Positions 1-64,000 of a DNA stretch of 64,000 bases are shown here, piece after piece. The DNA comes from Terriglobus tenax. GTDB taxonomy: Bacteria; Acidobacteriota; Terriglobia; Terriglobales; Acidobacteriaceae. Position numbers and translations under genes: made by a program. How positions within the stretch are numbered: position 1 is the stretch's first letter; each line of letters opens with the position of its first letter. The notes under the pieces were generated by a model. It worked only from the letters and a program-made list of their open reading frames with translations. It had not been told where the DNA came from and ran no database searches. The DNA is taken from contig NZ_JAGSYA010000003.1 of assembly GCF_025685395.1 (NCBI RefSeq), forward strand, positions 1,116,001 through 1,180,000, in the 5' to 3' direction.

Positions 1-151
1 CTTCGTTGTCAGCATCATCCGAATGAAGAATTTGACGTATTGAGCTCGCTTGGAGCGAGCCGGCCTCAGCATTGTCTCTGACAAATTTCAGCCGAAGAAG
101 ATATTGGCTCCATGGCAGAGCTCCAACCGTCAATGAAACACTACTCGTCAT
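1..151 (-). CDS. Partial unrecognised protein, runs off left edge
   Basis: On the minus strand an ATG opens a reading frame that stays open for about 50 codons to the window edge. The first residues are MTSSVSLTVGALPWSQY. It follows the 183-aa gene in the same direction with a gap of about 90 bases, so it could be the next gene of that unit. I do not recognise it and see no strong ribosome binding site. A chance frame of this length is possible. Confidence 0.3.
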   Translation of the reverse strand, partial: MTSSVSLTVGALPWSQYLLRLKFVRDNAEAGSLQASSIRQILHSDDADNE

Positions 152-244
152 CAAGTAGATATCTATAGCGGCTGAGTTGAGGCGGTGTTCTTCATTGATG
201 GGCACCACCGGGCGATTATACCTTTCGCAAGGATGCTACGAGGA

Positions 245-796
245 TTAGTCTTCGGGCGGCTGCGGTACTTCGAGGATGCGACAGTCCGTCCATCGTTTGA
301 TGGGGACCAGTTCACCACGTACTTCGACATTGTGTCTTCGGGCGCGAAGTCTGTTCGCAACTGGTCCAGCGTGCATGTCTCCAACGAGCACGAGCACATC
401 GCCGTCGACATCCTCCTCAGTTAAGATTTGCTCCACAAAGTACTCTTCACGGACTTCATCTTCTGGAATCCGTTCCTCGATCGTGTACTCCATGTTGTCG
501 TCTGGACGGCTAGGCCGATTCCTCAGAGCGTCGTATATCCCAGCCGCCTTCCGCTCGTCCTCCGTCATGCAGATGTTATGCCAAGGAACCTTAGGATCAT
601 GCGCCCGCGCCAGTTCTGCAGCAATTGATTCCTTGGTAAAAGAACATTCTTCGAAGATCGCTCCGACAGATTCTTTGGCAAACTCGGCTTCGAGTATCGC
701 GCGAAGCTGGGCCTTAGATGTCTGGAGGTCTTCCGTATCAGCAGGGTCTTCGAGTAGTTGAAGCGCATGAGTGATGGAGAGAACGATGATCTTCAT
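245..796 (-). CDS. Hypothetical acidic protein, 183 aa
   Basis: I do not recognise the family. The protein is strongly acidic, with a Glu/Asp-rich middle, and has no signal peptide or membrane segment. A central hydrophobic stretch followed by Gly-Asp-Met-His-Ala-Gly (DVLVLVGDMHAG) looks like a beta strand and turn of an alpha/beta fold. It lies divergent from the nuclease/TPR/PIN gene with about 330 bases between them, so it may belong to the same accessory segment, but nothing in it shows a function. Codon use looks coding along its full length and the ATG is the only sensible start. Confidence 0.6.
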   Translation of the reverse strand: MKIIVLSITHALQLLEDPADTEDLQTSKAQLRAILEAEFAKESVGAIFEECSFTKESIAAELARAHDPKVPWHNICMTEDERKAAGIYDALRNRPSRPDDNMEYTIEERIPEDEVREEYFVEQILTEEDVDGDVLVLVGDMHAGPVANRLRARRHNVEVRGELVPIKRWTDCRILEVPQPPED

Positions 797-1123
797 TGTG
801 TCTGGACTTCCGTACAGCGCTCGGACTCATTCGATCTGAACGCAAAGCGGGATCGAGATTACTTTGTAGCGCTATTCAGCGCTTCAACATCGCTGACTTC
901 GTGTGACCTCGTTCATGATGTGTTGCTGCCCGGCCACTTCGTCAAGAGCGGCCAGAAGCAGTTCACACTTGAGCGAAGTCCTAAAGCCCTCGCTATTGCG
1001 GCTCACCAGCGTTCCATACCCTTTCAGGACGAATTTCCTCAGATCCCAATCCCGCAACCCGGCTGCTGCTGGCAGCGATGGATTACTTGCGTTCCATGCG
1101 GAATCGTGCCAAGATACTACTCC
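797..1123. other. Intergenic region between divergent genes
   Basis: This stretch of about 330 bases separates the 183-aa gene from the large conflict-type gene. The frame of the large gene stays open through it, but the translation (rich in Ser, Cys and Pro, no family resemblance) does not look like protein, and the PadR-like domain begins only after the ATG at 1124. It should hold the promoters of both genes. I could not pick a convincing -35/-10 pair. Confidence 0.5.
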
Positions 1124-4100
1124 ATGGGTACTACTTCACAAGTAGTAAATAATTATGGTCAGAATTTAGGGCATTTTTCGGATACGCCGCTCCTGGTTCT
1201 GGCATGTCTCGAATCCGGACCTATGCACGGCCATTCCATGCTCCGCGTCATCGAGTCCACGTACCGTACCCGGTTAGGGCCAGGAGGCCTCTATGGGGCG
1301 ATCTCGCGTCTTGAGGCCAAAGGTCTTATCGCACCACTTCCGATGGAGGACCGACGCCGCCCGTACCAGATCACTCAGGACGGTCTTCGACTGCTCCGCG
1401 CTCAGTTGGACACCATGAGCCGGCTGACCAGCCGCGGCTCTACACCCGACCAGCCCCTGCCGATGCCGAGCTTTTACATGCCGGAGTCAGACGAGGACGT
1501 CTTCTCCGAGATGGAGCAGCGGCCGGCTGACAAGCCCACGCCGTTCAACAAAGATCAGCTTCCGTTCCTCCAGCTCGGCGGTCGCGGGTTTGAGATCCTC
1601 ACGTACCTTCTGAAACAGGCTGAGGAACCGAAAGGGGCGGTGCTGACGCTGGTCAAAGCGTCACGGGATGCTGGCAGGGATGTACTGATTCATATCGGTG
1701 GGAAGCTTCGGGTCGTCGTCCAGTGCAAGAACCTCGATAACCGGTTCTCCCAACCCTCTCTCCTCGAAGAGTTGGTCAAGTTCGTTCTCTACGACTATAC
1801 AGAGCGCTATATTCCCGAGGACGGGATTATTACGTACGAGTTCTGGGTTCCTGGCGGTCTGACTGATCAGGCGGACCGGTGGCTTGCCGAATTCCCGAAT
1901 TCGCTTACAGATGAGGAGTTGCAGAAGGCATTCGACCGCGTCGTATCGGCCAATAAGACCTTGAGCACCTTGGAGTGGGCCGAGGTCGGCGCCTACCTGA
2001 AGGCTACGCTTACGCAGCGGATTCGCCTCGATCGGCACGAAAGTGTATCCCTCACCAGAAAGGTGAAGTCAGGGCCGGACGGGCTCTATGAAGACTTTTT
2101 TCAGATTACGGTACAGGCTTCGCTCAGCCAGGTCACCGATGTGCTCGGTGCGCAGTTTCGAGCTCAAAGTGACCAGCTTATCGCCCAGCTTACGGATGTC
2201 TTTCGCGGGCCTCAGATTGACGAGAGAATCAACGAGGCCCGGGATCTGGTCAACAAGCGGGAGTTCCGCGACGCCTCTTTCGTGCTTCGGCAGGAGGAGT
2301 CGAAAAACGGACATCTCTTCAACGATCGTCAGCGGTTCAGGCTTGCCTCCAACTACGGGGCCATAGCCTTCGGCGAGAACCGCATGGAGGACGCGGCGCG
2401 CCACTTCTTGGAGGCGGTTGGCTATGCTCCTGAAGACGAGCTTGCACAGATCAATGAAGTCTTTGGCTACTTTCTGCAGGGCGACCGGGATCGAGCGTAT
2501 GAGCTGGGAACTCAGCTACGTCTGCGCTACCCGAAATCCGCTCGGCTTGCCGGGATTTGGATCAACAGTGCCCCGGCCACGCAGACCCCGGATCAACTCA
2601 GCTCGCAGCTGGACGTTGCTTTGCTTGAAGACGCTGAGGTCTGCATAGCGCTGGCCCGCCGCTGCATGATGGCCGATCAGTTGGATAAGGCCGATGAATA
2701 TTGCACGAGTGCCATCCTTTCGAACGCGAAGTGGTCGCAGTCATGGCTGGTCCGTGCACAGGTTGGCGTAGGCATGCTGATGGAGGAAGCCGCGGGCCTC
2801 CGAACCTTAAATGCTCCCAGGGAGACGATCCTCTCGAATGCCATCGAAGACGCTACCAAAGGGATTGAAATTTGCACGAGCGAAAACGAAGGAGTATGGC
2901 CGAAGGCGGAGGGTTACGCTCTAAGGGCTCAACTGCGCTTCATCAACGACGAACGCGATCTCGGGATTCAGGATGCTGAGGCCGCTTATAGGCTGACTCC
3001 TGATGTGCTGCACGTCATTCTGTTGAGGGCACAAGCGCATCTGATGGCTGGCGAAGTCGACAGTGCCATTAAGCTGTTGGCTCAAGGTTATGCGCAGGAA
3101 GCTCGCCCGGACATCGTACTCCTCTACGCGAAGACGTTGGGCGGCCGGGCGAAGGACGGCGACTTGGCTCGCGCGGTTGAAGTGTCCGCCGCGATCGATG
3201 TGTCAACCATTCCAGCGCGAATGCGGGACTCCTTCGTCATCAACGCAACGCAATTCATGGCTCAGATCGAAGCGTGGGATACAGCTGGCATATATCTCGA
3301 GCGGCAGCGCGCTGCAATCCATCCTGCCACGGCGTCTGCAGTTGAGGGACTTATCCATCTCGGCCGCCAGGACCGCGATGCCGCAAACCGTTACGCCGAT
3401 GAGGCATTAGCCCGACTCTCTGACGAAGTGCAGGCAGGGACGAAGGAGTTTCTTGCTGGGCTGCTGATGCAGCTCAAGAGGGCAGAGGAAGCACTACCCA
3501 TCTTCCAAGAGCTGTTCGACAGTAACATCCCCACCTTCGATGCCCGCCAACTCGTCGCATGTGCGGATGAACTGCGCTTGCACAAGAAGGTTCTCGATAT
3601 CTGCGAACAGCTGAATCAGAGGAGGCCGCCGGATTGGCAGATGCTGGAGTTCGAGGTCCAGCATCTGGAGCTGTACAACCGGGACAAAGCGATTGAACGG
3701 CTTCAGGAATTTCTGCAGCGTCACCCTAACCACAAGATGGCTCAACTACGGCTGTCGATCACAGCACTGCTTCACGGGAGGCGGGACCTGGTGCGCACAT
3801 CGGTCGCCGAGCTTCCTCCAGTAGAAGAACTACCCGCCCGCTACATTATGGCTGCGCTGGGGCTCCTCCGCGAGGGGCCGAGTTATCAGGATGCAATCGA
3901 CTATGCCTATCGCTACCTTCGTTGCCATTTCGACCGGCAGGAGGCACACGAGGCTTTCATTCAGGTCGTCATCATGCGTCCGCATGAGCCCGGTGAGACT
4001 GCCGAGATCGACGTTGTGGGAATGGACGCTGCGGTCCACTGCCAGGAGATGGGAAGCGGCGAGTTCCGCTGGTTCGTCTTGGAGAACACCGACAAGCCGG

Positions 4101-5494
4101 TCAGAGACTTCGAAGAGATTGCTCTGGGCGACCCCCGCGCAATCGACCTGATCGGCAAGAAGGTCGGCGACACGTTCGTACTCGCTGCAGCTCCAATGGG
4201 CAACCGTGAAGCGATCATCCGGAAGATCCAGACGAAGTACGTTCGCCGGTTCCAGGATTGCATGACAGAGCTGCAGATTCGATTCGGTCCGAAGACGATG
4301 TTGCAATCGGTCTATGTCGGTCCACCTGATGCCATCGATCAGCCGGCCATGGTCACGATGATGACGGACCTGCAAGAGCGGGCAAAGAAGCTCGAAAAAG
4401 TTCAGGAGCTTTACGCAGCTAACCCGGTCTCTCTTCACATCTACGGTGCTAGCTTCGGCCACAATGCCTACGAGGCCCTCATCCATGTGGCCCAGACGCC
4501 TACACTGCCGGTGAAGTGCTTCGAGGGCAACCTTGGCGAACCTGATGCCAGCCTTCGGTTTCTGCGCGAAAGACCGCTAGTCCTCATCGATCTCACAGCT
4601 ATTGCCACCATTCGCCTTCTGCGGCTCGAGTGGCTCTTTACGACGAAGCTCTATCGCTTCGCCATCACTCAGAGGACCTGGGAAGAGCTTCACGATACCT
4701 TGCTCGACGAGCATAACCGTTCTGGTAAACGGGCCAGCATGCGGTATGAGAACTCTCAATACCAAGTGATCGAGCACGATCCGGAAGCCGTCGAGCAGTT
4801 GCGGCTTGAGAACGAGGCATTCCTCGACAGCTTCCGCCAGCATGTCCAGATCGTCTCCGCTGTTGAACTTGCAGCAGTCCCACCGGCTGAACGCGACCAG
4901 ATGAAGGATTGCTTCGGTGTTTACGGTTCGGAGACCATGGCGGTCTCAGGGAAGGAGCAGACTGTCCTCTGGTGCGACGACTCAACGCTCGGCATCCTGG
5001 CTTCCTCGCAGTTTGGGGCGCGGCGGACATGGACCCAGATCATGTTGCTTTCCTTCGTTGAAGCAGGTCTCCTTTCACGCGAGGACTACAACAAAGCTGT
5101 AGCCCGGCTCATTGGCTGCAACTATAAGCTCACGTTCTTCGACTCTGCGAGCTTGTTGGAAGCCTGCAGGCTTTCCGACTATGGCGCCGCGCGGTTTCCA
5201 CTGAAGCAATCGATCGAAGTCTTCCGCGACATCGCGATGCCCAACGATGTATTAGTTCGGCTATTCCTGGAGTTCTTTGTCGGCCTGCAGCGTGAGCCTC
5301 TGCTGTTTCAAAAGAAGAGCCTGATCATTCGTGCACTCCTCGACGCACTATGGGCCAACCCTGCGTCTCACAACCTTGTCGGCGCATTGCGTCAGATGAG
5401 CCCGCGGCTGTTTGGGTTGAATGTAGTTGCCGAAGCTGAGTTCAACGCGATGTTCGACGAGTGGATGCGCTCTCTCAATCGCGATGCCATCTAG
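1124..5494 (+). CDS. PadR-HTH / Mrr-like nuclease / TPR / GreAB-C-like / PIN-like protein, 1456 aa
   Basis: Multidomain cytoplasmic protein, probably a biological-conflict effector. Residues ~18-98 match the PadR-type winged helix (LVLACLESGPMHGH, then LGPGGLYGAISRLEAKGLI). Residues ~147-255 have an Mrr-like PD-(D/E)XK core: GRGFE, then GRDVLI, then QCKN at 200-203. Residues ~365-950 are helical TPR-like repeats. Residues ~957-1040 resemble the GreA/GreB C-terminal domain (DLIGKKVGDTF). From ~1151 a PIN-like domain has an acidic strand end (LIDLTA, D1156) and a DD pair at 1285-1286. I recall TPR-GreAB-C-PIN as a predicted conflict-system architecture; the N-terminal PadR and nuclease parts are an addition or variant. 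The ATG at 1124 was chosen because the PadR domain starts just after it. The next gene follows by 15 bases. Domain calls are by eye. Confidence 0.8.
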   Translation: MGTTSQVVNNYGQNLGHFSDTPLLVLACLESGPMHGHSMLRVIESTYRTRLGPGGLYGAISRLEAKGLIAPLPMEDRRRPYQITQDGLRLLRAQLDTMSRLTSRGSTPDQPLPMPSFYMPESDEDVFSEMEQRPADKPTPFNKDQLPFLQLGGRGFEILTYLLKQAEEPKGAVLTLVKASRDAGRDVLIHIGGKLRVVVQCKNLDNRFSQPSLLEELVKFVLYDYTERYIPEDGIITYEFWVPGGLTDQADRWLAEFPNSLTDEELQKAFDRVVSANKTLSTLEWAEVGAYLKATLTQRIRLDRHESVSLTRKVKSGPDGLYEDFFQITVQASLSQVTDVLGAQFRAQSDQLIAQLTDVFRGPQIDERINEARDLVNKREFRDASFVLRQEESKNGHLFNDRQRFRLASNYGAIAFGENRMEDAARHFLEAVGYAPEDELAQINEVFGYFLQGDRDRAYELGTQLRLRYPKSARLAGIWINSAPATQTPDQLSSQLDVALLEDAEVCIALARRCMMADQLDKADEYCTSAILSNAKWSQSWLVRAQVGVGMLMEEAAGLRTLNAPRETILSNAIEDATKGIEICTSENEGVWPKAEGYALRAQLRFINDERDLGIQDAEAAYRLTPDVLHVILLRAQAHLMAGEVDSAIKLLAQGYAQEARPDIVLLYAKTLGGRAKDGDLARAVEVSAAIDVSTIPARMRDSFVINATQFMAQIEAWDTAGIYLERQRAAIHPATASAVEGLIHLGRQDRDAANRYADEALARLSDEVQAGTKEFLAGLLMQLKRAEEALPIFQELFDSNIPTFDARQLVACADELRLHKKVLDICEQLNQRRPPDWQMLEFEVQHLELYNRDKAIERLQEFLQRHPNHKMAQLRLSITALLHGRRDLVRTSVAELPPVEELPARYIMAALGLLREGPSYQDAIDYAYRYLRCHFDRQEAHEAFIQVVIMRPHEPGETAEIDVVGMDAAVHCQEMGSGEFRWFVLENTDKPVRDFEEIALGDPRAIDLIGKKVGDTFVLAAAPMGNREAIIRKIQTKYVRRFQDCMTELQIRFGPKTMLQSVYVGPPDAIDQPAMVTMMTDLQERAKKLEKVQELYAANPVSLHIYGASFGHNAYEALIHVAQTPTLPVKCFEGNLGEPDASLRFLRERPLVLIDLTAIATIRLLRLEWLFTTKLYRFAITQRTWEELHDTLLDEHNRSGKRASMRYENSQYQVIEHDPEAVEQLRLENEAFLDSFRQHVQIVSAVELAAVPPAERDQMKDCFGVYGSETMAVSGKEQTVLWCDDSTLGILASSQFGARRTWTQIMLLSFVEAGLLSREDYNKAVARLIGCNYKLTFFDSASLLEACRLSDYGAARFPLKQSIEVFRDIAMPNDVLVRLFLEFFVGLQREPLLFQKKSLIIRALLDALWANPASHNLVGALRQMSPRLFGLNVVAEAEFNAMFDEWMRSLNRDAI
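1129..1147. promoter_or_regulatory. Perfect 8-bp inverted repeat at the start codon (possible PadR operator)
   Basis: TACTACTT-CAC-AAGTAGTA is a perfect inverted repeat with a 3-base spacer, beginning three bases after the chosen ATG. PadR-family regulators commonly bind AT-rich palindromes with TACT/AGTA arms, and the encoded protein starts with a PadR-like domain. Self-repression through this site is therefore a reasonable inference, but no binding is shown. Confidence 0.5.
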
Positions 5495-5509
5495 CGACTG
5501 AAAACACTT

Positions 5510-7450
5510 ATGTCGACCAGCGAGACCAAACCGATGGAACTTCGAGCCCGGATTGAGCGGGCACTGATACCCATGGTGCAGGAGCTGCGCTTGATCTTGG
5601 CGAAGTACCCCACGGTCGTGGTTTTGAACTACTACCTGGCAAAGGCACATGCCATTCGGCTCGGTGAAATCGAGCAGCCCGATGGCTTTTGGCCAAAGGT
5701 CCGATATCTCTGGGCGAACCTGCTGGCTCTGCCATGGAAGCCATACGATGGCGTCGACCCTGACACTCTCGACTTCGATGAGATCGACGAGAAAATTGAA
5801 GTCATCTTTGATCTCTATCGGGTCGGAGCAATCTACCATCCCGGCAAGATTCCGGGGTCCCGGAGAGAGTTCATAGCCCGCATGGGATGGGCAATCCGCG
5901 TGCGAGAACCTGACGCGCTTGCGTTTCCAGAGCAGATCAAGAACTGGGCAATGACCAAGTTAGCGCCCTTTGATGGCTCGTTCCTGAGTCCTCAGTTTGG
6001 CAACGGTGCATCGGACATCTTTTCATGGGTCACCTCTCTGATTGAGACGGTTAGCGATCGTTCCGGGCAGGCGATCAGCGAGGGCTACAAGATACGGCAA
6101 GAGCTCGGGCTACTCCGCGACCGTTATGTTCAAGATCCTTCGAGCCTGGCTTCTATCAAAGAAGATGCTGAGAAGCTGCACCTTGAGCAACGTTTGATTG
6201 AGAACACCAATGATCTGGCTCATCTTCACATCTTCACTCGCGATGAACTCACGAAGGGATTGTCTCCGGAATCAGAGAAGCTGATCGATCTCCTGGCGGT
6301 TGAACCAGGAGGTGTGTCGGCTGAGTACAGGTTCCCCCACGATGAGAATCCGTTGGAGTTCAAATCTCTGATCGCACTCCCGGACGGGTCGTATTCTTTC
6401 CTGGATCCTGCCAACGCATACCGGCTAGTTGGAAAGGCATTAGAGCGGAATATTCTCGCAACCGACTCAATGCGAGATCGCTACCTGAAGAAGCGAGACA
6501 AGCTCACGGAGGCATTCGTCGCCGCCCGGCTCAGAGAGATATTCCCGGATGCTGAGATTCATCAGAACTATTACGTCGAAAGGGGACAACTGGAGAAAGA
6601 CATCCTCGTCCGGCACGGTGACACTGTCTTTCTGGTTGAGTGCAAGAACAGTCGAGTCCGCGCGTTTGCTGGCGGTGGTGATGACCTCCTCAAGTATGAA
6701 AATGACTTCGAGAAGTCCGTGCAGTACGCATACGATCAGGCGCTCGATGTGAAGGGGCGGGTTAATAGTTGCGATGAAACGGTCTTCTTCGATCAGAAGG
6801 GCCGGGAGGCCTTCCGGTTACGCCGATCAGAAGTTCGACGCTTCTTCATCATCTGCATTGCGATTACCCCTCGTAGCGAGTATGGTACCGACCTCTCTTA
6901 TCAACTACAGAAGACATCGCAAGAGCCGTATCCGATATCGATCAATCTCTTCGATTTCGAGACGATCGCGAAGTATTTGAAGACTCCGGGCCAGTTCCTC
7001 GGCTATCTGGCTGCTCGAGAGCCAATCCACGGCAAGGTGTCGACGGGCGATGAGCTGAACTTTGCAGGTTACTTCTTCAAGTACGGGAATCTCGACTTCC
7101 CGGACGGGATGTGGGTTGACGATATCTACTCTTCTGTATTCGATCGCCAGTGGTATGCAGAGAAGGGCATCCACATAGAGGAGCCCACCGGCGGTCCAGT
7201 CATCACCACTGTTGAGCGCAAGGGCAACACCATCGTCGTGTCGGACCCCAAGGGAAAGCACGAGATCACGGTGTCACCTCATATCAGAGAGTTTGTCGCG
7301 CGTTCCCGCGGTGTTCCGATGACTGGAGCTGATCGCAATCGCCCCTGCGCGTGCGCAAGTGGGAAGAAAGCTAAACATTGTTGTGGGCTAGTCAAAGCAG
7401 AGCGACGAGGTGACGTAAGACATACAACGATCTTCTGGGGAGAGATGTAA
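5510..7450 (+). CDS. PD-(D/E)XK nuclease-domain protein with C-terminal SEC-C motif, 646 aa
   Basis: Probable nuclease partner of the upstream gene. Residues ~340-400 hold a PD-(D/E)XK pattern: a Glu-bearing helix (EAFVAARLREIF), D364 in EKDILV, then E377-x-K379 in FLVECKN. The C-terminus (~609-625) carries a SEC-C zinc-binding motif, CACASGKKAKHCCG, seen as an add-on in SecA and in many nucleases. The N-terminal half is helical and unrecognised. There is no signal peptide or membrane segment. It starts 15 bases after the large gene with no promoter between them, so the two are almost certainly co-transcribed and probably co-function. MELRARIERAL a few codons downstream is an alternative start. 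Confidence 0.8.
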   Translation: MSTSETKPMELRARIERALIPMVQELRLILAKYPTVVVLNYYLAKAHAIRLGEIEQPDGFWPKVRYLWANLLALPWKPYDGVDPDTLDFDEIDEKIEVIFDLYRVGAIYHPGKIPGSRREFIARMGWAIRVREPDALAFPEQIKNWAMTKLAPFDGSFLSPQFGNGASDIFSWVTSLIETVSDRSGQAISEGYKIRQELGLLRDRYVQDPSSLASIKEDAEKLHLEQRLIENTNDLAHLHIFTRDELTKGLSPESEKLIDLLAVEPGGVSAEYRFPHDENPLEFKSLIALPDGSYSFLDPANAYRLVGKALERNILATDSMRDRYLKKRDKLTEAFVAARLREIFPDAEIHQNYYVERGQLEKDILVRHGDTVFLVECKNSRVRAFAGGGDDLLKYENDFEKSVQYAYDQALDVKGRVNSCDETVFFDQKGREAFRLRRSEVRRFFIICIAITPRSEYGTDLSYQLQKTSQEPYPISINLFDFETIAKYLKTPGQFLGYLAAREPIHGKVSTGDELNFAGYFFKYGNLDFPDGMWVDDIYSSVFDRQWYAEKGIHIEEPTGGPVITTVERKGNTIVVSDPKGKHEITVSPHIREFVARSRGVPMTGADRNRPCACASGKKAKHCCGLVKAERRGDVRHTTIFWGEM

Positions 7451-7458
7451 GCGGAAAG

Positions 7459-7477
7459 GCTGACCCGTTAGGTCAGC
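7459..7477. terminator. Hairpin after the nuclease operon
   Basis: GCTGACC-CGTTA-GGTCAGC is a perfect 7-bp stem between the convergent nuclease and antitoxin genes. There is no U-tract on either side, so termination is only a guess. Confidence 0.35.
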
Positions 7478-7499
7478 GTCCAAAGTTTCGAATGAGTAT

Positions 7500-7814
7500 T
7501 CAGCGCTTTGCAGCTAACGCAGGTTGATTGGACTCGAAGCTGATGCGCAGACGCGAGCGAGTTGCACGAGCGAACCGCTCCAAAGTCCGCGTGGACGGCA
7601 ACACCTTGCCGCTTTCAAGCCTCGCAACAACAGCCTGCGTTGTCCCCATGGCAGCCGCAACTTCTTCCTGGGTCATATCGGCCTTACTCCGTGCTTCGAT
7701 CAATGCGGAGGCAAGGGCAAACTCATTCTCCAGTGCGTCGTATGCGGCTACATACGATGGATCTTTCTTCCACTCTCGAAATGACTCTTCTGCCGGAATC
7801 AACTTACGCTTCAT
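7500..7814 (-). CDS. higA: HigA-type antitoxin, XRE-family HTH, 104 aa
   Basis: Antitoxin and probable autorepressor of the toxin encoded just upstream in the same transcript. Residues ~35-90 form a Cro/C1-type helix-turn-helix (ADMTQEEVAAAMGTTQAVVARLESG), and the N-terminal part has the usual length for HigA2-like antitoxins. Its ATG overlaps the toxin stop codon by 4 bases (ATGA), which suggests translational coupling. Toxin first, antitoxin second is the HigBA order. The gene is convergent with the nuclease operon, so it is a separate unit beside it. Confidence 0.85.
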   Translation of the reverse strand: MKRKLIPAEESFREWKKDPSYVAAYDALENEFALASALIEARSKADMTQEEVAAAMGTTQAVVARLESGKVLPSTRTLERFARATRSRLRISFESNQPALAAKR

Positions 7815-8143
7815 TCGACCTCCTTTGCCCGTCTCAAGGCTAGCTCCAGTTCACGCCGAGGTGTTTTCTGTGTCTTCTTCACGAAGACATGCACCACCAC
7901 GATTCGCTTCCCAACCGCAGTGACATAGCAGGCACGTGCGATGCCGCTCTTGCCCTTCATTCGCATCTCCCACAACGGGCCTTCGAGATGCTTCACGTAT
8001 GGCTCTCGAACCCGCTCCAGCCCGTGTGCCTGAATCAACTCCACGATCCGCTGAAAGTTTGCCCGGATGTCCAAGGGAAGGGCATCGAGAGATGCTTTCA
8101 CTCCAGCATCCAAGAACTCAATCAACCAGTTCGCCATAGCCAT
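7811..8143 (-). CDS. higB: HigB-type toxin, Gp49/RelE superfamily, 110 aa
   Basis: Predicted ribosome-dependent mRNA interferase of the phage-derived Gp49-like family. The family pattern is visible: WLIEFLDAGVKASLDALP, a central helix (FQRIVELIQAHGLE), VKHLEGPLWEMRMKGKSGIARACYV, and the C-terminal VVVHVFVKKTQKTP strand-helix with the basic residues typical of these toxins. Length is normal. Two ATGs two codons apart (8143 and 8137) are possible starts; an AAAGG lies before both. It is translationally coupled to the antitoxin. Confidence 0.85.
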   Translation of the reverse strand: MAMANWLIEFLDAGVKASLDALPLDIRANFQRIVELIQAHGLERVREPYVKHLEGPLWEMRMKGKSGIARACYVTAVGKRIVVVHVFVKKTQKTPRRELELALRRAKEVE

Positions 8144-8177
8144 TATACCTTTTTTGCGATAATTCTGTTACCCGTGT

Positions 8178-8513
8178 TCACTCCTTGTAGGCAGCAATTG
8201 CAACAGCGGCAATCGGACTGGCCGAGGTCGAGTCGAAACCGTTGACTACGCGTCCCCGACGCTCGGTTGGCGAGAAGTCCTTGTCGTAACGAAGCCCCAT
8301 ATTCAGGGTCAGGTCAGGACGAATACGCCAGTCATCCTGTGCGAAGAACGACAAATAATGCTGGCGGGCTACATAACTGCTGTTCAGATCATAGGTCGCA
8401 GTCGTAGGCAATCCGAGCAGCATATAGCCTCTAAAAAATTGGTATTGCTGTTGATGAGTGACACGTATCCAACTACGGGCCGAATCCTGCCGAGTAGGAA
8501 ATTTCGTCGGCAA
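8178..8513 (-). pseudogene. Relic of a TonB-dependent receptor
   Basis: About 85 residues match the lateral part of an Acidobacteriota TonB-dependent receptor: a LLGLPTTA segment, then [25 protein letters not shown], the same signature seen in the complete receptors of this window (AQDTWQVTPRLTLDYGVRF). No signal peptide, plug or rest of the barrel is present in any frame nearby. It is an internal fragment of a gene about ten times longer, probably cut down when the toxin-antitoxin/nuclease segment was acquired or by deletion. Confidence 0.75.
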
Positions 8514-8564
8514 GTGAATTTACAGTGAGAGGCACGTTAAGAGTCCGGCGGGGGGCCGGTGCCA

Positions 8565-10784
8565 CTAATGTGCCGGAAGAATGGTGGGTTGAAGCTCGAA
8601 ATGGAGCTCGCCGCCGGCCAGAAGCTCGTCGTGGAAGACGTAGGTCCGCCCCAGCGGCTTCCCGTTCAGGCTGACGGACTTCACCTGGTACCGGCCAGAG
8701 GATGCTCCGGGAGCCGTAATCCGCAGCGTGTGCCCATTGGGCAGGTGCAGCGAGAGCTCATCAAACAGCGGGCTGGCCAATTCATACCGCGGAGTGCCGG
8801 GAGTGACCGGATAGAAGCCGAGCGACGAAAAGACATACCAGGCCGACATCTGGCCGGCATCATCGTTGCCTGCCAGGCCGTCGGTAGAGTTGCGGTATTC
8901 CTTCTGGAGAATCTGCCGGACACGGAGCTGGGTCTTTTCGGGTGCCCCGGCAAAGTTATAGAGATAGGCGATATGGTGGCCGGGTTCGTTGCCGTGGTTG
9001 TAGAAGCCTCCATCGAACAATGCATCCAGCTTGGAGATAAACTTCTGCTTCCCGCCCAGATACTCCACCAGGCCCGGCAGATCCTGCGGAGCGAAGAAGG
9101 TGTACTGGCTGGGAAGACCTTCGGTGATCCACTTGTAGGTTCCGTTGGGGTCAAAAGGCGTCTCCCAGCTTCCATCGGCATGTCGGCCGCGAGCGTAACC
9201 TGCTTCAGAGTCAATCACTTTCCGGTAATTCTGAGCGCGATCCGCAAAGAGTTTGACGTCCTCTTTATGACCGGTCCACTTGGCCATCTCGCTTACCAGG
9301 AAGTCGTCGTAGGCGTATTCCAATGTGCGGGAGACCTGCTCGTCCGTATGGAAGGCATCGGAGATGTGATCTTCCAGGGGGATGTATCCATACTTGAGGT
9401 ACGAATTCAATCCGCGGCGGCCGCGGCCATCCAGGTACGCAGCGTGGTCTTTGGGACGTTCCGTGGCATTCTTCCGCATCAGACGATAGGCCGACTGCAC
9501 ATCAAAGCTACGGATGCCCTTGGCATATGCATCCGCGATCACCGCGTCCGCATGGTCTCCCACCATCTCCGAAGTGTAACTGTTCCAGGCCGGAAAAATG
9601 GGCAGATATCCACCTTGCTCACCCTTTGTAATCAGCGACTTGACCATGTCCAGGGAGCGGTTTGGGGCAACCAGGGTGAATAGCGGCTGGATCGCCCGGA
9701 AGGTATCCCAGATGGAAAAGTCGTCGTAATAGGTAAAGCCCTTTGCCGTCTTTACTGTCGTGCCGCCGGCGAACTGGGGATAGCTTCCGCTGCGGTCGCT
9801 GAAGATGCGCGGAAGCTGGAAGGAGTGATAGAGCGCCGTGTAGAAAACCGTTCTTTTTGAATCACTTGCGGACTTCGCCGAAAGATCGAACGGATGCAGC
9901 GCCTGCTCCCATGCCGCGCGCGTTTTCTGCACCGTGCCTGCAAAATTCCAATCCGGAATCTCTGCCAAATTCCTGCGGGCTTCCTCAACACTGGTGAAGG
10001 ATGTTCCGATGCGGACGAGAACTTCGGAGCCCTGAGTTAAATCGAAGGAAACAAAGGCGCCTGCCGCGCTCTTCGCGCCATCCTGGCTGACGCTGCCGAT
10101 ATGGCGCTCGTCTCCGCTCCACGTACCGCCGGTCTTGAATGGTTGGCTGAACTGGACGACAAAATATCCGGAGAAGCCAGCCGGCTTTCCATTGCCGGCA
10201 TAGATACGGTAAGCCGGGTTCCATCCCGTAACTTCCTGATTCTTCTCGTCAACCCGAATGCTTCCTGTCCCAAGACGATGATTCTCCTGAATGGCCAATA
10301 CGGCAGCTTTTACCGAAGCAGGATAGCGAAAACGCATCAGGCCGCTACGCTCGGTGCCCGTCAGGTCCACATGGATACCACTTTCCAGCAGATCAACGGA
10401 GTATTCGTAGGGATGGCTCTGTTCCTTCTCGTGGGAAAAGCTCGAGGAGCGCCCTGCGGGATCCAGTTTCTCCGCGGAGAGAAGCGGCATGATGGTGACG
10501 CTTCCGTAGTCCTGCGTGCACGACCCGGTAAGAAAATGGCTGCCGCGGAACCCCTGAATACGCGTATCAGCCGCGTAATAGGGAGCGATGCATTTGGTTT
10601 CGCCGTCCCGCGTCTGCGGTGTCCACTGCGTCATGCCAAAGGGCATGCCGGCGGCGGGGTAGGTCTGCCCATCACCCGCAGTTCCAATGAGCGGGTTGAC
10701 CAGATCGACCGGTGCCGATTGGGAGAGTGCGCTGAAGGGGACAGTCAGGATTCCGGCGAGCAGAAAAATGCGGGTCGATGTCAT
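8565..10784 (-). CDS. GH92 alpha-mannosidase, secreted, 739 aa
   Basis: Exported glycoside hydrolase family 92 enzyme, a family of Ca-dependent exo-alpha-mannosidases acting on N-glycan or mannan branches. The start ATG gives a clean signal peptide (MTSTRIFLLAGILTVPFSALSQSA). Next come the family's N-terminal hallmark VNPLIGT and GMPFGMTQWTP. The (alpha/alpha)6 barrel has YDDFSIWDTFRA, and further on GNDDAGQMSAWYVFSSLGFYP, a strongly conserved GH92 block with the catalytic-region acidic residues. Length is normal for the family. A longer frame upstream exists but belongs to a gene relic. It lies alone between relics, so its partners are not evident. Confidence 0.92.
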   Translation of the reverse strand: MTSTRIFLLAGILTVPFSALSQSAPVDLVNPLIGTAGDGQTYPAAGMPFGMTQWTPQTRDGETKCIAPYYAADTRIQGFRGSHFLTGSCTQDYGSVTIMPLLSAEKLDPAGRSSSFSHEKEQSHPYEYSVDLLESGIHVDLTGTERSGLMRFRYPASVKAAVLAIQENHRLGTGSIRVDEKNQEVTGWNPAYRIYAGNGKPAGFSGYFVVQFSQPFKTGGTWSGDERHIGSVSQDGAKSAAGAFVSFDLTQGSEVLVRIGTSFTSVEEARRNLAEIPDWNFAGTVQKTRAAWEQALHPFDLSAKSASDSKRTVFYTALYHSFQLPRIFSDRSGSYPQFAGGTTVKTAKGFTYYDDFSIWDTFRAIQPLFTLVAPNRSLDMVKSLITKGEQGGYLPIFPAWNSYTSEMVGDHADAVIADAYAKGIRSFDVQSAYRLMRKNATERPKDHAAYLDGRGRRGLNSYLKYGYIPLEDHISDAFHTDEQVSRTLEYAYDDFLVSEMAKWTGHKEDVKLFADRAQNYRKVIDSEAGYARGRHADGSWETPFDPNGTYKWITEGLPSQYTFFAPQDLPGLVEYLGGKQKFISKLDALFDGGFYNHGNEPGHHIAYLYNFAGAPEKTQLRVRQILQKEYRNSTDGLAGNDDAGQMSAWYVFSSLGFYPVTPGTPRYELASPLFDELSLHLPNGHTLRITAPGASSGRYQVKSVSLNGKPLGRTYVFHDELLAGGELHFELQPTILPAH

Positions 10785-10990
10785 AAGCACCCCGCATTCT
10801 CTTTGTCGATAAAGCCATTCACAAGTAAATGAGTCCGGATGGACTGCTTTCCAACGTAGAGGAGAAAGTCCCGGAGCCGGCTGGCCCGCCGCAGTTGGCG
10901 GCTTGCGGCGATACGATCCAACAGTGCAAGCCGCTCTTCCGGACTCGCAACTTCCGATACTCCCTCTCCGATCACACACCAGTATCTCAC
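10785..10990 (-). pseudogene. Truncated N-terminus of an Acidobacteriota regulator-like protein
   Basis: The 69 residues end inside the GH92 start region. They contain EERLALLDRIAASRQLRRASRLRDFLLYVGKQSI, which resembles the N-terminal helical region of a protein type I associate with Acidobacteriota, where a winged-helix-like segment and a longer C-terminal domain normally follow. Those parts are missing here. I treat it as a broken gene; the family attribution is from memory and weak. Confidence 0.4.
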
Positions 10991-11074
10991 TGATCCGCGA
11001 AGGTGGTTACGGTTACGAGAAATGCAGTGCGAGAGTGCTTCCGATAGAGCGGTAAGTCTCTATTGAAAGCGGCA

Positions 11075-11740
11075 CTATGTGGCCGAAATCCCCAGGCATC
11101 GCTTGACGGAGCTGATGGCGAAGTGATCCTGCTTGCCGTAGGGTAGACGACGGCTCAGCGGGCCGGCCGCACTTAAGGTGATCATGCCGTGCAGGAACGA
11201 CCAGATCGTGACGGTTCGTTCTGAAACCTGTTCCTGTGTGAGCTGGGCGTTGTGCTGGCTGATGAGTGTACAGATCAGATCAAAGCTCCGGTTTGCCGCT
11301 GCCCGCAGCTCTGGAGTCAACGCCGCGGAGACCTCCGGAAGGAACATGGCGGTGTAATAGCCCTTTTCGCGGCGGGCGAACCCCAGATAGGCCAGGGTCA
11401 GAGCTTCAATCTGGAGGGAGTACTCGCTGCTTTGTTGCGATGCCCGGACAAACTCATCGTGCAGATGACCATAGCCATCCACGGCAAGAGAGACAAGCAG
11501 CCCTGTACGGTCTTTGAAGTGATGGTACGGAGCGCCGGTGGTCACACCGAGTCTGCGAGCAAGGTCGCGAAAAGACAGCAGATGGGCATCCGGACCGGAG
11601 AGAACTTCCAGGGTCGCGCGCTTGAGCGCCTGGGGCAGGTCTCCATGATGATATGCGGAAGCGCGGCGAGTCTTGACGCGGGGAGCTTTGGTCGTTGAAG
11701 ACGCTTTTCCCTTGGAGGCTTGTATCGGCACAGGAAACAT
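11075..11740 (-). CDS. TetR/AcrR-family regulator, 221 aa
   Basis: DNA-binding repressor. After a basic leader of about 30 residues comes the TetR HTH (ALKRATLEVLSGPDAHLLSFRDLARRLGVTTGAPYHHFKDRTGLL). The all-helical C-terminal domain resembles the WHG/TetR_C_33 type. The gene is divergent from the oleate hydratase gene, and an inverted repeat sits just upstream of its start. Control of its own gene and perhaps of the hydratase, with a fatty acid-like ligand, is inferred from the arrangement only. Confidence 0.88.
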   Translation of the reverse strand: MFPVPIQASKGKASSTTKAPRVKTRRASAYHHGDLPQALKRATLEVLSGPDAHLLSFRDLARRLGVTTGAPYHHFKDRTGLLVSLAVDGYGHLHDEFVRASQQSSEYSLQIEALTLAYLGFARREKGYYTAMFLPEVSAALTPELRAAANRSFDLICTLISQHNAQLTQEQVSERTVTIWSFLHGMITLSAAGPLSRRLPYGKQDHFAISSVKRCLGISAT

Positions 11741-11750
11741 TTTATACTTT

Positions 11751-11765
11751 CTAAGCGGTGCTTAG
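11751..11765. promoter_or_regulatory. Inverted repeat, likely TetR operator
   Basis: CTAAGC-GGT-GCTTAG is a perfect 6-bp inverted repeat with a 3-base spacer, ten bases before the TetR start codon. Position and size fit an autoregulatory operator. Confidence 0.6.
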
Positions 11766-11899
11766 ATAATGTTTCAAGCTCCTTCCCACTCGCGCTTCGT
11801 GCAGGTTTTACCTGTACCGCGCGGTGTGCGTGCTGCCGCTCTTAAGGCCCATACGGCCTCTCCCTGGCAATCCAGACGATCCTTTCCAAGGGGTGTGCG

Positions 11900-12028
11900 A
11901 TGACAAAGTCCGCTCTCGACTGGTTCTTATCCCCGTTCACGATTGACATTGTGTTGGACTTCACCGTGCAGTCCGGCGATCTTCTGAATCACAGAACCCA
12001 CCTCATGCTCGGCTGTTCGGGCCAATAA
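11900..12028 (+). CDS. Possible 42-aa small ORF upstream of oleate hydratase
   Basis: An ATG with AAGGGG seven bases before it opens a 42-codon frame (MTKSALDWFLSPFTID...) that stops 18 bases before the hydratase ATG. It could be a leader peptide or a small co-expressed protein. No homology is recognised and it may be chance; the 306-base region between the divergent genes otherwise shows only the TetR operator. Confidence 0.25.
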   Translation: MTKSALDWFLSPFTIDIVLDFTVQSGDLLNHRTHLMLGCSGQ

Positions 12029-12046
12029 CTGTAAGGAGAATTGACG

Positions 12047-13678
12047 ATGGCGGATTTGCAAAAGGAACAGGCACAGGAACGTGCGCGCAATGCTGATCGC
12101 AGCCGTACGCACTTTTATTTAGTCGGCGGTGGAATCGCTTCGCTTGCGGCTGCGGCATTTCTGATTCGCGATGGCGGCATTCCCGGAAGCAACATCACGA
12201 TCTTTGAAGAGCTTGATCGTTTAGGCGGAAGCCTGGACGGCGCCGGTTCGCCAGAGCAGGGGTACGTGGTTCGTGGCGGGCGCATGATGGAGTCCAAGTA
12301 TCTCTGCACCTATGACCTGTTTTCTTCCATTCCCACGCTGGACCGCACGCGCACGGTCACCCAGGAGATTTTTGAATGGAACGAGATCATCAAGACGCAT
12401 TCGCATTCCAGGCTTTTGCGCGACGGACAGCCGATCAATGCTCCGGAGTTTGAGCTGACAGAGAAGCAGATTCTGAAGATCGAATGGCTGATCGTCGAGC
12501 CAGAAGAGCTGCTGGGCAAAACGAGCATTGCCGACCAGATGGGAGAAGAGTTCTTCAAGACAAACTTCTGGCTGATGTGGGCCACGACGTTTGCCTTTCA
12601 GCCATGGCATAGCGCGGTGGAGTTCAAGCGTTACCTGGCCCGCTTCACGCACATGGTGCAGGGCTTCAACCAACTGCACGGCATTATGCGCACGGTGATG
12701 AACCAGTACGACTCTTTGGTGCGTCCGCTGCAGCAGTTCCTGGCGGAGCGCAATGTGAACTTTGTGCTGAATAGCAGGGTTGCCGATCTTGAGTTTGGCA
12801 AATCAGCGAGTGGCGAGAACGTTGTTACGTCCATCCTGCTGAAGAAGGCAGGAGCGCAGGAAACGATCAAACTTGGGGAACTGGATCAAGTGATCGTGAC
12901 TCTGGGATCGATGACCGAAGCCTCGGCCCTCGGGAGCAACGAAACTTCTGCGGCGCTGAAAGGCAAGCGTGACGGCGGTGCATGGACGCTGTGGGAGAAT
13001 ATTGCGAAGGGAAGGCCGGAGTTCGGCCGCCCCGAGGTCTTTACGGACCACATCCAGGAATCGAAATGGGTCTCCACGACAACGACTCTTTATGATCATC
13101 GCTTTGTCGAGTACGTGAAGAACCTTACGGGCAATATTCCCGGCGAAGGCGGTCTGGTGACCTTTACGGACTCCAACTGGTTCTGCTCGATTGTGGTTCC
13201 GGCACAGCCCCATTTTGCCAATCAGCCGGAAGATGTGGATGTCTTCTGGGGATATGGTCTGTTTGTGGACAAGCCCGGCAACTTCGTGAAGAAGCCGATG
13301 CAGGAGTGTACCGGCAAAGAGATCTTTGAAGAGTTCCTCGGACATCTTCACGTACCGGAAGATCTTAAGCGATCCATCCTTGAAAACTCGAAAACGATTC
13401 CCTGCATGATGCCGTTTATCACCAGCCAGTTTCTGCGACGCGAGACCGGAGACCGTCCCGATGTTCTGCCGAAGGGATGGAAGAACCTTGCGTTCACGGG
13501 ACAGTTCTGTGAGCAGCCGGATGACGTCGTCTTTACCGTAGAGTATTCCGTCCGGAGTGCCGCCAATGCTGTCTACGGTCTTCTGGGTCTGGACCGCAAA
13601 CCGCCCGCGGTCTACAAGGGGCAGTATGATCCTCGCGTTCTCTACAAGGCTTTCAAGGGGCTGCACGATCTTACGTAA
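12047..13678 (+). CDS. ohyA: Oleate hydratase
   Basis: FAD-dependent fatty acid double-bond hydratase (EC 4.2.1.53), converting oleate to 10-hydroxystearate; cytoplasmic or membrane-peripheral. The N-terminal Rossmann motif VGGGIASLAAAAFLIRDG binds FAD, and GGSLDGAG and GGRMMESKYLCTYDLFSSIPTLD match the family's active-site region with its conserved Glu. The C-terminal FTGQFCEQPDDVVFTVEYSVRSA block is also typical. AAGGAG eight bases before the ATG decides the start over a TTG two codons earlier. In other bacteria the enzyme detoxifies unsaturated fatty acids; the divergent TetR gene may sense them. Confidence 0.94.
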   Translation: MADLQKEQAQERARNADRSRTHFYLVGGGIASLAAAAFLIRDGGIPGSNITIFEELDRLGGSLDGAGSPEQGYVVRGGRMMESKYLCTYDLFSSIPTLDRTRTVTQEIFEWNEIIKTHSHSRLLRDGQPINAPEFELTEKQILKIEWLIVEPEELLGKTSIADQMGEEFFKTNFWLMWATTFAFQPWHSAVEFKRYLARFTHMVQGFNQLHGIMRTVMNQYDSLVRPLQQFLAERNVNFVLNSRVADLEFGKSASGENVVTSILLKKAGAQETIKLGELDQVIVTLGSMTEASALGSNETSAALKGKRDGGAWTLWENIAKGRPEFGRPEVFTDHIQESKWVSTTTTLYDHRFVEYVKNLTGNIPGEGGLVTFTDSNWFCSIVVPAQPHFANQPEDVDVFWGYGLFVDKPGNFVKKPMQECTGKEIFEEFLGHLHVPEDLKRSILENSKTIPCMMPFITSQFLRRETGDRPDVLPKGWKNLAFTGQFCEQPDDVVFTVEYSVRSAANAVYGLLGLDRKPPAVYKGQYDPRVLYKAFKGLHDLT

Positions 13679-13682
13679 TGTG

Positions 13683-13706
13683 GAGGCCTCCCTAAAGGGA
13701 GGCCTC
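13683..13706. terminator. Bidirectional terminator hairpin
   Basis: GAGGCCTCCC-TAAA-GGGAGGCCTC is a perfect 10-bp stem with a 4-base loop, placed exactly between the convergent hydratase and regulator genes. It lacks a long U-tract. Confidence 0.7.
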
Positions 13707-13716
13707 GTCGCCTCTG

Positions 13717-15915
13717 CTAACGCGAGACAGCTTCGGCGAGTGTGATGTGGCGGCCGATGTCCCGCTCCTGTGTCAGCAGCAGTGTGCGACCGTCTTTGAA
13801 GACCGACATGCCCTGGTAGGGAGGCGGAGTCAGTTGCAGGGTTGCGAGAACCCGCGATTGCCGCGTCTCCGGATCAAGCACGCGAATCACTGCCGGGGAG
13901 ACGGTCGTATCGAGGGCATATATCCCGGTCGCTGTTACCTGCCAGTATCCCCAATAGCCTGCGGCAGGAACCGATGCCACCTGCGTCTCATCGCCGCCAT
14001 TGGTAGGAACGCGCCAAAGGCCTGCCTCGTCCCCGCGGGTGAAGTAGAGCCACTTTCCATCGGGAGACTCCAGGGGAACGATGCCATCATCACGTGTGAC
14101 CGGCTGCGGCTCGCCACCGTCTGCAGCCACCTTCCAGACCTGCCATCTTCCACCGCGGTTTGAGCGGAAGTAAACCGTGCTGTCGTTGGCGGACCAGCGG
14201 GGAACAATGTCATTGACGTTGCCAAAGGTCAGTTGCCGCGCTTTGCCGCCTGCTGCCGGAATGACGAAGATATGCGAATGACCATCGGGGCGTGAGTCGT
14301 AGAGAATCTGGTCTCCGTGGTGAGACCATGACGGGCTTCCGGTGACGGGGCCATTGGCCGCGGTGAGTTGGCGGAGCTTATCGCCATGGATCGACGATAT
14401 CCAGATCTCCTGGCTGCCGGAACGGCCCGACTGGAAGGCGAAGGAAGAATCATCCGGCGACAGGGTAGGAGCCGAGTCTTCCTGTGTGGAGGAGAGAACG
14501 ATCTGCTGTGCTGCTGGTTTTCCCGCGAGCTGAACCTGGTCAATGCTCCACAGCGCGGAGCCATGGGTATAGGCCAACTGGGAAGGAAGGGGACCGGCGG
14601 CTGGTTGGGTGGCGTCCTCGGTGCCTACGGGCATGCGCGCAGGCACCGAGTCTTTCAGGCCGATTCGCCACAGGGAAAATCTTCCGGCGCGGTTGGAAGA
14701 GAAGATGAGGTGCTGGCTGTCGCGATCCCAGGTAAAGCTGTCGATGTTGACGCGATCGTGCGTCAGTTGCTGGATGGGGCCGTCCGGCAGCTGCTTGATG
14801 AAGAGGTCGCGAACTGCGGTTTCACTGGCGCGGATGAAGGCGACGCGTTTTCCATCAGGGGAGTAGGCCGGGGCGAGGTCCCCCTCGGCTCCGGCTGGAG
14901 GCGAAGTAATGGGCTGCGTGCGCAGTGTCGCCAGCTCAAGCTGGTAGATGGAGGAGCTGGCCGCTTCGCCCATGTGGTCAGGGAAGGCCAGGGTGGCGCC
15001 GTCAGCAGACCATGTGAGCGCACGCTGGTCCCAGTCGCTGGCTGCTTGCGGGATGAAGATCTTGCGCGGCGCGCTGTTCCCGGTGACGGGTGAGATATAG
15101 ATCCCGAGTCCTGCCGAAGAGCGGCCCAGGTAAGCGATACGTTTGCCATCCGGTGCCCAGACCGGGCTGAACTGCTCGGCAGGATCCTGGTTCAGCTCGC
15201 GGGAGGCTTCACTTCCAATCTGCTTAATGTAGATACGCCTCGAGCCGTCCGCAGGAGAGGTGCGGGCATAGGCGATGAATTGTCCGTCCGGAGAGAACGA
15301 GGGCTGCGTCTGCTCCCCGGCATCTCCCGTGAAGGCAGAGGTCTTCAGCATCGCTGCGTCGGAGACGGCCGGATGATTTCTTTGCCACAGAAGAGCGGCC
15401 CCACCGATGAGCAGGATCGTGACCGCAAGCAGGGGAAGAGCCCATGCGGGCCGCGAGCGTTTGCCTTGCGGGAGGATGGGGTGAGAGGGAACGGGTGCGG
15501 CTTCGATCTCCGGCATTGGGGCAGCAGAGGGTAGCAGGACCTCCCCCGGCAGAGACGGAGACAGGGAATCCGCAGACGCTTCTGTCTCGCTCAGCTCCGT
15601 AATGGGGGCGACCAACCGATAGCCGACTTTGGGCACCGTCTGGATAAAGCGTGGCTCGTGAGCATCGTCTTCCGTGATGCGGCGGAGGATTGAGATGCAG
15701 CGGGTCAGGGCGTCATCGCTGACAAAGGTATTTGGCCAGACCGCGGCGATGAGTTCTTCCTTGGTGTAGACATGCCCCGGCTGCAGGGCGAGCGTCAGAA
15801 GAACCTTCATCACTTTTGGTTCGAGGTGGCGCTCTACATCATCCTTAACCAGGAGATTGGCCTCGGGAAGAATCGTCCATTCGCCAGCCCGGAACGGTAA
15901 TCGCTTATCTTGCAC
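13717..15915 (-). CDS. Winged-helix / TolB-like propeller regulator, membrane-spanning, 732 aa
   Basis: CadC/ToxR-like one-component regulator. Residues ~10-105 are an OmpR/PhoB-type winged helix (EPKVMKVLLTLALQPGHVYTKEELIAAVWP, then VPKVGYRLV). A single membrane segment follows a Pro-rich linker at ~155-178 (ALPLLAVTILLIGGAALLW). The outer ~540 residues are PD40/WD40-like repeats (QPSFSPDGQFIAYAR, SPVWAPDGKRIAYLG, APAYSPDGKRVAFIR) forming one or more beta-propellers, likely a periplasmic sensor. The start is GTG. It is divergent from the TonB-type receptor and glycosidase genes, and phased repeats lie between them, so it is their likely regulator. Confidence 0.85.
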   Translation of the reverse strand: MQDKRLPFRAGEWTILPEANLLVKDDVERHLEPKVMKVLLTLALQPGHVYTKEELIAAVWPNTFVSDDALTRCISILRRITEDDAHEPRFIQTVPKVGYRLVAPITELSETEASADSLSPSLPGEVLLPSAAPMPEIEAAPVPSHPILPQGKRSRPAWALPLLAVTILLIGGAALLWQRNHPAVSDAAMLKTSAFTGDAGEQTQPSFSPDGQFIAYARTSPADGSRRIYIKQIGSEASRELNQDPAEQFSPVWAPDGKRIAYLGRSSAGLGIYISPVTGNSAPRKIFIPQAASDWDQRALTWSADGATLAFPDHMGEAASSSIYQLELATLRTQPITSPPAGAEGDLAPAYSPDGKRVAFIRASETAVRDLFIKQLPDGPIQQLTHDRVNIDSFTWDRDSQHLIFSSNRAGRFSLWRIGLKDSVPARMPVGTEDATQPAAGPLPSQLAYTHGSALWSIDQVQLAGKPAAQQIVLSSTQEDSAPTLSPDDSSFAFQSGRSGSQEIWISSIHGDKLRQLTAANGPVTGSPSWSHHGDQILYDSRPDGHSHIFVIPAAGGKARQLTFGNVNDIVPRWSANDSTVYFRSNRGGRWQVWKVAADGGEPQPVTRDDGIVPLESPDGKWLYFTRGDEAGLWRVPTNGGDETQVASVPAAGYWGYWQVTATGIYALDTTVSPAVIRVLDPETRQSRVLATLQLTPPPYQGMSVFKDGRTLLLTQERDIGRHITLAEAVSR

Positions 15916-15965
15916 TGTCTGAAACCGCTATATCTAAATCAATAAAAATAAAAGACTTAACATCC

Positions 15966-16004
15966 ATCAGAAAACCATCAGACAAATATCGGGCAATCAT
16001 CGGG
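15966..16004. promoter_or_regulatory. Four direct repeats in exact 11-bp phase
   Basis: The hexamers ATCAGA, ATCAGA, ATCGGG and ATCGGG begin at 15966, 15977, 15988 and 15999, each 11 bases after the last, in the divergent promoter region between the regulator and the receptor. OmpR/PhoB-type winged helices bind direct repeats spaced by one helical turn, and the adjacent regulator carries such a domain. This is the likely operator. Confidence 0.6.
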
Positions 16005-16067
16005 ACGATCGTATGACGCGATCCATACCGTTTGGGACGCTCTTGTTCTACCGATTTGGAGGTCGTT

Positions 16068-19000
16068 TTGTACAACTCTGAAATACCTATTTCTACGCAG
16101 CCGGCGCCACGATGGCTGGGCCGGGCACCTCAGAAGCTCATGCTCTGGGTCCTCATTATTTTATGCGGTTTTGGACTCACTCTGCCGGGAAGCGCCCAGG
16201 TCACCTCGGGTACCATCTTCGGCACAGTGCAGGACACCACGGGTGCGGTGATCCCCAACGCAAAGGTTGTGGTTACGGCGCCGGCGATTGGCGTGACGCG
16301 CACCATCAACTCCGAAGGCAACGGAACCTTCTCGCTGCCGAATCTTCCCGCGGGCACCTACCAGATGACGGTTACCGCCACGGGGTTTGCGACCCTGGTG
16401 AAGGACGGTATTGTGCTGAACTCGGCTGACCGGTTGAACGCCGGTTCGCTGGCCCTGAACGTCGGCGCGGAGACGACCACCGTGAGTGTGGAGGCCGATA
16501 GCGGGCAGCTCCAGATCCAGGCAAGCTCGGGAGAGCGCTCGGACCTGATCACGGGCAAACAGATGAATGACATCGCCCTGAACGGTCGTAACGTGCTGGA
16601 TCTTCTGCGCGTGATCCCCGGTGTTTCGGGTACGGGTTCGTTCGGCGCCTCCGGTACGGGCGGTCTGGACACCTACTCGGTGAACGGAACCCGCACGAAC
16701 CAGCATGAGTTCACGATGGACGGATCTTCGAACGTCGACTCAGGCAACAATGGCGGAACGCACGTCACCATGAACACGGACGCCATTGCCGAAGTGAAGG
16801 TACTGACCTCCAACTACCAGGCCGAATTTGGCAAGGCGGGTGGCGGTTCGATTATCGTCACCTCGCGTGGAGGCACCAACGACTTCCACGGCAATGCCCA
16901 CTTCTTCCACCGCAACGAAGGCATGAATGCCAACGACTGGGTGAGCAACCATAACGGTACGGCGAAGCAGCTGTTCCGCTACAACACCTTCGGCTACCAG
17001 GTCGGCGGCCCGGTGCTGAAGAACAAGCTCTACTTCTTCTTCTCCAACGAGTACTATCGTCAGCTTGTACCGGGTTCCATCATCCAGTACCGTACGCCCA
17101 CGGCGGCTGAGCGCGCCGGCGATTTTTCGCAGAGCGTGGACAGCAGCGGCAATGCTCTGCAGATCTACAACCCGGCTACCGGCACACAGTTCACGGGGAA
17201 CCGTCTTACCTCCGCGCAGATGACACCGGCGCAGCAGGCGGCTTTCGCGCAGATCCAGCGGGTGCTGGCGCTTTATCCTCTGCCGAACGTAAGCGGCAAC
17301 AACACCTATAACCGGCAGGACCCTACCTCCTCCACGCATCCGCGTACGGAGTACATTGGCCGTGTCGACTACCAGATCACGCCGACCGAGCGCATCTTTG
17401 CCCGCTACATCAATAACCGTGACGAGCAGACCGGCCCCATCGGCAGCTTCGGCCTGCCCTGCAGCGGCAGCCTGCTGATTCCCGGTGGCTGCACGAACCG
17501 TCAGCCGGGCTGGAACCTCTCCGTTGACCTGACGAGCACCCTGCGCTCAAACCTGGTCAACGAGGTTAGCGTTGGACCGAGTGTGTACAGCTCGCGCACC
17601 CAGGGAAACAACGGCAACCTTTCCGTTCTTGCCAACAACATCAACCTGCCCTCGCTGTACCCGGTCACCGGCGATACGTCGATTCCTGACCTCTCGTTCA
17701 GCGGCAACGGTGCAAACTATGCCTCCACATACTTTGGCGCAACGCCATGGCGTCAGGCGGCAACCACGATCAACGCCAACGACAACCTGAGCTGGATCAT
17801 CCACAGCCACACCCTGAAGTTCGGTGCCTTCTACCAGCGCTCGCGTAAGGACCAGATTGCGTGGGGCAACTCGAATGGACAGTTCAGCTTCAGCAACTGC
17901 TCCACCGGCCAGGGAGGCTGCGTCTCCGGCGTCAGCTCGAACCAGGGTTCTCCGATTGCCAGCGCGCTGCTGGGTTATTTCCAGAACTACGCGCAGTCCA
18001 GCGCGCGTCCGGTGGGCTACTTCCGCTACAACCAGTTCGAGTTTTATGCGCAGGACACCTGGCAGGTTACCCCGCGCCTGACGCTCGACTACGGTGTTCG
18101 CTTTGTCTACATTCCTCCGCAGTACGATGCGAAGAACCAGATCGCACTGTTCACGCCATCCGCCTATGACCCGTCTTCCGCTGTGCAGATCGACACGAGT
18201 GGCAACGTTGTTCCCAATACCGGCAACCGTTTGAATGGTATGACCTATGCCTCGAACGGCACACTGCCGAAGGGTGGATGGAACAGCCAGGGCATTATGC
18301 CGGAGCCGCGTTTGGGCTTCGCATGGGACTTCCGCGGTGACCACAAGGGCGTTCTGCGTGGTGGCTTCGGAACCTCGCATGACCGCTCGCAGGGCAACCT
18401 GGTCTTCAACACGGTCTTCGGCAACCCGGCCGTGGTGACCACGCCGAACATCTATAACAGCACGCTGGCCAACATCTCTTCGACTGCCGTCGCGGCAAAC
18501 ACCGGTGTTCTGAACGGTATCTACGGTGCCGACGTCTCCGGGCAGGTGCCGGTGACGTACAGCTATTCGCTGGGGGTACAGCGCGAGATTGGTGCCGGTA
18601 TCACACTGGATGTTTCCTACGTTGGCAACGTGTCGCGCCACCAGGTAACAGCGCGTGACCTGAATACCATTCCTTACGGAACGACGTTTACGCGCGCGGC
18701 ACAGAACCCGGCGAACTTTGCAGGTGGTGTTGTGCCGGCGGTTGAGCCGAACCTTCCCCCGGAGTATGCCGCGGCTGGTTATAACTTCAGCGGTCAATAC
18801 GCGTACGCGCAGAACTACCTGTCGCCCTACAAGGGATACGGCCAGTTGGAGTACTACAAGTTCGACGGCACCTCCAACTACAACTCGCTGCAGGTTTCGG
18901 TGCAGAAGCGTTACAACCGCAACCTGACCTTTGGCGGCTTCTATACGTGGTCGAAGGCTCTGACGACCTCCACCTCGGATGAAAGCTTTGTCGATCCTTT

Positions 19001-19631
19001 CAACCCGCGCAAGTACAGCTATGGTGTTGCTGGCTTTGACCGCCGGCATGTTGCCGCCATCAACTACGTCTACAGCCTGCCGAACTTCTCGCAGCTTTTC
19101 CATGCCCCGCACTGGACCTCGTATGCCTTGGATGGTTTCCAGCTTTCGGGTTTGGCGAGCATTCAAAGTGGGGCGCCCGTGATGAATGCTCTGTGGTATC
19201 CGGCCAACCAGTTGACCGGTGGATCGCAGTGGAGCAAGGTGCCTCCGGCATATGTTGGAGTGGATGCTCAGGGCAACCTGTTGAAGCCGACGATCGGTCA
19301 GCCGACACTCTCTGGACGCGGAAGCCTGCGCCAGGGTGGTCTGGTGACGTGGGATCAGTCGATCTTCAAGAACTTCAACATCGGTGCGGAGGGCAAGGGA
19401 CGCTATGTCCAGCTCCGTGGAGAGTTCTTCAACATCCTCAACCATCCCAACATTGCAACGCGTGACTACAGCGCGAACGTGACGCTGCCCAGCTATAACA
19501 GCAGCACCGGATCGTTCACTCCGCTGTCGGTTACCAAGAGCACCAACTGGGGTCAGCCAACCGCAAGCTTCAATCCTGCTGGTCCGGGTGGACCGCGCGT
19601 GATTCAGCTGGCTGCGAAGGTCTACTTCTAA
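16068..19631 (+). CDS. TonB-dependent receptor, Oar-like, 1187 aa
   Basis: Outer-membrane receptor, probably for glycan or glycoside uptake. The TTG start was chosen because GGAGGT lies four bases upstream and it gives a proper signal peptide (LMLWVLIILCGFGLTLPGSAQ). Residues ~45-125 are a carboxypeptidase-regulatory-like domain (GTIFGTVQDTTGAVIPNAKV). The plug region shows ALNGRNVLDLLRVIPGVSG, and the barrel ends in an aromatic residue (AAKVYF). Length is normal for Acidobacteriota receptors. The divergent winged-helix regulator, phased repeats and downstream GH30/GH3 genes make a SusC-like utilisation locus likely. There is no SusD partner. Confidence 0.92.
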   Translation: MYNSEIPISTQPAPRWLGRAPQKLMLWVLIILCGFGLTLPGSAQVTSGTIFGTVQDTTGAVIPNAKVVVTAPAIGVTRTINSEGNGTFSLPNLPAGTYQMTVTATGFATLVKDGIVLNSADRLNAGSLALNVGAETTTVSVEADSGQLQIQASSGERSDLITGKQMNDIALNGRNVLDLLRVIPGVSGTGSFGASGTGGLDTYSVNGTRTNQHEFTMDGSSNVDSGNNGGTHVTMNTDAIAEVKVLTSNYQAEFGKAGGGSIIVTSRGGTNDFHGNAHFFHRNEGMNANDWVSNHNGTAKQLFRYNTFGYQVGGPVLKNKLYFFFSNEYYRQLVPGSIIQYRTPTAAERAGDFSQSVDSSGNALQIYNPATGTQFTGNRLTSAQMTPAQQAAFAQIQRVLALYPLPNVSGNNTYNRQDPTSSTHPRTEYIGRVDYQITPTERIFARYINNRDEQTGPIGSFGLPCSGSLLIPGGCTNRQPGWNLSVDLTSTLRSNLVNEVSVGPSVYSSRTQGNNGNLSVLANNINLPSLYPVTGDTSIPDLSFSGNGANYASTYFGATPWRQAATTINANDNLSWIIHSHTLKFGAFYQRSRKDQIAWGNSNGQFSFSNCSTGQGGCVSGVSSNQGSPIASALLGYFQNYAQSSARPVGYFRYNQFEFYAQDTWQVTPRLTLDYGVRFVYIPPQYDAKNQIALFTPSAYDPSSAVQIDTSGNVVPNTGNRLNGMTYASNGTLPKGGWNSQGIMPEPRLGFAWDFRGDHKGVLRGGFGTSHDRSQGNLVFNTVFGNPAVVTTPNIYNSTLANISSTAVAANTGVLNGIYGADVSGQVPVTYSYSLGVQREIGAGITLDVSYVGNVSRHQVTARDLNTIPYGTTFTRAAQNPANFAGGVVPAVEPNLPPEYAAAGYNFSGQYAYAQNYLSPYKGYGQLEYYKFDGTSNYNSLQVSVQKRYNRNLTFGGFYTWSKALTTSTSDESFVDPFNPRKYSYGVAGFDRRHVAAINYVYSLPNFSQLFHAPHWTSYALDGFQLSGLASIQSGAPVMNALWYPANQLTGGSQWSKVPPAYVGVDAQGNLLKPTIGQPTLSGRGSLRQGGLVTWDQSIFKNFNIGAEGKGRYVQLRGEFFNILNHPNIATRDYSANVTLPSYNSSTGSFTPLSVTKSTNWGQPTASFNPAGPGGPRVIQLAAKVYF

Positions 19632-19653
19632 ACCGCATCTGTTGCATCTCCAC

Positions 19654-19680
19654 CGGGCCTTCAGCGATGCTGAAGGCCCG
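19654..19680 (+). terminator. Terminator hairpin after the receptor gene
   Basis: CGGGCCTTCAGC-GAT-GCTGAAGGCCCG is a perfect 12-bp stem; a T-rich stretch (TCTTTTTC) follows some 10 bases later. It may attenuate rather than stop transcription into the glycosidase genes. Confidence 0.7.
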
Positions 19681-19711
19681 CTTGTATCGCTGTCTTTTTC
19701 TTTGAGGTCTT

Positions 19712-21130
19712 GTGCGCGCTCATCTTTTATTTCTCTCCGCCACCCTGCTCTCGCTTGCACTGCCTGTCCCTTCGCAAACAGTGTCGTCTTTTCAGACCTC
19801 CGCGGATGGCAGCAGGGAACTTGCAAAGCAACCGGTCTTACACTTCTCCTCGCGTTCGACGAAGGAAGAGAGTGTGCTGACGATTGACGTCGACGGCAGC
19901 CAGCGTTTCCAGAGCATGGATGGATTTGGCGGCTCTATTACAGATGGGACAGCATGGCTGCTCGACAAGCAGGTCTCGCCGGATGTCCGTAACCGTGTGA
20001 TGACGGCACTGTTCGACCCGAAGCACGGCATCGGGCTCAGCTTCCTGCGGCAGCCTCTTGGCTCGACGGATCTCTCCCGCTCGCCCTCCACATACGATGA
20101 TGTTCCCACGGGTGAGGAAGATTTCGCGCTGCGCCACTTCTCCATTGAGCACGACCGGGAATCGATTCTGCCGATTGTGCGCCAAGCACTTGCATTGAAT
20201 CCTGCAATCACGGTGATGGGGAGTCCATGGAGCGCCCCCGCATGGATGAAAAGCAACGGCTCCCTCAACGGAGGCCAACTGCGCGAAGATGCCATGCCGG
20301 CTTTTGCGAAGTATCTTGTCCGCTCGATTGAGGCATACAAGGCGGAAGGTGTGCCCCTGCGGTACCTGACGGTGCAGAATGAGCCGCTGTATGAGACGAA
20401 GGATTACCCAGGAACGCTGATGCTTGCACCGCAGGCGGCAGCATTGATTGGGAAGAACCTTGGGCCGGAGCTGAAGCAGGCGAAGCTCAACACCATGGTG
20501 CTTGCCTATGATCACAACTGGGATCACCCAGAGTATCCGCTCTCCCTGCTCTCAAATCCTTCCGCCGAGCCGTATCTCGCAGGATCGGCGCTGCATTGCT
20601 ACGGAGGCAATGTCAGCGCGCAGAGCGAGATTCACAAGCAGTTTCCGCAGAAGGGCATCTGGATGACGGAGTGCTCCGGCGGTACATGGGACCAGGAGCC
20701 TGCGTTGATCAAGTCATCGCGATTACTGATTGAGTCGACGCGCAATTGGGCGAAGGCGGTGTCGCTGTGGGGGCTTGTGCTGGACTCAAAGCATAACCCG
20801 CACTCCGGCGGCTGCGGAACCTGCCGCGGCCTGGTTACGCTTGACCTGCATAGCTCGCCTGTAAAAGTCACGTACACGGGCGACTATTATGCTCTTGGCC
20901 ATGCCAGCAAATTTGTTCATCCCGGAGCTGTGCGGATTGCATCTTCATCGGAAGGCCGCGACGGCATTGAAACAGTCGCGTTTCAAAATGCGGATAAGAG
21001 TGTTGTTTTGATCGCGCTGAATAACCTGGCGCAAAGCAAGCAAATTCACGTAAGGTGGGCCGGGCGGGAGTTTGAAGCAGAACTTCCCGCGTCGACCGTC
21101 GCAACATATATCTGGCAACCCCGGAACTAA
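19712..21130 (+). CDS. GH30 family glucosylceramidase/beta-1,6-glucanase-like enzyme, secreted, 472 aa
   Basis: Exported retaining glycoside hydrolase of family 30. A GTG start with GAGG upstream gives a signal peptide ending near PVPSQT. The (beta/alpha)8 barrel begins with QSMDGFGGSITDGTAWLL; the acid/base is E224 in TVQNEPLY and the nucleophile E320 in WMTECSGG. SPWSAPAWMKSNGS is also a GH30 hallmark. The C-terminal beta-sandwich is present. The exact substrate (beta-1,6-glucan, glucosylceramide or xylan-type) cannot be read from sequence. It lies 12 bases before the GH3 gene, so the two are one unit and could cut a beta-glucan to glucose. Confidence 0.9.
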   Translation: MRAHLLFLSATLLSLALPVPSQTVSSFQTSADGSRELAKQPVLHFSSRSTKEESVLTIDVDGSQRFQSMDGFGGSITDGTAWLLDKQVSPDVRNRVMTALFDPKHGIGLSFLRQPLGSTDLSRSPSTYDDVPTGEEDFALRHFSIEHDRESILPIVRQALALNPAITVMGSPWSAPAWMKSNGSLNGGQLREDAMPAFAKYLVRSIEAYKAEGVPLRYLTVQNEPLYETKDYPGTLMLAPQAAALIGKNLGPELKQAKLNTMVLAYDHNWDHPEYPLSLLSNPSAEPYLAGSALHCYGGNVSAQSEIHKQFPQKGIWMTECSGGTWDQEPALIKSSRLLIESTRNWAKAVSLWGLVLDSKHNPHSGGCGTCRGLVTLDLHSSPVKVTYTGDYYALGHASKFVHPGAVRIASSSEGRDGIETVAFQNADKSVVLIALNNLAQSKQIHVRWAGREFEAELPASTVATYIWQPRN

Positions 21131-21154
21131 CTTTTTGAGAGGTTGATACATCCT

Positions 21155-23485
21155 TTGAATCCCTTGCTATGCACCGGAAGACGACTGTTTGAGTCTGTCG
21201 TGAGCGCTGCCTTGCTGCTTACGCTTGTAGCACCATTGTCGGCGGAGAGCGTGCTGTCACCCAACGCACCACCGCCACCGCCTGCTGAGGCAGTTGCCTT
21301 TGCCAACAAGCTTCTGGCGAAGATGACGCTCGAAGAGAAGATCGGCCAGATGAGCCAGGTTGCGATGAATACCGATGATCGCAAGGGGGTTGAAGAGCAG
21401 ATCAAGGCAGGCAAAGTTGGGTCACTGCTCTTCATCACCGATCCCGCAGAGGTCAATCGGCTGCAGAAGGTCGCGGTGGAACAGTCGCGGCTTCATATCC
21501 CATTGATCGTGGGCTTCGACGTGATTCATGGCTTCCGCACCATCTTCCCGGTGCCGCTCGGGATGGCTTCCTCGTGGGATCCGGCCCTGGTGGAACGTGC
21601 ACAGTCGCTGGCTGCCCGTGAAGCGCGTTCCGTGGGCGTGCACTGGGCTTTTGGGCCGATGGTCGACATTGCCCGCGATCCGCGCTGGGGCCGCATCATG
21701 GAAGGCGCCGGCGAGGATCCGTACCTCGGTTCGGTGATTGCCGCAGCGCAGGTGCGTGGCTTCCAGGGGAAGGATTTATCGTCGAACGACAGCATCATTG
21801 CCTGCGTCAAGCACTTCGGCGGCTACGGAGCAGCCGTCGGAGGCCGTGATTACGACTCCTCCGACATCTCAGACAACCAGCTCTACAACGTTTATCTCCC
21901 GGCCTACCGCGCTGCGGTTTCCGCGGGTGCAGGCTCCGTGATGAGCGCGTACATGGACCTGAACGGCGTGCCTGCAACCGGCAATAAGTATCTGCTGACG
22001 GACACGCTGCGGAAGCAATGGAAGTTCCAGGGTTTTGTTGTCAGTGACTGGGAGTCCATCAAGAGCCTGACTACGCACGGCTTCTCCGCGGATGAATCGG
22101 ACGCGGCGATTCGTGCCGTCAATGCCGGTGTGGATATGGAGATGACCAGCCACACCTATAACGATCATTTGCCCCAGGCTGCGCGCGAGCGCAAGGTCAG
22201 CGTCGCTACGATTGATGAGGCCACGCGCAGAATTCTGATCGCCAAGTATGAGCTGGGTCTGTTCAAAAATCCTTATGTCGATGCGGATCGTTCAAAGACG
22301 GTCATCGGTTCGCAGGAGATTCGCACTGCGGCACGCCACGCTGCCACGGAGGCTGCGGTGCTCCTGAAGAACGAGGGCAATCTTCTGCCACTGAAGCGCG
22401 ACCTGCGGAAGGTCGCACTGATTGGACCTATGATCGACAGCAAGCAGGACACGCTGGGTTCGTGGAGCCTGGCAGGGGATGTGGCTTCGACGGTCACGTT
22501 GCTTGACGGCCTGAAGCATGCTTTGCCCTCGACAACGACGCTGCTGAGCACAAAGGGTGTTGAAATTGAGCGCGTTCAGCCGTCCATCTTCGATGCGCAG
22601 TTTGCCAGTCCCAAACCGCAGTTGAAGACCGATGCCGAACGTAAGCAGGAGTTTGACCATGCGATTGACCTGGTGAAGCAGGCCGATGTTACGGTGCTTG
22701 CGTTGGGTGAGACGCAGGCAATGAACGGCGAACGCGCCTCGCGCTCTTCGCTGACGCTGCCAGGCGAGCAGGAGCGCCTGCTGGAAGCGGCTGTGGCGAC
22801 CGGCAAGCCGGTGGTGCTTGTGCTGATGACAGGTCGTCCGCTGAATATTACGTGGGCATCGCAGCATGTCCCTGCCATCCTGAATGTCTGGTATCCCGGT
22901 TCGGAAGGAGGCAACGCGGTTGCCGATCTGCTGTTGGGAGCGGCGAATCCTGGTGGCAAACTTACGGTCTCCTGGCCGGTGGATGTGGGTCAGGTTCCTG
23001 TCTTTTACGCGCGCCAGCTTACGCAAATTCCGGATCATCCGGAGACGCGTTACTGGGATGGATCGAGCATGCCGCTGTACTCGTTCGGCTATGGGCTTAG
23101 TTATTCTTCGTTCTCTATCACTGGCCTTACGCTGAACAAGACTGAGGCAGCGCCAGGGGATGTTCTTCATGCTTCCGTGGAGGTGGAGAACACTTCGGAC
23201 CGTGAGGGGAGCGAGGTCATTCAGCTTTACACGCATCAGCGCGCGGGCAGCGCCTCGCGTCCGGTGCGGGAGCTGAAGGGATTCACGCGCGTAACATTGA
23301 AGGCGCACGAGCAACGCCGGGTGGACGTAACACTGAACACGCAGGACCTTGCATTCTGGAGCCCTCAAACTAAAACGGTCGCCGTAGAGCCGGGTGAGTT
23401 TGATCTTTGGGCAGGCGACAGCTCAGATGCCACGCTACATCAGAGCTTCCGGATCACGAGTATCTCTGCGATGAAGAAAAAGTAA
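21155..23485 (+). CDS. bglX: GH3 beta-glucosidase, BglX-like, exported
   Basis: Exported or periplasmic exo-acting beta-glycosidase. A hydrophobic segment (SVVSAALLLTLVAPLSAES) after a short leader is the signal peptide. The GH3 N-terminal domain has GQMSQ, WAFGPMVDIARDPRWGRIMEG and CVKHFGGYGA, and the nucleophile Asp lies in VVSDWES (about residue 298). The GH3 C-terminal domain and a fibronectin-III-like domain (FGYGLSYSSF, then VENTSDREGSEVIQLY) follow, as in BglX. The start is uncertain: a TTG at 21143 directly abuts the GAGAGG, so the TTG at 21155 is preferred. It is co-transcribed with the GH30 gene. Confidence 0.9.
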   Translation: MNPLLCTGRRLFESVVSAALLLTLVAPLSAESVLSPNAPPPPPAEAVAFANKLLAKMTLEEKIGQMSQVAMNTDDRKGVEEQIKAGKVGSLLFITDPAEVNRLQKVAVEQSRLHIPLIVGFDVIHGFRTIFPVPLGMASSWDPALVERAQSLAAREARSVGVHWAFGPMVDIARDPRWGRIMEGAGEDPYLGSVIAAAQVRGFQGKDLSSNDSIIACVKHFGGYGAAVGGRDYDSSDISDNQLYNVYLPAYRAAVSAGAGSVMSAYMDLNGVPATGNKYLLTDTLRKQWKFQGFVVSDWESIKSLTTHGFSADESDAAIRAVNAGVDMEMTSHTYNDHLPQAARERKVSVATIDEATRRILIAKYELGLFKNPYVDADRSKTVIGSQEIRTAARHAATEAAVLLKNEGNLLPLKRDLRKVALIGPMIDSKQDTLGSWSLAGDVASTVTLLDGLKHALPSTTTLLSTKGVEIERVQPSIFDAQFASPKPQLKTDAERKQEFDHAIDLVKQADVTVLALGETQAMNGERASRSSLTLPGEQERLLEAAVATGKPVVLVLMTGRPLNITWASQHVPAILNVWYPGSEGGNAVADLLLGAANPGGKLTVSWPVDVGQVPVFYARQLTQIPDHPETRYWDGSSMPLYSFGYGLSYSSFSITGLTLNKTEAAPGDVLHASVEVENTSDREGSEVIQLYTHQRAGSASRPVRELKGFTRVTLKAHEQRRVDVTLNTQDLAFWSPQTKTVAVEPGEFDLWAGDSSDATLHQSFRITSISAMKKK

Positions 23486-23512
23486 GAGCGAGGCTCTTTA
23501 CCAGCGCCGCAT

Positions 23513-23550
23513 CATGAAACGAGGCCGCCGAAAGGTGGCCTCGTTTCATG
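23513..23550. terminator. Strong bidirectional terminator hairpin
   Basis: A 17-bp stem with a single G-T pair and a GAAA tetraloop (CATGAAACGAGGCC...GGCCTCGTTTCATG) lies between the convergent GH3 and molybdenum hydroxylase genes. The A-rich and T-rich outer arms give a U-run in both directions. Confidence 0.85.
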
Positions 23551-23576
23551 CAGGTCGCAAGCGTGTGACCATCTCA

Positions 23577-25916
23577 CTACGCTTTCATCATTTCCTTCAC
23601 ATATGCTGGCCGTAGCGGTAGCTTGCGCATCGGCTTTCCCGTGGCGTTGAACACCGCCGATGCAATGGCCGATGCTGCCAGCGCATTGGCCGCCTCGGAA
23701 CCCTGGCCATAAGAACCAACCTCCGGACGATTCAGGAGAACAACATTCATCTCCGCCGGAATCTCGGCCATTGTAAGAATCGGATACGACATCCAGTCCT
23801 GCGCGGTGACGGCGCTTTCGTTGAAGGGCACTTCTTCATGGAGCGCGATGCTGATGCCCATCATGGCTCCGCCTTCAACCTGCCGCTTCAGTTGTTCGGG
23901 ATTGACGACGATGCCGGGATCAACCACCATGGTGTACTTATCCACCTTGACGGCGCCGGTATCGAGCGTAACGATGACTTCGCACGCGCATCCCCAATAG
24001 GTTCCCGAACGAAGCATTGCCGAGACTCCACGGCCGCGCGCGGTTGCTCCGGTAGGCGCGACCTGTTTTGGCTGTGACTTCCAGCCTGTCTCCTTCTGTA
24101 GCCGTTTCAAAACGGTAATCAGCCGCTCTTCCTTTGCGTGGTCGATGCGGAACTGCAGGGGATCGGCACCCGCCAATGCCGCGGCTTCGTTCATCGCCAT
24201 CTCGCGTGGAAAGTTCTGCTGGAACTGCGTTGGTGTTCGCATGCTGTGGTCACGCAGACCGATTGCCAGGGGAGACTCTTTCTGTCCGACCTGGTAGGTG
24301 CCGTGGCAGCGCTCATCCAGGTTCGCAACGGTGTCGTACAGCCATGCATCCGAACTGCCGTTGGCGATGGTATTCAGCATGGTGCCTTTCTCACTCGGAG
24401 CGCTCATGGCAGGCAGCCCCGCGAGAACGGCCCCGATGGGGCGATCATCCTGCATGGCCGGCTGATAGTGATCGATCTCATAGGCCACGATCTTGCCATG
24501 AGTGTCGAGCCCGATTTTGACATCGGCATAGGCCGCCGGAGACTGCGTGGACCACTGCATCTCATCGTTGCGCATCCACTGGACGCGCACAGGCTTGCCA
24601 AGCTCCTTCGACAGGATGACGGCTTCATCTTCGGCGCCAGCGTTTCCGCCGTTCGAGCGTCCATAATGCCCGGCGCCTGCATATGTTTTTACGACAACCT
24701 TATCCACGGTCGTACCCAGCATCAGCGCCATCTGGCCTCGAAGAGCCTGCGCATTCTGCGTGTGGGTATGGATGGTCACAGAGCCATCCGGGCGGTAATC
24801 GGCGACTGCCAGCGTCGGTCCGATGGGCGCGTGCTTCCAATAGGGAAGCTGGTACGTTGCTTCCAGCGTCTTCGCTACTCCCTGGAATCCGGCTGCGATA
24901 TTGCCTTTGCTCTTGCGGCTTTTCTGTACAGGAGCTGTTTTCCAGTCGGCGTTCTGGCGCAGGTGATCGAAGAGCTTCGCTTTTCCGGGCAGACCCTTCC
25001 ATTCTGACCATTTAGTGTTGCCGGCGACCTGCCACGAGGCCTGCACGGCCTCCCACTCGGTGGGAGCGACTACCGCGACCATGTCACCTTTTACGATGAC
25101 CTGGGCATTCGGATATTTGGTCTTATCGACTTTGCCAGCTTCAACCAGCCGCGAGCCCAGGGTGTTGGGATGCACCACGCGCGCATGCAGCATGCCCGGC
25201 AGCTTGACGTTCGTCACCCACAGCTCATCGGCCTTCACCTTGGAAGTGACAATACTGTTCTTGAATGACTTGCCGACCACCTTGTAGGAGCTTGCAGGCT
25301 TCAAAGGGGGATTGCCACCAACGCGCAGGCCGAAGATGCTGGTCAATTCGCCACTGACGGGAATCGTCAGACTCAGGTTCCGATTCCTGACAAGCTCACC
25401 GTAAGTGATCGATTTGCCGCCGCCGGAGACTACTCCGTCGCTGGTGACGAGCTGGCTGGCTGGTACGCCCAGCTTCTCCGATGCGAGTTGCAGCAGCGCC
25501 TGTCTGGTATAAGCGGCGGCCTTGCGGATGTTTGGGATGCCTTCTCCCAGCAGGCCAAATGTGCCTCCACCCTCAGGCGTGGTATCCGTATCGGCGGAAA
25601 TCACCGTATCAATAGCTTCAAAGGAAACATCCAGCTCGTCCGCAACAATCTGACGATAGGCCGTATAGATTGTGCCCTGACCGAAGTCACTCTTCCCGGT
25701 ACGGAACAGGACAGTATTGTCCGGTCGAATCTCGATCCACGATTCCGGCAGGGATGCGTCGAAGGCATTGCCGTCTTCCCGTAAAGCCGCAGCACTGGCG
25801 ATGCCCGGCTTCAGCAGACCAAGGCCCACAACAAGGGCTCCGCCGGCGCGAACGAAGCTGCGGCGGCTCAGCTTTGCACCATAGATGTCTGTCATCTGTT
25901 CCAGTAGGTGTTCCAT
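23577..25916 (-). CDS. Molybdopterin-binding large subunit, isoquinoline 1-oxidoreductase/aldehyde oxidase type, Tat-exported, 779 aa
   Basis: Catalytic Mo-cofactor subunit of a periplasmic xanthine-dehydrogenase-family hydroxylase, IorB-like. The N-terminus has a Tat signal, SRRSFVRAGGALVVGLGLL, so the folded cofactor-loaded enzyme is exported. Family blocks include GKSDFGQGTIYTAYRQIVADEL, EGGGTFGLLGEG, and a C-terminal VDPGIVVNPEQLKRQVEGGAMMG and PEVGSYGQGSEAANALAASAIASA, the latter near the expected active-site Glu. The ATG overlaps the stop of the Fe-S gene (TAATG), giving translational coupling. The electron acceptor is probably a cytochrome, as no FAD subunit is encoded. The substrate (aldehyde or N-heterocycle) is unknown. 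Confidence 0.9.
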   Translation of the reverse strand: MEHLLEQMTDIYGAKLSRRSFVRAGGALVVGLGLLKPGIASAAALREDGNAFDASLPESWIEIRPDNTVLFRTGKSDFGQGTIYTAYRQIVADELDVSFEAIDTVISADTDTTPEGGGTFGLLGEGIPNIRKAAAYTRQALLQLASEKLGVPASQLVTSDGVVSGGGKSITYGELVRNRNLSLTIPVSGELTSIFGLRVGGNPPLKPASSYKVVGKSFKNSIVTSKVKADELWVTNVKLPGMLHARVVHPNTLGSRLVEAGKVDKTKYPNAQVIVKGDMVAVVAPTEWEAVQASWQVAGNTKWSEWKGLPGKAKLFDHLRQNADWKTAPVQKSRKSKGNIAAGFQGVAKTLEATYQLPYWKHAPIGPTLAVADYRPDGSVTIHTHTQNAQALRGQMALMLGTTVDKVVVKTYAGAGHYGRSNGGNAGAEDEAVILSKELGKPVRVQWMRNDEMQWSTQSPAAYADVKIGLDTHGKIVAYEIDHYQPAMQDDRPIGAVLAGLPAMSAPSEKGTMLNTIANGSSDAWLYDTVANLDERCHGTYQVGQKESPLAIGLRDHSMRTPTQFQQNFPREMAMNEAAALAGADPLQFRIDHAKEERLITVLKRLQKETGWKSQPKQVAPTGATARGRGVSAMLRSGTYWGCACEVIVTLDTGAVKVDKYTMVVDPGIVVNPEQLKRQVEGGAMMGISIALHEEVPFNESAVTAQDWMSYPILTMAEIPAEMNVVLLNRPEVGSYGQGSEAANALAASAIASAVFNATGKPMRKLPLRPAYVKEMMKA

Positions 25917-26440
25917 TACACGCCTCCCTTGGTCATAAGCGTTGAGGCAAATCGCACGGCATCCACGATGGCGATGTAGCTTCCGCAACGGCAGAGATGC
26001 GCAGAAGGACCATCCGTCGTAAAAGCGCCTTTGATCTCTTCCATGCTGGGGTTTGGTTTGCTCTCAAGCAGTTCGGTGGCTTTGATCATCATGCCGCTCT
26101 GGCAGAAGCCGCACAGCGGTACCTGTTGTTCGATCCAGGCCTGCTGCACCGGATGCAGTGTCTTTTCCGCGTCTGCTGCGCTCAGGTGGTTCCGTGCCGC
26201 CCAGCGGAGTGGAAGTCCCTCGAGCGTAGTTACTTCCTTGCCTTCGGCCATCATCGCCGGGGTAATGCAGGAGCGGACTTCCTTGCCGTCCAGCAGTACC
26301 GAGCAAGCTCCGCACTGGGCAAGTCCGCAACCAAACTGCGGGCTGTTCACATCCAGCTCATTCCGCAATACGTACAGCAAAGGTGTATCCGGGGGCGACT
26401 GCACATCGCGGCTCTTCCCATTCACAGTGATCTTCAACAT
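25916..26440 (-). CDS. (2Fe-2S) small subunit of molybdenum hydroxylase, 174 aa
   Basis: Electron-transfer subunit, IorA/CoxS-like. The N-terminal ferredoxin-type cluster site is CGLAQCGACSVLLDG plus a later Cys (VRSC); the C-terminal helical domain holds the second cluster (CGFCQSG and CRCGSY). GGAGG upstream of the ATG fixes the start; a longer frame upstream lacks homology. The first gene of a two-gene operon, it overlaps the large subunit by one base. It has no signal peptide of its own and is probably exported in complex with the Tat-bearing subunit. Confidence 0.93.
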   Translation of the reverse strand: MLKITVNGKSRDVQSPPDTPLLYVLRNELDVNSPQFGCGLAQCGACSVLLDGKEVRSCITPAMMAEGKEVTTLEGLPLRWAARNHLSAADAEKTLHPVQQAWIEQQVPLCGFCQSGMMIKATELLESKPNPSMEEIKGAFTTDGPSAHLCRCGSYIAIVDAVRFASTLMTKGGV

Positions 26441-26724
26441 GGACTTTCCTCCACACCCTGGCAGGTGGCTCCTTCCATGGGAGGCTGCGCCGGTGGCTCC
26501 GCGCCCTTGGGAATGCAGAGGGAATCGGCGATTCCGCATGGAATTCTGTGCATGAGGGTACAGCAGCATGATCCTCAGAATCCACCGCAGTAACAGGTTC
26601 TGCATGGAATTGGCGGATGGTGAATGTCTTTGGCGCGCTTTGCTGCCGGGTGAGTCAAAAGCACCCCCGGTAGAGCAGGGGAGTTCATTTCGATAAACTG
26701 GAATCTCCGCCCGACGGAAGCCGT

Positions 26725-27507
26725 ATGCCCGCTGAAATCATCCTCCAGGAAACGCCGGACGCCGCCGCACTTGTTGACAAGCGCGAGCAGCTTGCCGCTG
26801 TTCGTACGACGCTTGCTGAGCGTGAATCGGAGCTTGCCCAGCTTCGTGCCCAACTCAAAGCATTCGAAGACCGTTACTTCCGCCAGGTTGGCGTTCTTTA
26901 CGCGGTACTGGATGAACTGGAAGCACGCATCGCCGAGCGCGAGGTGGACCTTTATGACTCCGATGCTGCCCGCAGTAGGGCTAAGGAAGCTCGCCAGCGT
27001 GCGCAGGAGACGCGGGATGCCGCACTGGGCCATGATCCTGAGGCCGAAGAGTTCGATCCGCCGCCTAGCCTCAAAACCCTGTTTCGCGATGTCGCCAAGC
27101 GTATTCACCCCGACTTCGCGCGCGATGAGGCCGAGCAGCAGCACTTCACCCTGTTGATGGCACGGGCCAATCAGGCTTATCGCAGGGGAGATATCGAGGT
27201 TCTGCAGCGCCTGCTCGATGATTACCGCGAGATCAGCTCCTCCATTGCCGGAGAGGATGCCGCCACGGAGCTGCTGCGTCTTACGCGCCAGATCCAGCAT
27301 GCGCAGCGTGACATCGCAAACCTGGATGCGGAGCAGCACACACTGATGGCCAGCGAAATAGGTCAACTCCACCTGGACACGGAAGCCGCCGCAGGCGAGC
27401 ACCGTGACCTGCTGACGGAGCTCGCCACCAGTCTCCGCGACCAGATTGCCGACGCGAAGTACCGCTTCGAGTTCGTAACCCGCCAGATCTACGCCCATGG
27501 ACGATAA
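26725..27507 (+). CDS. Coiled-coil protein with central J-like domain, 260 aa
   Basis: Cytoplasmic protein, possibly a DnaK co-chaperone variant. Residues ~15-75 and ~190-250 are predicted coiled coils (REQLAAVRTTLAERESELAQL). Between them, ~115-165, sits a segment shaped like a J domain with the HPD tripeptide in the right context: LKTLFRDVAKRIHPDFARDE, then FTLLMARANQAYRRGD. A central J-like domain flanked by coiled coils differs from classical DnaJ, which has it at the N-terminus. The Sel1-repeat gene overlaps its end by 11 bases, so the two are translated together. Confidence 0.75.
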   Translation: MPAEIILQETPDAAALVDKREQLAAVRTTLAERESELAQLRAQLKAFEDRYFRQVGVLYAVLDELEARIAEREVDLYDSDAARSRAKEARQRAQETRDAALGHDPEAEEFDPPPSLKTLFRDVAKRIHPDFARDEAEQQHFTLLMARANQAYRRGDIEVLQRLLDDYREISSSIAGEDAATELLRLTRQIQHAQRDIANLDAEQHTLMASEIGQLHLDTEAAAGEHRDLLTELATSLRDQIADAKYRFEFVTRQIYAHGR

Positions 27508-28285
27508 AACCAAGCCCGGCCTGCAGCACACCCCGACCGGTAACGGCCTGTCGCTCCATTCCACGCGTTCGAGCATTGTTGCGCGCGGCCGTCGGGATGC
27601 CGGGAGTGCAGCCGCGAACCCGCACTACCGGCAGGGTGTCACTGCGTATGGCGCTGGCAACTTCACGGATGCCGTAGCCAGCTTCCGCCTGGCTGCCGAG
27701 CAGGGCCATGCCGAGTCGCAGTACCTGCTCAGCACGATGTACGACGAGGGGCAGGGTGTGTCGCAGGACACGGCGCAGGCCGCCTATTGGGAGCGCAAGG
27801 CCGCCGAACAAGGACACGCCTACGCGCAGGCCAATCTCAGCTACCGTTACTACACTGCGAACGACTTTGCAGAAGCATTCGCATGGTGTCAGCGCGCAGC
27901 CCACAGCAAACTGGCCTGGGCGCAATACAATCTCGGCCTCATGCATCACAAGGGCGAAGGCGTTCCGCCGAACAATACCGAAGCCGCTTTCTGGTACCGT
28001 TTAGCCGCGAATCAGAACTTTCCTGAGGCACAGCAGAAGCTGGCTGATCTTTATTACATCGGGCAGGGTGTTCCGCACAGCTATGCCAAGGCTGCGGAGT
28101 GGTATCGCAAAGCCGCCGCGCAGGGCAACGCGGAGGCCCAGTTTCAGCTTGGCCATCTTTATTACTTCGGTCAGGGTGTGGAACATGACTACACCCAGTC
28201 CCGCCACTGGACACGGCAGGCAGCGCTGAAGGGGCACGAGCAGGCGATCCGCGAACTGAAAAAGCGCGAATACCGCGACCCGTAA
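27497..28285 (+). CDS. Sel1-like repeat (TPR-type) protein, 262 aa
   Basis: Protein-interaction scaffold made of about six Sel1-like repeats: AVASFRLAAEQGHAESQYLL, AAYWERKAAEQGHAYAQANL, AFWYRLAANQNFPEAQQKLADLY, AAEWYRKAAAQGNAEAQFQLG and others, from residue ~45 to the end. There is no signal peptide, unlike many secreted Sel1 proteins, so it is probably cytoplasmic. The start codon lies inside the end of the J-like gene, indicating coupling and a likely joint role, perhaps in substrate or partner recruitment. Confidence 0.85.
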   Translation: MDDKTKPGLQHTPTGNGLSLHSTRSSIVARGRRDAGSAAANPHYRQGVTAYGAGNFTDAVASFRLAAEQGHAESQYLLSTMYDEGQGVSQDTAQAAYWERKAAEQGHAYAQANLSYRYYTANDFAEAFAWCQRAAHSKLAWAQYNLGLMHHKGEGVPPNNTEAAFWYRLAANQNFPEAQQKLADLYYIGQGVPHSYAKAAEWYRKAAAQGNAEAQFQLGHLYYFGQGVEHDYTQSRHWTRQAALKGHEQAIRELKKREYRDP

Positions 28286-28520
28286 GACCCCTCCACGTCA
28301 AAGATGTAAGGGTGTGCTACACTCTGGTTCGTGCGTAACGTATTCCAGCACTGTAGCTGTTGTTGTACTCCGTCCCTCGCGTGACGTTGAGTTCGCATGG
28401 CCTTTGGCCATAGACAGCGAATCTCCCTCCCAAAATCAAGTGTGTCGTTCAAGCCTGTACCTCCCATTGAGCAATAGAGGGTAAGACTGGCACCGTTCGC
28501 GGTATCCCCTTGGAGTGTGC

Positions 28521-30008
28521 ATGGATCGGCGTGCATTGTTGCAGAACAGTCTCCTGATGGCGGCGTCGAATTTTGTCAGCCCGTTCGCCAGGGCGCAGCG
28601 GCGGAGTTCTCCGCCGAATGTTCTGCTGATCATGTCTGACCAGCATAAGCGCAGCTGCATGGGAGCTTATGGCGATACGGTTGCACGAACGCCGAACCTG
28701 GATGCACTTGCGCGGAAAAGTGTCCGGTTTACTGATGCGTATTGCGCAAACCCTGTGTGCACGCCTTCCCGCGCTTCCTTGATGACGGGGCTGTACGGCC
28801 ATCACCACGAGGCGCAGGACAATACACATTCCTATGCTGCGAAGCATAAAACGATGGCGCACCATTTCGGCGCGGCCGGTTACAGTACCGCCCTGATTGG
28901 CAAGATGCACTGGGTTGATGCGCAGACGCACGGCTTTGATTACCGTCTCGAGTTCAACGACTGGTTCCAGTACCTTGGGCCAAAAACCGCTCTGTACGCC
29001 GACGAACTTGGACGGCCAAACTCAGGTTCCGGGCAGCCGGAGATCGATGATCTGTGGCGCGAATCCGGTGACCCATGGAAGGATGCACGTCACGAGGATG
29101 AGCGTGAAGGGTCGGTTCACGTAGGCCGCGTATCGCGTCTTCCTGAGGAAGACCACTTCGATTCTTTCGTTGCGCGGGAATCGATTCGATTCCTGCACCA
29201 GCATCGCCGCGAGGATGGTCCCTTCTTCCTGGTGAGTTCTTTTCTCAAGCCGCACGATCCGTTCATGCCTGCGCAGCGCTTTGCCGATATGTTCAAGCCG
29301 GAAGAAATGAAGCTGCCCGCAAGCTGGGGCAAGGCGGATCTCGCTTCGCTTCCGAAGGAAGTAGCGCAATCGATCCAGTACAACGGGCCGACACCTGAGG
29401 TCAGAGACGAAGCCAGAGCTAAAGAACATATTGCGTACTACTATGCCAACCTTGCGCAGATGGATGACTGCGTCGGCCAGTTGTTGCGCGCGCTGCAGCA
29501 GACCGGCTTTGATCGCGACACGATCATTCTGTACACCTCTGACCACGGCGAGATGCTGGGTGATCTCGGCCTCTGGCAGAAGTTCGAATTCTACGAGGGC
29601 TCCTGCGGAGTCCCGTTGCTGATGCATGTGCCCGGAGGCGCAAATGGAGTGGTGTCTACGCCGGTCAGCCAGGTCTCACTCAGCGCAACCCTGACAGAGT
29701 TGAGCGGTGTTTCGCAACTGCAGCCGAATGATGGAAAGAGCTTTGCGTCTCTGGTCAAAAATCCTGCAAAGCCCGCGACCCTTGGACCGGTCTTTGCGGA
29801 GTATGCCCTGAACACTCCGCGGGCGAAGTACATGGTGCGTGATGGCGACTGGAAGTACACCTTCTGGGAGCATGATCGCGAAGAACTCTACAACCTGAAG
29901 TCTGACCCCGCCGAGCTAAGCAACGTAGCGGCGGATCCGCGATGTCGCAAGGAAGCCGAACGCCTGAAGGCTACGCTGTTTGCCTGGCATCGTCCAGCAA
30001 ACGTGTAG
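28521..30008 (+). CDS. Sulfatase (type I, Cys-type), exported, 495 aa
   Basis: Alkaline-phosphatase-superfamily sulfatase acting on sulfate esters, probably of a glycan. The N-terminus MDRRALLQNSLLMAAS resembles a Tat or Sec leader. The activation motif CTPSR has the Cys (residue 80) that becomes formylglycine, followed by MTGLYGH. Metal-ligand blocks IMSDQHKRSCMGAYGD and YTSDHGEMLGDLGLWQK are present. GGAG six bases upstream supports the ATG rather than a GTG two codons earlier. It is the first gene of a receptor/sulfatase/FGE cluster; the formylglycine-generating enzyme encoded downstream should activate it. Confidence 0.92.
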   Translation: MDRRALLQNSLLMAASNFVSPFARAQRRSSPPNVLLIMSDQHKRSCMGAYGDTVARTPNLDALARKSVRFTDAYCANPVCTPSRASLMTGLYGHHHEAQDNTHSYAAKHKTMAHHFGAAGYSTALIGKMHWVDAQTHGFDYRLEFNDWFQYLGPKTALYADELGRPNSGSGQPEIDDLWRESGDPWKDARHEDEREGSVHVGRVSRLPEEDHFDSFVARESIRFLHQHRREDGPFFLVSSFLKPHDPFMPAQRFADMFKPEEMKLPASWGKADLASLPKEVAQSIQYNGPTPEVRDEARAKEHIAYYYANLAQMDDCVGQLLRALQQTGFDRDTIILYTSDHGEMLGDLGLWQKFEFYEGSCGVPLLMHVPGGANGVVSTPVSQVSLSATLTELSGVSQLQPNDGKSFASLVKNPAKPATLGPVFAEYALNTPRAKYMVRDGDWKYTFWEHDREELYNLKSDPAELSNVAADPRCRKEAERLKATLFAWHRPANV

Positions 30009-30072
30009 CAGGAATGACCCGGAGCCACAGCGCCCGCTTGTGCGCATGGCCTAACCCGTTTGGAGGCTTCTC

Positions 30073-33000
30073 TTGCTTTCTCGCTTGCTTCGTTTTTCTC
30101 TCGTCTTTTTGTCGCTTTCTTATGTCGCCCTTGCACAGCAGACATCCACCCTTGTCGGCACGGTGCAGGACTCCTCTGGCGCTGCCATTGCGGAAGCAAC
30201 GGTAACGCTGCTGAATACAGCCACCGGCTTTCAACGCACGGTGAGCACCAATGCGGAAGGGCAGTACACCGCGCCTTCGATCCCCGCAGGGAACTATCGT
30301 CTCTCGGTGGAGAAGCCTGGCTTTCAGCGGCTGGAGCGCAGCAACATTACGCTGGCCAGCGCCGCTACGACGGATGTCGACCTGACGCTGCGTGTGGGCA
30401 ACAACTCTGAGACAGTTACGGTCACAGAGTCTGCGTCCCTTGTTCAGTCGCAGAGTGGTGTTGTGTCCTCACTGGTCGACAGTAAGCAGGTTGTCGCGTT
30501 ACCTCTGGCGACGCGCAATTTTACTGATCTGGTGCTTCTGACTCCCGGTGCTCATACCGGATCAGCCTCCAACCTCGCCGAGGGCGGTAGCGCCTATGCG
30601 ATTCGTGGTGGAGCGAACTTCAGCGTGAATGGTTCGATCGCCGCTGCGAATTCGTATCTGATTGACGGAATTTATGATCGCAACCAGTGGCTGAATACGC
30701 TGGTGCTGGTGCCCATTGTCGACTCCATTCAGGAGTACCGTGTGATGACCAGCAACTTCAACGCGGAGTATGGCGAAGCTGCCGGAGCCGTCACGACCGT
30801 CTCCACTAAGTCTGGCAGCAATCGCTACCACGGTAGTGTGTGGGAGTTCCTGCGCAACGACCAGATGAACGCGAACAGCTACTTCGCGAAACAGAATGGA
30901 ATTCGCAGGGCGCCGTATCGCCGCAACACCTTCGGCGCTACGCTGGGTGGACCTATTCTGCATGACCACACCTTCTTCTTCGCTGACTACCAGGGAATTC
31001 GCCAGTCTGTGCCGCAGACTTACACAACCACGATTCCGACCCTGGCGCAGCGGGCAATGGTGCGTACCGGAAACTTCTCCGCTCTGGGCACACAGCTTTA
31101 TAACCCGTATGCAAGCAGCACGGTGGGTGGTGTAACAGCGCGCGCCGCATTTGCCGGGAACCAGATTCCGACCTCTCTTCTGGACGCGGCAGCCGTAAAG
31201 TTCGTGGATCTTCTGCCAACGCCTACCAACGGAAATGCAACCAACAACTACACCATTACACCGGCGCTGACGCAGAACACGAACCAGTTCGATACACGCA
31301 TCGACCAGAATCTTGGCAGCAGCGACCGGTTGTTCTTCAAGTACTCGTTCGACCAGACGGAGCAGGTATCGCCGGGCACGGTGGCTACCGCGCCTTCGGG
31401 TGTCTCGCTCATCGGTCCGTATATCGGTACCGGAGGAAATGGAACCCGGACGCCGGTACGCACGCAGTCAGGAACGCTGGGATACTCGCATGTGCTGTCA
31501 CCTGCAACTCTGCTTGAAGCACACACGGCCATCGTCCGCTGGCGCGCAGAAGTCACTCCGCTGGGCCAGGGATTCGCGGCTGCCAGCGCTCTCGGGATAC
31601 CCGGCATCAACTACAACGCTATCTCCGGGGGATTGCCGGGAATTACCATTTCGAACTTCTCTGCGCTGGGTGATACCTCGTCGTATCCGGAGAACAGCTA
31701 CATCACAACCTTTCAGTACGATGGCGATGTAATTCACACTGCGGGCAAACACACGGTCAAAGCCGGTCTGCTTTTCCTGCGTCATCGCTTCAACGGATTC
31801 TCTGCTTTTCCCGTGCGCGGTACCTACGATTTCAATGGTCAGTTCACGCGGCAGATCGGATCCACCAGCGCGGCCTCCGCCCTGGCCGACTTTGCGATTG
31901 GAGCGACGGATGCCGCGAATCGCAACATCCTTACCGGTGAATTCGGAATGCGAACATTCCAACTGGCGCCGTACCTGCAGGACACCTGGCGTGTCACCGA
32001 TCGGCTGACCCTGGAGTATGGCGCGCGTTATGAGATCAGCGCTCCGCCGTATGAGGTCAACAACCATTGGGCGAACTTTGATGTGGCGTCGGGAACCCTG
32101 CGCGTCGCCGGGCTGAATGGCAATAGCCGTCGTTTGCGGAATTTTGACTGGAAGACCTTCTCTCCGCGTGCCGGCGTTGCGTACAGTCTCGATGCGCAAA
32201 AGAAGACGGTTCTGCGGGCAGGCTTCGGTCTCTCGTTTGTCGATACGCTCGCTGGTGGAGCGCAGCTCTACAAGAATCTGCCCTACTACTTCGCGCAGGT
32301 CATCGCAACGGATAGCGCCGCCGCTCCCGTTTCGCGGCTCAGCGATGGCTTCTCGACTCCCGTGCAGCCCGACCCCAACAATACCACGGCTATCTCTACC
32401 GGAAGCCCTACGGCATGGGATGTGAATACGCGGCAGACGGGCGTGTATCAATACAGCCTTGGCCTCCAGCGTGAACTGCGTCAGGATACGATTTTGGAGG
32501 TCAGCTACGTTGGTACCCGTTCCCAGCATCTGCTGATCAACAGCCTGAACCTCAACCAGTCCCGGCCAGGAGCAGGCGCACAGAATATACGCAGGCCGTA
32601 TTACAGCATCAATCCGAACCTGGTGAACGTCGCTTATCGTACCGGTGCGGGCGATGCTTCCTACAACAGCCTGCAGGTGCACCTTGAGAAGCGGACCTCG
32701 AAGGGGTTGAACTTCGGCGCGTCTTACACCTATGCGAAGTATCTCTCCGATGCGGGGAATCCGAACGGCGGCGGTAATGCGGACATTCAGGATCACCAGT
32801 GCGTCCGCTGCAACTGGGGTTCGACACCGGACGACTTCCGGCACACGCTGGTCTTGAACCATGTGTATGAGCTTCCCTTCGGACGTGGCCGCCAGTTCCT
32901 GTCGCGTGGTCCGGTCTCTTACATCGTCGGTCCGTGGAACTTCAGCGGTGTCTGGTCGTTGCATTCCGGCTCGCCTTTCACCGTCTTCTATGGTTCGAAT

Positions 33001-33369
33001 GTCTCCAACTCTTCCGGCGGCGGAACGCAGCGTCCTAACCGCATTGGCTCCGGCCGTCTGAGCAGCGGACGCACGGCAGCGCGTTACTTCGATACCAACG
33101 CATTTACCGCGCCGTCGCTGTATAGCTTTGGAAACTCCGGTACGGGCATCCTGACCGGGCCTGGCTACTTCAACGTAGATCTCACGCTGGAGCGGCGTTT
33201 CTTCATCACGGAGCGTGTGAGTGCCGACCTGCGTGGAGAATCCTTCAACACCTTCAACCGGGCAAATTTCAATAACCCCAATGCAACCATTGGCACCACG
33301 ACGGCGGGCGTCATCAGCAGTACCCAGTCTCCGCGTGTGCTGCAGGTTGCCCTGAAAATCAGCTTCTAG
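30073..33369 (+). CDS. TonB-dependent receptor, Oar-like, 1098 aa
   Basis: Outer-membrane receptor of the sulfatase locus. A TTG start with GGAGG six bases upstream yields the signal peptide LLRFSLVFLSLSYVALAQQ. Residues ~24-105 are a carboxypeptidase-regulatory-like domain (STLVGTVQDSSGAAIAEATV). A plug-like region (ALPLATRNFTDLVLLTPG) and a barrel ending in LQVALKISF follow. It lies between two sulfatase genes, so it probably imports a sulfated or desulfated oligosaccharide; the ligand is not readable from sequence. Confidence 0.92.
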   Translation: MLSRLLRFSLVFLSLSYVALAQQTSTLVGTVQDSSGAAIAEATVTLLNTATGFQRTVSTNAEGQYTAPSIPAGNYRLSVEKPGFQRLERSNITLASAATTDVDLTLRVGNNSETVTVTESASLVQSQSGVVSSLVDSKQVVALPLATRNFTDLVLLTPGAHTGSASNLAEGGSAYAIRGGANFSVNGSIAAANSYLIDGIYDRNQWLNTLVLVPIVDSIQEYRVMTSNFNAEYGEAAGAVTTVSTKSGSNRYHGSVWEFLRNDQMNANSYFAKQNGIRRAPYRRNTFGATLGGPILHDHTFFFADYQGIRQSVPQTYTTTIPTLAQRAMVRTGNFSALGTQLYNPYASSTVGGVTARAAFAGNQIPTSLLDAAAVKFVDLLPTPTNGNATNNYTITPALTQNTNQFDTRIDQNLGSSDRLFFKYSFDQTEQVSPGTVATAPSGVSLIGPYIGTGGNGTRTPVRTQSGTLGYSHVLSPATLLEAHTAIVRWRAEVTPLGQGFAAASALGIPGINYNAISGGLPGITISNFSALGDTSSYPENSYITTFQYDGDVIHTAGKHTVKAGLLFLRHRFNGFSAFPVRGTYDFNGQFTRQIGSTSAASALADFAIGATDAANRNILTGEFGMRTFQLAPYLQDTWRVTDRLTLEYGARYEISAPPYEVNNHWANFDVASGTLRVAGLNGNSRRLRNFDWKTFSPRAGVAYSLDAQKKTVLRAGFGLSFVDTLAGGAQLYKNLPYYFAQVIATDSAAAPVSRLSDGFSTPVQPDPNNTTAISTGSPTAWDVNTRQTGVYQYSLGLQRELRQDTILEVSYVGTRSQHLLINSLNLNQSRPGAGAQNIRRPYYSINPNLVNVAYRTGAGDASYNSLQVHLEKRTSKGLNFGASYTYAKYLSDAGNPNGGGNADIQDHQCVRCNWGSTPDDFRHTLVLNHVYELPFGRGRQFLSRGPVSYIVGPWNFSGVWSLHSGSPFTVFYGSNVSNSSGGGTQRPNRIGSGRLSSGRTAARYFDTNAFTAPSLYSFGNSGTGILTGPGYFNVDLTLERRFFITERVSADLRGESFNTFNRANFNNPNATIGTTTAGVISSTQSPRVLQVALKISF

Positions 33370-33384
33370 AAGGAGACTTCCGCA

Positions 33385-34812
33385 ATGGCAAACGAAAACC
33401 ATCCAAGCCGCCGCCGCTTCCTGCAGACCGGAGCCGTGGCGGCTCTTGCGGCAAATGCGTTTACGCGTAAAAGCGCGGCGGCGGCGCCTTCCTCAGAAGG
33501 GAAGTACAACATCGTCTATCTGCACTCGCACGACTCAGGCAGATATCTTCGTCCCTATGGACACGATGTTCCTACGCCAAACCTGAGCCGCCTGGCGAAA
33601 CAAGGCGTTCTGTTTCGCAATGTGCACAGCGCCGCGCCAACCTGCTCGCCAAGCCGGGCTGCACTGCTGACAGGACAGTCCTCGCACGCGTCGGGCATGC
33701 TGGGACTTGCACACCTTGGCTGGAGCCTGAGCGATTACAAGCAGCATATTTTGCATACCCTGCGCGAGCACGGGTATATCTCCGCGCTTGCCGGGGTACA
33801 GCATGTTGCGGCGGATCCATCTGTCATTGGCTATGACCAGCTTCTTCCGCACGCCACCACCAGTGCGAAGGATGTTGCACCGGCCGCGGTGAAATTTCTG
33901 CGCAGCAAGCAGGACAAGCCGTTCTTCCTGGATGTGGGCTTCTTTGAAACGCATCGCGAGTTTCCGGAGCCGGTCGACAATCCCGACTACATTCAGCCGC
34001 CTGCACCATTGCCTGATGTTGCGGAGACGCGGCTGGATATGGCCGGCTTCCACGCCAGTGCACGTATTCTCGATAAAGGAGTGGGTGAGGTTCTGGATGC
34101 GCTGGAGAGTGCAGGCCTCGCAGAGAACACGCTCGTCATCAGCACAACCGACCATGGCATCGCCTTCCCGAATATGAAGTGCAGCCTACGCGATACCGGC
34201 ACAGGCATCTCGCTCATCATGCGTGGGCCGGGTGTCTTCGCAAAGCCGCAGGTGTCAGATGCTCTGCTGTCGAACATTGATGTGTTTCCCACTCTCTGCG
34301 ACTATCTTGGCATTCCGCATCCGGCGTGGCTTACCGGCAAGTCTTTCCTGCCGGTCCTTCAGGGCAGCAGCAAGCAGGTCAATGAGGCTGTCTTTTCCGA
34401 GGTAACTTATCACGCGGCCTATGAACCCAAACGGTCCGTCCGCACAACGCGCTGGAAGTACATTCGTCATTTCGATGACAGGTCCAACGTTGTTCTTCCC
34501 AATTGCGATGACGGCTACAGCAAAAACTTCTGGATGGACAATGGGTGGAAGTCTCTCCCCAGCGTCTCGCATGAAGAACTCTATGATCTGATCTTCGATC
34601 CGAATGAGCAAAACAACCTGGCAGCCAGCTCCGAATCACGTGCAAAGACTGCTCTTGCGGATCTGCGAGGAAAGCTTGATGTCTGGATGAAGCAGACCGG
34701 CGATCCACTGTTGCATGGACCGGTGCCGCTGGTGCAAGGCGGCCACATCATGCCGCAGGACGCCGACTCTCCTAAAGGGCTAAGCCGCTATGTGCCGCGA
34801 ACGCTCAAATAG
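33385..34812 (+). CDS. Sulfatase (type I, Cys-type), Tat-exported, 475 aa
   Basis: Second sulfatase of the locus. A twin-arginine leader (SRRRFLQTGAVAALAA) marks it for folded export. The motif CSPSR has Cys 87 for conversion to formylglycine, followed by LLTGQSSH. The N-terminal metal site reads YLHSHDSGRYL rather than the more usual DDxxxD, and the second site is STTDHGIAFP; this fits the heparan N-sulfatase-like (SGSH-type) subgroup. The C-terminal NPNEQNNLA block is typical. Only 15 bases separate it from the receptor gene. Confidence 0.9.
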   Translation: MANENHPSRRRFLQTGAVAALAANAFTRKSAAAAPSSEGKYNIVYLHSHDSGRYLRPYGHDVPTPNLSRLAKQGVLFRNVHSAAPTCSPSRAALLTGQSSHASGMLGLAHLGWSLSDYKQHILHTLREHGYISALAGVQHVAADPSVIGYDQLLPHATTSAKDVAPAAVKFLRSKQDKPFFLDVGFFETHREFPEPVDNPDYIQPPAPLPDVAETRLDMAGFHASARILDKGVGEVLDALESAGLAENTLVISTTDHGIAFPNMKCSLRDTGTGISLIMRGPGVFAKPQVSDALLSNIDVFPTLCDYLGIPHPAWLTGKSFLPVLQGSSKQVNEAVFSEVTYHAAYEPKRSVRTTRWKYIRHFDDRSNVVLPNCDDGYSKNFWMDNGWKSLPSVSHEELYDLIFDPNEQNNLAASSESRAKTALADLRGKLDVWMKQTGDPLLHGPVPLVQGGHIMPQDADSPKGLSRYVPRTLK

Positions 34813-34842
34813 GCATCGCTCGAGTATCGTGGAAGAGACATC

Positions 34843-35796
34843 ATGATGGATAAGCCTGTATCTTGCTGTGCAGCTCGACGTGCCGGTTCCGCAATGGAAG
34901 AGGTCATTGCAGAACCGGTACGTCCTGGGCAGCAGGTTTCGCTTGTGGGCATGATTTCGCTGGCTGGCGGCTCCTTCCTGATGGGAACAGACTATCCGTA
35001 TGGCTTTCCCCAGGATGGGGAAGGGCCCGTACGAGAGGTCGTTGTCTCGCCCTTCCACATGGATGCCTGTCCCGTCACGAATGCGCAGTTTGAGGCATTC
35101 GTGCGCGAGACGAACTACAGCACGGAGGCGGAACGATTTGGCTGGTCTTTCGTCTTCTGGATGCATCTTCCGGAGGATCGTTTCGAGGAGCTGGCCAAAG
35201 ATACCGTGGCAGCGGCGCCGTGGTGGTGCCAGGTGGAAGGCGCCAGCTGGAAACATCCGGAAGGCCCAGGCTCGTCTTTGATCGGCCGGGAGAATCATCC
35301 GGTGGTGCATGTTTCGTGGAACGACGCCATGGCATTTGCGCGCTGGGCCGGCAAGTCGTTGCCGACCGAGGCACAGTGGGAGTTTGCGGCGCGGGGTGGG
35401 CTGGAGCAACAGCTCTACCCCTGGGGCAACGACCTGACACCATCCGGCAGACACATGTGCAACATCTGGCAAGGGCAGTTTCCCAACGAAAACACTGTGG
35501 AGGATGGCTTCAGCGGAACATGTCCGGTTGACGCCTTTCCGGCGAATGCGTTTGGCATGTACTCCGCGGCGGGGAATGTCTGGGAGTGGTGCTCCGACTG
35601 GTTTACGGCGGATGCCCTTACGCGGAGCGGCCATGATCCGGCCGGGCCGCAAGCTGGCGATGCCAGAGTGATGAAAGGCGGCTCCTTTCTATGTCATGCG
35701 TCGTACTGCAACCGCTATCGTGTTGCCGCAAGAACCTCAAATACGCCGGATAGCTCGACCTCGAATATCGGCTTTCGCTGTGCTATCTCCGGATAG
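34843..35796 (+). CDS. Formylglycine-generating enzyme (SUMF1-type), 317 aa
   Basis: Copper-dependent oxidase that converts the Cys of CxPSR motifs in sulfatases to formylglycine. The FGE-sulfatase domain spans nearly the whole protein (GGSFLMGTD, CPVTNAQFEAFV, SWNDAMAFARWAGKSLPTEAQWEFAARGG, NVWEWCSDWF). Both active-site cysteines are present five apart, C284 and C289 in FLCHASYCNRYR, followed by RTSNTPDSSTSNIGFRC, which marks a true FGE rather than a generic SUMF1-fold protein. There is no signal peptide, so activation is cytoplasmic before Tat or Sec export. Its place after two sulfatase genes is functionally coherent. Start could be either of two adjacent ATGs. Confidence 0.92.
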   Translation: MMDKPVSCCAARRAGSAMEEVIAEPVRPGQQVSLVGMISLAGGSFLMGTDYPYGFPQDGEGPVREVVVSPFHMDACPVTNAQFEAFVRETNYSTEAERFGWSFVFWMHLPEDRFEELAKDTVAAAPWWCQVEGASWKHPEGPGSSLIGRENHPVVHVSWNDAMAFARWAGKSLPTEAQWEFAARGGLEQQLYPWGNDLTPSGRHMCNIWQGQFPNENTVEDGFSGTCPVDAFPANAFGMYSAAGNVWEWCSDWFTADALTRSGHDPAGPQAGDARVMKGGSFLCHASYCNRYRVAARTSNTPDSSTSNIGFRCAISG

Positions 35797-35850
35797 GAAG
35801 ATCCCCCGGGAACTATCGTTATTCTGCCTGTCTCTTATATAAGGGGATAC

Positions 35851-36522
35851 ATGCGAAACTGTGTTGTCTTTCTATTGCTAAGTGTTACGGCCTTGGCGCA
35901 TGGACAGATCCGTGTCATCAACAGCGGGTGGCCAGGAAGAAACACCGCTCAGATTGAAGAGCATCTCGAGCACGAACTGGTTGCCGTGAAGCCGGACTTT
36001 GTCGTGATTCTGGCAGGCGGCAACGATGCGTTGAATGAGAAGGCATTTCTGCCTCCTGCGCAGACGCAGCAGAGCCTGACGAAGATGGTGCAGCGTGCGG
36101 AGAAGTCCGGGGCGCAGGTCATCATGGTTACCGTGCATGACCCCGATCTTGCCCGGTTGATGACACGGCACACGCCAGAGTCATACGGCAGCATTTCTCC
36201 GCTTGAGCGGCAGGCACAGGTCAATCGCATTGTGCAGCAGGTCGCGCGCGAAAACCACGCCACGCTGGTTCCATTCAACCAGGTGCTGCGGGATGCTGGT
36301 GGCGCAAACGCCGAACTCAGCACGGACGGCGTTCATCTTACCGCTCGCGGATATGGCTTACTCGCCGGGGCCGTGCGGTCTGCCTTGCCAAAGTCCTTGC
36401 CCGCGAACACCACGATTCTGTGCCTGGGAGACAGTCTTACCTATGGCATCGGCGTGCGTGTGCAGGATACGCCGGAAACGCCCGATACCTACCCATCGCA
36501 ACTGAGGGCGCTGCTTCGTTAG
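35851..36522 (+). CDS. Circularly permuted SGNH/GDSL hydrolase, secreted, 223 aa
   Basis: Probable exported esterase or deacetylase. A signal peptide (MRNCVVFLLLSVTALAHGQ) leads straight into the block II region (VINSGWPGRNTA, G29), then block III (AGGNDA, N58), then block V (DGVHLTARGYG, D159/H162), and only then block I with the nucleophile (LGDSLTYGIG, S195) and the helix DTYPSQLRALLR. Normal SGNH proteins have GDSL first. All four catalytic blocks are present once, and the C-terminal end is what normally precedes the N-terminal strand. It follows the FGE gene by 54 bases in the sulfatase locus, suggesting removal of acetyl or other esters from the same glycan. Confidence 0.8.
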   Translation: MRNCVVFLLLSVTALAHGQIRVINSGWPGRNTAQIEEHLEHELVAVKPDFVVILAGGNDALNEKAFLPPAQTQQSLTKMVQRAEKSGAQVIMVTVHDPDLARLMTRHTPESYGSISPLERQAQVNRIVQQVARENHATLVPFNQVLRDAGGANAELSTDGVHLTARGYGLLAGAVRSALPKSLPANTTILCLGDSLTYGIGVRVQDTPETPDTYPSQLRALLR

Positions 36523-36561
36523 GACAACGCTTCCTTGAGTAAAGCAAGCATGTGCGAGTGG

Positions 36562-38694
36562 CTACGGTAACTCGGCCTGCAGTGCGTAGACTTCATGGAT
36601 GCCGGCCTCTCGCAGCAGAACAGGAGAGTCGTCGGGAGCAAGGTTGAGGCTCCAACCAAAGAAGCCGGTACGGCGTATCCCTTTCAGGCTCGCATAGCGT
36701 TCCAGGGTGTGCGTCTTCAGGTGGTAGCGGAAGATCGTAGGTTCCCATGGCGAGTCGAAGTAGATGGATTCTCCATCATGGCTCCAGACGCAGTCATTGA
36801 CGCCAACATCGGCAAGCTCCATCCATCGGGAGCTCTGCACGTCATACAGCTTGAGCTTGTGGTTGTCCGCGGTCACGGCGGAGATAAAGTTCCCGTCCGG
36901 ACTCCAGCGGGCTTTCCATAAGCCTTCCGAGCCAGTCAGAGGTGAGAGTGCATGGGTCTTCAGATCGAGGATGCGAAGCTGGAAGGATTGCTGGCGAACG
37001 CCAAAGGTAACAACCTGGCCGAAGACGAGCTTGCTGCCGTCTGCTGACCATGTCGGAACGCCCTGGTTCATTTTGTCAGAGGCAAGAAGCTCGTGAGTGC
37101 CTCCGCCGGATGGAACCTGATAGATCTTCCAGAGGTTATCTTTGCCCGGGCTGATATAGGTAAGTTGTTTTCCGTCCGGTGACCATTCTGGAAAGCGGGC
37201 GATGCTGCCCGGATCTGTGAGCCGGATGCGCTCCGTTCCATCAATGCGGCTGCGCCACAAGGTGCCTTCCGGATACGCCGTCCAGGCCATCCACTGGCCG
37301 TCGCGGGAGAAGGAAAGCGTGTCGGTGGAAAGACCTCCGAGGTAGGGCAGGAACTGACGCGATGCCGCGTCGTAGCGCATCAGTTCACCGCGTGCCTGTT
37401 CGCCGAGCGCGAAGATCTGTTTGCCATCCTGCGAGAAAACCGGTGCCCGCCAGAAGTCTGCAGGGCCTTCCGCCAGCAAGCCAGGCTTGCCGGATTGCCA
37501 GAAGTTGCGGCGGTCGCGCGCAATCCAAAGGCTGCTGCGGCGGGCTTCATTGACGACAAACACGTAGTAGCGGCCATCCGGCGTCCAGTCGCCGCAGCAG
37601 GCAATCCGTGCCCATGGCTCTTTTGCAAACAGTGGGTGAAGACTGCTTCCATCCGCGTTGATCTCCCACAGGCCCACATCCTGCGTCCAGTGTTGCGTGG
37701 AGAAGCGGATGCGGGCTCCATCCGGCGACCATCGTGGCCACGAGGGCGGCTCGTCCATGCGCGCAACCGGCTTCGAGTGACTGCCGTCGCTGTCTGCAAG
37801 AATCAGTTCGTTGCCCTTGATGTACGCGATGTGCAATCCATCCGGAGACCAGCTTGCAGCATGCCCGCTCAACTCGCCTACCGAACGCAGTGAGCCGCCG
37901 CTTAAGGACATGGCTGTAAAGGCGTGTTCGGACGACTGCTCCCATAGACTGCCAAAAAGAATCTCATTTGTGCTGCGGGAGTAGGCGAGCGCCGTATCGA
38001 TAGGGTGGGGCGCTGGCTTACGGCTGGTTTCGCCGCCCTCCGTGGAGACCTCGGCAAGGTAGCTTTGAGCATCTACATCCTCGCTGAAGTAGATACGGCT
38101 GCCATCCGTGAGCAGGGAGATTAGGCGTTCCTTATAGGCGCCATCGTTGGTCAGGCGCGTAAAGCGGAGGATCTCCGGCTTCTGCCAGATAAGTCCGTTG
38201 CGGGAGAGCACGAAGAGAGTCGACGCGACGACGGCAATGCCTGCGGCTGTGACCGCCCACCAGGGAAGTCTGTTTCGCGTGTCTGGAACATCCGGCGGAG
38301 CCTCCGCTGCAGAGGGAAGCTCAATCGTCCGTACAGACTCTGCTGAGGGCGCCGGGGTCTCAGAGACGGGCTCAATAAGGTCCACCGGAATGCCGATCCG
38401 GTAGCCGCGGCGAGGAACCGTCTCAACGATCTCGATCCCTTCGTCGGTCTTGCCCAGTGCCTTGCGAAGAAGGAAGATGCACTGGGTCAGGCTGCTGTCT
38501 TCCACAAAGGAATCAGGCCAGATTGTTTCCAGAAGTACGGTCTTTGAGACGATGGCTCCCCGGCCTTCGACCAGCAGTTCCAACGCCTGGAAGGGTTTTG
38601 GGGGGAGAGGGATGCGTTCCCCGTCCTTGAGTAGCAGGCCTTGTGCCGGATCAAGGCAAAAATGTCCAAAGATATAGTGCCGATATTGCATCAA
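36562..38694 (-). CDS. Winged-helix / TolB-like propeller regulator, membrane-spanning, 710 aa
   Basis: CadC-like one-component regulator, paralogue of the one beside the GH30/GH3 locus. Residues ~8-100 are an OmpR-type winged helix (LPPKPFQALELLVEGRGAIVSKTVLLETIWPDSF, then VPRRGYRIG). A membrane segment at ~148-168 (WAVTAAGIAVVASTLFVL) is followed by PD40-type repeats (ASWSPDGLHIAYIKG, PRWSPDGARIRFS, PEWSPDGKQLTYIS). It is convergent with the sulfatase cluster and is its best candidate regulator, although distance and orientation leave this open. Confidence 0.83.
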   Translation of the reverse strand: MMQYRHYIFGHFCLDPAQGLLLKDGERIPLPPKPFQALELLVEGRGAIVSKTVLLETIWPDSFVEDSSLTQCIFLLRKALGKTDEGIEIVETVPRRGYRIGIPVDLIEPVSETPAPSAESVRTIELPSAAEAPPDVPDTRNRLPWWAVTAAGIAVVASTLFVLSRNGLIWQKPEILRFTRLTNDGAYKERLISLLTDGSRIYFSEDVDAQSYLAEVSTEGGETSRKPAPHPIDTALAYSRSTNEILFGSLWEQSSEHAFTAMSLSGGSLRSVGELSGHAASWSPDGLHIAYIKGNELILADSDGSHSKPVARMDEPPSWPRWSPDGARIRFSTQHWTQDVGLWEINADGSSLHPLFAKEPWARIACCGDWTPDGRYYVFVVNEARRSSLWIARDRRNFWQSGKPGLLAEGPADFWRAPVFSQDGKQIFALGEQARGELMRYDAASRQFLPYLGGLSTDTLSFSRDGQWMAWTAYPEGTLWRSRIDGTERIRLTDPGSIARFPEWSPDGKQLTYISPGKDNLWKIYQVPSGGGTHELLASDKMNQGVPTWSADGSKLVFGQVVTFGVRQQSFQLRILDLKTHALSPLTGSEGLWKARWSPDGNFISAVTADNHKLKLYDVQSSRWMELADVGVNDCVWSHDGESIYFDSPWEPTIFRYHLKTHTLERYASLKGIRRTGFFGWSLNLAPDDSPVLLREAGIHEVYALQAELP

Positions 38695-39042
38695 ACGCCA
38701 GTGCCTTGAGGGAAAAATGATGGTTTCGTGAGGCTGCGTTCAAGACCAGTTGTGATCCTGCAGCCTAGATTACAGCCTGGACAGCGTAGATCCCACAGGT
38801 TTTCCCTGTCCCGCGGCACCCTCCCCGTCTGTTTGGTTCAAGGGGTCTACTTGGCCCTTGAACCAAACAGGAAGTCCTTGTGTCTCACGTCGTTGGCTGT
38901 ATCGGCTGGCGCAGTATCAGCGAGCATGGACGCTACGTGGCCTTTCTGATCAACGAGATTCCCATCTTCGATCACACCAGCCTGATGGTTATGCTGTTGG
39001 AACGATCCGAAACCACTCCCCTCCGGTCGCCCGTGCGGGTGC
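38695..39042. other. Intergenic region with a long perfect inverted repeat
   Basis: This 348-base stretch separates the regulator start from the end of the AmpH-like gene, both on the minus strand. It should contain the regulator's promoter. Apart from the 16-bp inverted repeat listed separately I see no gene; short open frames on both strands lack any family resemblance. Confidence 0.5.
38829..38870. repeat. Perfect 16-bp inverted repeat with 10-base loop
   Basis: CTGTTTGGTTCAAGGG and its exact complement CCCTTGAACCAAACAG flank a 10-base loop (38845-38854). No U-run follows. The arm length exceeds a usual protein operator; it could be a terminator for the AmpH-like gene, a small RNA hairpin or a mobile-element remnant such as a REP or MITE-like unit. 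Confidence 0.75.
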
Positions 39043-40308
39043 TTACTTCCGCTTGCGGGGCTTATGGGGTTTGGCAGGCGCCTTCTTTGCACCTTGTCCT
39101 GCTGCTTTCTTCGCACGCGGAGTGGCGGCCTTCGGCTTGCGCACCGGCCGTGCAGGAGGCTCGGGAATCGGTGGCAACCCGGCGATGGTGAGAAGCAGGT
39201 TGTTCGCTGCCCGGAACAGGTTCTGGTGTGCGGGTACGCCGCCGTCGGTTGCCGCCAGGAAGATGGCCGTGTCGCGCTCGTGGTTGATGGCGATGTAGGT
39301 GAGGAAGCCCGCGCCGCCGCCCGTCTTCTGAACAATATGCCGAAGGTCTTCCTTCGGCTGAATGTGTATCCATCCCAGCCCCAGCCCCGTCGGCAGACCG
39401 GCATGATCCAGACCCACCTGGCGCAGCAGTTGCGAGGGCTGCATGTAGACATCCTGGGCACCGGGGTCCTGCGCGGGGAGAGTCTCGCTCTTGTCGCGCA
39501 GCAGATACTTCAGCCAGTTCGTCATGTCCTTCGCGTTGGAGTAAAGTCCGGAGCTTCCCGCAGTCTCTTCGGTGGAGGTACACGGTCCCTGGTCATGCAC
39601 TCCGGTCAGCAGAAGTGCGCACTGCTGGCTGGTAGGGAAGTAGGTGGTGTTTGGCATGTGCAGTGGATTCAACGTGCGTTCCGCCAGCAGTGCCGCATAT
39701 TGCCGGTGCGTGGCCGAAGCAAGGGCATCGCTTAGCAGGTCAAAGCCAATGTTGGAATACAGTGAGACCGTTCCCGGGACACTCCTCAGCTTCTGCTTTG
39801 GCAGCCACTCCCAGCGTGTCCTGTGGTCAGGGAAGGTGAAGTGTGGCGTGCCCTTTGGCATCGGCCCCAGCTCGCGGGGCAGGCCTGAGGTATGCATGGC
39901 AAGGTCTGCAAGAGTGATGGGGTGAACGCGCTCCGGCACCTCTATCCTGGAGGGCACAAATTTCTGCAGCGGGTCGTCCAGATGGACTGTCCGGTCGGCG
40001 GAGAGCTTGAAGAGCACGTCCGTCGTAAAGATCTTGGTCAGCGAACAGAGCCGCAGGACGGAATCCTGCGAAGGCAGCGCCTGTGACCCGGGAGCCGTCT
40101 CTCCATAGCCACGGAAGAAGCTCTGGCCGCCGCGCACCACTACCAGTACCATGCCCGTTGAGCCGGACTGTGCGAAGAGATCCTGCCCCAGAGCACCGGC
40201 ATCCTGCAGATCCGGCAGAGATGGTTCGTCTTTAGCCTGTCCATAGGCAGGCGAAAGGGAAGGCAGCAGGAGCGCAAGCAGAAGGGGCAGCAGGGGAACG
40301 GGTTTCAT
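39043..40308 (-). CDS. AmpH/class C beta-lactamase-like serine hydrolase with Lys-rich tail, 421 aa
   Basis: Exported penicillin-binding-protein-like hydrolase, probably a D-Ala-D-Ala carboxypeptidase/endopeptidase of the AmpH type. The ATG at 40308 gives a signal peptide (MKPVPLLPLLLALLLPSLSPAYGQ). The active-site motifs are SLTK (SxxK), YSN (YxN) in YSNIGFDLL, and KTG in QKTGGGAGF, in correct order and spacing. The last ~35 residues are an unusual basic tail rich in Lys, Ala and Pro (KKAAGQGAKKAPAKPHKPRKRK), possibly for binding cell wall, membrane or nucleic acid. Upstream frame extension was rejected because it would bury the signal peptide. Confidence 0.87.
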   Translation of the reverse strand: MKPVPLLPLLLALLLPSLSPAYGQAKDEPSLPDLQDAGALGQDLFAQSGSTGMVLVVVRGGQSFFRGYGETAPGSQALPSQDSVLRLCSLTKIFTTDVLFKLSADRTVHLDDPLQKFVPSRIEVPERVHPITLADLAMHTSGLPRELGPMPKGTPHFTFPDHRTRWEWLPKQKLRSVPGTVSLYSNIGFDLLSDALASATHRQYAALLAERTLNPLHMPNTTYFPTSQQCALLLTGVHDQGPCTSTEETAGSSGLYSNAKDMTNWLKYLLRDKSETLPAQDPGAQDVYMQPSQLLRQVGLDHAGLPTGLGLGWIHIQPKEDLRHIVQKTGGGAGFLTYIAINHERDTAIFLAATDGGVPAHQNLFRAANNLLLTIAGLPPIPEPPARPVRKPKAATPRAKKAAGQGAKKAPAKPHKPRKRK

Positions 40309-40406
40309 GTGGTCTTCAGTTCGAAGATACTGTGCCACACCAACCCATGGAGCCTGTCTGCAACAGGACGCCACTGGTTTGACAACCGTGCCGTCGCGCG
40401 TAGGGA

Positions 40407-41453
40407 TCAGCCGCTGGCGTCCGCCGAATAACTGGTGTAGCTCGCTACCGGCGGCCGCAGGCCACGGATCACCTCCAGCAGGCTGGGATCTACGCCGCGA
40501 GGAGCCGCAACGGCGTCCTTCAGTGGGATATCCACGATGGTGGAGTTTCTAAGAGCGACCATGCGACCAAATCGTCTCTGTGTGGCAAGATCCACTGCCG
40601 CAACCCCGTACCGTGTCGCCAGCACCCGGTCAAAGGCGGAGGGCGTGCCGCCGCGCTGGATGTGGCCGAGGATCGCGCTCCGTGTTTCGCAGCCCGTACG
40701 CTCTTCAATCATCTTTGCCAGGGCCGAGGCAATGCCGCCGAGCTTCTTTGTCGGGCCCGCCCAGTCAGAGTTAGGCAGAGTGGCTCCTTCGGCAATCACC
40801 ACAATCGCATACTGGTTGCCTTTCTCCCACTCGTACTGGACCTGTCCGCAGACCTCGTCAATGTCGATCGGGACCTCGGGCACCAGGGTGACGTGCGCCC
40901 CGGCCGCGATGCCGGCGCAGGCCGCAATCCATCCCGTGTGCCGTCCCATGACCTCGCACACAATCACGCGGTTGTGCGCCGCGGCGGTCGTGTGTAAACG
41001 GTCAATCGCTTCCGTCGCGATATTGACAGCGGTATCAAAGCCAAAGCACATATCGGTGCCGCTCAGGTCGTTGTCAATGGTCTTCGGGACGCCAATGCAG
41101 TTGACACCCATATCGCTGAGAATCAGGTTCGCCGCCTGGGTTCCATTGCCTCCCAGTGCAATCAACGCATCCAGGCCATGGCGGTCCATGGTCTGCGCGC
41201 AGCGTGCGAAACCGGCATGGACCTGGCGGATATCCACGCGTGATGTCCGCAGAATCGTTCCGCCGCGGGTCAGAAGGTCCTCGGTCGCCCGCAGATCAAG
41301 GGGTATGTAAAGGTCTTCAACCAGGCCGCGCCATCCCTCCATAAAGCCGAGGAACTCGTGGTTATGATGCAGAATCCCTCGTTGCACCACGGCTCGTATC
41401 ACTGCATTCAGGCCGGGGCAGTCACCACCGGCAGTCACTAAACCAATACGCAT
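40407..41453 (-). CDS. pfkA: 6-phosphofructokinase, group III type
   Basis: Glycolytic phosphorylation of fructose 6-phosphate (EC 2.7.1.11 or PPi-dependent 2.7.1.90). Blocks seen: TAGGDCPGLNAVIR at the N-terminus, PKTIDNDL with catalytic D127, EVMGRHTGW and GHIQRGGTPSAFDR. The donor-site residues are G104 and K124 (E. coli-like numbering fits without gaps), the combination found in group III enzymes. Residue 103 is Asn (GGNGT) instead of the usual acidic Mg ligand, which is odd. The first ATG is used; a TTG four codons upstream is possible. Cytoplasmic, single gene. Confidence 0.92.
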   Translation of the reverse strand: MRIGLVTAGGDCPGLNAVIRAVVQRGILHHNHEFLGFMEGWRGLVEDLYIPLDLRATEDLLTRGGTILRTSRVDIRQVHAGFARCAQTMDRHGLDALIALGGNGTQAANLILSDMGVNCIGVPKTIDNDLSGTDMCFGFDTAVNIATEAIDRLHTTAAAHNRVIVCEVMGRHTGWIAACAGIAAGAHVTLVPEVPIDIDEVCGQVQYEWEKGNQYAIVVIAEGATLPNSDWAGPTKKLGGIASALAKMIEERTGCETRSAILGHIQRGGTPSAFDRVLATRYGVAAVDLATQRRFGRMVALRNSTIVDIPLKDAVAAPRGVDPSLLEVIRGLRPPVASYTSYSADASG

Positions 41454-41560
41454 TCGCCGACGCAACCTCGGCCATTGTTATGGCGCGTCAAGGATAGCAC
41501 CGCGAAACGCGGCACTTTGTCTGAGACGAATCAACCCAGACTCCGCGTGTGCCTCCAGCT

Positions 41561-42280
41561 ATGATTCAGAAAGTGATCACCTCATCCGGCATAGAGCCCA
41601 GGACCTGGCTTCGCAAGGAGCGTTTGCTCTCCATGGCGCGTTGGTTTGTTCTTGGCCTGGTCTCGCTGTGGCTGCTTGCCGCGCTTACCCTGGTTGCTGC
41701 CCGCTGGATTGATCCGCCCACGACTGCGGTGCAGACGGAGCGCCGCATCCAGTCCTGGTTTCAGCCTGCGCCCTATGCCAAGCGCTACACGTTTGTTCCT
41801 CTCAGCCAGATCTCGCCCGACCTGCAGCATGCTGTCATCGCCGCGGAGGACGGCCGCTTCTATCAGCACCATGGCTTTGACTGGCACGAGATTCAGCTGG
41901 CTGCACACGAGGACATGGAAGGCGGCCGCATGCGCGGTGGCTCCACCCTGACGCAGCAACTGGTCAAGAACCTGTTCTTCGGCACAAGCCGTTCTATCCT
42001 GCGCAAAGGCGCGGAAGCTTCGCTGGTGCCGGTGGCGGAACTCGTCCTCGGTAAGCGGCGCATCCTTGAGCTCTATCTGAATGTTGTGGAATGGGGCCCT
42101 GGAATATACGGTGCAGAGGCGGTGTGCCGCGCCGACTACAAGACCTCGGCCCGCGGAGTTGGTCGGCAGCAGGCGGCACGTCTCGCCGCCATTCTTCCAG
42201 CGCCCCGCAAGCGGAGGCCGGAGCGGATGAACAGCTACAGCTCCATCATTCTGCGCCGCATGGGCCAGATGGGCTGGTAG
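41561..42280 (+). CDS. mtgA: Monofunctional peptidoglycan glycosyltransferase
   Basis: Inner-membrane enzyme (GT51) that polymerises lipid II glycan strands. A single N-terminal membrane segment (WFVLGLVSLWLLAALTLVAA) is followed by the transglycosylase domain: VIAAEDGRFYQHHGFDW with the catalytic Glu, RGGSTLTQQLVKNLFF, GKRRILELYLNVVEWGPGIYGAEA and QAARLAAILPAP. Length fits MtgA with no transpeptidase domain. ATG is chosen over a GTG four codons upstream. Transcribed convergently with the TesA-like gene, only six bases apart. Confidence 0.93.
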   Translation: MIQKVITSSGIEPRTWLRKERLLSMARWFVLGLVSLWLLAALTLVAARWIDPPTTAVQTERRIQSWFQPAPYAKRYTFVPLSQISPDLQHAVIAAEDGRFYQHHGFDWHEIQLAAHEDMEGGRMRGGSTLTQQLVKNLFFGTSRSILRKGAEASLVPVAELVLGKRRILELYLNVVEWGPGIYGAEAVCRADYKTSARGVGRQQAARLAAILPAPRKRRPERMNSYSSIILRRMGQMGW

Positions 42281-42286
42281 TTCCGG

Positions 42287-43015
42287 CTACTTCTGCAGAA
42301 CCGGTTCCACCAGCGGCAGGACATTTTTCACAATCATCTGGCTGCCCATCACCGTCGGATGAATGCCATCCTTCTGGATGGCTCCCTGTACCCCGTAGAT
42401 GTCCTTATAAAGGAACGGGAATAGCGTCATGCCGTACTTTTTCGCCATCAGGGCATAGGTCTGGTTGAACTGGTCAATGTAGACCTTTCCGTACTGTGGC
42501 GGCAGCGTAATTCCGAGCAGAATGACCTTCGCGCCCGAGGTTTTCAGCTTTGCCAGGATGCCGTCAAAATTGGCCCGCGTGCTGGCAATCGGAATCCCCC
42601 GTAACCCGTCGTTGCCGCCCAGTTCCACCAGCACGACCGCCGGATGCAGAGCCACGGCGTCTTCTACGCGGTCGAGGGCGTCTTTCGTGGTATTGCCGGA
42701 GATTCCCTGATTGACGACGCGGTACTTGTATCCCTTCTCATCCAGCGCCTTCTGCAGGAAATCCGGATAGCTTTCGCCCGCGTCGAGGTTATAGCCGGCG
42801 GTAATCGAATCGCCGAAGCATAAAATCACAGGACGTTCGTCCTTAATAGAAGCGGTTTCTGCCGCAAGGCCGTTTTTTGACGGCTGACGGGCTAGTTCGC
42901 TGGCCGCCCGGGTACTGCTGGAGTAGTCTTCAGCGCGTTTTGCGCCATTGCTGGTCTTGCAGCCAGTAAACGCAAGCGACAATACGAGGGGAAGCGCAGC
43001 ACCAAACAGTTTCAC
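42287..43015 (-). CDS. tesA: TesA-like SGNH arylesterase/lysophospholipase, lipoprotein, 242 aa
   Basis: Envelope esterase or thioesterase. A lipoprotein signal with lipobox LAFTGC predicts acylation and periplasmic anchoring. SGNH blocks occur in the classical order: CFGDSITAGYNL (I), VVNQGISGNTT (II), ELGGNDGLRGI (III) and KDGIHPTVMG (V). ELGGNDGLRG is the TesA hallmark. It is divergent from an ABC ATPase and FtsX-like permease, the same neighbourhood as tesA-ybbA-ybbP in proteobacteria. It offers a built-in canonical reference for the permuted SGNH protein of the sulfatase locus. Confidence 0.9.
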   Translation of the reverse strand: MKLFGAALPLVLSLAFTGCKTSNGAKRAEDYSSSTRAASELARQPSKNGLAAETASIKDERPVILCFGDSITAGYNLDAGESYPDFLQKALDEKGYKYRVVNQGISGNTTKDALDRVEDAVALHPAVVLVELGGNDGLRGIPIASTRANFDGILAKLKTSGAKVILLGITLPPQYGKVYIDQFNQTYALMAKKYGMTLFPFLYKDIYGVQGAIQKDGIHPTVMGSQMIVKNVLPLVEPVLQK

Positions 43016-43047
43016 TTGAGCAGTGTAGCGAATTGAAGGAGAGTACG

Positions 43048-43740
43048 TTGAGCCCAGCCATGATCGAAGTCACCGGCCTGACGCGGTCCATCCGCAACGG
43101 CCGCCGCACGGTTGAAATTCTGAAAGGCATTGATTTCACCGTCACCCAGGGCGAGTTCGTCGCTATCATGGGTTCCTCCGGTTCTGGCAAAAGCACGCTG
43201 CTTGGCCTGCTGGCCGGACTCGACACCCCGACCTCGGGCGATGTGAAGATCACCGGCGAAAGCATCAGCTACCTGCCCGAAGACAAACTGGCCCAGGTCC
43301 GTGGCAAGAAAATCGGCTTCGTCTTCCAGTCCTACCAGCTCATTCCAACGCTCACGGCCCTGGAGAATGTTCTGCTGCCGTATGAGCTGAACGATGGTTC
43401 GGACGGTCTTGCACGCGCCAGGGACCTGCTTCTCTCCGTTGGGCTGGAGCGCCGTATGGATCACTACCCGGTCCAGCTCTCCGGCGGGGAACAGCAGCGC
43501 GTCGCCATCGCGCGCGCCTTCATGCTGCGCCCCCCCGTTGTGCTGGCGGACGAGCCCACCGGAAATCTTGACTCCGCCAATGGCTCGCACGTTCTCGATC
43601 TTCTGCTGGAGATGAACCGTACCTCCGGCACCACGCTTGTCATGGTGACACACGATCCCACCATTGCAGCGCTCGCCTCCCGCCGTATCGTGCTCAAGGA
43701 CGGCCTTGTCGTTTCTGACGAGCTTCAGGCGGTGCAGTAA
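43048..43740 (+). CDS. ybbA: ABC transporter ATPase, YbbA/LolD-like, 230 aa
   Basis: ATPase of a MacB/LolCDE-type envelope transporter. Walker A is GSSGSGKST, the signature LSGGEQQR, Walker B VVLADEPTG, with the H-loop in MVTHD. The TTG start is favoured by AAGGAG six bases upstream; an ATG four codons later is the alternative. The stop is two bases before the permease ATG, so the pair is translated together. By analogy with YbbA-YbbP it could extract or move lipids or lipoproteins, possibly with the divergent TesA-like enzyme. Confidence 0.92.
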   Translation: MSPAMIEVTGLTRSIRNGRRTVEILKGIDFTVTQGEFVAIMGSSGSGKSTLLGLLAGLDTPTSGDVKITGESISYLPEDKLAQVRGKKIGFVFQSYQLIPTLTALENVLLPYELNDGSDGLARARDLLLSVGLERRMDHYPVQLSGGEQQRVAIARAFMLRPPVVLADEPTGNLDSANGSHVLDLLLEMNRTSGTTLVMVTHDPTIAALASRRIVLKDGLVVSDELQAVQ

Positions 43741-43742
43741 CG

Positions 43743-46310
43743 ATGGGTTCCCTTAGCTGGACATCCGCCCGTCGCATCGCATGGCGTGAGATGCGCTCTT
43801 CGAAAGGCAAATTCGCCTTCGTCATTCTGTCCGTTGCCGTGGGTGTCGCCGCTCTCACCGGCGTCCGCGGTTTCAGCGGAGCTTTTCGCACTGAGCTGCT
43901 CGTCCGCGCCCGCTCCATCATGGCCGCCGACTTGTCCGCCCGCATGTTCGCGCAGCCAACACCCAGGGAAGAAGAAGGCCTTGTGGCGATGGAGAAAGAA
44001 GGCCTTCGCCTGACCACCGTGACCGAGATGGTCGCCATGGCCTCGGCCGAGCATTCGCTTGATCCGCTTCTGGTCTCGCTCAAAGCCATTGACCCGGCCG
44101 TGTATCCCTTCTATGGCTCCGTCGATCTTGCTTCAAAGGCCAGCCTCCGCAATGTGTTGCGCGACAACACGATTGTCTGCGCCGAAGATCTGCTGATCCG
44201 CTTGAATCTGAAGCCCGGTGACCGTGTGAAGATCGGAGAAAGCATCTTCACTATTGCCGGGATCGTCACCAATGAGCCCGATCGCCTCTCCGGCTCCTTC
44301 GCCGCCGGCCCCCGCGTGCTCATTACACAGAAGGGTCTTGAAGACGCTGGTCTTATTGTCGAAGGCAATCGCTCCAACGAGCGCTTCCTCTTTGAACTGC
44401 CGCAGGGAAGCACCGAGCAGCAGGTTGCCGCCTGGAAGGCGCGCCTGGTGGCTCTGCTGCCTGAGGCCCAGGTCTCTGACTACCGTGAAACCAACCCGGC
44501 CCTGACGCAGGGTCTGGATCGTGCCACCGGCATCCTCAGTCTGATGAGCCTGGTTGCGCTTGTCCTCGGCGCCATTGGTGTGGCCATGGCCATGCGTGCG
44601 CATCTGCAACAGCGCATGGATACCATCGCCATCATGAAGTCCCTGGGCGCGGGCAGCTCGCAGATCATGCGCATCTATCTGCTGCAGACAGTGCTCCTGG
44701 GGTTGATGGGCGGCATTGTCGGTGTGACGATGGGCACCGCGGTGCAGCGTTTCCTCCCCGTTCTGCTCAAACGGCTGATCAATGTGCAGCCGCCCTTTAC
44801 GCTGGACTGGCGTGCCGTCGCTGTCGGCCTGGTCAGCGGCCTGCTTACGACGCTGCTGTTCACGCTGCCGCCGCTGCTCGACATCCGCAAAGTCCGTCCC
44901 ATCCTGATCCTGCGTCGCGCCGTGGAGCAGAGCGACGAGCCGGCGCACAAAGCCTTCTTCACACGGCTGAAGTCCAACTGGGTGCAGTTCGCGGCAACGC
45001 TCTTTATTCTGCTCGGACTGGCGGGCATAGCTGCCACACTCAGTGATTCGGCCCAGACCGGATGGACCTTCGCCGCCGGTCTAGCCTCTGTCCTTGTCGC
45101 CCTGCTGGTCGCTGCCGCTGCGCTGCTGGCGATCCTTCGCCGTTTTCTCCGCGGGGCAGGTCTCTCGCTGCCCTCGGCCGTTCGCCACGGACTCGCCAAT
45201 CTTTACCGCCCCGGCAATCCTTCTGCCGCGTTGCTTGCCGCTGTTGGACTCGGCGTGATGCAGATCACCACGGTCGTGCTGATGCAGCAGGCAGTGGTGC
45301 GTGAACTCAAGGTCGTTTCTTCGCCCAGGATCCCGAATATCTTCCTGGTCGACATCGCCAACTCCGAGGTCGACGGAGTTCGCAAGGTGCTCACCAGCCA
45401 GCCCGGCATCACCGCCGAACCGGAGCTGATCCCGGTTATCAGCTCGCGCATCACTGCTGTGAACGGCGTACCGGCAAAAGACCTGCGCCTCACCAACTTT
45501 CCCAAGCGCATGCTGCAATCCATCCAGCTCACCTGGAGCGATGAACTTCCGCCCGGCACCATCATGCTGAAAGGGAACTGGTGGAAGCCCGGGGAGACCC
45601 TCCCCCTGGTCGCGATTGGCCAGCGCATGAGCGAGCGGCTCGGTGTTCAGATCGGTAGCCACATCACTTTCTCCGCGCAGGACAAGCCCATCAATGCCAT
45701 TGTGGGAGCCATCATCAAGTCTGACGGCCAACACGCTTTCTCACGCGCCGAGTTCATTCTGCCCAGGGCTCCGTTGCAGGGCTTTCCTGTCGTCTGGTAT
45801 GGAGGAGCGCATGTCGACCCCAAACAGGTAGGTCAACTGGAGCGCGCCATGTATGCGGCTTATCCGACGGTGACGGTTATTGACGTGGCGCAGGCGCTGG
45901 AAACCATCCGGCAGGTTGTCCTGCAGATCACTGTGGTCATCCAGTTTCTTTCGGCATTCTCCATCTTTGCAGGTCTGGTCATCCTGGCCTCGTCCATCGC
46001 CGGCACGCGCTATCGCCGCATCCGCGAGGTGGTTGTGCTCAAGACGCTCGGCGCGACACGCTCCCGCATTGCAACGGTCTTCTCCATTGAGTTCGCCGTG
46101 CTTGGCCTGGTCTCCGGCGTCACCGGAGTGCTTTTCGCTACCCTGGTCGCCCGCTTCCTCCAGCGGCAGATGGAGATCGAGTTCCATCTGCCATGGGGTA
46201 CTGATTTGCTGATGATCCTTGGTTCCGCCTCGATGGCTGTGCTCACCGGCTGGATCGCCAGCCACCGCGTTCTCGGTCAGAAACCGCTGGAGGTTCTGCG
46301 GGAAGAGTAG
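43743..46310 (+). CDS. ybbP: FtsX-like ABC permease, YbbP type, 855 aa
   Basis: Inner-membrane permease partner of the adjacent ATPase. It has an N-terminal membrane segment, a periplasmic MacB-like core domain, then two FtsX-type four-segment bundles (LMSLVALVLGAIGVAMAMRAHL and the repeat near VIQFLSAFSIFAGLVILASSIAGTRYRRIREVVVLKTLGATRSRI), which is the duplicated YbbP layout with extra central segments. MKSLGAGSSQIMRI and LKTLGATRSRIATV are the characteristic coupling-helix regions. Length and order agree with YbbP. Confidence 0.92.
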   Translation: MGSLSWTSARRIAWREMRSSKGKFAFVILSVAVGVAALTGVRGFSGAFRTELLVRARSIMAADLSARMFAQPTPREEEGLVAMEKEGLRLTTVTEMVAMASAEHSLDPLLVSLKAIDPAVYPFYGSVDLASKASLRNVLRDNTIVCAEDLLIRLNLKPGDRVKIGESIFTIAGIVTNEPDRLSGSFAAGPRVLITQKGLEDAGLIVEGNRSNERFLFELPQGSTEQQVAAWKARLVALLPEAQVSDYRETNPALTQGLDRATGILSLMSLVALVLGAIGVAMAMRAHLQQRMDTIAIMKSLGAGSSQIMRIYLLQTVLLGLMGGIVGVTMGTAVQRFLPVLLKRLINVQPPFTLDWRAVAVGLVSGLLTTLLFTLPPLLDIRKVRPILILRRAVEQSDEPAHKAFFTRLKSNWVQFAATLFILLGLAGIAATLSDSAQTGWTFAAGLASVLVALLVAAAALLAILRRFLRGAGLSLPSAVRHGLANLYRPGNPSAALLAAVGLGVMQITTVVLMQQAVVRELKVVSSPRIPNIFLVDIANSEVDGVRKVLTSQPGITAEPELIPVISSRITAVNGVPAKDLRLTNFPKRMLQSIQLTWSDELPPGTIMLKGNWWKPGETLPLVAIGQRMSERLGVQIGSHITFSAQDKPINAIVGAIIKSDGQHAFSRAEFILPRAPLQGFPVVWYGGAHVDPKQVGQLERAMYAAYPTVTVIDVAQALETIRQVVLQITVVIQFLSAFSIFAGLVILASSIAGTRYRRIREVVVLKTLGATRSRIATVFSIEFAVLGLVSGVTGVLFATLVARFLQRQMEIEFHLPWGTDLLMILGSASMAVLTGWIASHRVLGQKPLEVLREE

Positions 46311-46324
46311 CCCACTGAATCTAT

Positions 46325-46336
46325 TTCGATATCGAA
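46325..46336. promoter_or_regulatory. 12-bp perfect palindrome upstream of monooxygenase gene
   Basis: TTCGATATCGAA lies 18 bases before the ATG of the flavin-dependent oxidoreductase gene. Position suits an operator, for example of a MarR- or ArsR-type regulator, but no such gene is adjacent. Confidence 0.35.
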
Positions 46337-46353
46337 GCATCTATTCTACTGTT

Positions 46354-47373
46354 ATGCAGATCGGAATCGACAGCTTCGTGGATTACACGCCGGACGAGTC
46401 CGGCAACATCGTCTCTCCGCAGCAGCGTATGGCAGACCTGCTGGAGGAGATCGCGCTCGCCGACAAGGCTGGCCTTGCTGCCTTTGGTATCGGCGAGCAT
46501 CATCGCCCGGACTACCTTGCCAGCTCCCCGGCCACGATCCTGGCTGCAGCTGCGGCCATCACGAAGAACATTCGCCTGCAGAGTTCGGTCACGGTGCTTA
46601 GCTCGGACGAGCCCGTCCGCGTCTTTCAGCAGTTCGCCACGGTGGACCTGATCTCGAATGGCCGTGCGGAGATCGTCGTTGGCCGTGGCTCGTTTACAGA
46701 GAGCTACCCGCTCTTTGGTTACGACCTGAAGCTCTACGACAAGCTCTTTGCGGAGAAGCTTGACCTGCTGCTCCACCTGCGGGAGGAGACCAACGTCACC
46801 TGGGAGGGGGAACTGCGTCCGTCCCTGCACGGTGAAGGAGTCTACCCGCGCCCGGTACAAAAGAAGCTGCCTATCTGGCTCGGTGTAGGCGGAACGCCGC
46901 AGTCATTTGCGCGTGCCGGCCTGCTCGGCCTGCCGTTGATGGTTGCCGTCATCGGCGGAGAGCCGCACCGCTTCCGCCCGCTGATTGACCTCTACCGTAA
47001 GGCTTACCTGCAGTCCGGCCACCCGGAGCAGGAGATGAAGGTTGGCCTGCATGTTCTCGGCTTCCTGGCGGATACCGACCAGAAGGCAGGCGACACGATG
47101 TTTCCAGTCTGGCAGCGCCAGTTCGCGAAGATCGGCGCCGAACGTGGCTGGGGTGCTCCGCAGACCCGCGCACAGTTTGACGGCAATGCATCGCCAGCAG
47201 GAGCGTTCTTTGTCGGCAGCCCGCAGACGGTCGCTGCCAAGCTGAAGTACGTCAATGAAGTGCTCGGCGGAGTCGACCGCGTGAATATCCAGCTCACCTC
47301 CGGCACCCTGCCGCATGAGGACGTGATGCGCGCGGTCGAGCTTCTGGGCGAAGCCGCAAAGCTGACCGTCTGA
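46354..47373 (+). CDS. LLM-class flavin-dependent monooxygenase, 339 aa
   Basis: Bacterial-luciferase-like FMN-dependent oxidoreductase with a TIM barrel; the substrate is unknown. Family features: GLAAFGIGEHHRPDYLASSPATILAAAAAIT near the N-terminus, VRVFQQFATVDLISNGRAEIVVGRGSF, and the flavin-phosphate region IWLGVGGTPQSFARAG. The subgroup resembles the Atu2307/SP_0267-type LLM proteins. The ATG at 46354 is chosen since the upstream extension overlaps the permease gene and has no homology. A terminator-like hairpin follows. Confidence 0.88.
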   Translation: MQIGIDSFVDYTPDESGNIVSPQQRMADLLEEIALADKAGLAAFGIGEHHRPDYLASSPATILAAAAAITKNIRLQSSVTVLSSDEPVRVFQQFATVDLISNGRAEIVVGRGSFTESYPLFGYDLKLYDKLFAEKLDLLLHLREETNVTWEGELRPSLHGEGVYPRPVQKKLPIWLGVGGTPQSFARAGLLGLPLMVAVIGGEPHRFRPLIDLYRKAYLQSGHPEQEMKVGLHVLGFLADTDQKAGDTMFPVWQRQFAKIGAERGWGAPQTRAQFDGNASPAGAFFVGSPQTVAAKLKYVNEVLGGVDRVNIQLTSGTLPHEDVMRAVELLGEAAKLTV

Positions 47374-47412
47374 AGTTCTGCTCACATAAAGCAAGCCGCG
47401 TTCTGCGGCGAC

Positions 47413-47451
47413 ACTCCCTGTACCTGCCCCTGGATGGCAAGTACAGGGAGT
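47413..47451 (+). terminator. Terminator-like hairpin after monooxygenase gene
   Basis: ACTCCCTGTAC and GTACAGGGAGT form a perfect 11-bp stem, with an inner TGCC/GGCA pairing extending it. No strong U-run follows. Confidence 0.6.
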
Positions 47452-47515
47452 ATCAGCTGTTCTTCAATATTTCTCAGGATCAGGCGCTAAGCTTGCCGCG
47501 ACCGGTGTCATAGCG

Positions 47516-47544
47516 TTGACCAAAAACGTCCTAGGCAATACACT
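47516..47544 (+). promoter_or_regulatory. Sigma-70-type promoter of tRNA-Gln
   Basis: TTGACC and TACACT are separated by 17 bases, about 60 bases before the tRNA. Spacing and position fit a housekeeping promoter for the tRNA gene. Confidence 0.6.
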
Positions 47545-47604
47545 GACTTAGGTGAGTTGATCGCGCGGCGGTAAGCGCAGTCCTCGCTGGCCAATCTTAA
47601 AGAT

Positions 47605-47678
47605 TGCCCTCTCGTTCAATGGTAGGACAGTCGGCTCTGAACCGATCAATCGGGGTTCGAATCCCTGGGGGGCAACCA
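47605..47678 (+). tRNA. tRNA-Gln (anticodon CTG)
   Basis: The cloverleaf folds fully by hand: acceptor TGCCCTC/GGGGGCA with U1-A72 as expected for tRNA-Gln, D arm GTTC/GGAC, anticodon arm GTCGG-CTCTGAA-CCGAT with anticodon CTG, and T arm CGGGG-TTCGAAT-CCCTG. Discriminator A and CCA are encoded. It reads CAG codons. Integrase relics directly downstream and a degenerate copy of its 3' end 9.4 kb away show that it served as an integration site. Confidence 0.95.
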
Positions 47679-47725
47679 AGCGCGCACTTCCGCGCATCTT
47701 CTCGCACTACTTAGAATCCTTGAAA
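47659..47725 (+). repeat. Left imperfect direct repeat (att-like, includes tRNA 3' end)
   Basis: This segment, from the T arm of tRNA-Gln into the flank, recurs in the same orientation at 57093-57157. The T-arm part GAATCCCTGG matches exactly; after 8-10 diverged bases, 39 of 47 positions match without gaps, with 19 consecutive identical bases (47699-47717). It is the left end of the inferred island. Confidence 0.7.
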
Positions 47726-47810
47726 ACCAATAAAACCAATAAAAACAATGATTTACTTCTCTCTTGAGTGCGCTGACGTCCGAAAACGGACGGGGACAGC
47801 CGCGCTTTTT

Positions 47811-47853
47811 TGTGGGTACGATTGTGGGTATATTTAGGCAATCCTGTGGGTAC
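47811..47853. repeat. Three TGTGGGTA(C/T) repeats before integrase relic
   Basis: TGTGGGTAC, TGTGGGTAT and TGTGGGTAC begin at 47811, 47823 and 47845, just upstream of the integrase fragment. Such short direct repeats next to the attachment site are typical arm-type binding sites of P4-like tyrosine integrases. Confidence 0.5.
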
Positions 47854-47881
47854 GCGAAATACCCGCGTTTGGGAGGCATAA

Positions 47882-48127
47882 ATGGGACTCACTCTCAAAG
47901 AAATTGAGAACGCTAAACCACTAGCCAAGCAATACAAGTTGGCGGACAGTCGCGGCCTCTGTCTCTTAGTCACTCCTTCGGGTGGAAAGCTGTGGCGTTG
48001 GCGTTATCGGTTCGCTTGTAAAGAGAAGATGATGGCTTTCGGGGAATTCCGGACGGTGTCTCTGAAGGAAGTTCGCGACCTGCATTTCGCCGCTCGTCAG
48101 ACATTGGCTAACGGGATCGACCGTTGC
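47882..48127 (+). pseudogene. N-terminal fragment of P4-type tyrosine integrase
   Basis: The first ~80 residues match the DUF4102/Arm DNA-binding domain of P4-family integrases: LTLKEIENAKP, YKLADSRGLCLLVTPSGGKLWRWRYRF, MMAFGEFRTVSLKEVRDLHFAARQTLANGID. After GID the sequence switches abruptly to a different recombinase. The SAM-like and catalytic domains are missing. Its position right after tRNA-Gln fits an integrase of an element that used that tRNA. Confidence 0.85.
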
Positions 48128-48866
48128 GATTTCGCCTCTACCTCGAGTCTCTGGGCCTGGCAGCTGGAACCGTAACCAAATGCCTAGCCGCGGTAAGGGC
48201 GGCTCGCCCACGAGGCTGTAGATTCCGGCTTGCTCAGCTGCAGGTATTCATCGGGTGAAAGGAGCAAAACAGCTTGGAGCCCGCATGGGATCTGCGCAGT
48301 GCATGCGATCTCGCAATGTTGTCTGTGCTTGTGGGCTGCGGCTTACGCCGGGCGGAGCCCTCTGCGCTGACAGTTGAGGATTTACAGATCAGACAAGGGC
48401 ATTGGGCGATTGTGGACCTCGTCGGCAAAGGCAGTCATGTCCGTACCGTGCCGATGCCTGCTTGGGTGAAGGATGCTGTCGATCATTGGAGAAGTCTGGC
48501 GAAGGTGACCTCAGGCCGAGTATTCCGAGCTGTTAGCCGGCATGGGACGCCCTGGGGCAGGGCATATCCGAGAACGTGATCTGGTACGTGGTGCGAAAAG
48601 TCGCTGAACGGCTTCACTGGGACAATCTCGCGCCATACGATCTCCGACGAACGTGCGCTGAACTCTGCTATGTAAATGGCGGCGAATTAGAACAGATTCA
48701 GTTCTTCCTTGGTCACGTATCCCGCGCTGACCACCGAGCGGTACCTTGGCTGCAAGTGGAATCTGGAGAAGCCGGTCAACGATCGCTTTGGGTGTCTCTT
48801 CACTCGGGCGGCCGCGAGCTTACGTTGCTCGTGCGGCCGCGACCTGTTCGGCTGCCCATGAAGTAA
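48128..48866 (+). pseudogene. Frameshifted XerC/D-like tyrosine recombinase relic
   Basis: Pieces of one recombinase appear in different frames. First FRLYLESLGLAAGTV with the core-binding region, then DLAMLSVLVGCGLRRAE with catalytic Arg I and GKGSHVRTVPMP with the Lys. After a frame change near 48555 comes WDNLAPYDLRRTCAELC, and after another near 48720 TTERYLGCKWN with the nucleophile Tyr. The usual His of HxxR is Tyr here (PYDLRR). At least three frame breaks and an internal deletion make it non-functional. Confidence 0.85.
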
Positions 48867-48941
48867 ATTAATGTCTCTTCATTTTCCTAGTCAACAGCAG
48901 ATGGTTCCTATCCTTATGAGACTCGTGTAGCAAGAAGAGTG

Positions 48942-49586
48942 TCACGACTTCAAATACCCAAGCTCAAATGCTTTTAATACCGCTCTGGTCCGATCTCTAA
49001 CACAGAGCTTTTCGAGTATGTTTGAGACGTGATTTTTGACAGTTCCTTCTGCTACCCTAAGCGCGAAAGCGATCTCTGAGTTGCTGAATCCCCCCATAAG
49101 CAGTTGCAGGATCTCGATCTCGCGGTCGGTCAGTCGATCTTGTTTGGGGCGTGATGCGGTTGACTTCCGAGACTGCAAGGCTCGAAGCAGACGCTCTGTT
49201 AGAGCAGCTCCAAAGAATTTTTCACCACGAGCCACACTTCGTATTGCGTCGGCAAGACGCACCAGGCTTACATCTTTTAGAAGAAACCCCTTTGCACCAA
49301 GATGAAAGGCTTCCAGAACAATCTCGTCATCGTCAAAGGTTGTCAGGACGATGACGGGCATGGAAGGTCCTTGCGCCTCGAGATGGCGAAGCACATCAAT
49401 ACCGTCCATCTTCGGCATGCGCATATCCAGCAGGACAACATCGGGCTGATGTTGCCTGAGGACGGAGATGGCATCGAACCCATTGTCGGCTTGTGCTACG
49501 ACGCGGATATCTTCTGTAAGTAGTAGAAGGTTTTCGAGCCCTTCCCTTACGATGGTCTGATCTTCAATGAGCCCGACTCGAATCAT
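48942..49586 (-). CDS. NarL/FixJ-type response regulator, 214 aa
   Basis: Transcription factor of a two-component system. The receiver domain (~1-120) has the acidic pocket ED near residue 8-9, the phospho-acceptor Asp in VVLLDMRMP, Thr in VLTTFDD and Lys in FLLKD. The LuxR-type HTH (~148-214) reads LTDREIEILQLLMGGFSNSEIAFALRVAEGTVKNHVSNIL. Its ATG overlaps the kinase stop by one base, so kinase and regulator are translationally coupled. Confidence 0.93.
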   Translation of the reverse strand: MIRVGLIEDQTIVREGLENLLLLTEDIRVVAQADNGFDAISVLRQHQPDVVLLDMRMPKMDGIDVLRHLEAQGPSMPVIVLTTFDDDEIVLEAFHLGAKGFLLKDVSLVRLADAIRSVARGEKFFGAALTERLLRALQSRKSTASRPKQDRLTDREIEILQLLMGGFSNSEIAFALRVAEGTVKNHVSNILEKLCVRDRTRAVLKAFELGYLKS

Positions 49587-50788
49587 CAGTTGCTCCTCAG
49601 GGGCATGAGTGCCCGGACGGAGAGACCGGGATGTTCTCCACTGGATACCTCCACGTCTCCACCGAACTCGCGGAAGCGTTCGCGCATCCCGCGTAGCCCA
49701 AGTCCAAACTCCGGAACGGACTCTAACGTGGTGCCATCGTCGTGAGCATGTACCTGGACTTTATCTCCGTCGAGCCGAAGATCAATCCAGACCTGGCTGG
49801 CAGTGGAGTGCTTGATGGTGTTTGTGATGATCTCCTGCACACAGCGGATGAGGACGTTCGCCTGCTCCGGATCATCAACGGTGAGGTTGCTGGGAGCGTG
49901 CAGATGGATCTTCAGGTCTGGGAGTGCGGCGGTAAGAGCTTCAAGTGCGCCGGCAAGGTTGACCCCGGAGGTTTCCCTTAACTGGCGGACGACGCTTCTG
50001 ACATCGGCGAGAAGTCCCTGCGACACATCCTGCGTTTTCTTGATCAGGCTCCGGATGTCTTCATCTTTGCAGCGGTTGATTGCGATCTCCTGGTGGAGAT
50101 ACAGGGCCGTAAGCCGATGGCCGAGCGCGTCGTGCAGTTCGCGAGAAATTCTGAGGCGTTCATTCGAACGAGAGCTTTCTGCCAGCAATTCACGCGTCGC
50201 CTGTAGCTGTGCGTTGACCAGAGCCTGCTCTGTACGCAGATGAACTTCTTTTTTTGCCATCATCACGATGACCGCTGTGAACGAGTCCAGCGCAAAGATG
50301 GTGAAGTGGGAGAGCGTGTTCATGAAGTCGTTCGGAGAAAAGCTGGAGTTCAGCCACAGGTGGGCGATGCTCTGAACGACGATCCAGATGGTGGCCTGCC
50401 GTGCAGGCAGAACCAGCGCAACCTGCCAGCTGATAACGATCAGTGCGACAGCGATTGCAGAACCTGGCTGCAGCCAGGCAAAGTACATGACAACAGCAAC
50501 GCAGACCGCGCAAAGAGTCATTTGTACGGACCTGCTCTTGACGCGTTCAGTAAGCGATGCCCAGAAGCAGATGGCGTAGACACACCAGAGTGTCCACCAG
50601 ATTTGCTTAGGATCTGAGTGGGTAAACGCGTCTCGCGCCGCGGGATGGATGCGCGACGGGATAAGCAGTAAAGCCCAGATTGCTATGCCAACGTAGCGAA
50701 GCAGTCTTCGATACGTGTTGATGGTCCCAACTCCCATTGCTGTGATTACAGCACCGCGTGCATCTGGAGTCTGTATGCCAGAAGTCAT
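49586..50788 (-). CDS. Sensor histidine kinase, HisKA_3/NarX-like class, 400 aa
   Basis: Membrane sensor kinase. Five or six membrane segments fill the first ~165 residues (for example IAIWALLLIPS, WWTLWCVYAICFWASL, IVVQSIAHLWLN), with almost no periplasmic loop, which suggests sensing within the membrane. A coiled coil leads to the HisKA_3 H-box SRELHDALGHRLTALYL. The HATPase domain has the N-box EIITNTIKHS and G-box GLGLRGMRERF. It is the first gene of the operon, divergent from the TonB-type receptor, and so may control the receptor-peptidase-aminotransferase genes. Confidence 0.92.
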   Translation of the reverse strand: MTSGIQTPDARGAVITAMGVGTINTYRRLLRYVGIAIWALLLIPSRIHPAARDAFTHSDPKQIWWTLWCVYAICFWASLTERVKSRSVQMTLCAVCVAVVMYFAWLQPGSAIAVALIVISWQVALVLPARQATIWIVVQSIAHLWLNSSFSPNDFMNTLSHFTIFALDSFTAVIVMMAKKEVHLRTEQALVNAQLQATRELLAESSRSNERLRISRELHDALGHRLTALYLHQEIAINRCKDEDIRSLIKKTQDVSQGLLADVRSVVRQLRETSGVNLAGALEALTAALPDLKIHLHAPSNLTVDDPEQANVLIRCVQEIITNTIKHSTASQVWIDLRLDGDKVQVHAHDDGTTLESVPEFGLGLRGMRERFREFGGDVEVSSGEHPGLSVRALMPLRSN

Positions 50789-51046
50789 GGTATGAGTCCT
50801 ATGCCATATAGCACTTTCGCTACGTAGTGTCGAACGATATTGTGACGTTATTCAACGGGACAGCAAGACACTGGGAACGGAATCGCGGCGTGGTGAAGCT
50901 CCCAGGATTGGTTCGATCAGGATAGCAGAGGCTCCTCTAAAGGAACGCCATCTGGGATGCCGAGGTGTTTTCGCTAACCGTTGCGATAGCCGTACAGACG
51001 CTGCGTAGTGCAATTCAAAAATTCTTGATTTTGGGGGTACTCGGTG
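50789..51046. other. Divergent promoter region, two-component genes / receptor operon
   Basis: These 258 bases separate the kinase and receptor start codons and must hold both promoters. I found no clear inverted repeat for the NarL-type regulator and no RNA gene. Confidence 0.4.
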
Positions 51047-53983
51047 ATGAGGCTTCGTTGCATTTCTCCATCCGGTTCGGTTGATTTTGTCAGTTTCTGT
51101 CGCTTCTATCGGCTGGTCTTTGCGGTCCTTGTGCTTTGTTGCGCATTTTCCGCGCATGCGCAGCAGACGGCTATCCAGGGCACTGTGGCAGATGCGAGTG
51201 GAGCAACCATTACGGGTGCTGAAGTTGTGGCGGAGCCTGTAACTGGTGGCACGCCGTATAAAACGACAACGGATTCTGACGGGCATTTCAAGTTTCCTGT
51301 GGTGTTGGCTGCAGAGTACGAGGTGACGATTACAGCAAGCGGATTCGCGCCAAACCGTCAGCACTTCACACTGCTCATCGGACAATCATCCGATCTGGCA
51401 TTTTCTCTCTCTCCGGCATCAACATCTTCCGCGATTACGGTGACTGACGCGCCCGTGCAGATTGATACAACTGCGTCCCAGGTCTCTGGCAATGTCGACC
51501 CCGTGGCCATGACGAAGCTTCCGATTAATGGCCGTAACTGGATGGAGCTCTCTTCGCTGGTTCCGGGTGTACGTGTGAATTCGTTCTCGAATGGAACGCC
51601 ACTTGGCGGTAACAATGCTGGAAAGCTGCAGATGAATGTTGATGGCCAGCAGGTGACCAACAATACAGCTTCCGCTACTTCATCTACGGCGCAGGCGCAG
51701 TTCAGCCGCGATGCGATCTCGCAGTTTCAGATCATTACCAACCGCTTTGATGCGACCCAGGGACGTTCAGCCGGCATCCAGGTCAATGCTCAAACTAAGT
51801 CAGGTGCGAACGAGTTTCGTGGAACGGCGTTCCTGTATGCGCGTAATGATGTCTTCAATGCCTCTGACCCAATTACGCGGACCGTCCTGCCATTCAAAGA
51901 TACGCAGTACGGAGGCACACTCGGTGGGCCTATCCGGCACGACAAACTCTTCTACTTTGGCTCATTCGAAGGCGAGCGCCAGCCCGGAACGATTGTAAGC
52001 AATCCGCAGGGATTCAACTACACGTTTACACGTCCTTCGAACATGAGCCTGAACGAGTATCTTCTTCGTTCGGATTATCAGCTGAATGATAAGAATCATT
52101 TCTTCGTGCGCGGTTCGGCCTACACCTACGACATGCCTTTCACAGGCGTATCAGGAACAGCGGACCCAAGCACAGGCTATTCCACTACACGTCAGTACTG
52201 GAGCGTGTGGGGCGCTTGGAACCGTGTCATTACGCCAAACCTGATCAGCGATCTTAAGGCGGGCTACAACCACATCGGCTATTCCAATATTCCGTTCCAG
52301 AGCGGGATGCAGTTGAAGTTTCCTACCACAACTATTGGCGCGGGATACAACATTCCGCAGGTGCGTAATCAGAACTCACCTTCATTTCGCGAAGACATGT
52401 TCTGGCTTCATAAGAACCACAGTCTGAAATTTGGTGCGGAGTACTCGCACGAGTCGCACTCTGGTGAATACGGGCAGAATGTACGTGGCTATGCCTCCAT
52501 GAATGCTGACCCAACCTCGATCGGGCTGAAGTGGACCGATGTCTTTCCGGACACGACAAATCCATCGACATGGAAGCTCTCCCTGGTCAACTCGCTTGTG
52601 GGCACGTACACGCAGGGTTTTGGAGACTTCAACCTGAAGATCCAGCGCAATACCATCGGCCTATGGCTGCAGGATGACTGGAAGCTGTTTCCACGCTTTA
52701 CGCTCAACCTTGGTCTCCGTTACGACAATGATCTTGGTGTGTTCAACCCTCAGCTCCGCATGCCTGCGAGCACTGGAATTCAGCAGCCGACCGGCGGCGA
52801 CAATAACAACATCTCGCCCCGTGTAGGCTTTGCATACGATCTGTTTGGTCGCGGAACGACGGTGATTCGCGGAGGTGTTGGCATGTACTATGCCGACATC
52901 GGAGCCAACCAGATCTCGAACTCGGCACTGTACAACGGGGTCCGCACGGTTCAACCTTCAGTCTCGAAGACATCGACAACGACCGTTGATTTGAATAATC
53001 CGTTCAATGGCAAAACTGCCGCGGACTTCCTCGCGAATCCTACGGCTTACGTACAGTCGGTGCAGGTGATGGCGCCGGATGTGAAGACTCCTTGGTCTGC
53101 ACAGGCAACCATCGGTGTGCAGCAGGTACTGTTTACGGACTGGACCATTTCGGCAGACTTTGTTCATACACGTACGCACAGCGACTGGGTACGTGGAGAC
53201 GCGAACCTGGCACAGAACCCGGCCAACGGTTTCAACTACGATCCCAGCAAGACCACGAGACCCAACACAAAGTACACGCAGATTCTGACCTTCTATACGC
53301 CGAACAATGTTGGCGCCATCTATGACGGCCTGCAGGTAGGCGTTCAGAAAAGGCCGTCACATCACTTTGTATCGGGCGTTGCGTATACGTTCTCGCGTAT
53401 GAAGGACAATTCTGGCAGCCCGTTCTCTTATCCGAACAATCCCTTCGATCTCAGTTCGGAGTGGTCAAAGTCAACGGACAACCAGACGCATGTGCTTTCA
53501 GCCAACGGCAACTATGACTGGAAGTGGGGTTTCCATAGCGGACTTCTATACCGTTTCGGATCGGGCAATAACTTTTCAGCGACGGCTGGATCAAGCCCGA
53601 CCGGGCTTGGTGCTTACACCACAAACCGGACCTTCTGCGGAACTGGAGCAACGAACTCGCTTTGCACCACCACGGTCAAGGTCTACAACGATTCGAAGTT
53701 CAATCGCTATGACGCGAAGTCGGGCTTCATTATCACGGACAGGAACCAGTTTGTTGGCCGTCCTATCCATCGGGTGGATGCCAACGTGGCGAAAGACTTC
53801 ACCTGGCATGACCGGTACCGTGTCACGTTGCAGGTAGAAGCATTCAACCTGCTGAACCACTCGAACTATGGCGCCTACAACACTGTCATTACGTCCGCGA
53901 CATACGGTCAGCCGGCAGGAACTTCCAACGAACTTGCCTACTATGCCCGCATGTTTCAGTTCTCTGGACGCTTCTCCTTCTAA
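51047..53983 (+). CDS. TonB-dependent receptor, Oar-like, 978 aa
   Basis: Outer-membrane receptor. After a short leader comes a signal peptide (LVFAVLVLCCAFSAHAQQ), then a carboxypeptidase-regulatory-like domain (TAIQGTVADASGATITGAEV), plug (LPINGRNWMELSSLVPGVRV) and a barrel ending in FQFSGRFSF. The ATG at 51047 is used rather than the GTG just before it. Downstream genes encode an exported M20 peptidase and a Tat-exported aminotransferase, so the ligand is more likely a peptide or amino-acid conjugate than a glycan; that is inference. Confidence 0.9.
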   Translation: MRLRCISPSGSVDFVSFCRFYRLVFAVLVLCCAFSAHAQQTAIQGTVADASGATITGAEVVAEPVTGGTPYKTTTDSDGHFKFPVVLAAEYEVTITASGFAPNRQHFTLLIGQSSDLAFSLSPASTSSAITVTDAPVQIDTTASQVSGNVDPVAMTKLPINGRNWMELSSLVPGVRVNSFSNGTPLGGNNAGKLQMNVDGQQVTNNTASATSSTAQAQFSRDAISQFQIITNRFDATQGRSAGIQVNAQTKSGANEFRGTAFLYARNDVFNASDPITRTVLPFKDTQYGGTLGGPIRHDKLFYFGSFEGERQPGTIVSNPQGFNYTFTRPSNMSLNEYLLRSDYQLNDKNHFFVRGSAYTYDMPFTGVSGTADPSTGYSTTRQYWSVWGAWNRVITPNLISDLKAGYNHIGYSNIPFQSGMQLKFPTTTIGAGYNIPQVRNQNSPSFREDMFWLHKNHSLKFGAEYSHESHSGEYGQNVRGYASMNADPTSIGLKWTDVFPDTTNPSTWKLSLVNSLVGTYTQGFGDFNLKIQRNTIGLWLQDDWKLFPRFTLNLGLRYDNDLGVFNPQLRMPASTGIQQPTGGDNNNISPRVGFAYDLFGRGTTVIRGGVGMYYADIGANQISNSALYNGVRTVQPSVSKTSTTTVDLNNPFNGKTAADFLANPTAYVQSVQVMAPDVKTPWSAQATIGVQQVLFTDWTISADFVHTRTHSDWVRGDANLAQNPANGFNYDPSKTTRPNTKYTQILTFYTPNNVGAIYDGLQVGVQKRPSHHFVSGVAYTFSRMKDNSGSPFSYPNNPFDLSSEWSKSTDNQTHVLSANGNYDWKWGFHSGLLYRFGSGNNFSATAGSSPTGLGAYTTNRTFCGTGATNSLCTTTVKVYNDSKFNRYDAKSGFIITDRNQFVGRPIHRVDANVAKDFTWHDRYRVTLQVEAFNLLNHSNYGAYNTVITSATYGQPAGTSNELAYYARMFQFSGRFSF

Positions 53984-54015
53984 CAACGAACCCTTCGCTT
54001 CTTAGGAGACCATTG

Positions 54016-55563
54016 ATGTTCAACCGGTTTACTTCCTCACAGAACAAGGCTGCCATGGTTGCAATGGCGGTCTTGTTCCTCTTTTCCTTCTTACTGGCAA
54101 GCGCTCAGTCGCCGGAGATGTCTACGGTAAAAAAGTATGTTGACACTCACCATAAGGAAATCTTTCAGGAATTTCTTGCGTATGCGAGTATTCCTGATCT
54201 CCATGGCGACAACAAAAATCTGACGAAGAATGCAGAACTGCTCAAAAGCATGCTGGATAAGCGCGGCATGCATGGAGAGCTATGGCCCGCTGAGGGCGGA
54301 GCTCCCGTGGTGTATGGCGAGAAGATTGTGCCCGGAGCAAAGCATACTCTTCTTTTCTATATCCACTTTGATGGACAGCCGATTGAGCCAAAGCGGTGGG
54401 CTCAGCCTGATCCGTTTGTGCCGGTGGTTCGTACTGGAACGATCGAAGAAGGTGGTAAGACGATTACCGATCCTTTGGCAGCGGCCGATGTGCCTGGTGC
54501 GTGGCGGATCTATGCTCGTGGGTCCGGAGATGACAAGCTTCCCGGTGAGTGTGTGCTGGGTGCAATCGATGCCCTTGGGCCAAACCTGAAGGAGAACGTA
54601 AAAGTCTTCTTTCACGGCGAGGAAGAGGGTGGCGGTCCGAGCATGAACGCGGCATTTGCAAACCATGCGGACAAACTGAAGGACGCCACGCTCCTGATCA
54701 TTTTAGATGGTCCGCAGCATTCGACCGGGCGGCCCACCATGTACTACGGAGCGCGTGGCGGAGCGAATGTAAATGTCACCGTGTTCACAGCAAAGAACAG
54801 CATGCACAGTGGTAACTATGGCAACTGGCTGCCCGATGCAAATGTGCGAATGGCGCAGTTGATCTCGTCCATGGTCGACGCCACTGGAAAGGTGGTGATC
54901 GAGCATTTCTACGATGATGTACTGCCATTCTCGAAGTCATCGGAACAGATGATGGACGCTGTTCCTGAGAACAGTGCGCAGATGCAGAAAGACTATGGCG
55001 TCGGCTCACTGGATGGTGCTGCGAAGTCCCTGCAGTTTGGCCTGAACATGCCTACTTTCAGCATTCACAAGATTGAGGGCGGCGAAGAGGGGTCAGTCAT
55101 CGCGGCCAAATCAACGGCCGAGATTGCGATGCGTCTTGTGAAAGAAAACGATCCCAGTGTTATGGCGAAGCGGGTGATCGATCACATCAAGAAGCAGGGC
55201 TACTTCATAGTGGATAAGGATCCCGATGTGGCGACGCTCGCAGCACATCCGCGTATTGCGAAGGTAACATCTCGTTCGCTGCAGGCACGCGGTGGGACGG
55301 GTGCGTGGCGTACAGACGCTGAACAGCCGGAAGCAGCTTTCGCAAAGGCTGCGCTCGACAAAGCATGGCCGGGCAAGATGGTGTATCTCCGCACGCTTGG
55401 CGGAGGTGTTCCTGCGGGGCCATTCATCGATAAGTTCGGTTTCCCGGTCATTGGGATTGCACTAGCAAACTACGACGACAACCAGCACTCTGACAACGAA
55501 AACGCAAAGATGGGCAACATCTACGACGGCATTATCACTCTGGCTGGTCTGATCAGCCAATAA
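54016..55563 (+). CDS. M20-family metallopeptidase, exported, 515 aa
   Basis: Zinc-dependent exopeptidase of the M20 (carnosinase/DapE-like) type. A signal peptide (MVAMAVLFLFSFLLASAQ) sends it to the periplasm. The two-metal site can be followed: YIHFDGQP, GSGDDKLPGE, GEEEGGGP with the catalytic Glu pair, ILDGPQH and the late NQHSDNEN. The dimerisation domain lies in between (~residues 255-385). Length is typical. AGGAGA lies nine bases before the ATG. It is the second gene of the receptor operon, so it probably cleaves what the receptor imports. Confidence 0.9.
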   Translation: MFNRFTSSQNKAAMVAMAVLFLFSFLLASAQSPEMSTVKKYVDTHHKEIFQEFLAYASIPDLHGDNKNLTKNAELLKSMLDKRGMHGELWPAEGGAPVVYGEKIVPGAKHTLLFYIHFDGQPIEPKRWAQPDPFVPVVRTGTIEEGGKTITDPLAAADVPGAWRIYARGSGDDKLPGECVLGAIDALGPNLKENVKVFFHGEEEGGGPSMNAAFANHADKLKDATLLIILDGPQHSTGRPTMYYGARGGANVNVTVFTAKNSMHSGNYGNWLPDANVRMAQLISSMVDATGKVVIEHFYDDVLPFSKSSEQMMDAVPENSAQMQKDYGVGSLDGAAKSLQFGLNMPTFSIHKIEGGEEGSVIAAKSTAEIAMRLVKENDPSVMAKRVIDHIKKQGYFIVDKDPDVATLAAHPRIAKVTSRSLQARGGTGAWRTDAEQPEAAFAKAALDKAWPGKMVYLRTLGGGVPAGPFIDKFGFPVIGIALANYDDNQHSDNENAKMGNIYDGIITLAGLISQ

Positions 55564-55600
55564 CATGAGCAACCAGAATTCTCGGGAGAACAAGTAGATT

Positions 55601-56866
55601 ATGGACCGTAATTCAATCTTTAACTCAGCCATCTCACGCCGTAATTTCGTCCGTACATTCGGTGCCGGCGCTGCCGCCGCTGCATTCTCGCCCGCAATGC
55701 TTGCTCAGCAGGCAAAAGCCGGTATGGATGGCGAGGCCCGCCGTAAGGAACTCGGCGAGATAAGCCGGCTTACAGCACAAAACGGCGGTGTGACCGTATG
55801 GATCAGTAGCAATGAGAATCCGCATGGCCCCTGCACTGCCGCGCTGGAACTCATGGCAAAGACCGGGCCAACTGGCGGACGTTATGACAAGCAGCATCTT
55901 GGCAATCAGGTTGTCGATCTGATTAGCAAAGAGTTTTCTCTGAAGCCAGGTTATGTAGAGTTTTACCCCGGCTCTACCGGTCCGCTGGATATGGCTCTGA
56001 TGTCCAACATCGGTCCGGACAAAGGCATCATCTGTGGAGATCCGGGATACGAGCAAGGGCCTTGGGCCGCCGATGCCTGTAAGGCACCGATCAAGTTCGT
56101 CCCATTGACGTCTACGTTCGCGCACGATGTGAAGGCCATGCTCGCTGCTGATCCTAAGGCCGGCGTCTACTACATCTGCAATCCGAATAACCCCACCGGC
56201 ACCATGACTCCAAAGGAAGACATCAAGTGGTTGCTGAAGAACAAGAACCCGGGATCGGTGGTGATTGTTGATGAAGCCTATCACCATTTTTCGCCGGATG
56301 ATTCATGCATTGACTTGGTTGCGGCCGATCAGGACATCATCGTGGTGCGTACCTTCTCCAAGCTGTATGGCATGGCGGGTATCCGCGCTGGGTTCGTGTT
56401 TGCCAAGCCTGAATATATCGCACGGTTCCAGACAATCTCCCCCTTCATCAAGCTGCGCAGCGTAGCCAGTGTCTCCATGATGGCTTCGGCGGCAGCATTG
56501 GCAAGCTTACAGGACAAGACAGTCGTACCCACGAGGCGGAAAGAGAACGCAGACATTCGCAGCGAGACGCTCGAATTCCTGAGCAAGAAGGGATACAAGT
56601 TTATTCCTGGATCACAGGCGAATATGTTCTTTGTCGATACCGGACGTCCGGGTAAAGAGATGCAGATTGCCATGCTCAAAGAAGGTGTGTCGATTGGACG
56701 TACATGGCCAAAGATGCCGACGTATTGCCGCATTACGGTGGGCACTGCGGATGAGATGAAGAAGTTCCAGGTTGCATTCGCAAAGTGCATGGAAGAGACG
56801 CCCGGAAAGCATGCTGCTCTTGTACAGCACTTTGCCGGAAATCCGACAGAACTCTATCGTTCATAA
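55601..56866 (+). CDS. HisC-like PLP aminotransferase with Tat signal, 421 aa
   Basis: Fold-type I aminotransferase related to histidinol-phosphate aminotransferase, unusually carrying a twin-arginine leader (SRRNFVRTFGAGAAAAAFSPAMLAQQ), so it should act in the periplasm with PLP already bound. Core motifs are SSNENPHGP, YICNPNNPTGT, IVDEAYHHF and the Schiff-base Lys in RTFSKLYGMAGIRAGF. It ends an operon with a receptor and an exported peptidase, implying transamination of a released amino acid outside the cytoplasm. A role in histidine synthesis is unlikely given the location. A terminator follows. Confidence 0.9.
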   Translation: MDRNSIFNSAISRRNFVRTFGAGAAAAAFSPAMLAQQAKAGMDGEARRKELGEISRLTAQNGGVTVWISSNENPHGPCTAALELMAKTGPTGGRYDKQHLGNQVVDLISKEFSLKPGYVEFYPGSTGPLDMALMSNIGPDKGIICGDPGYEQGPWAADACKAPIKFVPLTSTFAHDVKAMLAADPKAGVYYICNPNNPTGTMTPKEDIKWLLKNKNPGSVVIVDEAYHHFSPDDSCIDLVAADQDIIVVRTFSKLYGMAGIRAGFVFAKPEYIARFQTISPFIKLRSVASVSMMASAAALASLQDKTVVPTRRKENADIRSETLEFLSKKGYKFIPGSQANMFFVDTGRPGKEMQIAMLKEGVSIGRTWPKMPTYCRITVGTADEMKKFQVAFAKCMEETPGKHAALVQHFAGNPTELYRS

Positions 56867-56895
56867 AACAACAGAGGTAGTGTTTCCGACTGGCA

Positions 56896-56923
56896 GCCCG
56901 TGGCGAAAGCCACGGGCATTTTT
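56896..56923 (+). terminator. Rho-independent terminator of the receptor-peptidase-aminotransferase operon
   Basis: GCCCGTGGC-GAAA-GCCACGGGC is a perfect 9-bp stem with a GNRA-type loop, followed by ATTTTT. Confidence 0.88.
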
Positions 56924-57556
56924 CTGGGGTGCGGTAACTAGACAAGTGATCAAACAAGGGCATGTGCTCTAAGTACAACCGGATCGGAGGTTCAATTGCC
57001 GAGAACGTCGAGAGCATCCGAAAAATGTATAGGTACAAGTGTGGGTCCGACTGTGGAAATAAGTTATATCCTTTTTTGTAATCAACACGAATGAATCCCT
57101 GGAGCAGGGAAGCGCGTACCTCGGCGCACTTTCTCGCACTACTTAGAATTTCTGAAACCCAGTAAAAACGATGGTTTAGCGCCCTTTCGAGTATCGCTCG
57201 CCGTTGAAGCATTGGGAATGTGAATCCCACATGGATTTCCACTCCTAGTCATTCTTTCAACGCTTTCTGGCTTTGCAACGATGTCGCCGCCGCGTATAAC
57301 CAACTGACGAAAACGACGTTTCAGAGAACTAATTTCCCGATATCGGCTCAAGTCTAGCTCGATGAGTGCATTGGCCTGAATGTGTCAGTGGAGCTTCTGC
57401 GGTTCCAAAGATGAGGAACCGGATATATGGCCACTAGCCATTTCACAACCGACTGAGCACCGACAGAATCCATAGCAACGCTCCGAAAATGAGCGTTGAA
57501 GCACTCGAGAGCTCCCGCAACACTGCTTGCACAAAAGAAGCGAGATGGAAACGAAG
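56924..57556. other. Gene-free stretch at the right end of the island
   Basis: Over 600 bases without a credible gene on either strand. It contains the degenerate att-like repeat. Remaining short frames are low-complexity translations without family resemblance; the stretch looks like decayed DNA. Confidence 0.55.
57093..57157 (+). repeat. Right imperfect direct repeat (decayed att-like copy)
   Basis: This is the counterpart of 47659-47725: GAATCCCTGG from the tRNA T arm, then 39 of 47 matching bases from 57111 including the 19 identical bases at 57131-57149. No full tRNA is present. It marks the likely right end of the tRNA-Gln island. Confidence 0.65.
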
Positions 57557-58297
57557 TTACCAGGGCAAGCTTTCTTTCATGAAGTAGTACCCCCCGGTTG
57601 GACCATCGGCGGGGAGGGTGGCGAGGCGGACCGAGGTCTTGGCTCCATCAGCAATCTCCATCGGAGCATATTGCGTCCCAAGCTCTGTTTTTACCCAACC
57701 GGGATGGGCCGAGTTTACCTTGATGGGCGTGTCCTTCAGATCGACGGCAAGATGAATGGTGAAGAGGTTGAGCGCAGCCTTGGACGCGTTGTAGGCAAGG
57801 ACCTTGCCGGCATAGATGGGCGATGCGGGATCCGCATGCAGGGTAAGCGAACCCATGATGCTGGAGACGTTCACGATGCGGCCAGCGGGACTTTGGCGGA
57901 TCAGTGGAAGGAGCTTTTGCGTCAGTGCGATCAGGCCAAAGAAGTTTGTGTTGAAGACGCGGTGCAGCGTGTCCTGCGTAACGGTAGTGGATGAGTTCTC
58001 CACCCAGCGGTCGCTTTCTGCAATTCCGGCATTGTTGACGAGGATGTCGAGCTTGCCGAATGTGGACTCAAGGAATTGATATGCGTGGTCGAAGTCGGTG
58101 TGTCGTGTCATGTCCAGGACGAGTGGATAAACGTCCACGCCAACCTCTTTGAGCGTCGAGGCTGTCTGCTGAACCTTGGCCTCATCGCGGGCGGCGACCA
58201 CAACAGTGATGCCTTGTTTACCCAGTTGCAAGGCTGTCTCAAAGCCAATTCCTTTATTCGCGCCCGTAATCAACGCAATCTTTTTCTGATCTGTCAT
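57557..58297 (-). CDS. Short-chain dehydrogenase/reductase, 246 aa
   Basis: NAD(P)H-dependent carbonyl reductase of the classical SDR fold. The cofactor motif is TGANKGIG, followed by LVNNAG, the catalytic Ser in NVSSIMGS and YNASK as the Tyr/Lys pair; HPGWVKTELG is the substrate-loop region. The sequence resembles plant- and animal-like carbonyl reductases, with the insertion between LVNNAG and YNASK. It is divergent from a LysR gene, its probable regulator; the substrate is unknown. Confidence 0.92.
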   Translation of the reverse strand: MTDQKKIALITGANKGIGFETALQLGKQGITVVVAARDEAKVQQTASTLKEVGVDVYPLVLDMTRHTDFDHAYQFLESTFGKLDILVNNAGIAESDRWVENSSTTVTQDTLHRVFNTNFFGLIALTQKLLPLIRQSPAGRIVNVSSIMGSLTLHADPASPIYAGKVLAYNASKAALNLFTIHLAVDLKDTPIKVNSAHPGWVKTELGTQYAPMEIADGAKTSVRLATLPADGPTGGYYFMKESLPW

Positions 58298-58349
58298 GTG
58301 TCAAGCTCCTGTGGCAAACTTATGCCGTGCTCTGTCATATTTCAAATCG

Positions 58350-58382
58350 ATACGACCGATACTAATTATCGATATTTCGTAT
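58350..58382. promoter_or_regulatory. Nested inverted repeats in SDR/LysR divergent region
   Basis: CGATA-CTAAT-TATCG (58357-58371) is a perfect inverted repeat lying inside outer arms ATACGA and TCGTAT. Size, AT-content and position between the LysR gene and its divergent target fit a LysR-type recognition site. Confidence 0.5.
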
Positions 58383-58429
58383 ATTAGTGTGTAAAGCATG
58401 ATTCTTTGAGGGAGCGAAGAAGGAGGCCC

Positions 58430-59410
58430 ATGATCGGAGTACTTGAATTGCCGGAGCAAGACGAAACGAATACGTCGCGGCAAGTGGAGGTCATCGATCA
58501 CTTCAATCTACGGAACTTCGATCTCAATCTGATGCTTGTGTTCGACGCATTGATGAAGGAGCGAAGTGTTACCAAGGCAGCAGCGAGACTGCGCGTCCAC
58601 CAGCCCGCAGTGAGTCATAGTCTCTCGACCTTGCGTCTCCTTCTGCAGGATGATCTGTTCGTTCGAATCGGACAGTCGATGCGGCCTACGCCCCGAGCCT
58701 GTAGCCTTGCCCAAGGCATAAGCAAGGTTCTTTCTCAAGCGCATCAACTGCTTCTGACCTCGCAGGGTTTCGACCCTATGCTTGAGGAGCGTACCTTCCG
58801 AATCGGTTGCTACAGCGAGATTGAGGTGCTTCTTATCCCACTGCTAGCAGAACATCTGCGTGAGCGCGCTCCGAAGATGCGGTTGCACGCTCGTACCACC
58901 TCTCCCGAGACAGTTGCTCGTATGCTTGACGATCAAAGCATTGACTTCGCGGTTGGCTGTTTTCACAGCGAGCAGAGCCGCTTCCGGAGAAGGGAGCTGT
59001 TCGGGCAATCCCTGATGTGCTGCTACAACCCAAAGCTGCTCAATTTTCCTAAGAGACTAACGCTGAAGCATTACCGGTCCGCTCGTCACGCCCTCGTTTC
59101 ACAGAGTCAGGACCTTGGAGGCTGTCTCGACCAGGTATTCCGGCAACACGATCTGCAGATTGATGTTGCAGTCGCAGCGCCTGAGTTCCTCAGCATTCTT
59201 GCTGCTGTAGAGCGAGCTCCTTTGATTGCGACCCTTCCGCGATGGATTGTCCAGCGCTTTGCGGGAATGTTCAAGCTTCAAAGCTGCGAAGCTCCGTTTG
59301 AGAATCAACTACCCCCTGTAACCGTTATGTGGCCCTCACATGTAGATAAAGAACCGGCATCGGAATGGATACGAGAGCAAATTGTGTTGATTACATCGGG
59401 CCGCTTCTAG
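58430..59410 (+). CDS. LysR-family transcriptional regulator, 326 aa
   Basis: Residues ~24-85 form the LysR winged HTH (FDLNLMLVFDALMKERSVTKAAARLRVHQPAVSHSLSTLR), followed by a periplasmic-binding-protein-like effector domain. The FDLNLLL-type opening and the LF-QSLMCCYNP part of the effector domain resemble NodD/LinR-type members, which bind aromatic or related ligands. AGGAGG lies only three bases before the ATG; TTG codons nearby are alternatives. It is divergent from the SDR gene. Confidence 0.9.
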   Translation: MIGVLELPEQDETNTSRQVEVIDHFNLRNFDLNLMLVFDALMKERSVTKAAARLRVHQPAVSHSLSTLRLLLQDDLFVRIGQSMRPTPRACSLAQGISKVLSQAHQLLLTSQGFDPMLEERTFRIGCYSEIEVLLIPLLAEHLRERAPKMRLHARTTSPETVARMLDDQSIDFAVGCFHSEQSRFRRRELFGQSLMCCYNPKLLNFPKRLTLKHYRSARHALVSQSQDLGGCLDQVFRQHDLQIDVAVAAPEFLSILAAVERAPLIATLPRWIVQRFAGMFKLQSCEAPFENQLPPVTVMWPSHVDKEPASEWIREQIVLITSGRF

Positions 59411-59639
59411 AAGTTGACGGGAAAGGCACCTCAGTTTTGAAAACGGCTTTCTCGTCATGGCCCCCTGACTGACGACAGCTTTGGAAAGATCAGCTCGGCT
59501 TTTAGATAAGCGCAAAATCGCCAATGCGCTCATCGACCAGATCAATCCCGGCGAGTCGACATCTTGGAACGCACCTAAAGGTTTTGAGACGCGAGTGGGA
59601 TGCGAAGCACTTTCGGGCTGTCTATCCCGCCCCGAGGTT

Positions 59640-59876
59640 ACGGACGAAGTCCTGGTCGAGCGCTTGGTCGTGAGATGCCGGACTCATGACGCAAACCGGT
59701 CAGCAAATTCTCCTCCTTCTGATAGTTCAATGAGAACTGCAAGCGTTGGTCCACAACGCGACTCTCTTTCCAGGGCCTAAACGCATCTTCCTGCGTTACG
59801 CCTTCGGTGAAGATCCACTCCTCGCATATCTGTAAACCCTGTCTCCGGTCCTGCGTGTAAACCATGTCTTCGGTAC
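59640..59876 (-). mobile_element. IS481-family transposase relic with terminal repeats
   Basis: On the minus strand about 45 residues (PWKESRVVDQRLQFSLNYQ, then GISRPS) match the N-terminus of IS481 transposases; the initiator ATG is replaced by AGG and the catalytic part is gone. Just upstream lie two similar 21-bp units, TGTAAACCCTGTCTCCGGTCC at 59831 and TGTAAACCATGTCTTCGGTAC at 59856, with the TGT ends usual for this family. It is a dead remnant. Confidence 0.65.
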
Positions 59877-60089
59877 CTGCTGAGGGCTCCGCCCTGGCGC
59901 GGCGCAAGGGGTTTCCCCATAATTTCGTTCCGAAAATCACTGCGCTCCGCTGGCCCTTCGCTTCGCTGCGGGTGGGCGATACCCGCTCCCCATTGCGCCT
60001 TGCCGCCCCGCCGTTCGCCACGTGGGCGTTCGGCATTTGCATGCCGCGTTTCTACACGGAAAGGCAAAAGCAAAGGAGAAACAACACCA

Positions 60090-60902
60090 TGAGCACCACA
60101 GCCACCCCCATCGACAGCAGGAAGCCTTCCAACAAGCAGGAACTGATCGCCGCCAATATCACGCTCTTGATTGAACAGCTGGAGGCAGGACATTCCGACG
60201 CCCTCACCCGTTGCCGGGTTCTGGAGTTGGAAGAAACTCGGACGCAATGTCAATGCCGGAGCCAAAGGGATTCGCATCCTGGCTCCCATCATCGGAGTTC
60301 GTCGGAAGAAGGACGAGGAAGCGGAGAAGGACATCACCAAGCAGAACACGCGGGTCTTGCTTGGCTTCCGCAATGCCTACGTTTTCGATATCTCCCAGAC
60401 CAACGGCGTAGACCTTCCCAATCTGCACGAGGCGACGGGCGATCCCGGAGAGAATATCGAGCGCCTTGCCGCATTCCTCAAAGGCCGGGGGATTCAGTTT
60501 GTCTATAACGCGAACATCGCGCCCGCGCTTGGTATCAGCTACGGCGGTCGCATCGCGGTTCTGCCCGGCCAGTCCAAGGCCGAAGAGTTTTCCACCCTCG
60601 TGCATGAAACCGCGCACGAACTGCTGCACAAGGCGGAGCGGCGCACTGCAACGACGAAGACGGTTCGGGAGCTGGAGGCCGAGGCCGTAGCCTTCGTCGT
60701 CGGCAAGGCCGTAGGTCTGGTGAACCAGAGTGCATCCGCTGATTACATCCATCTCTATCAGGGCAACGCCTCACTTCTTGCTGAAAGTTTGGAGGTCATT
60801 CAGCAGACCGCCAGCCTGATCCTCTCTGCCCTGGAACCGCCTCTCCCAGCAGAAGACGTTGAACCCGCCACTGATGCGCAGCCTGCGGAGGTGGCGGCAT
60901 GA
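60090..60902 (+). pseudogene. ArdC-like antirestriction/metallopeptidase gene, frameshifted
   Basis: An AAAGGAG site and ATG start MSTTATPIDSRKPSNKQELIAANITLLIEQLEAGH, the usual N-terminus of plasmid ArdC-like proteins. Near 60205 the frame is lost, and the protein resumes in the next frame with FWSWKKLGRNVNAGAKGIRI. The segment normally between these parts (about 25-30 residues, from memory of the family) is missing, so a deletion caused the shift. The C-terminal metallopeptidase domain is intact, with HETAHELLH as its zinc motif. Such genes protect incoming conjugative DNA; this copy is probably dead unless a shorter form is made. Confidence 0.75.
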
Positions 60903-60955
60903 AGACCATTCTTGAAATCCTCGCCCGCGCCGGGGGATATCGGCGCGAGCTCTGC
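60899..60955 (+). pseudogene. Truncated start of a mobile-element gene (DUF6908-like)
   Basis: An ATG overlapping the ArdC-like stop begins MKTILEILARAGGY, which resembles the opening of a small gene often following ardC-type genes in mobile elements. The resemblance ends after about 14 residues, marking a recombination junction near 60945. The family name is from memory. Confidence 0.35.
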
Positions 60956-60995
60956 CTGCGGAGCTCTGCAAATAATAGAGGCGATCATTTGCATT

Positions 60996-61015
60996 TGTAC
61001 CGATTGTTCGGTACA
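60996..61015. promoter_or_regulatory. Perfect 8-bp inverted repeat, likely TetR operator
   Basis: TGTACCGA-TTGT-TCGGTACA lies 57 bases before the AhpD-like start codon. Shape and size fit TetR-family operators, and a TetR gene ends the downstream cluster. It probably controls the AhpD-like, cupin and following genes. Confidence 0.6.
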
Positions 61016-61072
61016 TTAACTTCAAGTCAGCATGGTGCCGCAGTGAAGACGCCATGCCCAAGGAGAGACAAC

Positions 61073-61636
61073 ATGGCACGCATCGCAATCCCGACCAAAG
61101 AAACCGCCCCTGCAGTCACCAAGCCCATCCTCGAACGCTACGAGCGCAACCTCGGCGTCACCCCTAACTTCTTCAGCTTGATCGCAAGCTCTCCCGATGT
61201 GCTGAGCGCCGAAGCCAACATGCACGCGATCTTGGGCAAGAGCCTCGGGCATGACACGCGCGAACGCATTCACATCATGACCGCCGAGGTGAACGGCTGC
61301 AATTACTGCCTGTCGGTGCACACCTACGTGGGCGGCAAGTTCAACAAGATGTCCCAGGAAGACATGGAACTGAACCGGGAAGGCCACTCCACCGACCCCA
61401 AGGCCGACGCGGCTGTGCAGTTTGCCTACCAGGTTGCCAAAAACCGGGGCCATGTCACCGACGCTGATTTCTCGGCCGTACGCGCGGCGGGCTTCACCGA
61501 TGAGCAGATCATCGACATCGTTGCGGAGACCGCGTTCAGCTTTACCACCAACCTCTTCAACAACACCTTCCAGACTGACATCGATTCGATCGTGACGCCG
61601 CTGAAGACAAACTATGACGAGCACAGCGCGAAGTAA
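61073..61636 (+). CDS. Carboxymuconolactone decarboxylase/AhpD-like protein, 187 aa
   Basis: All-helical AhpD-superfamily protein, likely a peroxidase or thiol reductase. The active-site CxxC is in NGCNYCLSVHT with the downstream His, preceded by RERIHIMTAEV. Repeats flanking the motif fit the two-domain peroxidase-related form. AAGGAGA upstream of the ATG fixes the start; the open frame continuing upstream is mobile-element debris. It is the first gene of a small cluster behind a TetR-type operator, which suggests an inducible stress response. Confidence 0.87.
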   Translation: MARIAIPTKETAPAVTKPILERYERNLGVTPNFFSLIASSPDVLSAEANMHAILGKSLGHDTRERIHIMTAEVNGCNYCLSVHTYVGGKFNKMSQEDMELNREGHSTDPKADAAVQFAYQVAKNRGHVTDADFSAVRAAGFTDEQIIDIVAETAFSFTTNLFNNTFQTDIDSIVTPLKTNYDEHSAK

Positions 61637-61696
61637 TCGCGCACCCTCTCCCGCCACTCAAGTTGACCACCTCGCTGCAAAACAAGGAGAACTCCA

Positions 61697-62128
61697 ATGA
61701 GCTACGCAGAAAACCCCACAAACACAACCAAACCAATCGTCCATGAAGGTCCGTCCGTCAGCATCCCGGCCAGCGAAATCTCCTTCATCAACACCGGTGT
61801 GAAGACGGAGAAGGGTGAACTGCGCGCAGGTCCAGCCTATGGGGATCTGCAGAATGGCCGCCACGGAACCTTCGTACGTATGCCCGCCGGGTTTAAGAGC
61901 CCAGTCCATACCCACACCGAGGACTACTTCGCGGTCGTCGTTGAAGGCGTCGGCTCCAATCACCCTGTCGGTGCCGAAGCGGAACCATTGCCAAAAGGCT
62001 CCTATTGGTTTCAGCGCGGCGAGGAAGCGCACGTCACGGAGTGCCTGTCTGAGACGGACTGCCTCTTCTTCATCGTGCAGCCTGGCAAATTCGATTACGT
62101 GATTGAGCAGTCTGCCGACAAGAAGTAG
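61697..62128 (+). CDS. Cupin-domain protein (DUF4437-like), 143 aa
   Basis: Single-domain cupin, probably metal-binding. The first cupin motif is seen in GFKSPVHTHTEDYFAVVVEG (two His and a Glu), the second in EEAHVTECLSETDCLFFIVQ, where the usual metal His is partly replaced. No signal peptide. AAGGAGAA lies eight bases before the ATG. It is the second gene after the AhpD-like one, 60 bases apart; function is unknown but likely linked to the same inducer. Confidence 0.82.
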   Translation: MSYAENPTNTTKPIVHEGPSVSIPASEISFINTGVKTEKGELRAGPAYGDLQNGRHGTFVRMPAGFKSPVHTHTEDYFAVVVEGVGSNHPVGAEAEPLPKGSYWFQRGEEAHVTECLSETDCLFFIVQPGKFDYVIEQSADKK

Positions 62129-62229
62129 CTCACAATCCCGCACGAACAAAGCTCGCGAGGCGGTGAGGCAAAGTAAACCTCACCGCACCCATTACCGAAA
62201 TTGGATCGGTTCTATGAAAGAGAATCCCT

Positions 62230-62460
62230 ATGACTACTGTTGTCATTCCCGTCTATGACGAAGTCACACAGCTCGATTTCACCGCGCCGCATCAGTTCTT
62301 GTCGATGGTGCCCGACATCACCGTGACCGTCGCATCGATAGGCGGCGCGCCGGTGGCATCGCAGGGACTTTCCTTCGCCAAGTTCAGTGACTTAGAAGCG
62401 ATCGAGAGTTGCGATGTGCTCTGTGTCCCCGGAGGTCTGGGCTCTATCCGGAAAAAGCAC
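62230..62460 (+). pseudogene. Truncated DJ-1/PfpI-family gene
   Basis: The first ~77 residues follow the DJ-1/PfpI pattern: VVIPVYDEVTQLDFTAPHQFL, then SCDVLCVPGGLGS. The nucleophile-elbow Cys and the rest of the domain are missing, because the sequence changes to the gcvH gene right after GLGSIR. The frame runs on for about 35 unrelated codons into gcvH. It is a broken gene created by the junction near 62455. Confidence 0.82.
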
Positions 62461-62461
62461 C

Positions 62462-62848
62462 ATGAGTTATCCCACAGACTACCGCTATACGAAATCCCAC
62501 CAGTGGATGCTTCTCGAAGGCCAAATCGCAACCATCGGCATCACGGACTACGCACAGGACACACTCGGTGACATCAAGTTTGTCGAACTTCCGGCGGTAG
62601 GCCAGACGGTCGAGGCTGACGGGACGTTTGGCTCCATTGAGAGTGTCAAGTCGGTAAGCGGCGTGTTCTCTCCTGTCTCTGGCGAGGTCGTAGCAGTCAA
62701 TGACGAACTCAAGACTAAGCCCGAACTCCTGAACCAGAGTGCGAATGAGACCTGGATCATCAAGGTTTCGGTGAAGGATGGGAACACTGGCGAGACGCTC
62801 TCGGCGGCCGGGTACGAGCAGTTTATTGCTGAGGAATCCGCAACCTAG
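62462..62848 (+). CDS. gcvH: Glycine cleavage system H protein
   Basis: Lipoyl carrier protein, 128 aa, which shuttles the methylamine group between the P, T and L proteins of glycine cleavage. The lipoylated Lys is in GSIESVKSVSGV, with the usual opening YRYTKSHQWMLLEGQIATIGITDYAQDTLGDI and the C-terminal GYEQF. It is complete, but gcvP and gcvT are not nearby, and it abuts a broken DJ-1 gene, so it looks transferred or displaced. It could serve as an extra copy or as a lipoyl carrier for another system. Confidence 0.92.
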   Translation: MSYPTDYRYTKSHQWMLLEGQIATIGITDYAQDTLGDIKFVELPAVGQTVEADGTFGSIESVKSVSGVFSPVSGEVVAVNDELKTKPELLNQSANETWIIKVSVKDGNTGETLSAAGYEQFIAEESAT

Positions 62849-62920
62849 AAACTCCGCGTTTAGCGATGCATCGCTTACGATGTCTAAAGAACGAACGATC
62901 TATACGGAGGTACGCCTGCC

Positions 62921-63487
62921 ATGCCTGCAGCCTTGGACCCAAAGGAGAAAGCCGAAATCGTCGGGCGTCTCTTCGTCGTGTTTCAAGACCGAGGGTATGA
63001 AGGAGCATCCCTTGCGGATTTGTCACAGGCTACCGGGCTTGGAAAATCGAGTCTCTACCATCACTTCCCGCGAGGGAAGGAGCAAATGGCAGAAGCCGTT
63101 CTGGAACAAGGCAGGACATTCATCCAAACCGCGGTTGCTGACGTGGCGAAGTCCAACGAACCCCTCAAATTGCGGATACGGAAGATCGTCGCTGCGCTCG
63201 ATCAGCTCTACGCGAGTGGCAAAAATCCATGTGTTCTCGGACGACTTGCGGTTTCAGAGATTGGGCCGGCTGGCAAGAAACTTGCACACGAGATCTTCGC
63301 CAGTTGGACCGATGCCGTTGCCCATCTTGCGCGTGAGAGCGGGATGACAGACTTGAAGGCGCGCCAATTTGGCGAAGACTGGATTGCCCGCGTGCAGGGA
63401 TCGCTGATCCTGCATGCTGCAACAGGTGACTGCAAGCCCTTTGAGCGAGTGATGAGCGCACTGGCCGATCTCGCGAAAACAAAATAG
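62921..63487 (+). CDS. TetR-family regulator, 188 aa
   Basis: Repressor with an N-terminal HTH (~9-58: IVGRLFVVFQDRGYEGASLADLSQATGLGKSSLYHHFPRGKEQM) and an LmrA/YxaF-like C-terminal ligand domain. The start ATG has GGAGG upstream. A TetR-type inverted repeat lies upstream of the AhpD-like gene, and an imperfect one (AGAACGAACGATCT) upstream of this gene, so it may control both. The ligand is probably a small electrophile or aromatic; this is inferred from neighbours only. Confidence 0.9.
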   Translation: MPAALDPKEKAEIVGRLFVVFQDRGYEGASLADLSQATGLGKSSLYHHFPRGKEQMAEAVLEQGRTFIQTAVADVAKSNEPLKLRIRKIVAALDQLYASGKNPCVLGRLAVSEIGPAGKKLAHEIFASWTDAVAHLARESGMTDLKARQFGEDWIARVQGSLILHAATGDCKPFERVMSALADLAKTK

Positions 63488-63576
63488 CCGCAAGATCCGA
63501 TTTTCGTGACAGACTTGTTTCCCAGCCCAACATTTCCCGCAGAGGGCCACTGATACTTGGCTCGTGAGTTAACGCC

Positions 63577-63963
63577 TCAATCTGCGGCAAATTTCTGTAC
63601 GGCGTTGACGTCGAAGTAGTCCCTCCACTCGATAATCTTGTCGCCTTCGATCTCGAAGATGCCCATGACCATCGCGCGTCCGATTTCACTGCCGTCCGCA
63701 CGCTCGAACCGGTCAAGCCTCTCGGTGAGAACTCGAGATCCGTCGGCGGCAATCGCGAGGATGTCGATACGAACCGTCGCGATGCCCATCGACGCCCCAA
63801 GTCCGTCGATCAGGGCGATGGACTCTTCGACGCCCTTGGTGACTGCAAGGCCTTCATTGACCCAACGGGTGTCCGGTGTGAACCAGCGACGGACAGCAGG
63901 CCTTCCGCTGTCTTCAAAGAACGTCGCGCAGAAATCTGAAACAGTTTCGATTGGGGTGGGCAT
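63577..63963 (-). CDS. Limonene-1,2-epoxide hydrolase/SnoaL-like protein, 128 aa
   Basis: Small cone-shaped NTF2-fold protein of the limonene-epoxide-hydrolase family. The segments TRWVNEG, LTERLDRFERADGSEIG and IIEWRDYFD supply Arg and Asp residues in the places of the family's Asp-Arg-Asp catalytic triad. The ATG at 63963 is used rather than a TTG four codons before. Convergent with the TetR gene. It could be an epoxide hydrolase, or a ketosteroid-isomerase-like protein. Confidence 0.82.
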   Translation of the reverse strand: MPTPIETVSDFCATFFEDSGRPAVRRWFTPDTRWVNEGLAVTKGVEESIALIDGLGASMGIATVRIDILAIAADGSRVLTERLDRFERADGSEIGRAMVMGIFEIEGDKIIEWRDYFDVNAVQKFAAD

Positions 63964-64000
63964 AGCAGCTTCCAAAGGCTGGATTTCGCTCCTGCAAGTC

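Follow-up and report, generated by a model that had tools for sequence, protein, structure and literature searches.

What does a repressor-like head do at the front of a predicted weapon? Two adjacent genes of the soil bacterium Terriglobus tenax raise this question, since the first of them begins with a PadR-type winged helix that is followed by a predicted nuclease. The window analysed here is a 64-kb stretch of the 4.36-Mb genome (GCF_025685395.1, NZ_JAGSYA010000003.1), and all positions are counted along it.

Domain organization of gene 1

1124 to 5494, + strand: gene 1, 1456 aa, PadR - Mrr-like nuclease - TPR - GreA/B-C - PIN
1196 to 1399, + strand: PadR winged helix, aa 25-92 (Pfam PF03551, 32.5 bits, cut-off 27)
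1559 to 2146, + strand: Mrr/LmuA-like PD-(D/E)XK nuclease module, aa 146-341 (residues E157, D186, Q200-x-K202)
2348 to 3733, + strand: TPR array (Pfam TPR matches inside aa 409-870; it may reach further)
4001 to 4258, + strand: GreA/B C-terminal-like domain, about aa 960-1045 (Pfam in relatives, PDB profile, Foldseek)
4586 to 5002, + strand: PIN domain, aa 1155-1293 (D1156, E1188, D1285, D1286; alignment, Foldseek, PF20698)
5510 to 7450, + strand: gene 2, 646 aa, PD-(D/E)XK nuclease with SEC-C at the C terminus

Both genes lie on the + strand, separated by 15 bases, and the preliminary description of this DNA had the coordinates, the lengths (1456 and 646 aa) and the spacing all correct. The reading frame of gene 1 is already open from a TTG at 758; the ATG at 1124 is favoured by stand-alone PadR relatives (L120, L121, L122, L125), which align from residue 1 of the head, and in L120 the distance from the ATG to the shared S-D, counted in codons, equals that in gene 1.

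The domain order proposed earlier for gene 1 was borne out by Pfam, by alignments, and by AlphaFold2 and Foldseek for the C-terminal part. Pfam places the nuclease module below its threshold (Mrr_cat, 16.5 bits against a cut-off of 21), and a pairwise comparison with the E. coli protein WP_000723924 (E 4e-17) shows E157, D186, Q200 and K202 to be common to both. The TPR array is recognized by TPR_19 with 37.7 bits (cut-off 25). Because the model of the N-terminal part is poor (pLDDT 43, from a two-sequence input), the PadR and N-terminal nuclease assignments rest on sequence; Foldseek returned PadR-type structures for this model with probabilities up to 0.99 and E-values above 0.09, a hint at most.

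The C-terminal part (aa 930-1456) was modelled with a mean pLDDT of 82. Ranks 1-10 of its Foldseek matches in the PDB are GreA, GreB and Gfh1 structures together with one RNA-polymerase-interacting protein (3bmb, which we take to be Rnk), and PIN domains (2fe1, presumably a PIN structure; SMG6/EST1A) occur within ranks 11-19. The best match has an E-value of 1.7e-3 and a probability of 1.00, no E-value being as low as 0.001. Both folds thus came out as had been expected. The Pfam scan of gene 1 (up to E 1) does not report GreA_GreB, which scores below cut-off at the aligned position in the relatives L068 and L069; GreA/GreB are the two best matches in a PDB profile search (E 0.18 and 0.53). 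The PIN-TPR-GreABC family PF20698 matches gene 1 with 68.8 bits (cut-off 27.8); the PIN glutamate E1188 is absent from three of the eight aligned members. Gene 1 is therefore, by prediction from its sequence, a TPR-GreA/B-C-PIN conflict protein carrying a DNase-like N-terminal part.

Comparison with known systems

Gene 1 has the same core, order included, as the TPR-GreA/B-C-PIN system (PF20698), whose swappable N-terminal effectors, DNases among them, were published in 2021 (Kaur et al., eLife 10:e70394, PMC8195603). A core with a DNase head is hence not new, REase being one of the 13 alternative N-terminal effector domains given in that paper, and to this extent the earlier impression of an undescribed fusion did not hold. 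What stands is the PadR plus nuclease head with its putative operator: in the main text of PMC8195603 the name PadR does not occur, nor is such a double head with an operator of its own described, and the N-terminal parts named there for the core are enzymes or adaptors, not repressors. Pfam found no PadR head on nine other members, nor did inspection of the remainder by eye. As no second PadR-headed core member was found, the PadR fusion is a single case. The relative L068 joins the same core to an XRE-type repressor head (HTH_3, 46.7 bits), and its gene stands behind a DUF4160 gene with a 4-base overlap.

WP_000723924 (488 aa) shares the nuclease module of aa 146-341 and lacks the other domains of gene 1. 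In both records examined its gene stands next to phage tail genes; 30 of 5426 E. coli genomes contain a match, and identical copies occur in two viral contigs of IMG/VR.

A putative tandem operator across the start codon

1115 to 1133, + strand: operator copy 1, TACTACTCCATGGGTACTA, spanning the ATG (candidate site by sequence)
1129 to 1147, + strand: operator copy 2, TACTACTTCACAAGTAGTA, with perfect 8-bp arms, within codons 2-8 (candidate site)

Relatives of the head are stand-alone acidobacterial and actinobacterial PadR regulators, with 43-62% identity over the matched region, which have the same operator and often share its register. Those read are short ORFs, and in L075, L076 and L080 another gene comes next, whereas here the domain heads a protein of 1456 aa. 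With at most three mismatches, TASTACGTNNNACGTASTA was found at 24 of 29 acidobacterial relatives (three of which had contributed to drawing the operator consensus) and at three of five from actinobacterial plasmids, the tandem register often being kept; it was missing at seven of these 34, and also at two of the eight relatives first examined (L009, L011).

Only positions 1129-1147 match the relatives' consensus in the window at up to three mismatches (0.06 expected). Copy 1 has four mismatches to that consensus and two to a loosened one, TASTACNTNNNANGTASTA, relaxed at exactly the two positions where the window departs from the relatives; its register of -45 is that of L120, L121 and L125. 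Allowing two mismatches, the loosened consensus has two matches in the window (0.05 expected); allowing one, it finds 1129-1147 alone in the whole 4.36-Mb genome, where the reversed-pattern control gave 0. With a narrower pattern derived from the window, the reversed control also gave a match. The departure from the relatives is symmetric in the two half-sites (CGT/ACG in the relatives, CTT/AAG here). In the putative recognition helix the head has G55 where the compared relatives have T or S, a glycine that recurs in none of 42 additional rows from 39 distinct loci. A search upstream of gene 1 for a sigma-70-like promoter gave none.

The PadR head thus appears to retain, as its operator, the tandem palindromes of the stand-alone relatives, with the register unchanged across the start codon (1115-1147). 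As the tandem arrangement is kept in the same register and 1129-1147 is, within the mismatch limits given, the sole match in the window to the relatives' consensus and in the genome to the loosened one, the head is most likely a dedicated autorepressor of the unit formed by gene 1 and gene 2. Because the head would be a repressor that apparently brings its own DNA switch, the predicted weapon probably controls its own production.

The second gene and its pairing with gene 1

6458 to 6847, + strand: gene-2 nuclease core, Can2/NERD-like (E334, E362, D364, E377-x-K379)
7334 to 7387, + strand: SEC-C zinc motif, aa 609-626 (17.8 bits in Pfam against a cut-off of 20.4)

Gene 2 is indeed a predicted nuclease ending in SEC-C, with NERD (21.6 bits against 22.1) and SEC-C both just short of their Pfam cut-offs. 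When gene 2 and seven diverse relatives were aligned, E362, D364 and K379 were invariant; position 377 varies between E and Q. A profile of the gene-2 family retrieved Can2 (7bdv, E 2.8e-4) from the PDB, more weakly a DUF1887 protein (8bao, 0.098), and two noise-like sulfatase chains at 0.33. The likeness to the Can2/Card1 and NERD nucleases lies in the PD-(D/E)XK core; gene 2 differs from these nucleases by its C-terminal SEC-C. A Pfam scan up to E 1 found no CARF family on gene 2, and the PADLOC matches to Csx1 and CARF_PDDEXK cover only residues 327-446, i.e. the nuclease part.

The two genes were initially viewed as one obligate two-protein system, as their shared strand, the 15-base gap and the nuclease-like character of both would suggest. 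Another branch of the family does have a second gene: in the Double-PIN/Permuted_GreAB-C variant (PF24407, PF24388), recognized by Pfam in L106 and L109 and by eye, from gene order and sequence start, in L072, L107 and L108, the giant PF20698 PIN gene is followed directly by a gene of 642-675 aa at all five loci seen. Permuted_GreAB-C matches that second gene in L106 and falls below cut-off in L109. In the window, however, gene 1 lacks PF24407 and gene 2, a predicted nuclease, lacks PF24388 (scans up to E 1). The core is described as mostly stand-alone genes (PMC8195603); here a second gene lies 15 bases away, but a profile of gene 2 and its seven relatives found no gene-2 relative in the fetched flanks of 16 other gene-1 family loci. 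These loci leave out five weak PF20698 matches (G432/L074, G039, G191, G619, G235); a search of genome contigs found no relative when gene 1 was the sole query, and seven loci when an alignment was used. Conversely, none of the seven neighbourhoods of gene-2 relatives that were read contains an adjoining gene 1. In no homologue seen did the two genes stand side by side, one of the two outcomes that the preliminary description had named as refuting, so that a fixed pairing with the SEC-C nuclease was rejected and an obligate system looks unlikely.

Genomic neighbourhood and origin

PADLOC identified the Olokun genes OloA/B upstream, ending 1.7 kb before gene 1, and the Shango genes SngA/B/C beyond them. 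Downstream lies a convergent HTH_3 and Gp49 pair (HigBA-like, 7500-8143) that is complete in itself. Given these neighbours, the defence role predicted for the two-gene unit, as already suggested in the preliminary description, is likely. There is no space for a separate antitoxin gene between gene 1 and gene 2, and before gene 1 there are only an opposite-strand gene of 183 aa and short frames that lack support; on the same strand, the longest of these in 797-1145 has 80 aa and runs into the beginning of gene 1.

Of 18 other genomes of the genus, two contain a match to the left flanking protein (E 1e-40); the protein on the right flank is part of a large family of paralogues. A viral origin was rejected, since no relatives of gene 1 were found in viral contigs by an alignment search and none of the nuclease module or of gene 2 in phage records. 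Two viral-contig matches to gene 2 (L156, L157), inside unrelated long frames and around a DFDEIDEK stretch, were dropped.

Proposed working and alternatives

We suggest that a PadR repressor and its tandem operator became fused to a PD-(D/E)XK nuclease ahead of the TPR-GreA/B-C-PIN core. As the conserved operator implies, the head would bind over the start codon and keep the two-gene unit nearly silent. Upon loss of repression, or in whatever small number of molecules exists, the GreA/B-C domain may dock on RNA polymerase while transcripts may be cut by the PIN domain, as their domain families suggest; on the same grounds the N-terminal nuclease would cut DNA, as could the gene-2 nuclease as a locally recruited helper. 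To judge from the defence systems close by, this would serve to counter invaders, either directly or abortively. Taken as a whole, we consider this working a little better than an even bet.

The head could instead sense infection or a small molecule and switch the nuclease and PIN domains allosterically, the operator being a relic of the captured gene. Some PadR proteins, e.g. LmrR, do bind ligands at the dimer interface, and the N-terminal parts named for the core in PMC8195603, enzymes or adaptors and not repressors, also speak for this reading. A relic, however, should hardly keep perfect 8-bp arms, a symmetric change, the tandem register and, at up to one mismatch, the genome's only match to the loosened consensus; moreover, the Pfam scan shows no ligand-binding domain in the 40-50 residues that link the PadR domain to the nuclease. 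The sensor head suggested earlier thus has no positive support here, the evidence favouring a repressor that has retained the operator belonging to it, and we regard allosteric switching as rather unlikely. Still less can be said for a head that holds the nuclease at particular DNA sequences and thereby directs it to invaders with similar palindromes. It would account for a DNA-binding head preceding the nuclease and for a genome holding one close match to the site, but that sole site is the start of the gene itself, which would be cut, and we judge such targeting very improbable.

Implications

To our knowledge, there have so far been only guesses as to how the TPR-GreA/B-C-PIN family stays quiet. 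The nucleases in such systems are potentially lethal, so that control matters, and autorepression built into the effector is one testable answer. The altered half-site and the altered helix residue offer an opening for a small study of a specificity switch. More speculatively, and with doubt clearly outweighing confidence, autorepressors that bind DNA, such as the PadR head of gene 1 and the XRE antitoxin-like repressor of L068, may have been captured repeatedly as heads of nuclease-TPR-GreA/B-C-PIN proteins, in the case of gene 1 together with the operator, in a recurrent undescribed design. A single polypeptide would then combine a weapon, its own repressor and a factor that docks on RNA polymerase, and infection would be sensed as lost self-repression at the protein's own promoter. 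Further cases could be found by searching for PadR or XRE heads with palindromes across start codons.

Gene 1 and its protein family

Both reading frames, that of gene 1 at 1124-5494 and that of gene 2 at 5510-7450, are intact, with 15 bases between them, in agreement with the coordinates and spacing that the preliminary description had claimed. A Pfam scan of gene 1 returned the following matches:

aa 25-92: PadR domain, above cut-off
TPRs, above cut-off
aa 1155-1293: PIN-TPR-GreABC domain, above cut-off
aa 154-212: Mrr_cat, below cut-off

The GreA/B-C part is backed by an alignment with seven family members, and GreA_GreB Pfam matches, below the cut-off, occur in two of seven members scanned. 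A family profile searched against PDB sequences, up to E 1, gave two matches only, GreA (E 0.18) and GreB (E 0.53). Structure prediction upheld the claimed GreA/B-C and PIN folds: the model of aa 930-1456 (pLDDT 82) matched GreA/GreB/Gfh1/Rnk-type structures at PDB ranks 1-10 and PIN domains thereafter, with a best E of 1.7e-3. The putative PIN catalytic residues, assigned from the fold (D1156, E1188, D1285 and D1286), are all present in the window's gene 1. D1286 is invariant across 8/8 aligned PIN sequences; among the relatives, locus L102 has E in place of D1285, L103 has E in place of D1156, and all three of L101, L102 and L103 replace E1188 by A. Gene 1 is very probably a member of the TPR-GreA/B-C-PIN kind.

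A match to PF20698, the Pfam model of this core, was found in seven of the 299 class genomes (six above cut-off) and 13 of the 396 phylum genomes (12 above cut-off), the window's own genome being counted in both. An alignment search of the genome collection gave seven family loci, three of them places found earlier (Granulicella sp. S190, L068 and L069); Granulicella sp. S190 (G103) and the window's host belong to the same taxonomic family. A broken family-member remnant is spread over separate reading frames at L070 (genome G556) 8871-10107. Of 18 other genomes of the genus, the eight besides G648-G657 were searched for gene 1 and yielded PadR-domain matches only, or none. At L069 (G483) 1-7900, the family member is immediately preceded by large genes of helicase-like and methylase-like appearance, which by eye resemble a DISARM-type island.

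The heads joined to the core vary: those of L071, L099 and L102 are REase-like by motif (by eye), L068 carries HTH_3 and then a REase-like stretch, L109 an HNH_2 match below cut-off, and L106 a DUF676 hydrolase. This is the pattern described in section 7 of PMC8195603, where 13 alternative effectors, including REase and HNH, replace EAD10 on a constant TPR-GreA/B-C-PIN region, in genes that mostly stand alone. PadR is absent from the main text of that paper, although its source data could still list PadR heads. The paper also reports an ECF-type HTH on TRADD-N, another conflict protein; transcription-factor parts in conflict proteins are therefore not unheard of.

The nuclease module

Residues 146-341 of gene 1 match E. 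coli WP_000723924, the only hit when the plasmid collection was searched (E 3e-10; E 4e-17 in a pairwise comparison), and the FE, GRD and QCK residues are common to both. Of 5426 complete E. coli genomes, 30 contain a match to WP_000723924, spanning 80% or more of that protein in 29 of them; phage tail genes adjoin WP_000723924 in both records examined, and two IMG/VR contigs hold unchanged copies. The same region is weakly matched in two other acidobacterial proteins (genomes G246 and G205), the former (L082) being REase-TIR-NACHT-FGS by eye. Because it recurs in WP_000723924 and in other acidobacterial proteins, the module behaves as an exchangeable effector.

The PadR head and its putative operator

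Positions 1129-1147 form an inverted repeat whose 8-bp arms pair perfectly. The relatives' consensus TASTACGTNNNACGTASTA, drawn from the nearest loci of a first set of PadR-head relatives (L005-L012), occurs near the start codon with at most one mismatch in six of these eight, the exceptions being L009 and L011; less closely related PadR genes in this set (L013-L031) have other palindromes, e.g. of TATATCG type, or none. A second set comprised the 29 best acidobacterial loci among 45 matches outside the window, and five plasmid loci from 23 matching records. TASTACGTNNNACGTASTA was found within three mismatches at 24 of the 29 (21 of 26 when three loci repeated from the first set are removed) and at three of the five; it is missing at L140, L144, L145, L146, L147, L149 and L153. 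Three loci (L120, L121 and L125) carry two overlapping copies at -45 and -31 from head residue 13, exactly the register of the window's tandem (1115-1133 and 1129-1147), and the ATG of L120 has the same place relative to the copies as that of the window.

Within the 64-kb window, TASTACGTNNNACGTASTA with up to three mismatches finds 1129-1147 only, at two mismatches; 0.06 matches would be expected, and six of 100 shuffles contained one. The loosened consensus TASTACNTNNNANGTASTA finds only the two tandem sites in the window (up to two mismatches; 0.05 expected) and only 1129-1147 in the whole genome (up to one mismatch; reversed control 0), tests that depend in part on the window because two N positions were opened where it differs. 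A narrower, window-derived pattern hits one place, yet its reversed control also gives a hit. A search for a sigma-70-like promoter ahead of gene 1 found none.

The window's half-site reads CTT/AAG, whereas that of the relatives reads CGT/ACG. Residue 55 of the head falls in the helix that aligns to the putative recognition helix; it is G in the window, while each of the 42 other rows, from 39 distinct loci, has T or S there. The natural reading of these sequences would be that a PadR gene was captured together with its putative operator, and that head and operator then changed together. The PadR head is probably an autorepressor.

In seven Streptomyces plasmid records the PadR match is annotated as a methyltransferase-domain protein, and two fused genes are:

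L152 (Streptomyces sp. NBC_00053 plasmid) 1492-2529: PadR at the start of a methyltransferase-annotated gene, operator-like palindromes upstream
L068 8135-12909 (-): family member with XRE-type repressor head, in an operon with a 4-base overlap with a DUF4160 gene

L152 is one of the seven Streptomyces records, and its operator-like sites have three and four mismatches. The PadR-enzyme fusion of gene 1 has parallels in these Streptomyces proteins. L068 is apparently a predicted antitoxin fused to nuclease-TPR-GreA/B-C-PIN; a 12-bp palindrome near its operon start, noted by eye, is a lead only.

Pairing of genes 1 and 2

True gene 2 relatives occur in three phylum genomes besides its own (L034, L035 and L036; 297 searched), the remaining 21 matching genomes aligning with residues 571-643 only, the SEC-C part. 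Gene 2 is matched in 32 plasmid records, 19 of them from Agrobacterium, and its family profile matches Can2 (E 2.8e-4). Gene 1 relatives are absent from four plasmid neighbourhoods of gene 2 relatives (by annotation) and from three chromosomal ones (L084-L086, by search). A profile built from gene 2 together with seven of its relatives found no gene 2 relative at any of 16 family loci besides the window (L068-L073, L099, L101, L102 and L104-L110). Of these loci, L101 and L110 are incomplete, L107 and L108 seem almost the same, and the downstream flank of L102 is no longer than about 330 bases; five weaker PF20698 matches (G432, G039, G191, G619 and G235) are excluded from this count. The fixed pairing first claimed is not supported by these 16 loci and seven neighbourhoods, and the pairing is therefore local.

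In one branch (L072 and L106-L109) a second gene of 642-675 aa follows an HNH-like or hydrolase-headed gene at all five loci, with a Pfam Permuted_GreAB-C match in L106 and one below cut-off in L109. The second gene is constant in that branch. The Pfam models of the two-gene variant (PF24407 and PF24388) were not found in genes 1 and 2.

Genomic context

The genes around genes 1 and 2 are:

L117 (same contig, just upstream of window position 1) 6652-17433: SngA, B, C next to OloA, B, preceded by ArdC-like and ParB-like (by eye) genes
L117 17585-18208 (-): 207-aa gene
window 245-796 (-): 183-aa gene
window 7500-8143 (-): HTH_3 antitoxin-like and Gp49/HigB-like toxin pair, downstream of and convergent with gene 2

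PADLOC identified SngC (880 bits), SngB (599), SngA (229), OloA (263) and OloB (621), the genes of Shango and Olokun, which together with genes 1 and 2 make up a defence island. From the end of OloB to gene 1 there are 1.7 kb and two genes, the 207-aa and 183-aa ones, neither matched in Pfam and PADLOC scans. A short frame at 8178-8513 (-) resembles, by eye, part of a TonB-dependent outer-membrane receptor and may be a scar at the island's right edge.

A literature search, with most subscription journals outside its scope, recognised no description of a PadR head on this core or of the gene 1/gene 2 pair. Two PIN-domain defence systems, DS-3 and DS-5, were validated in PMC13092281, the available part of which holds nothing linking them to the TPR-GreA/B-C-PIN architecture; the whole words GreA, PadR and SEC-C do not occur in that of PMC12839542. 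That sensing works by derepression, and that the window and L068 stand for a wider class of captured repressors, is a doubtful extrapolation from two cases. We lean slightly towards the whole account of gene 1, in which it would have a role in defence.
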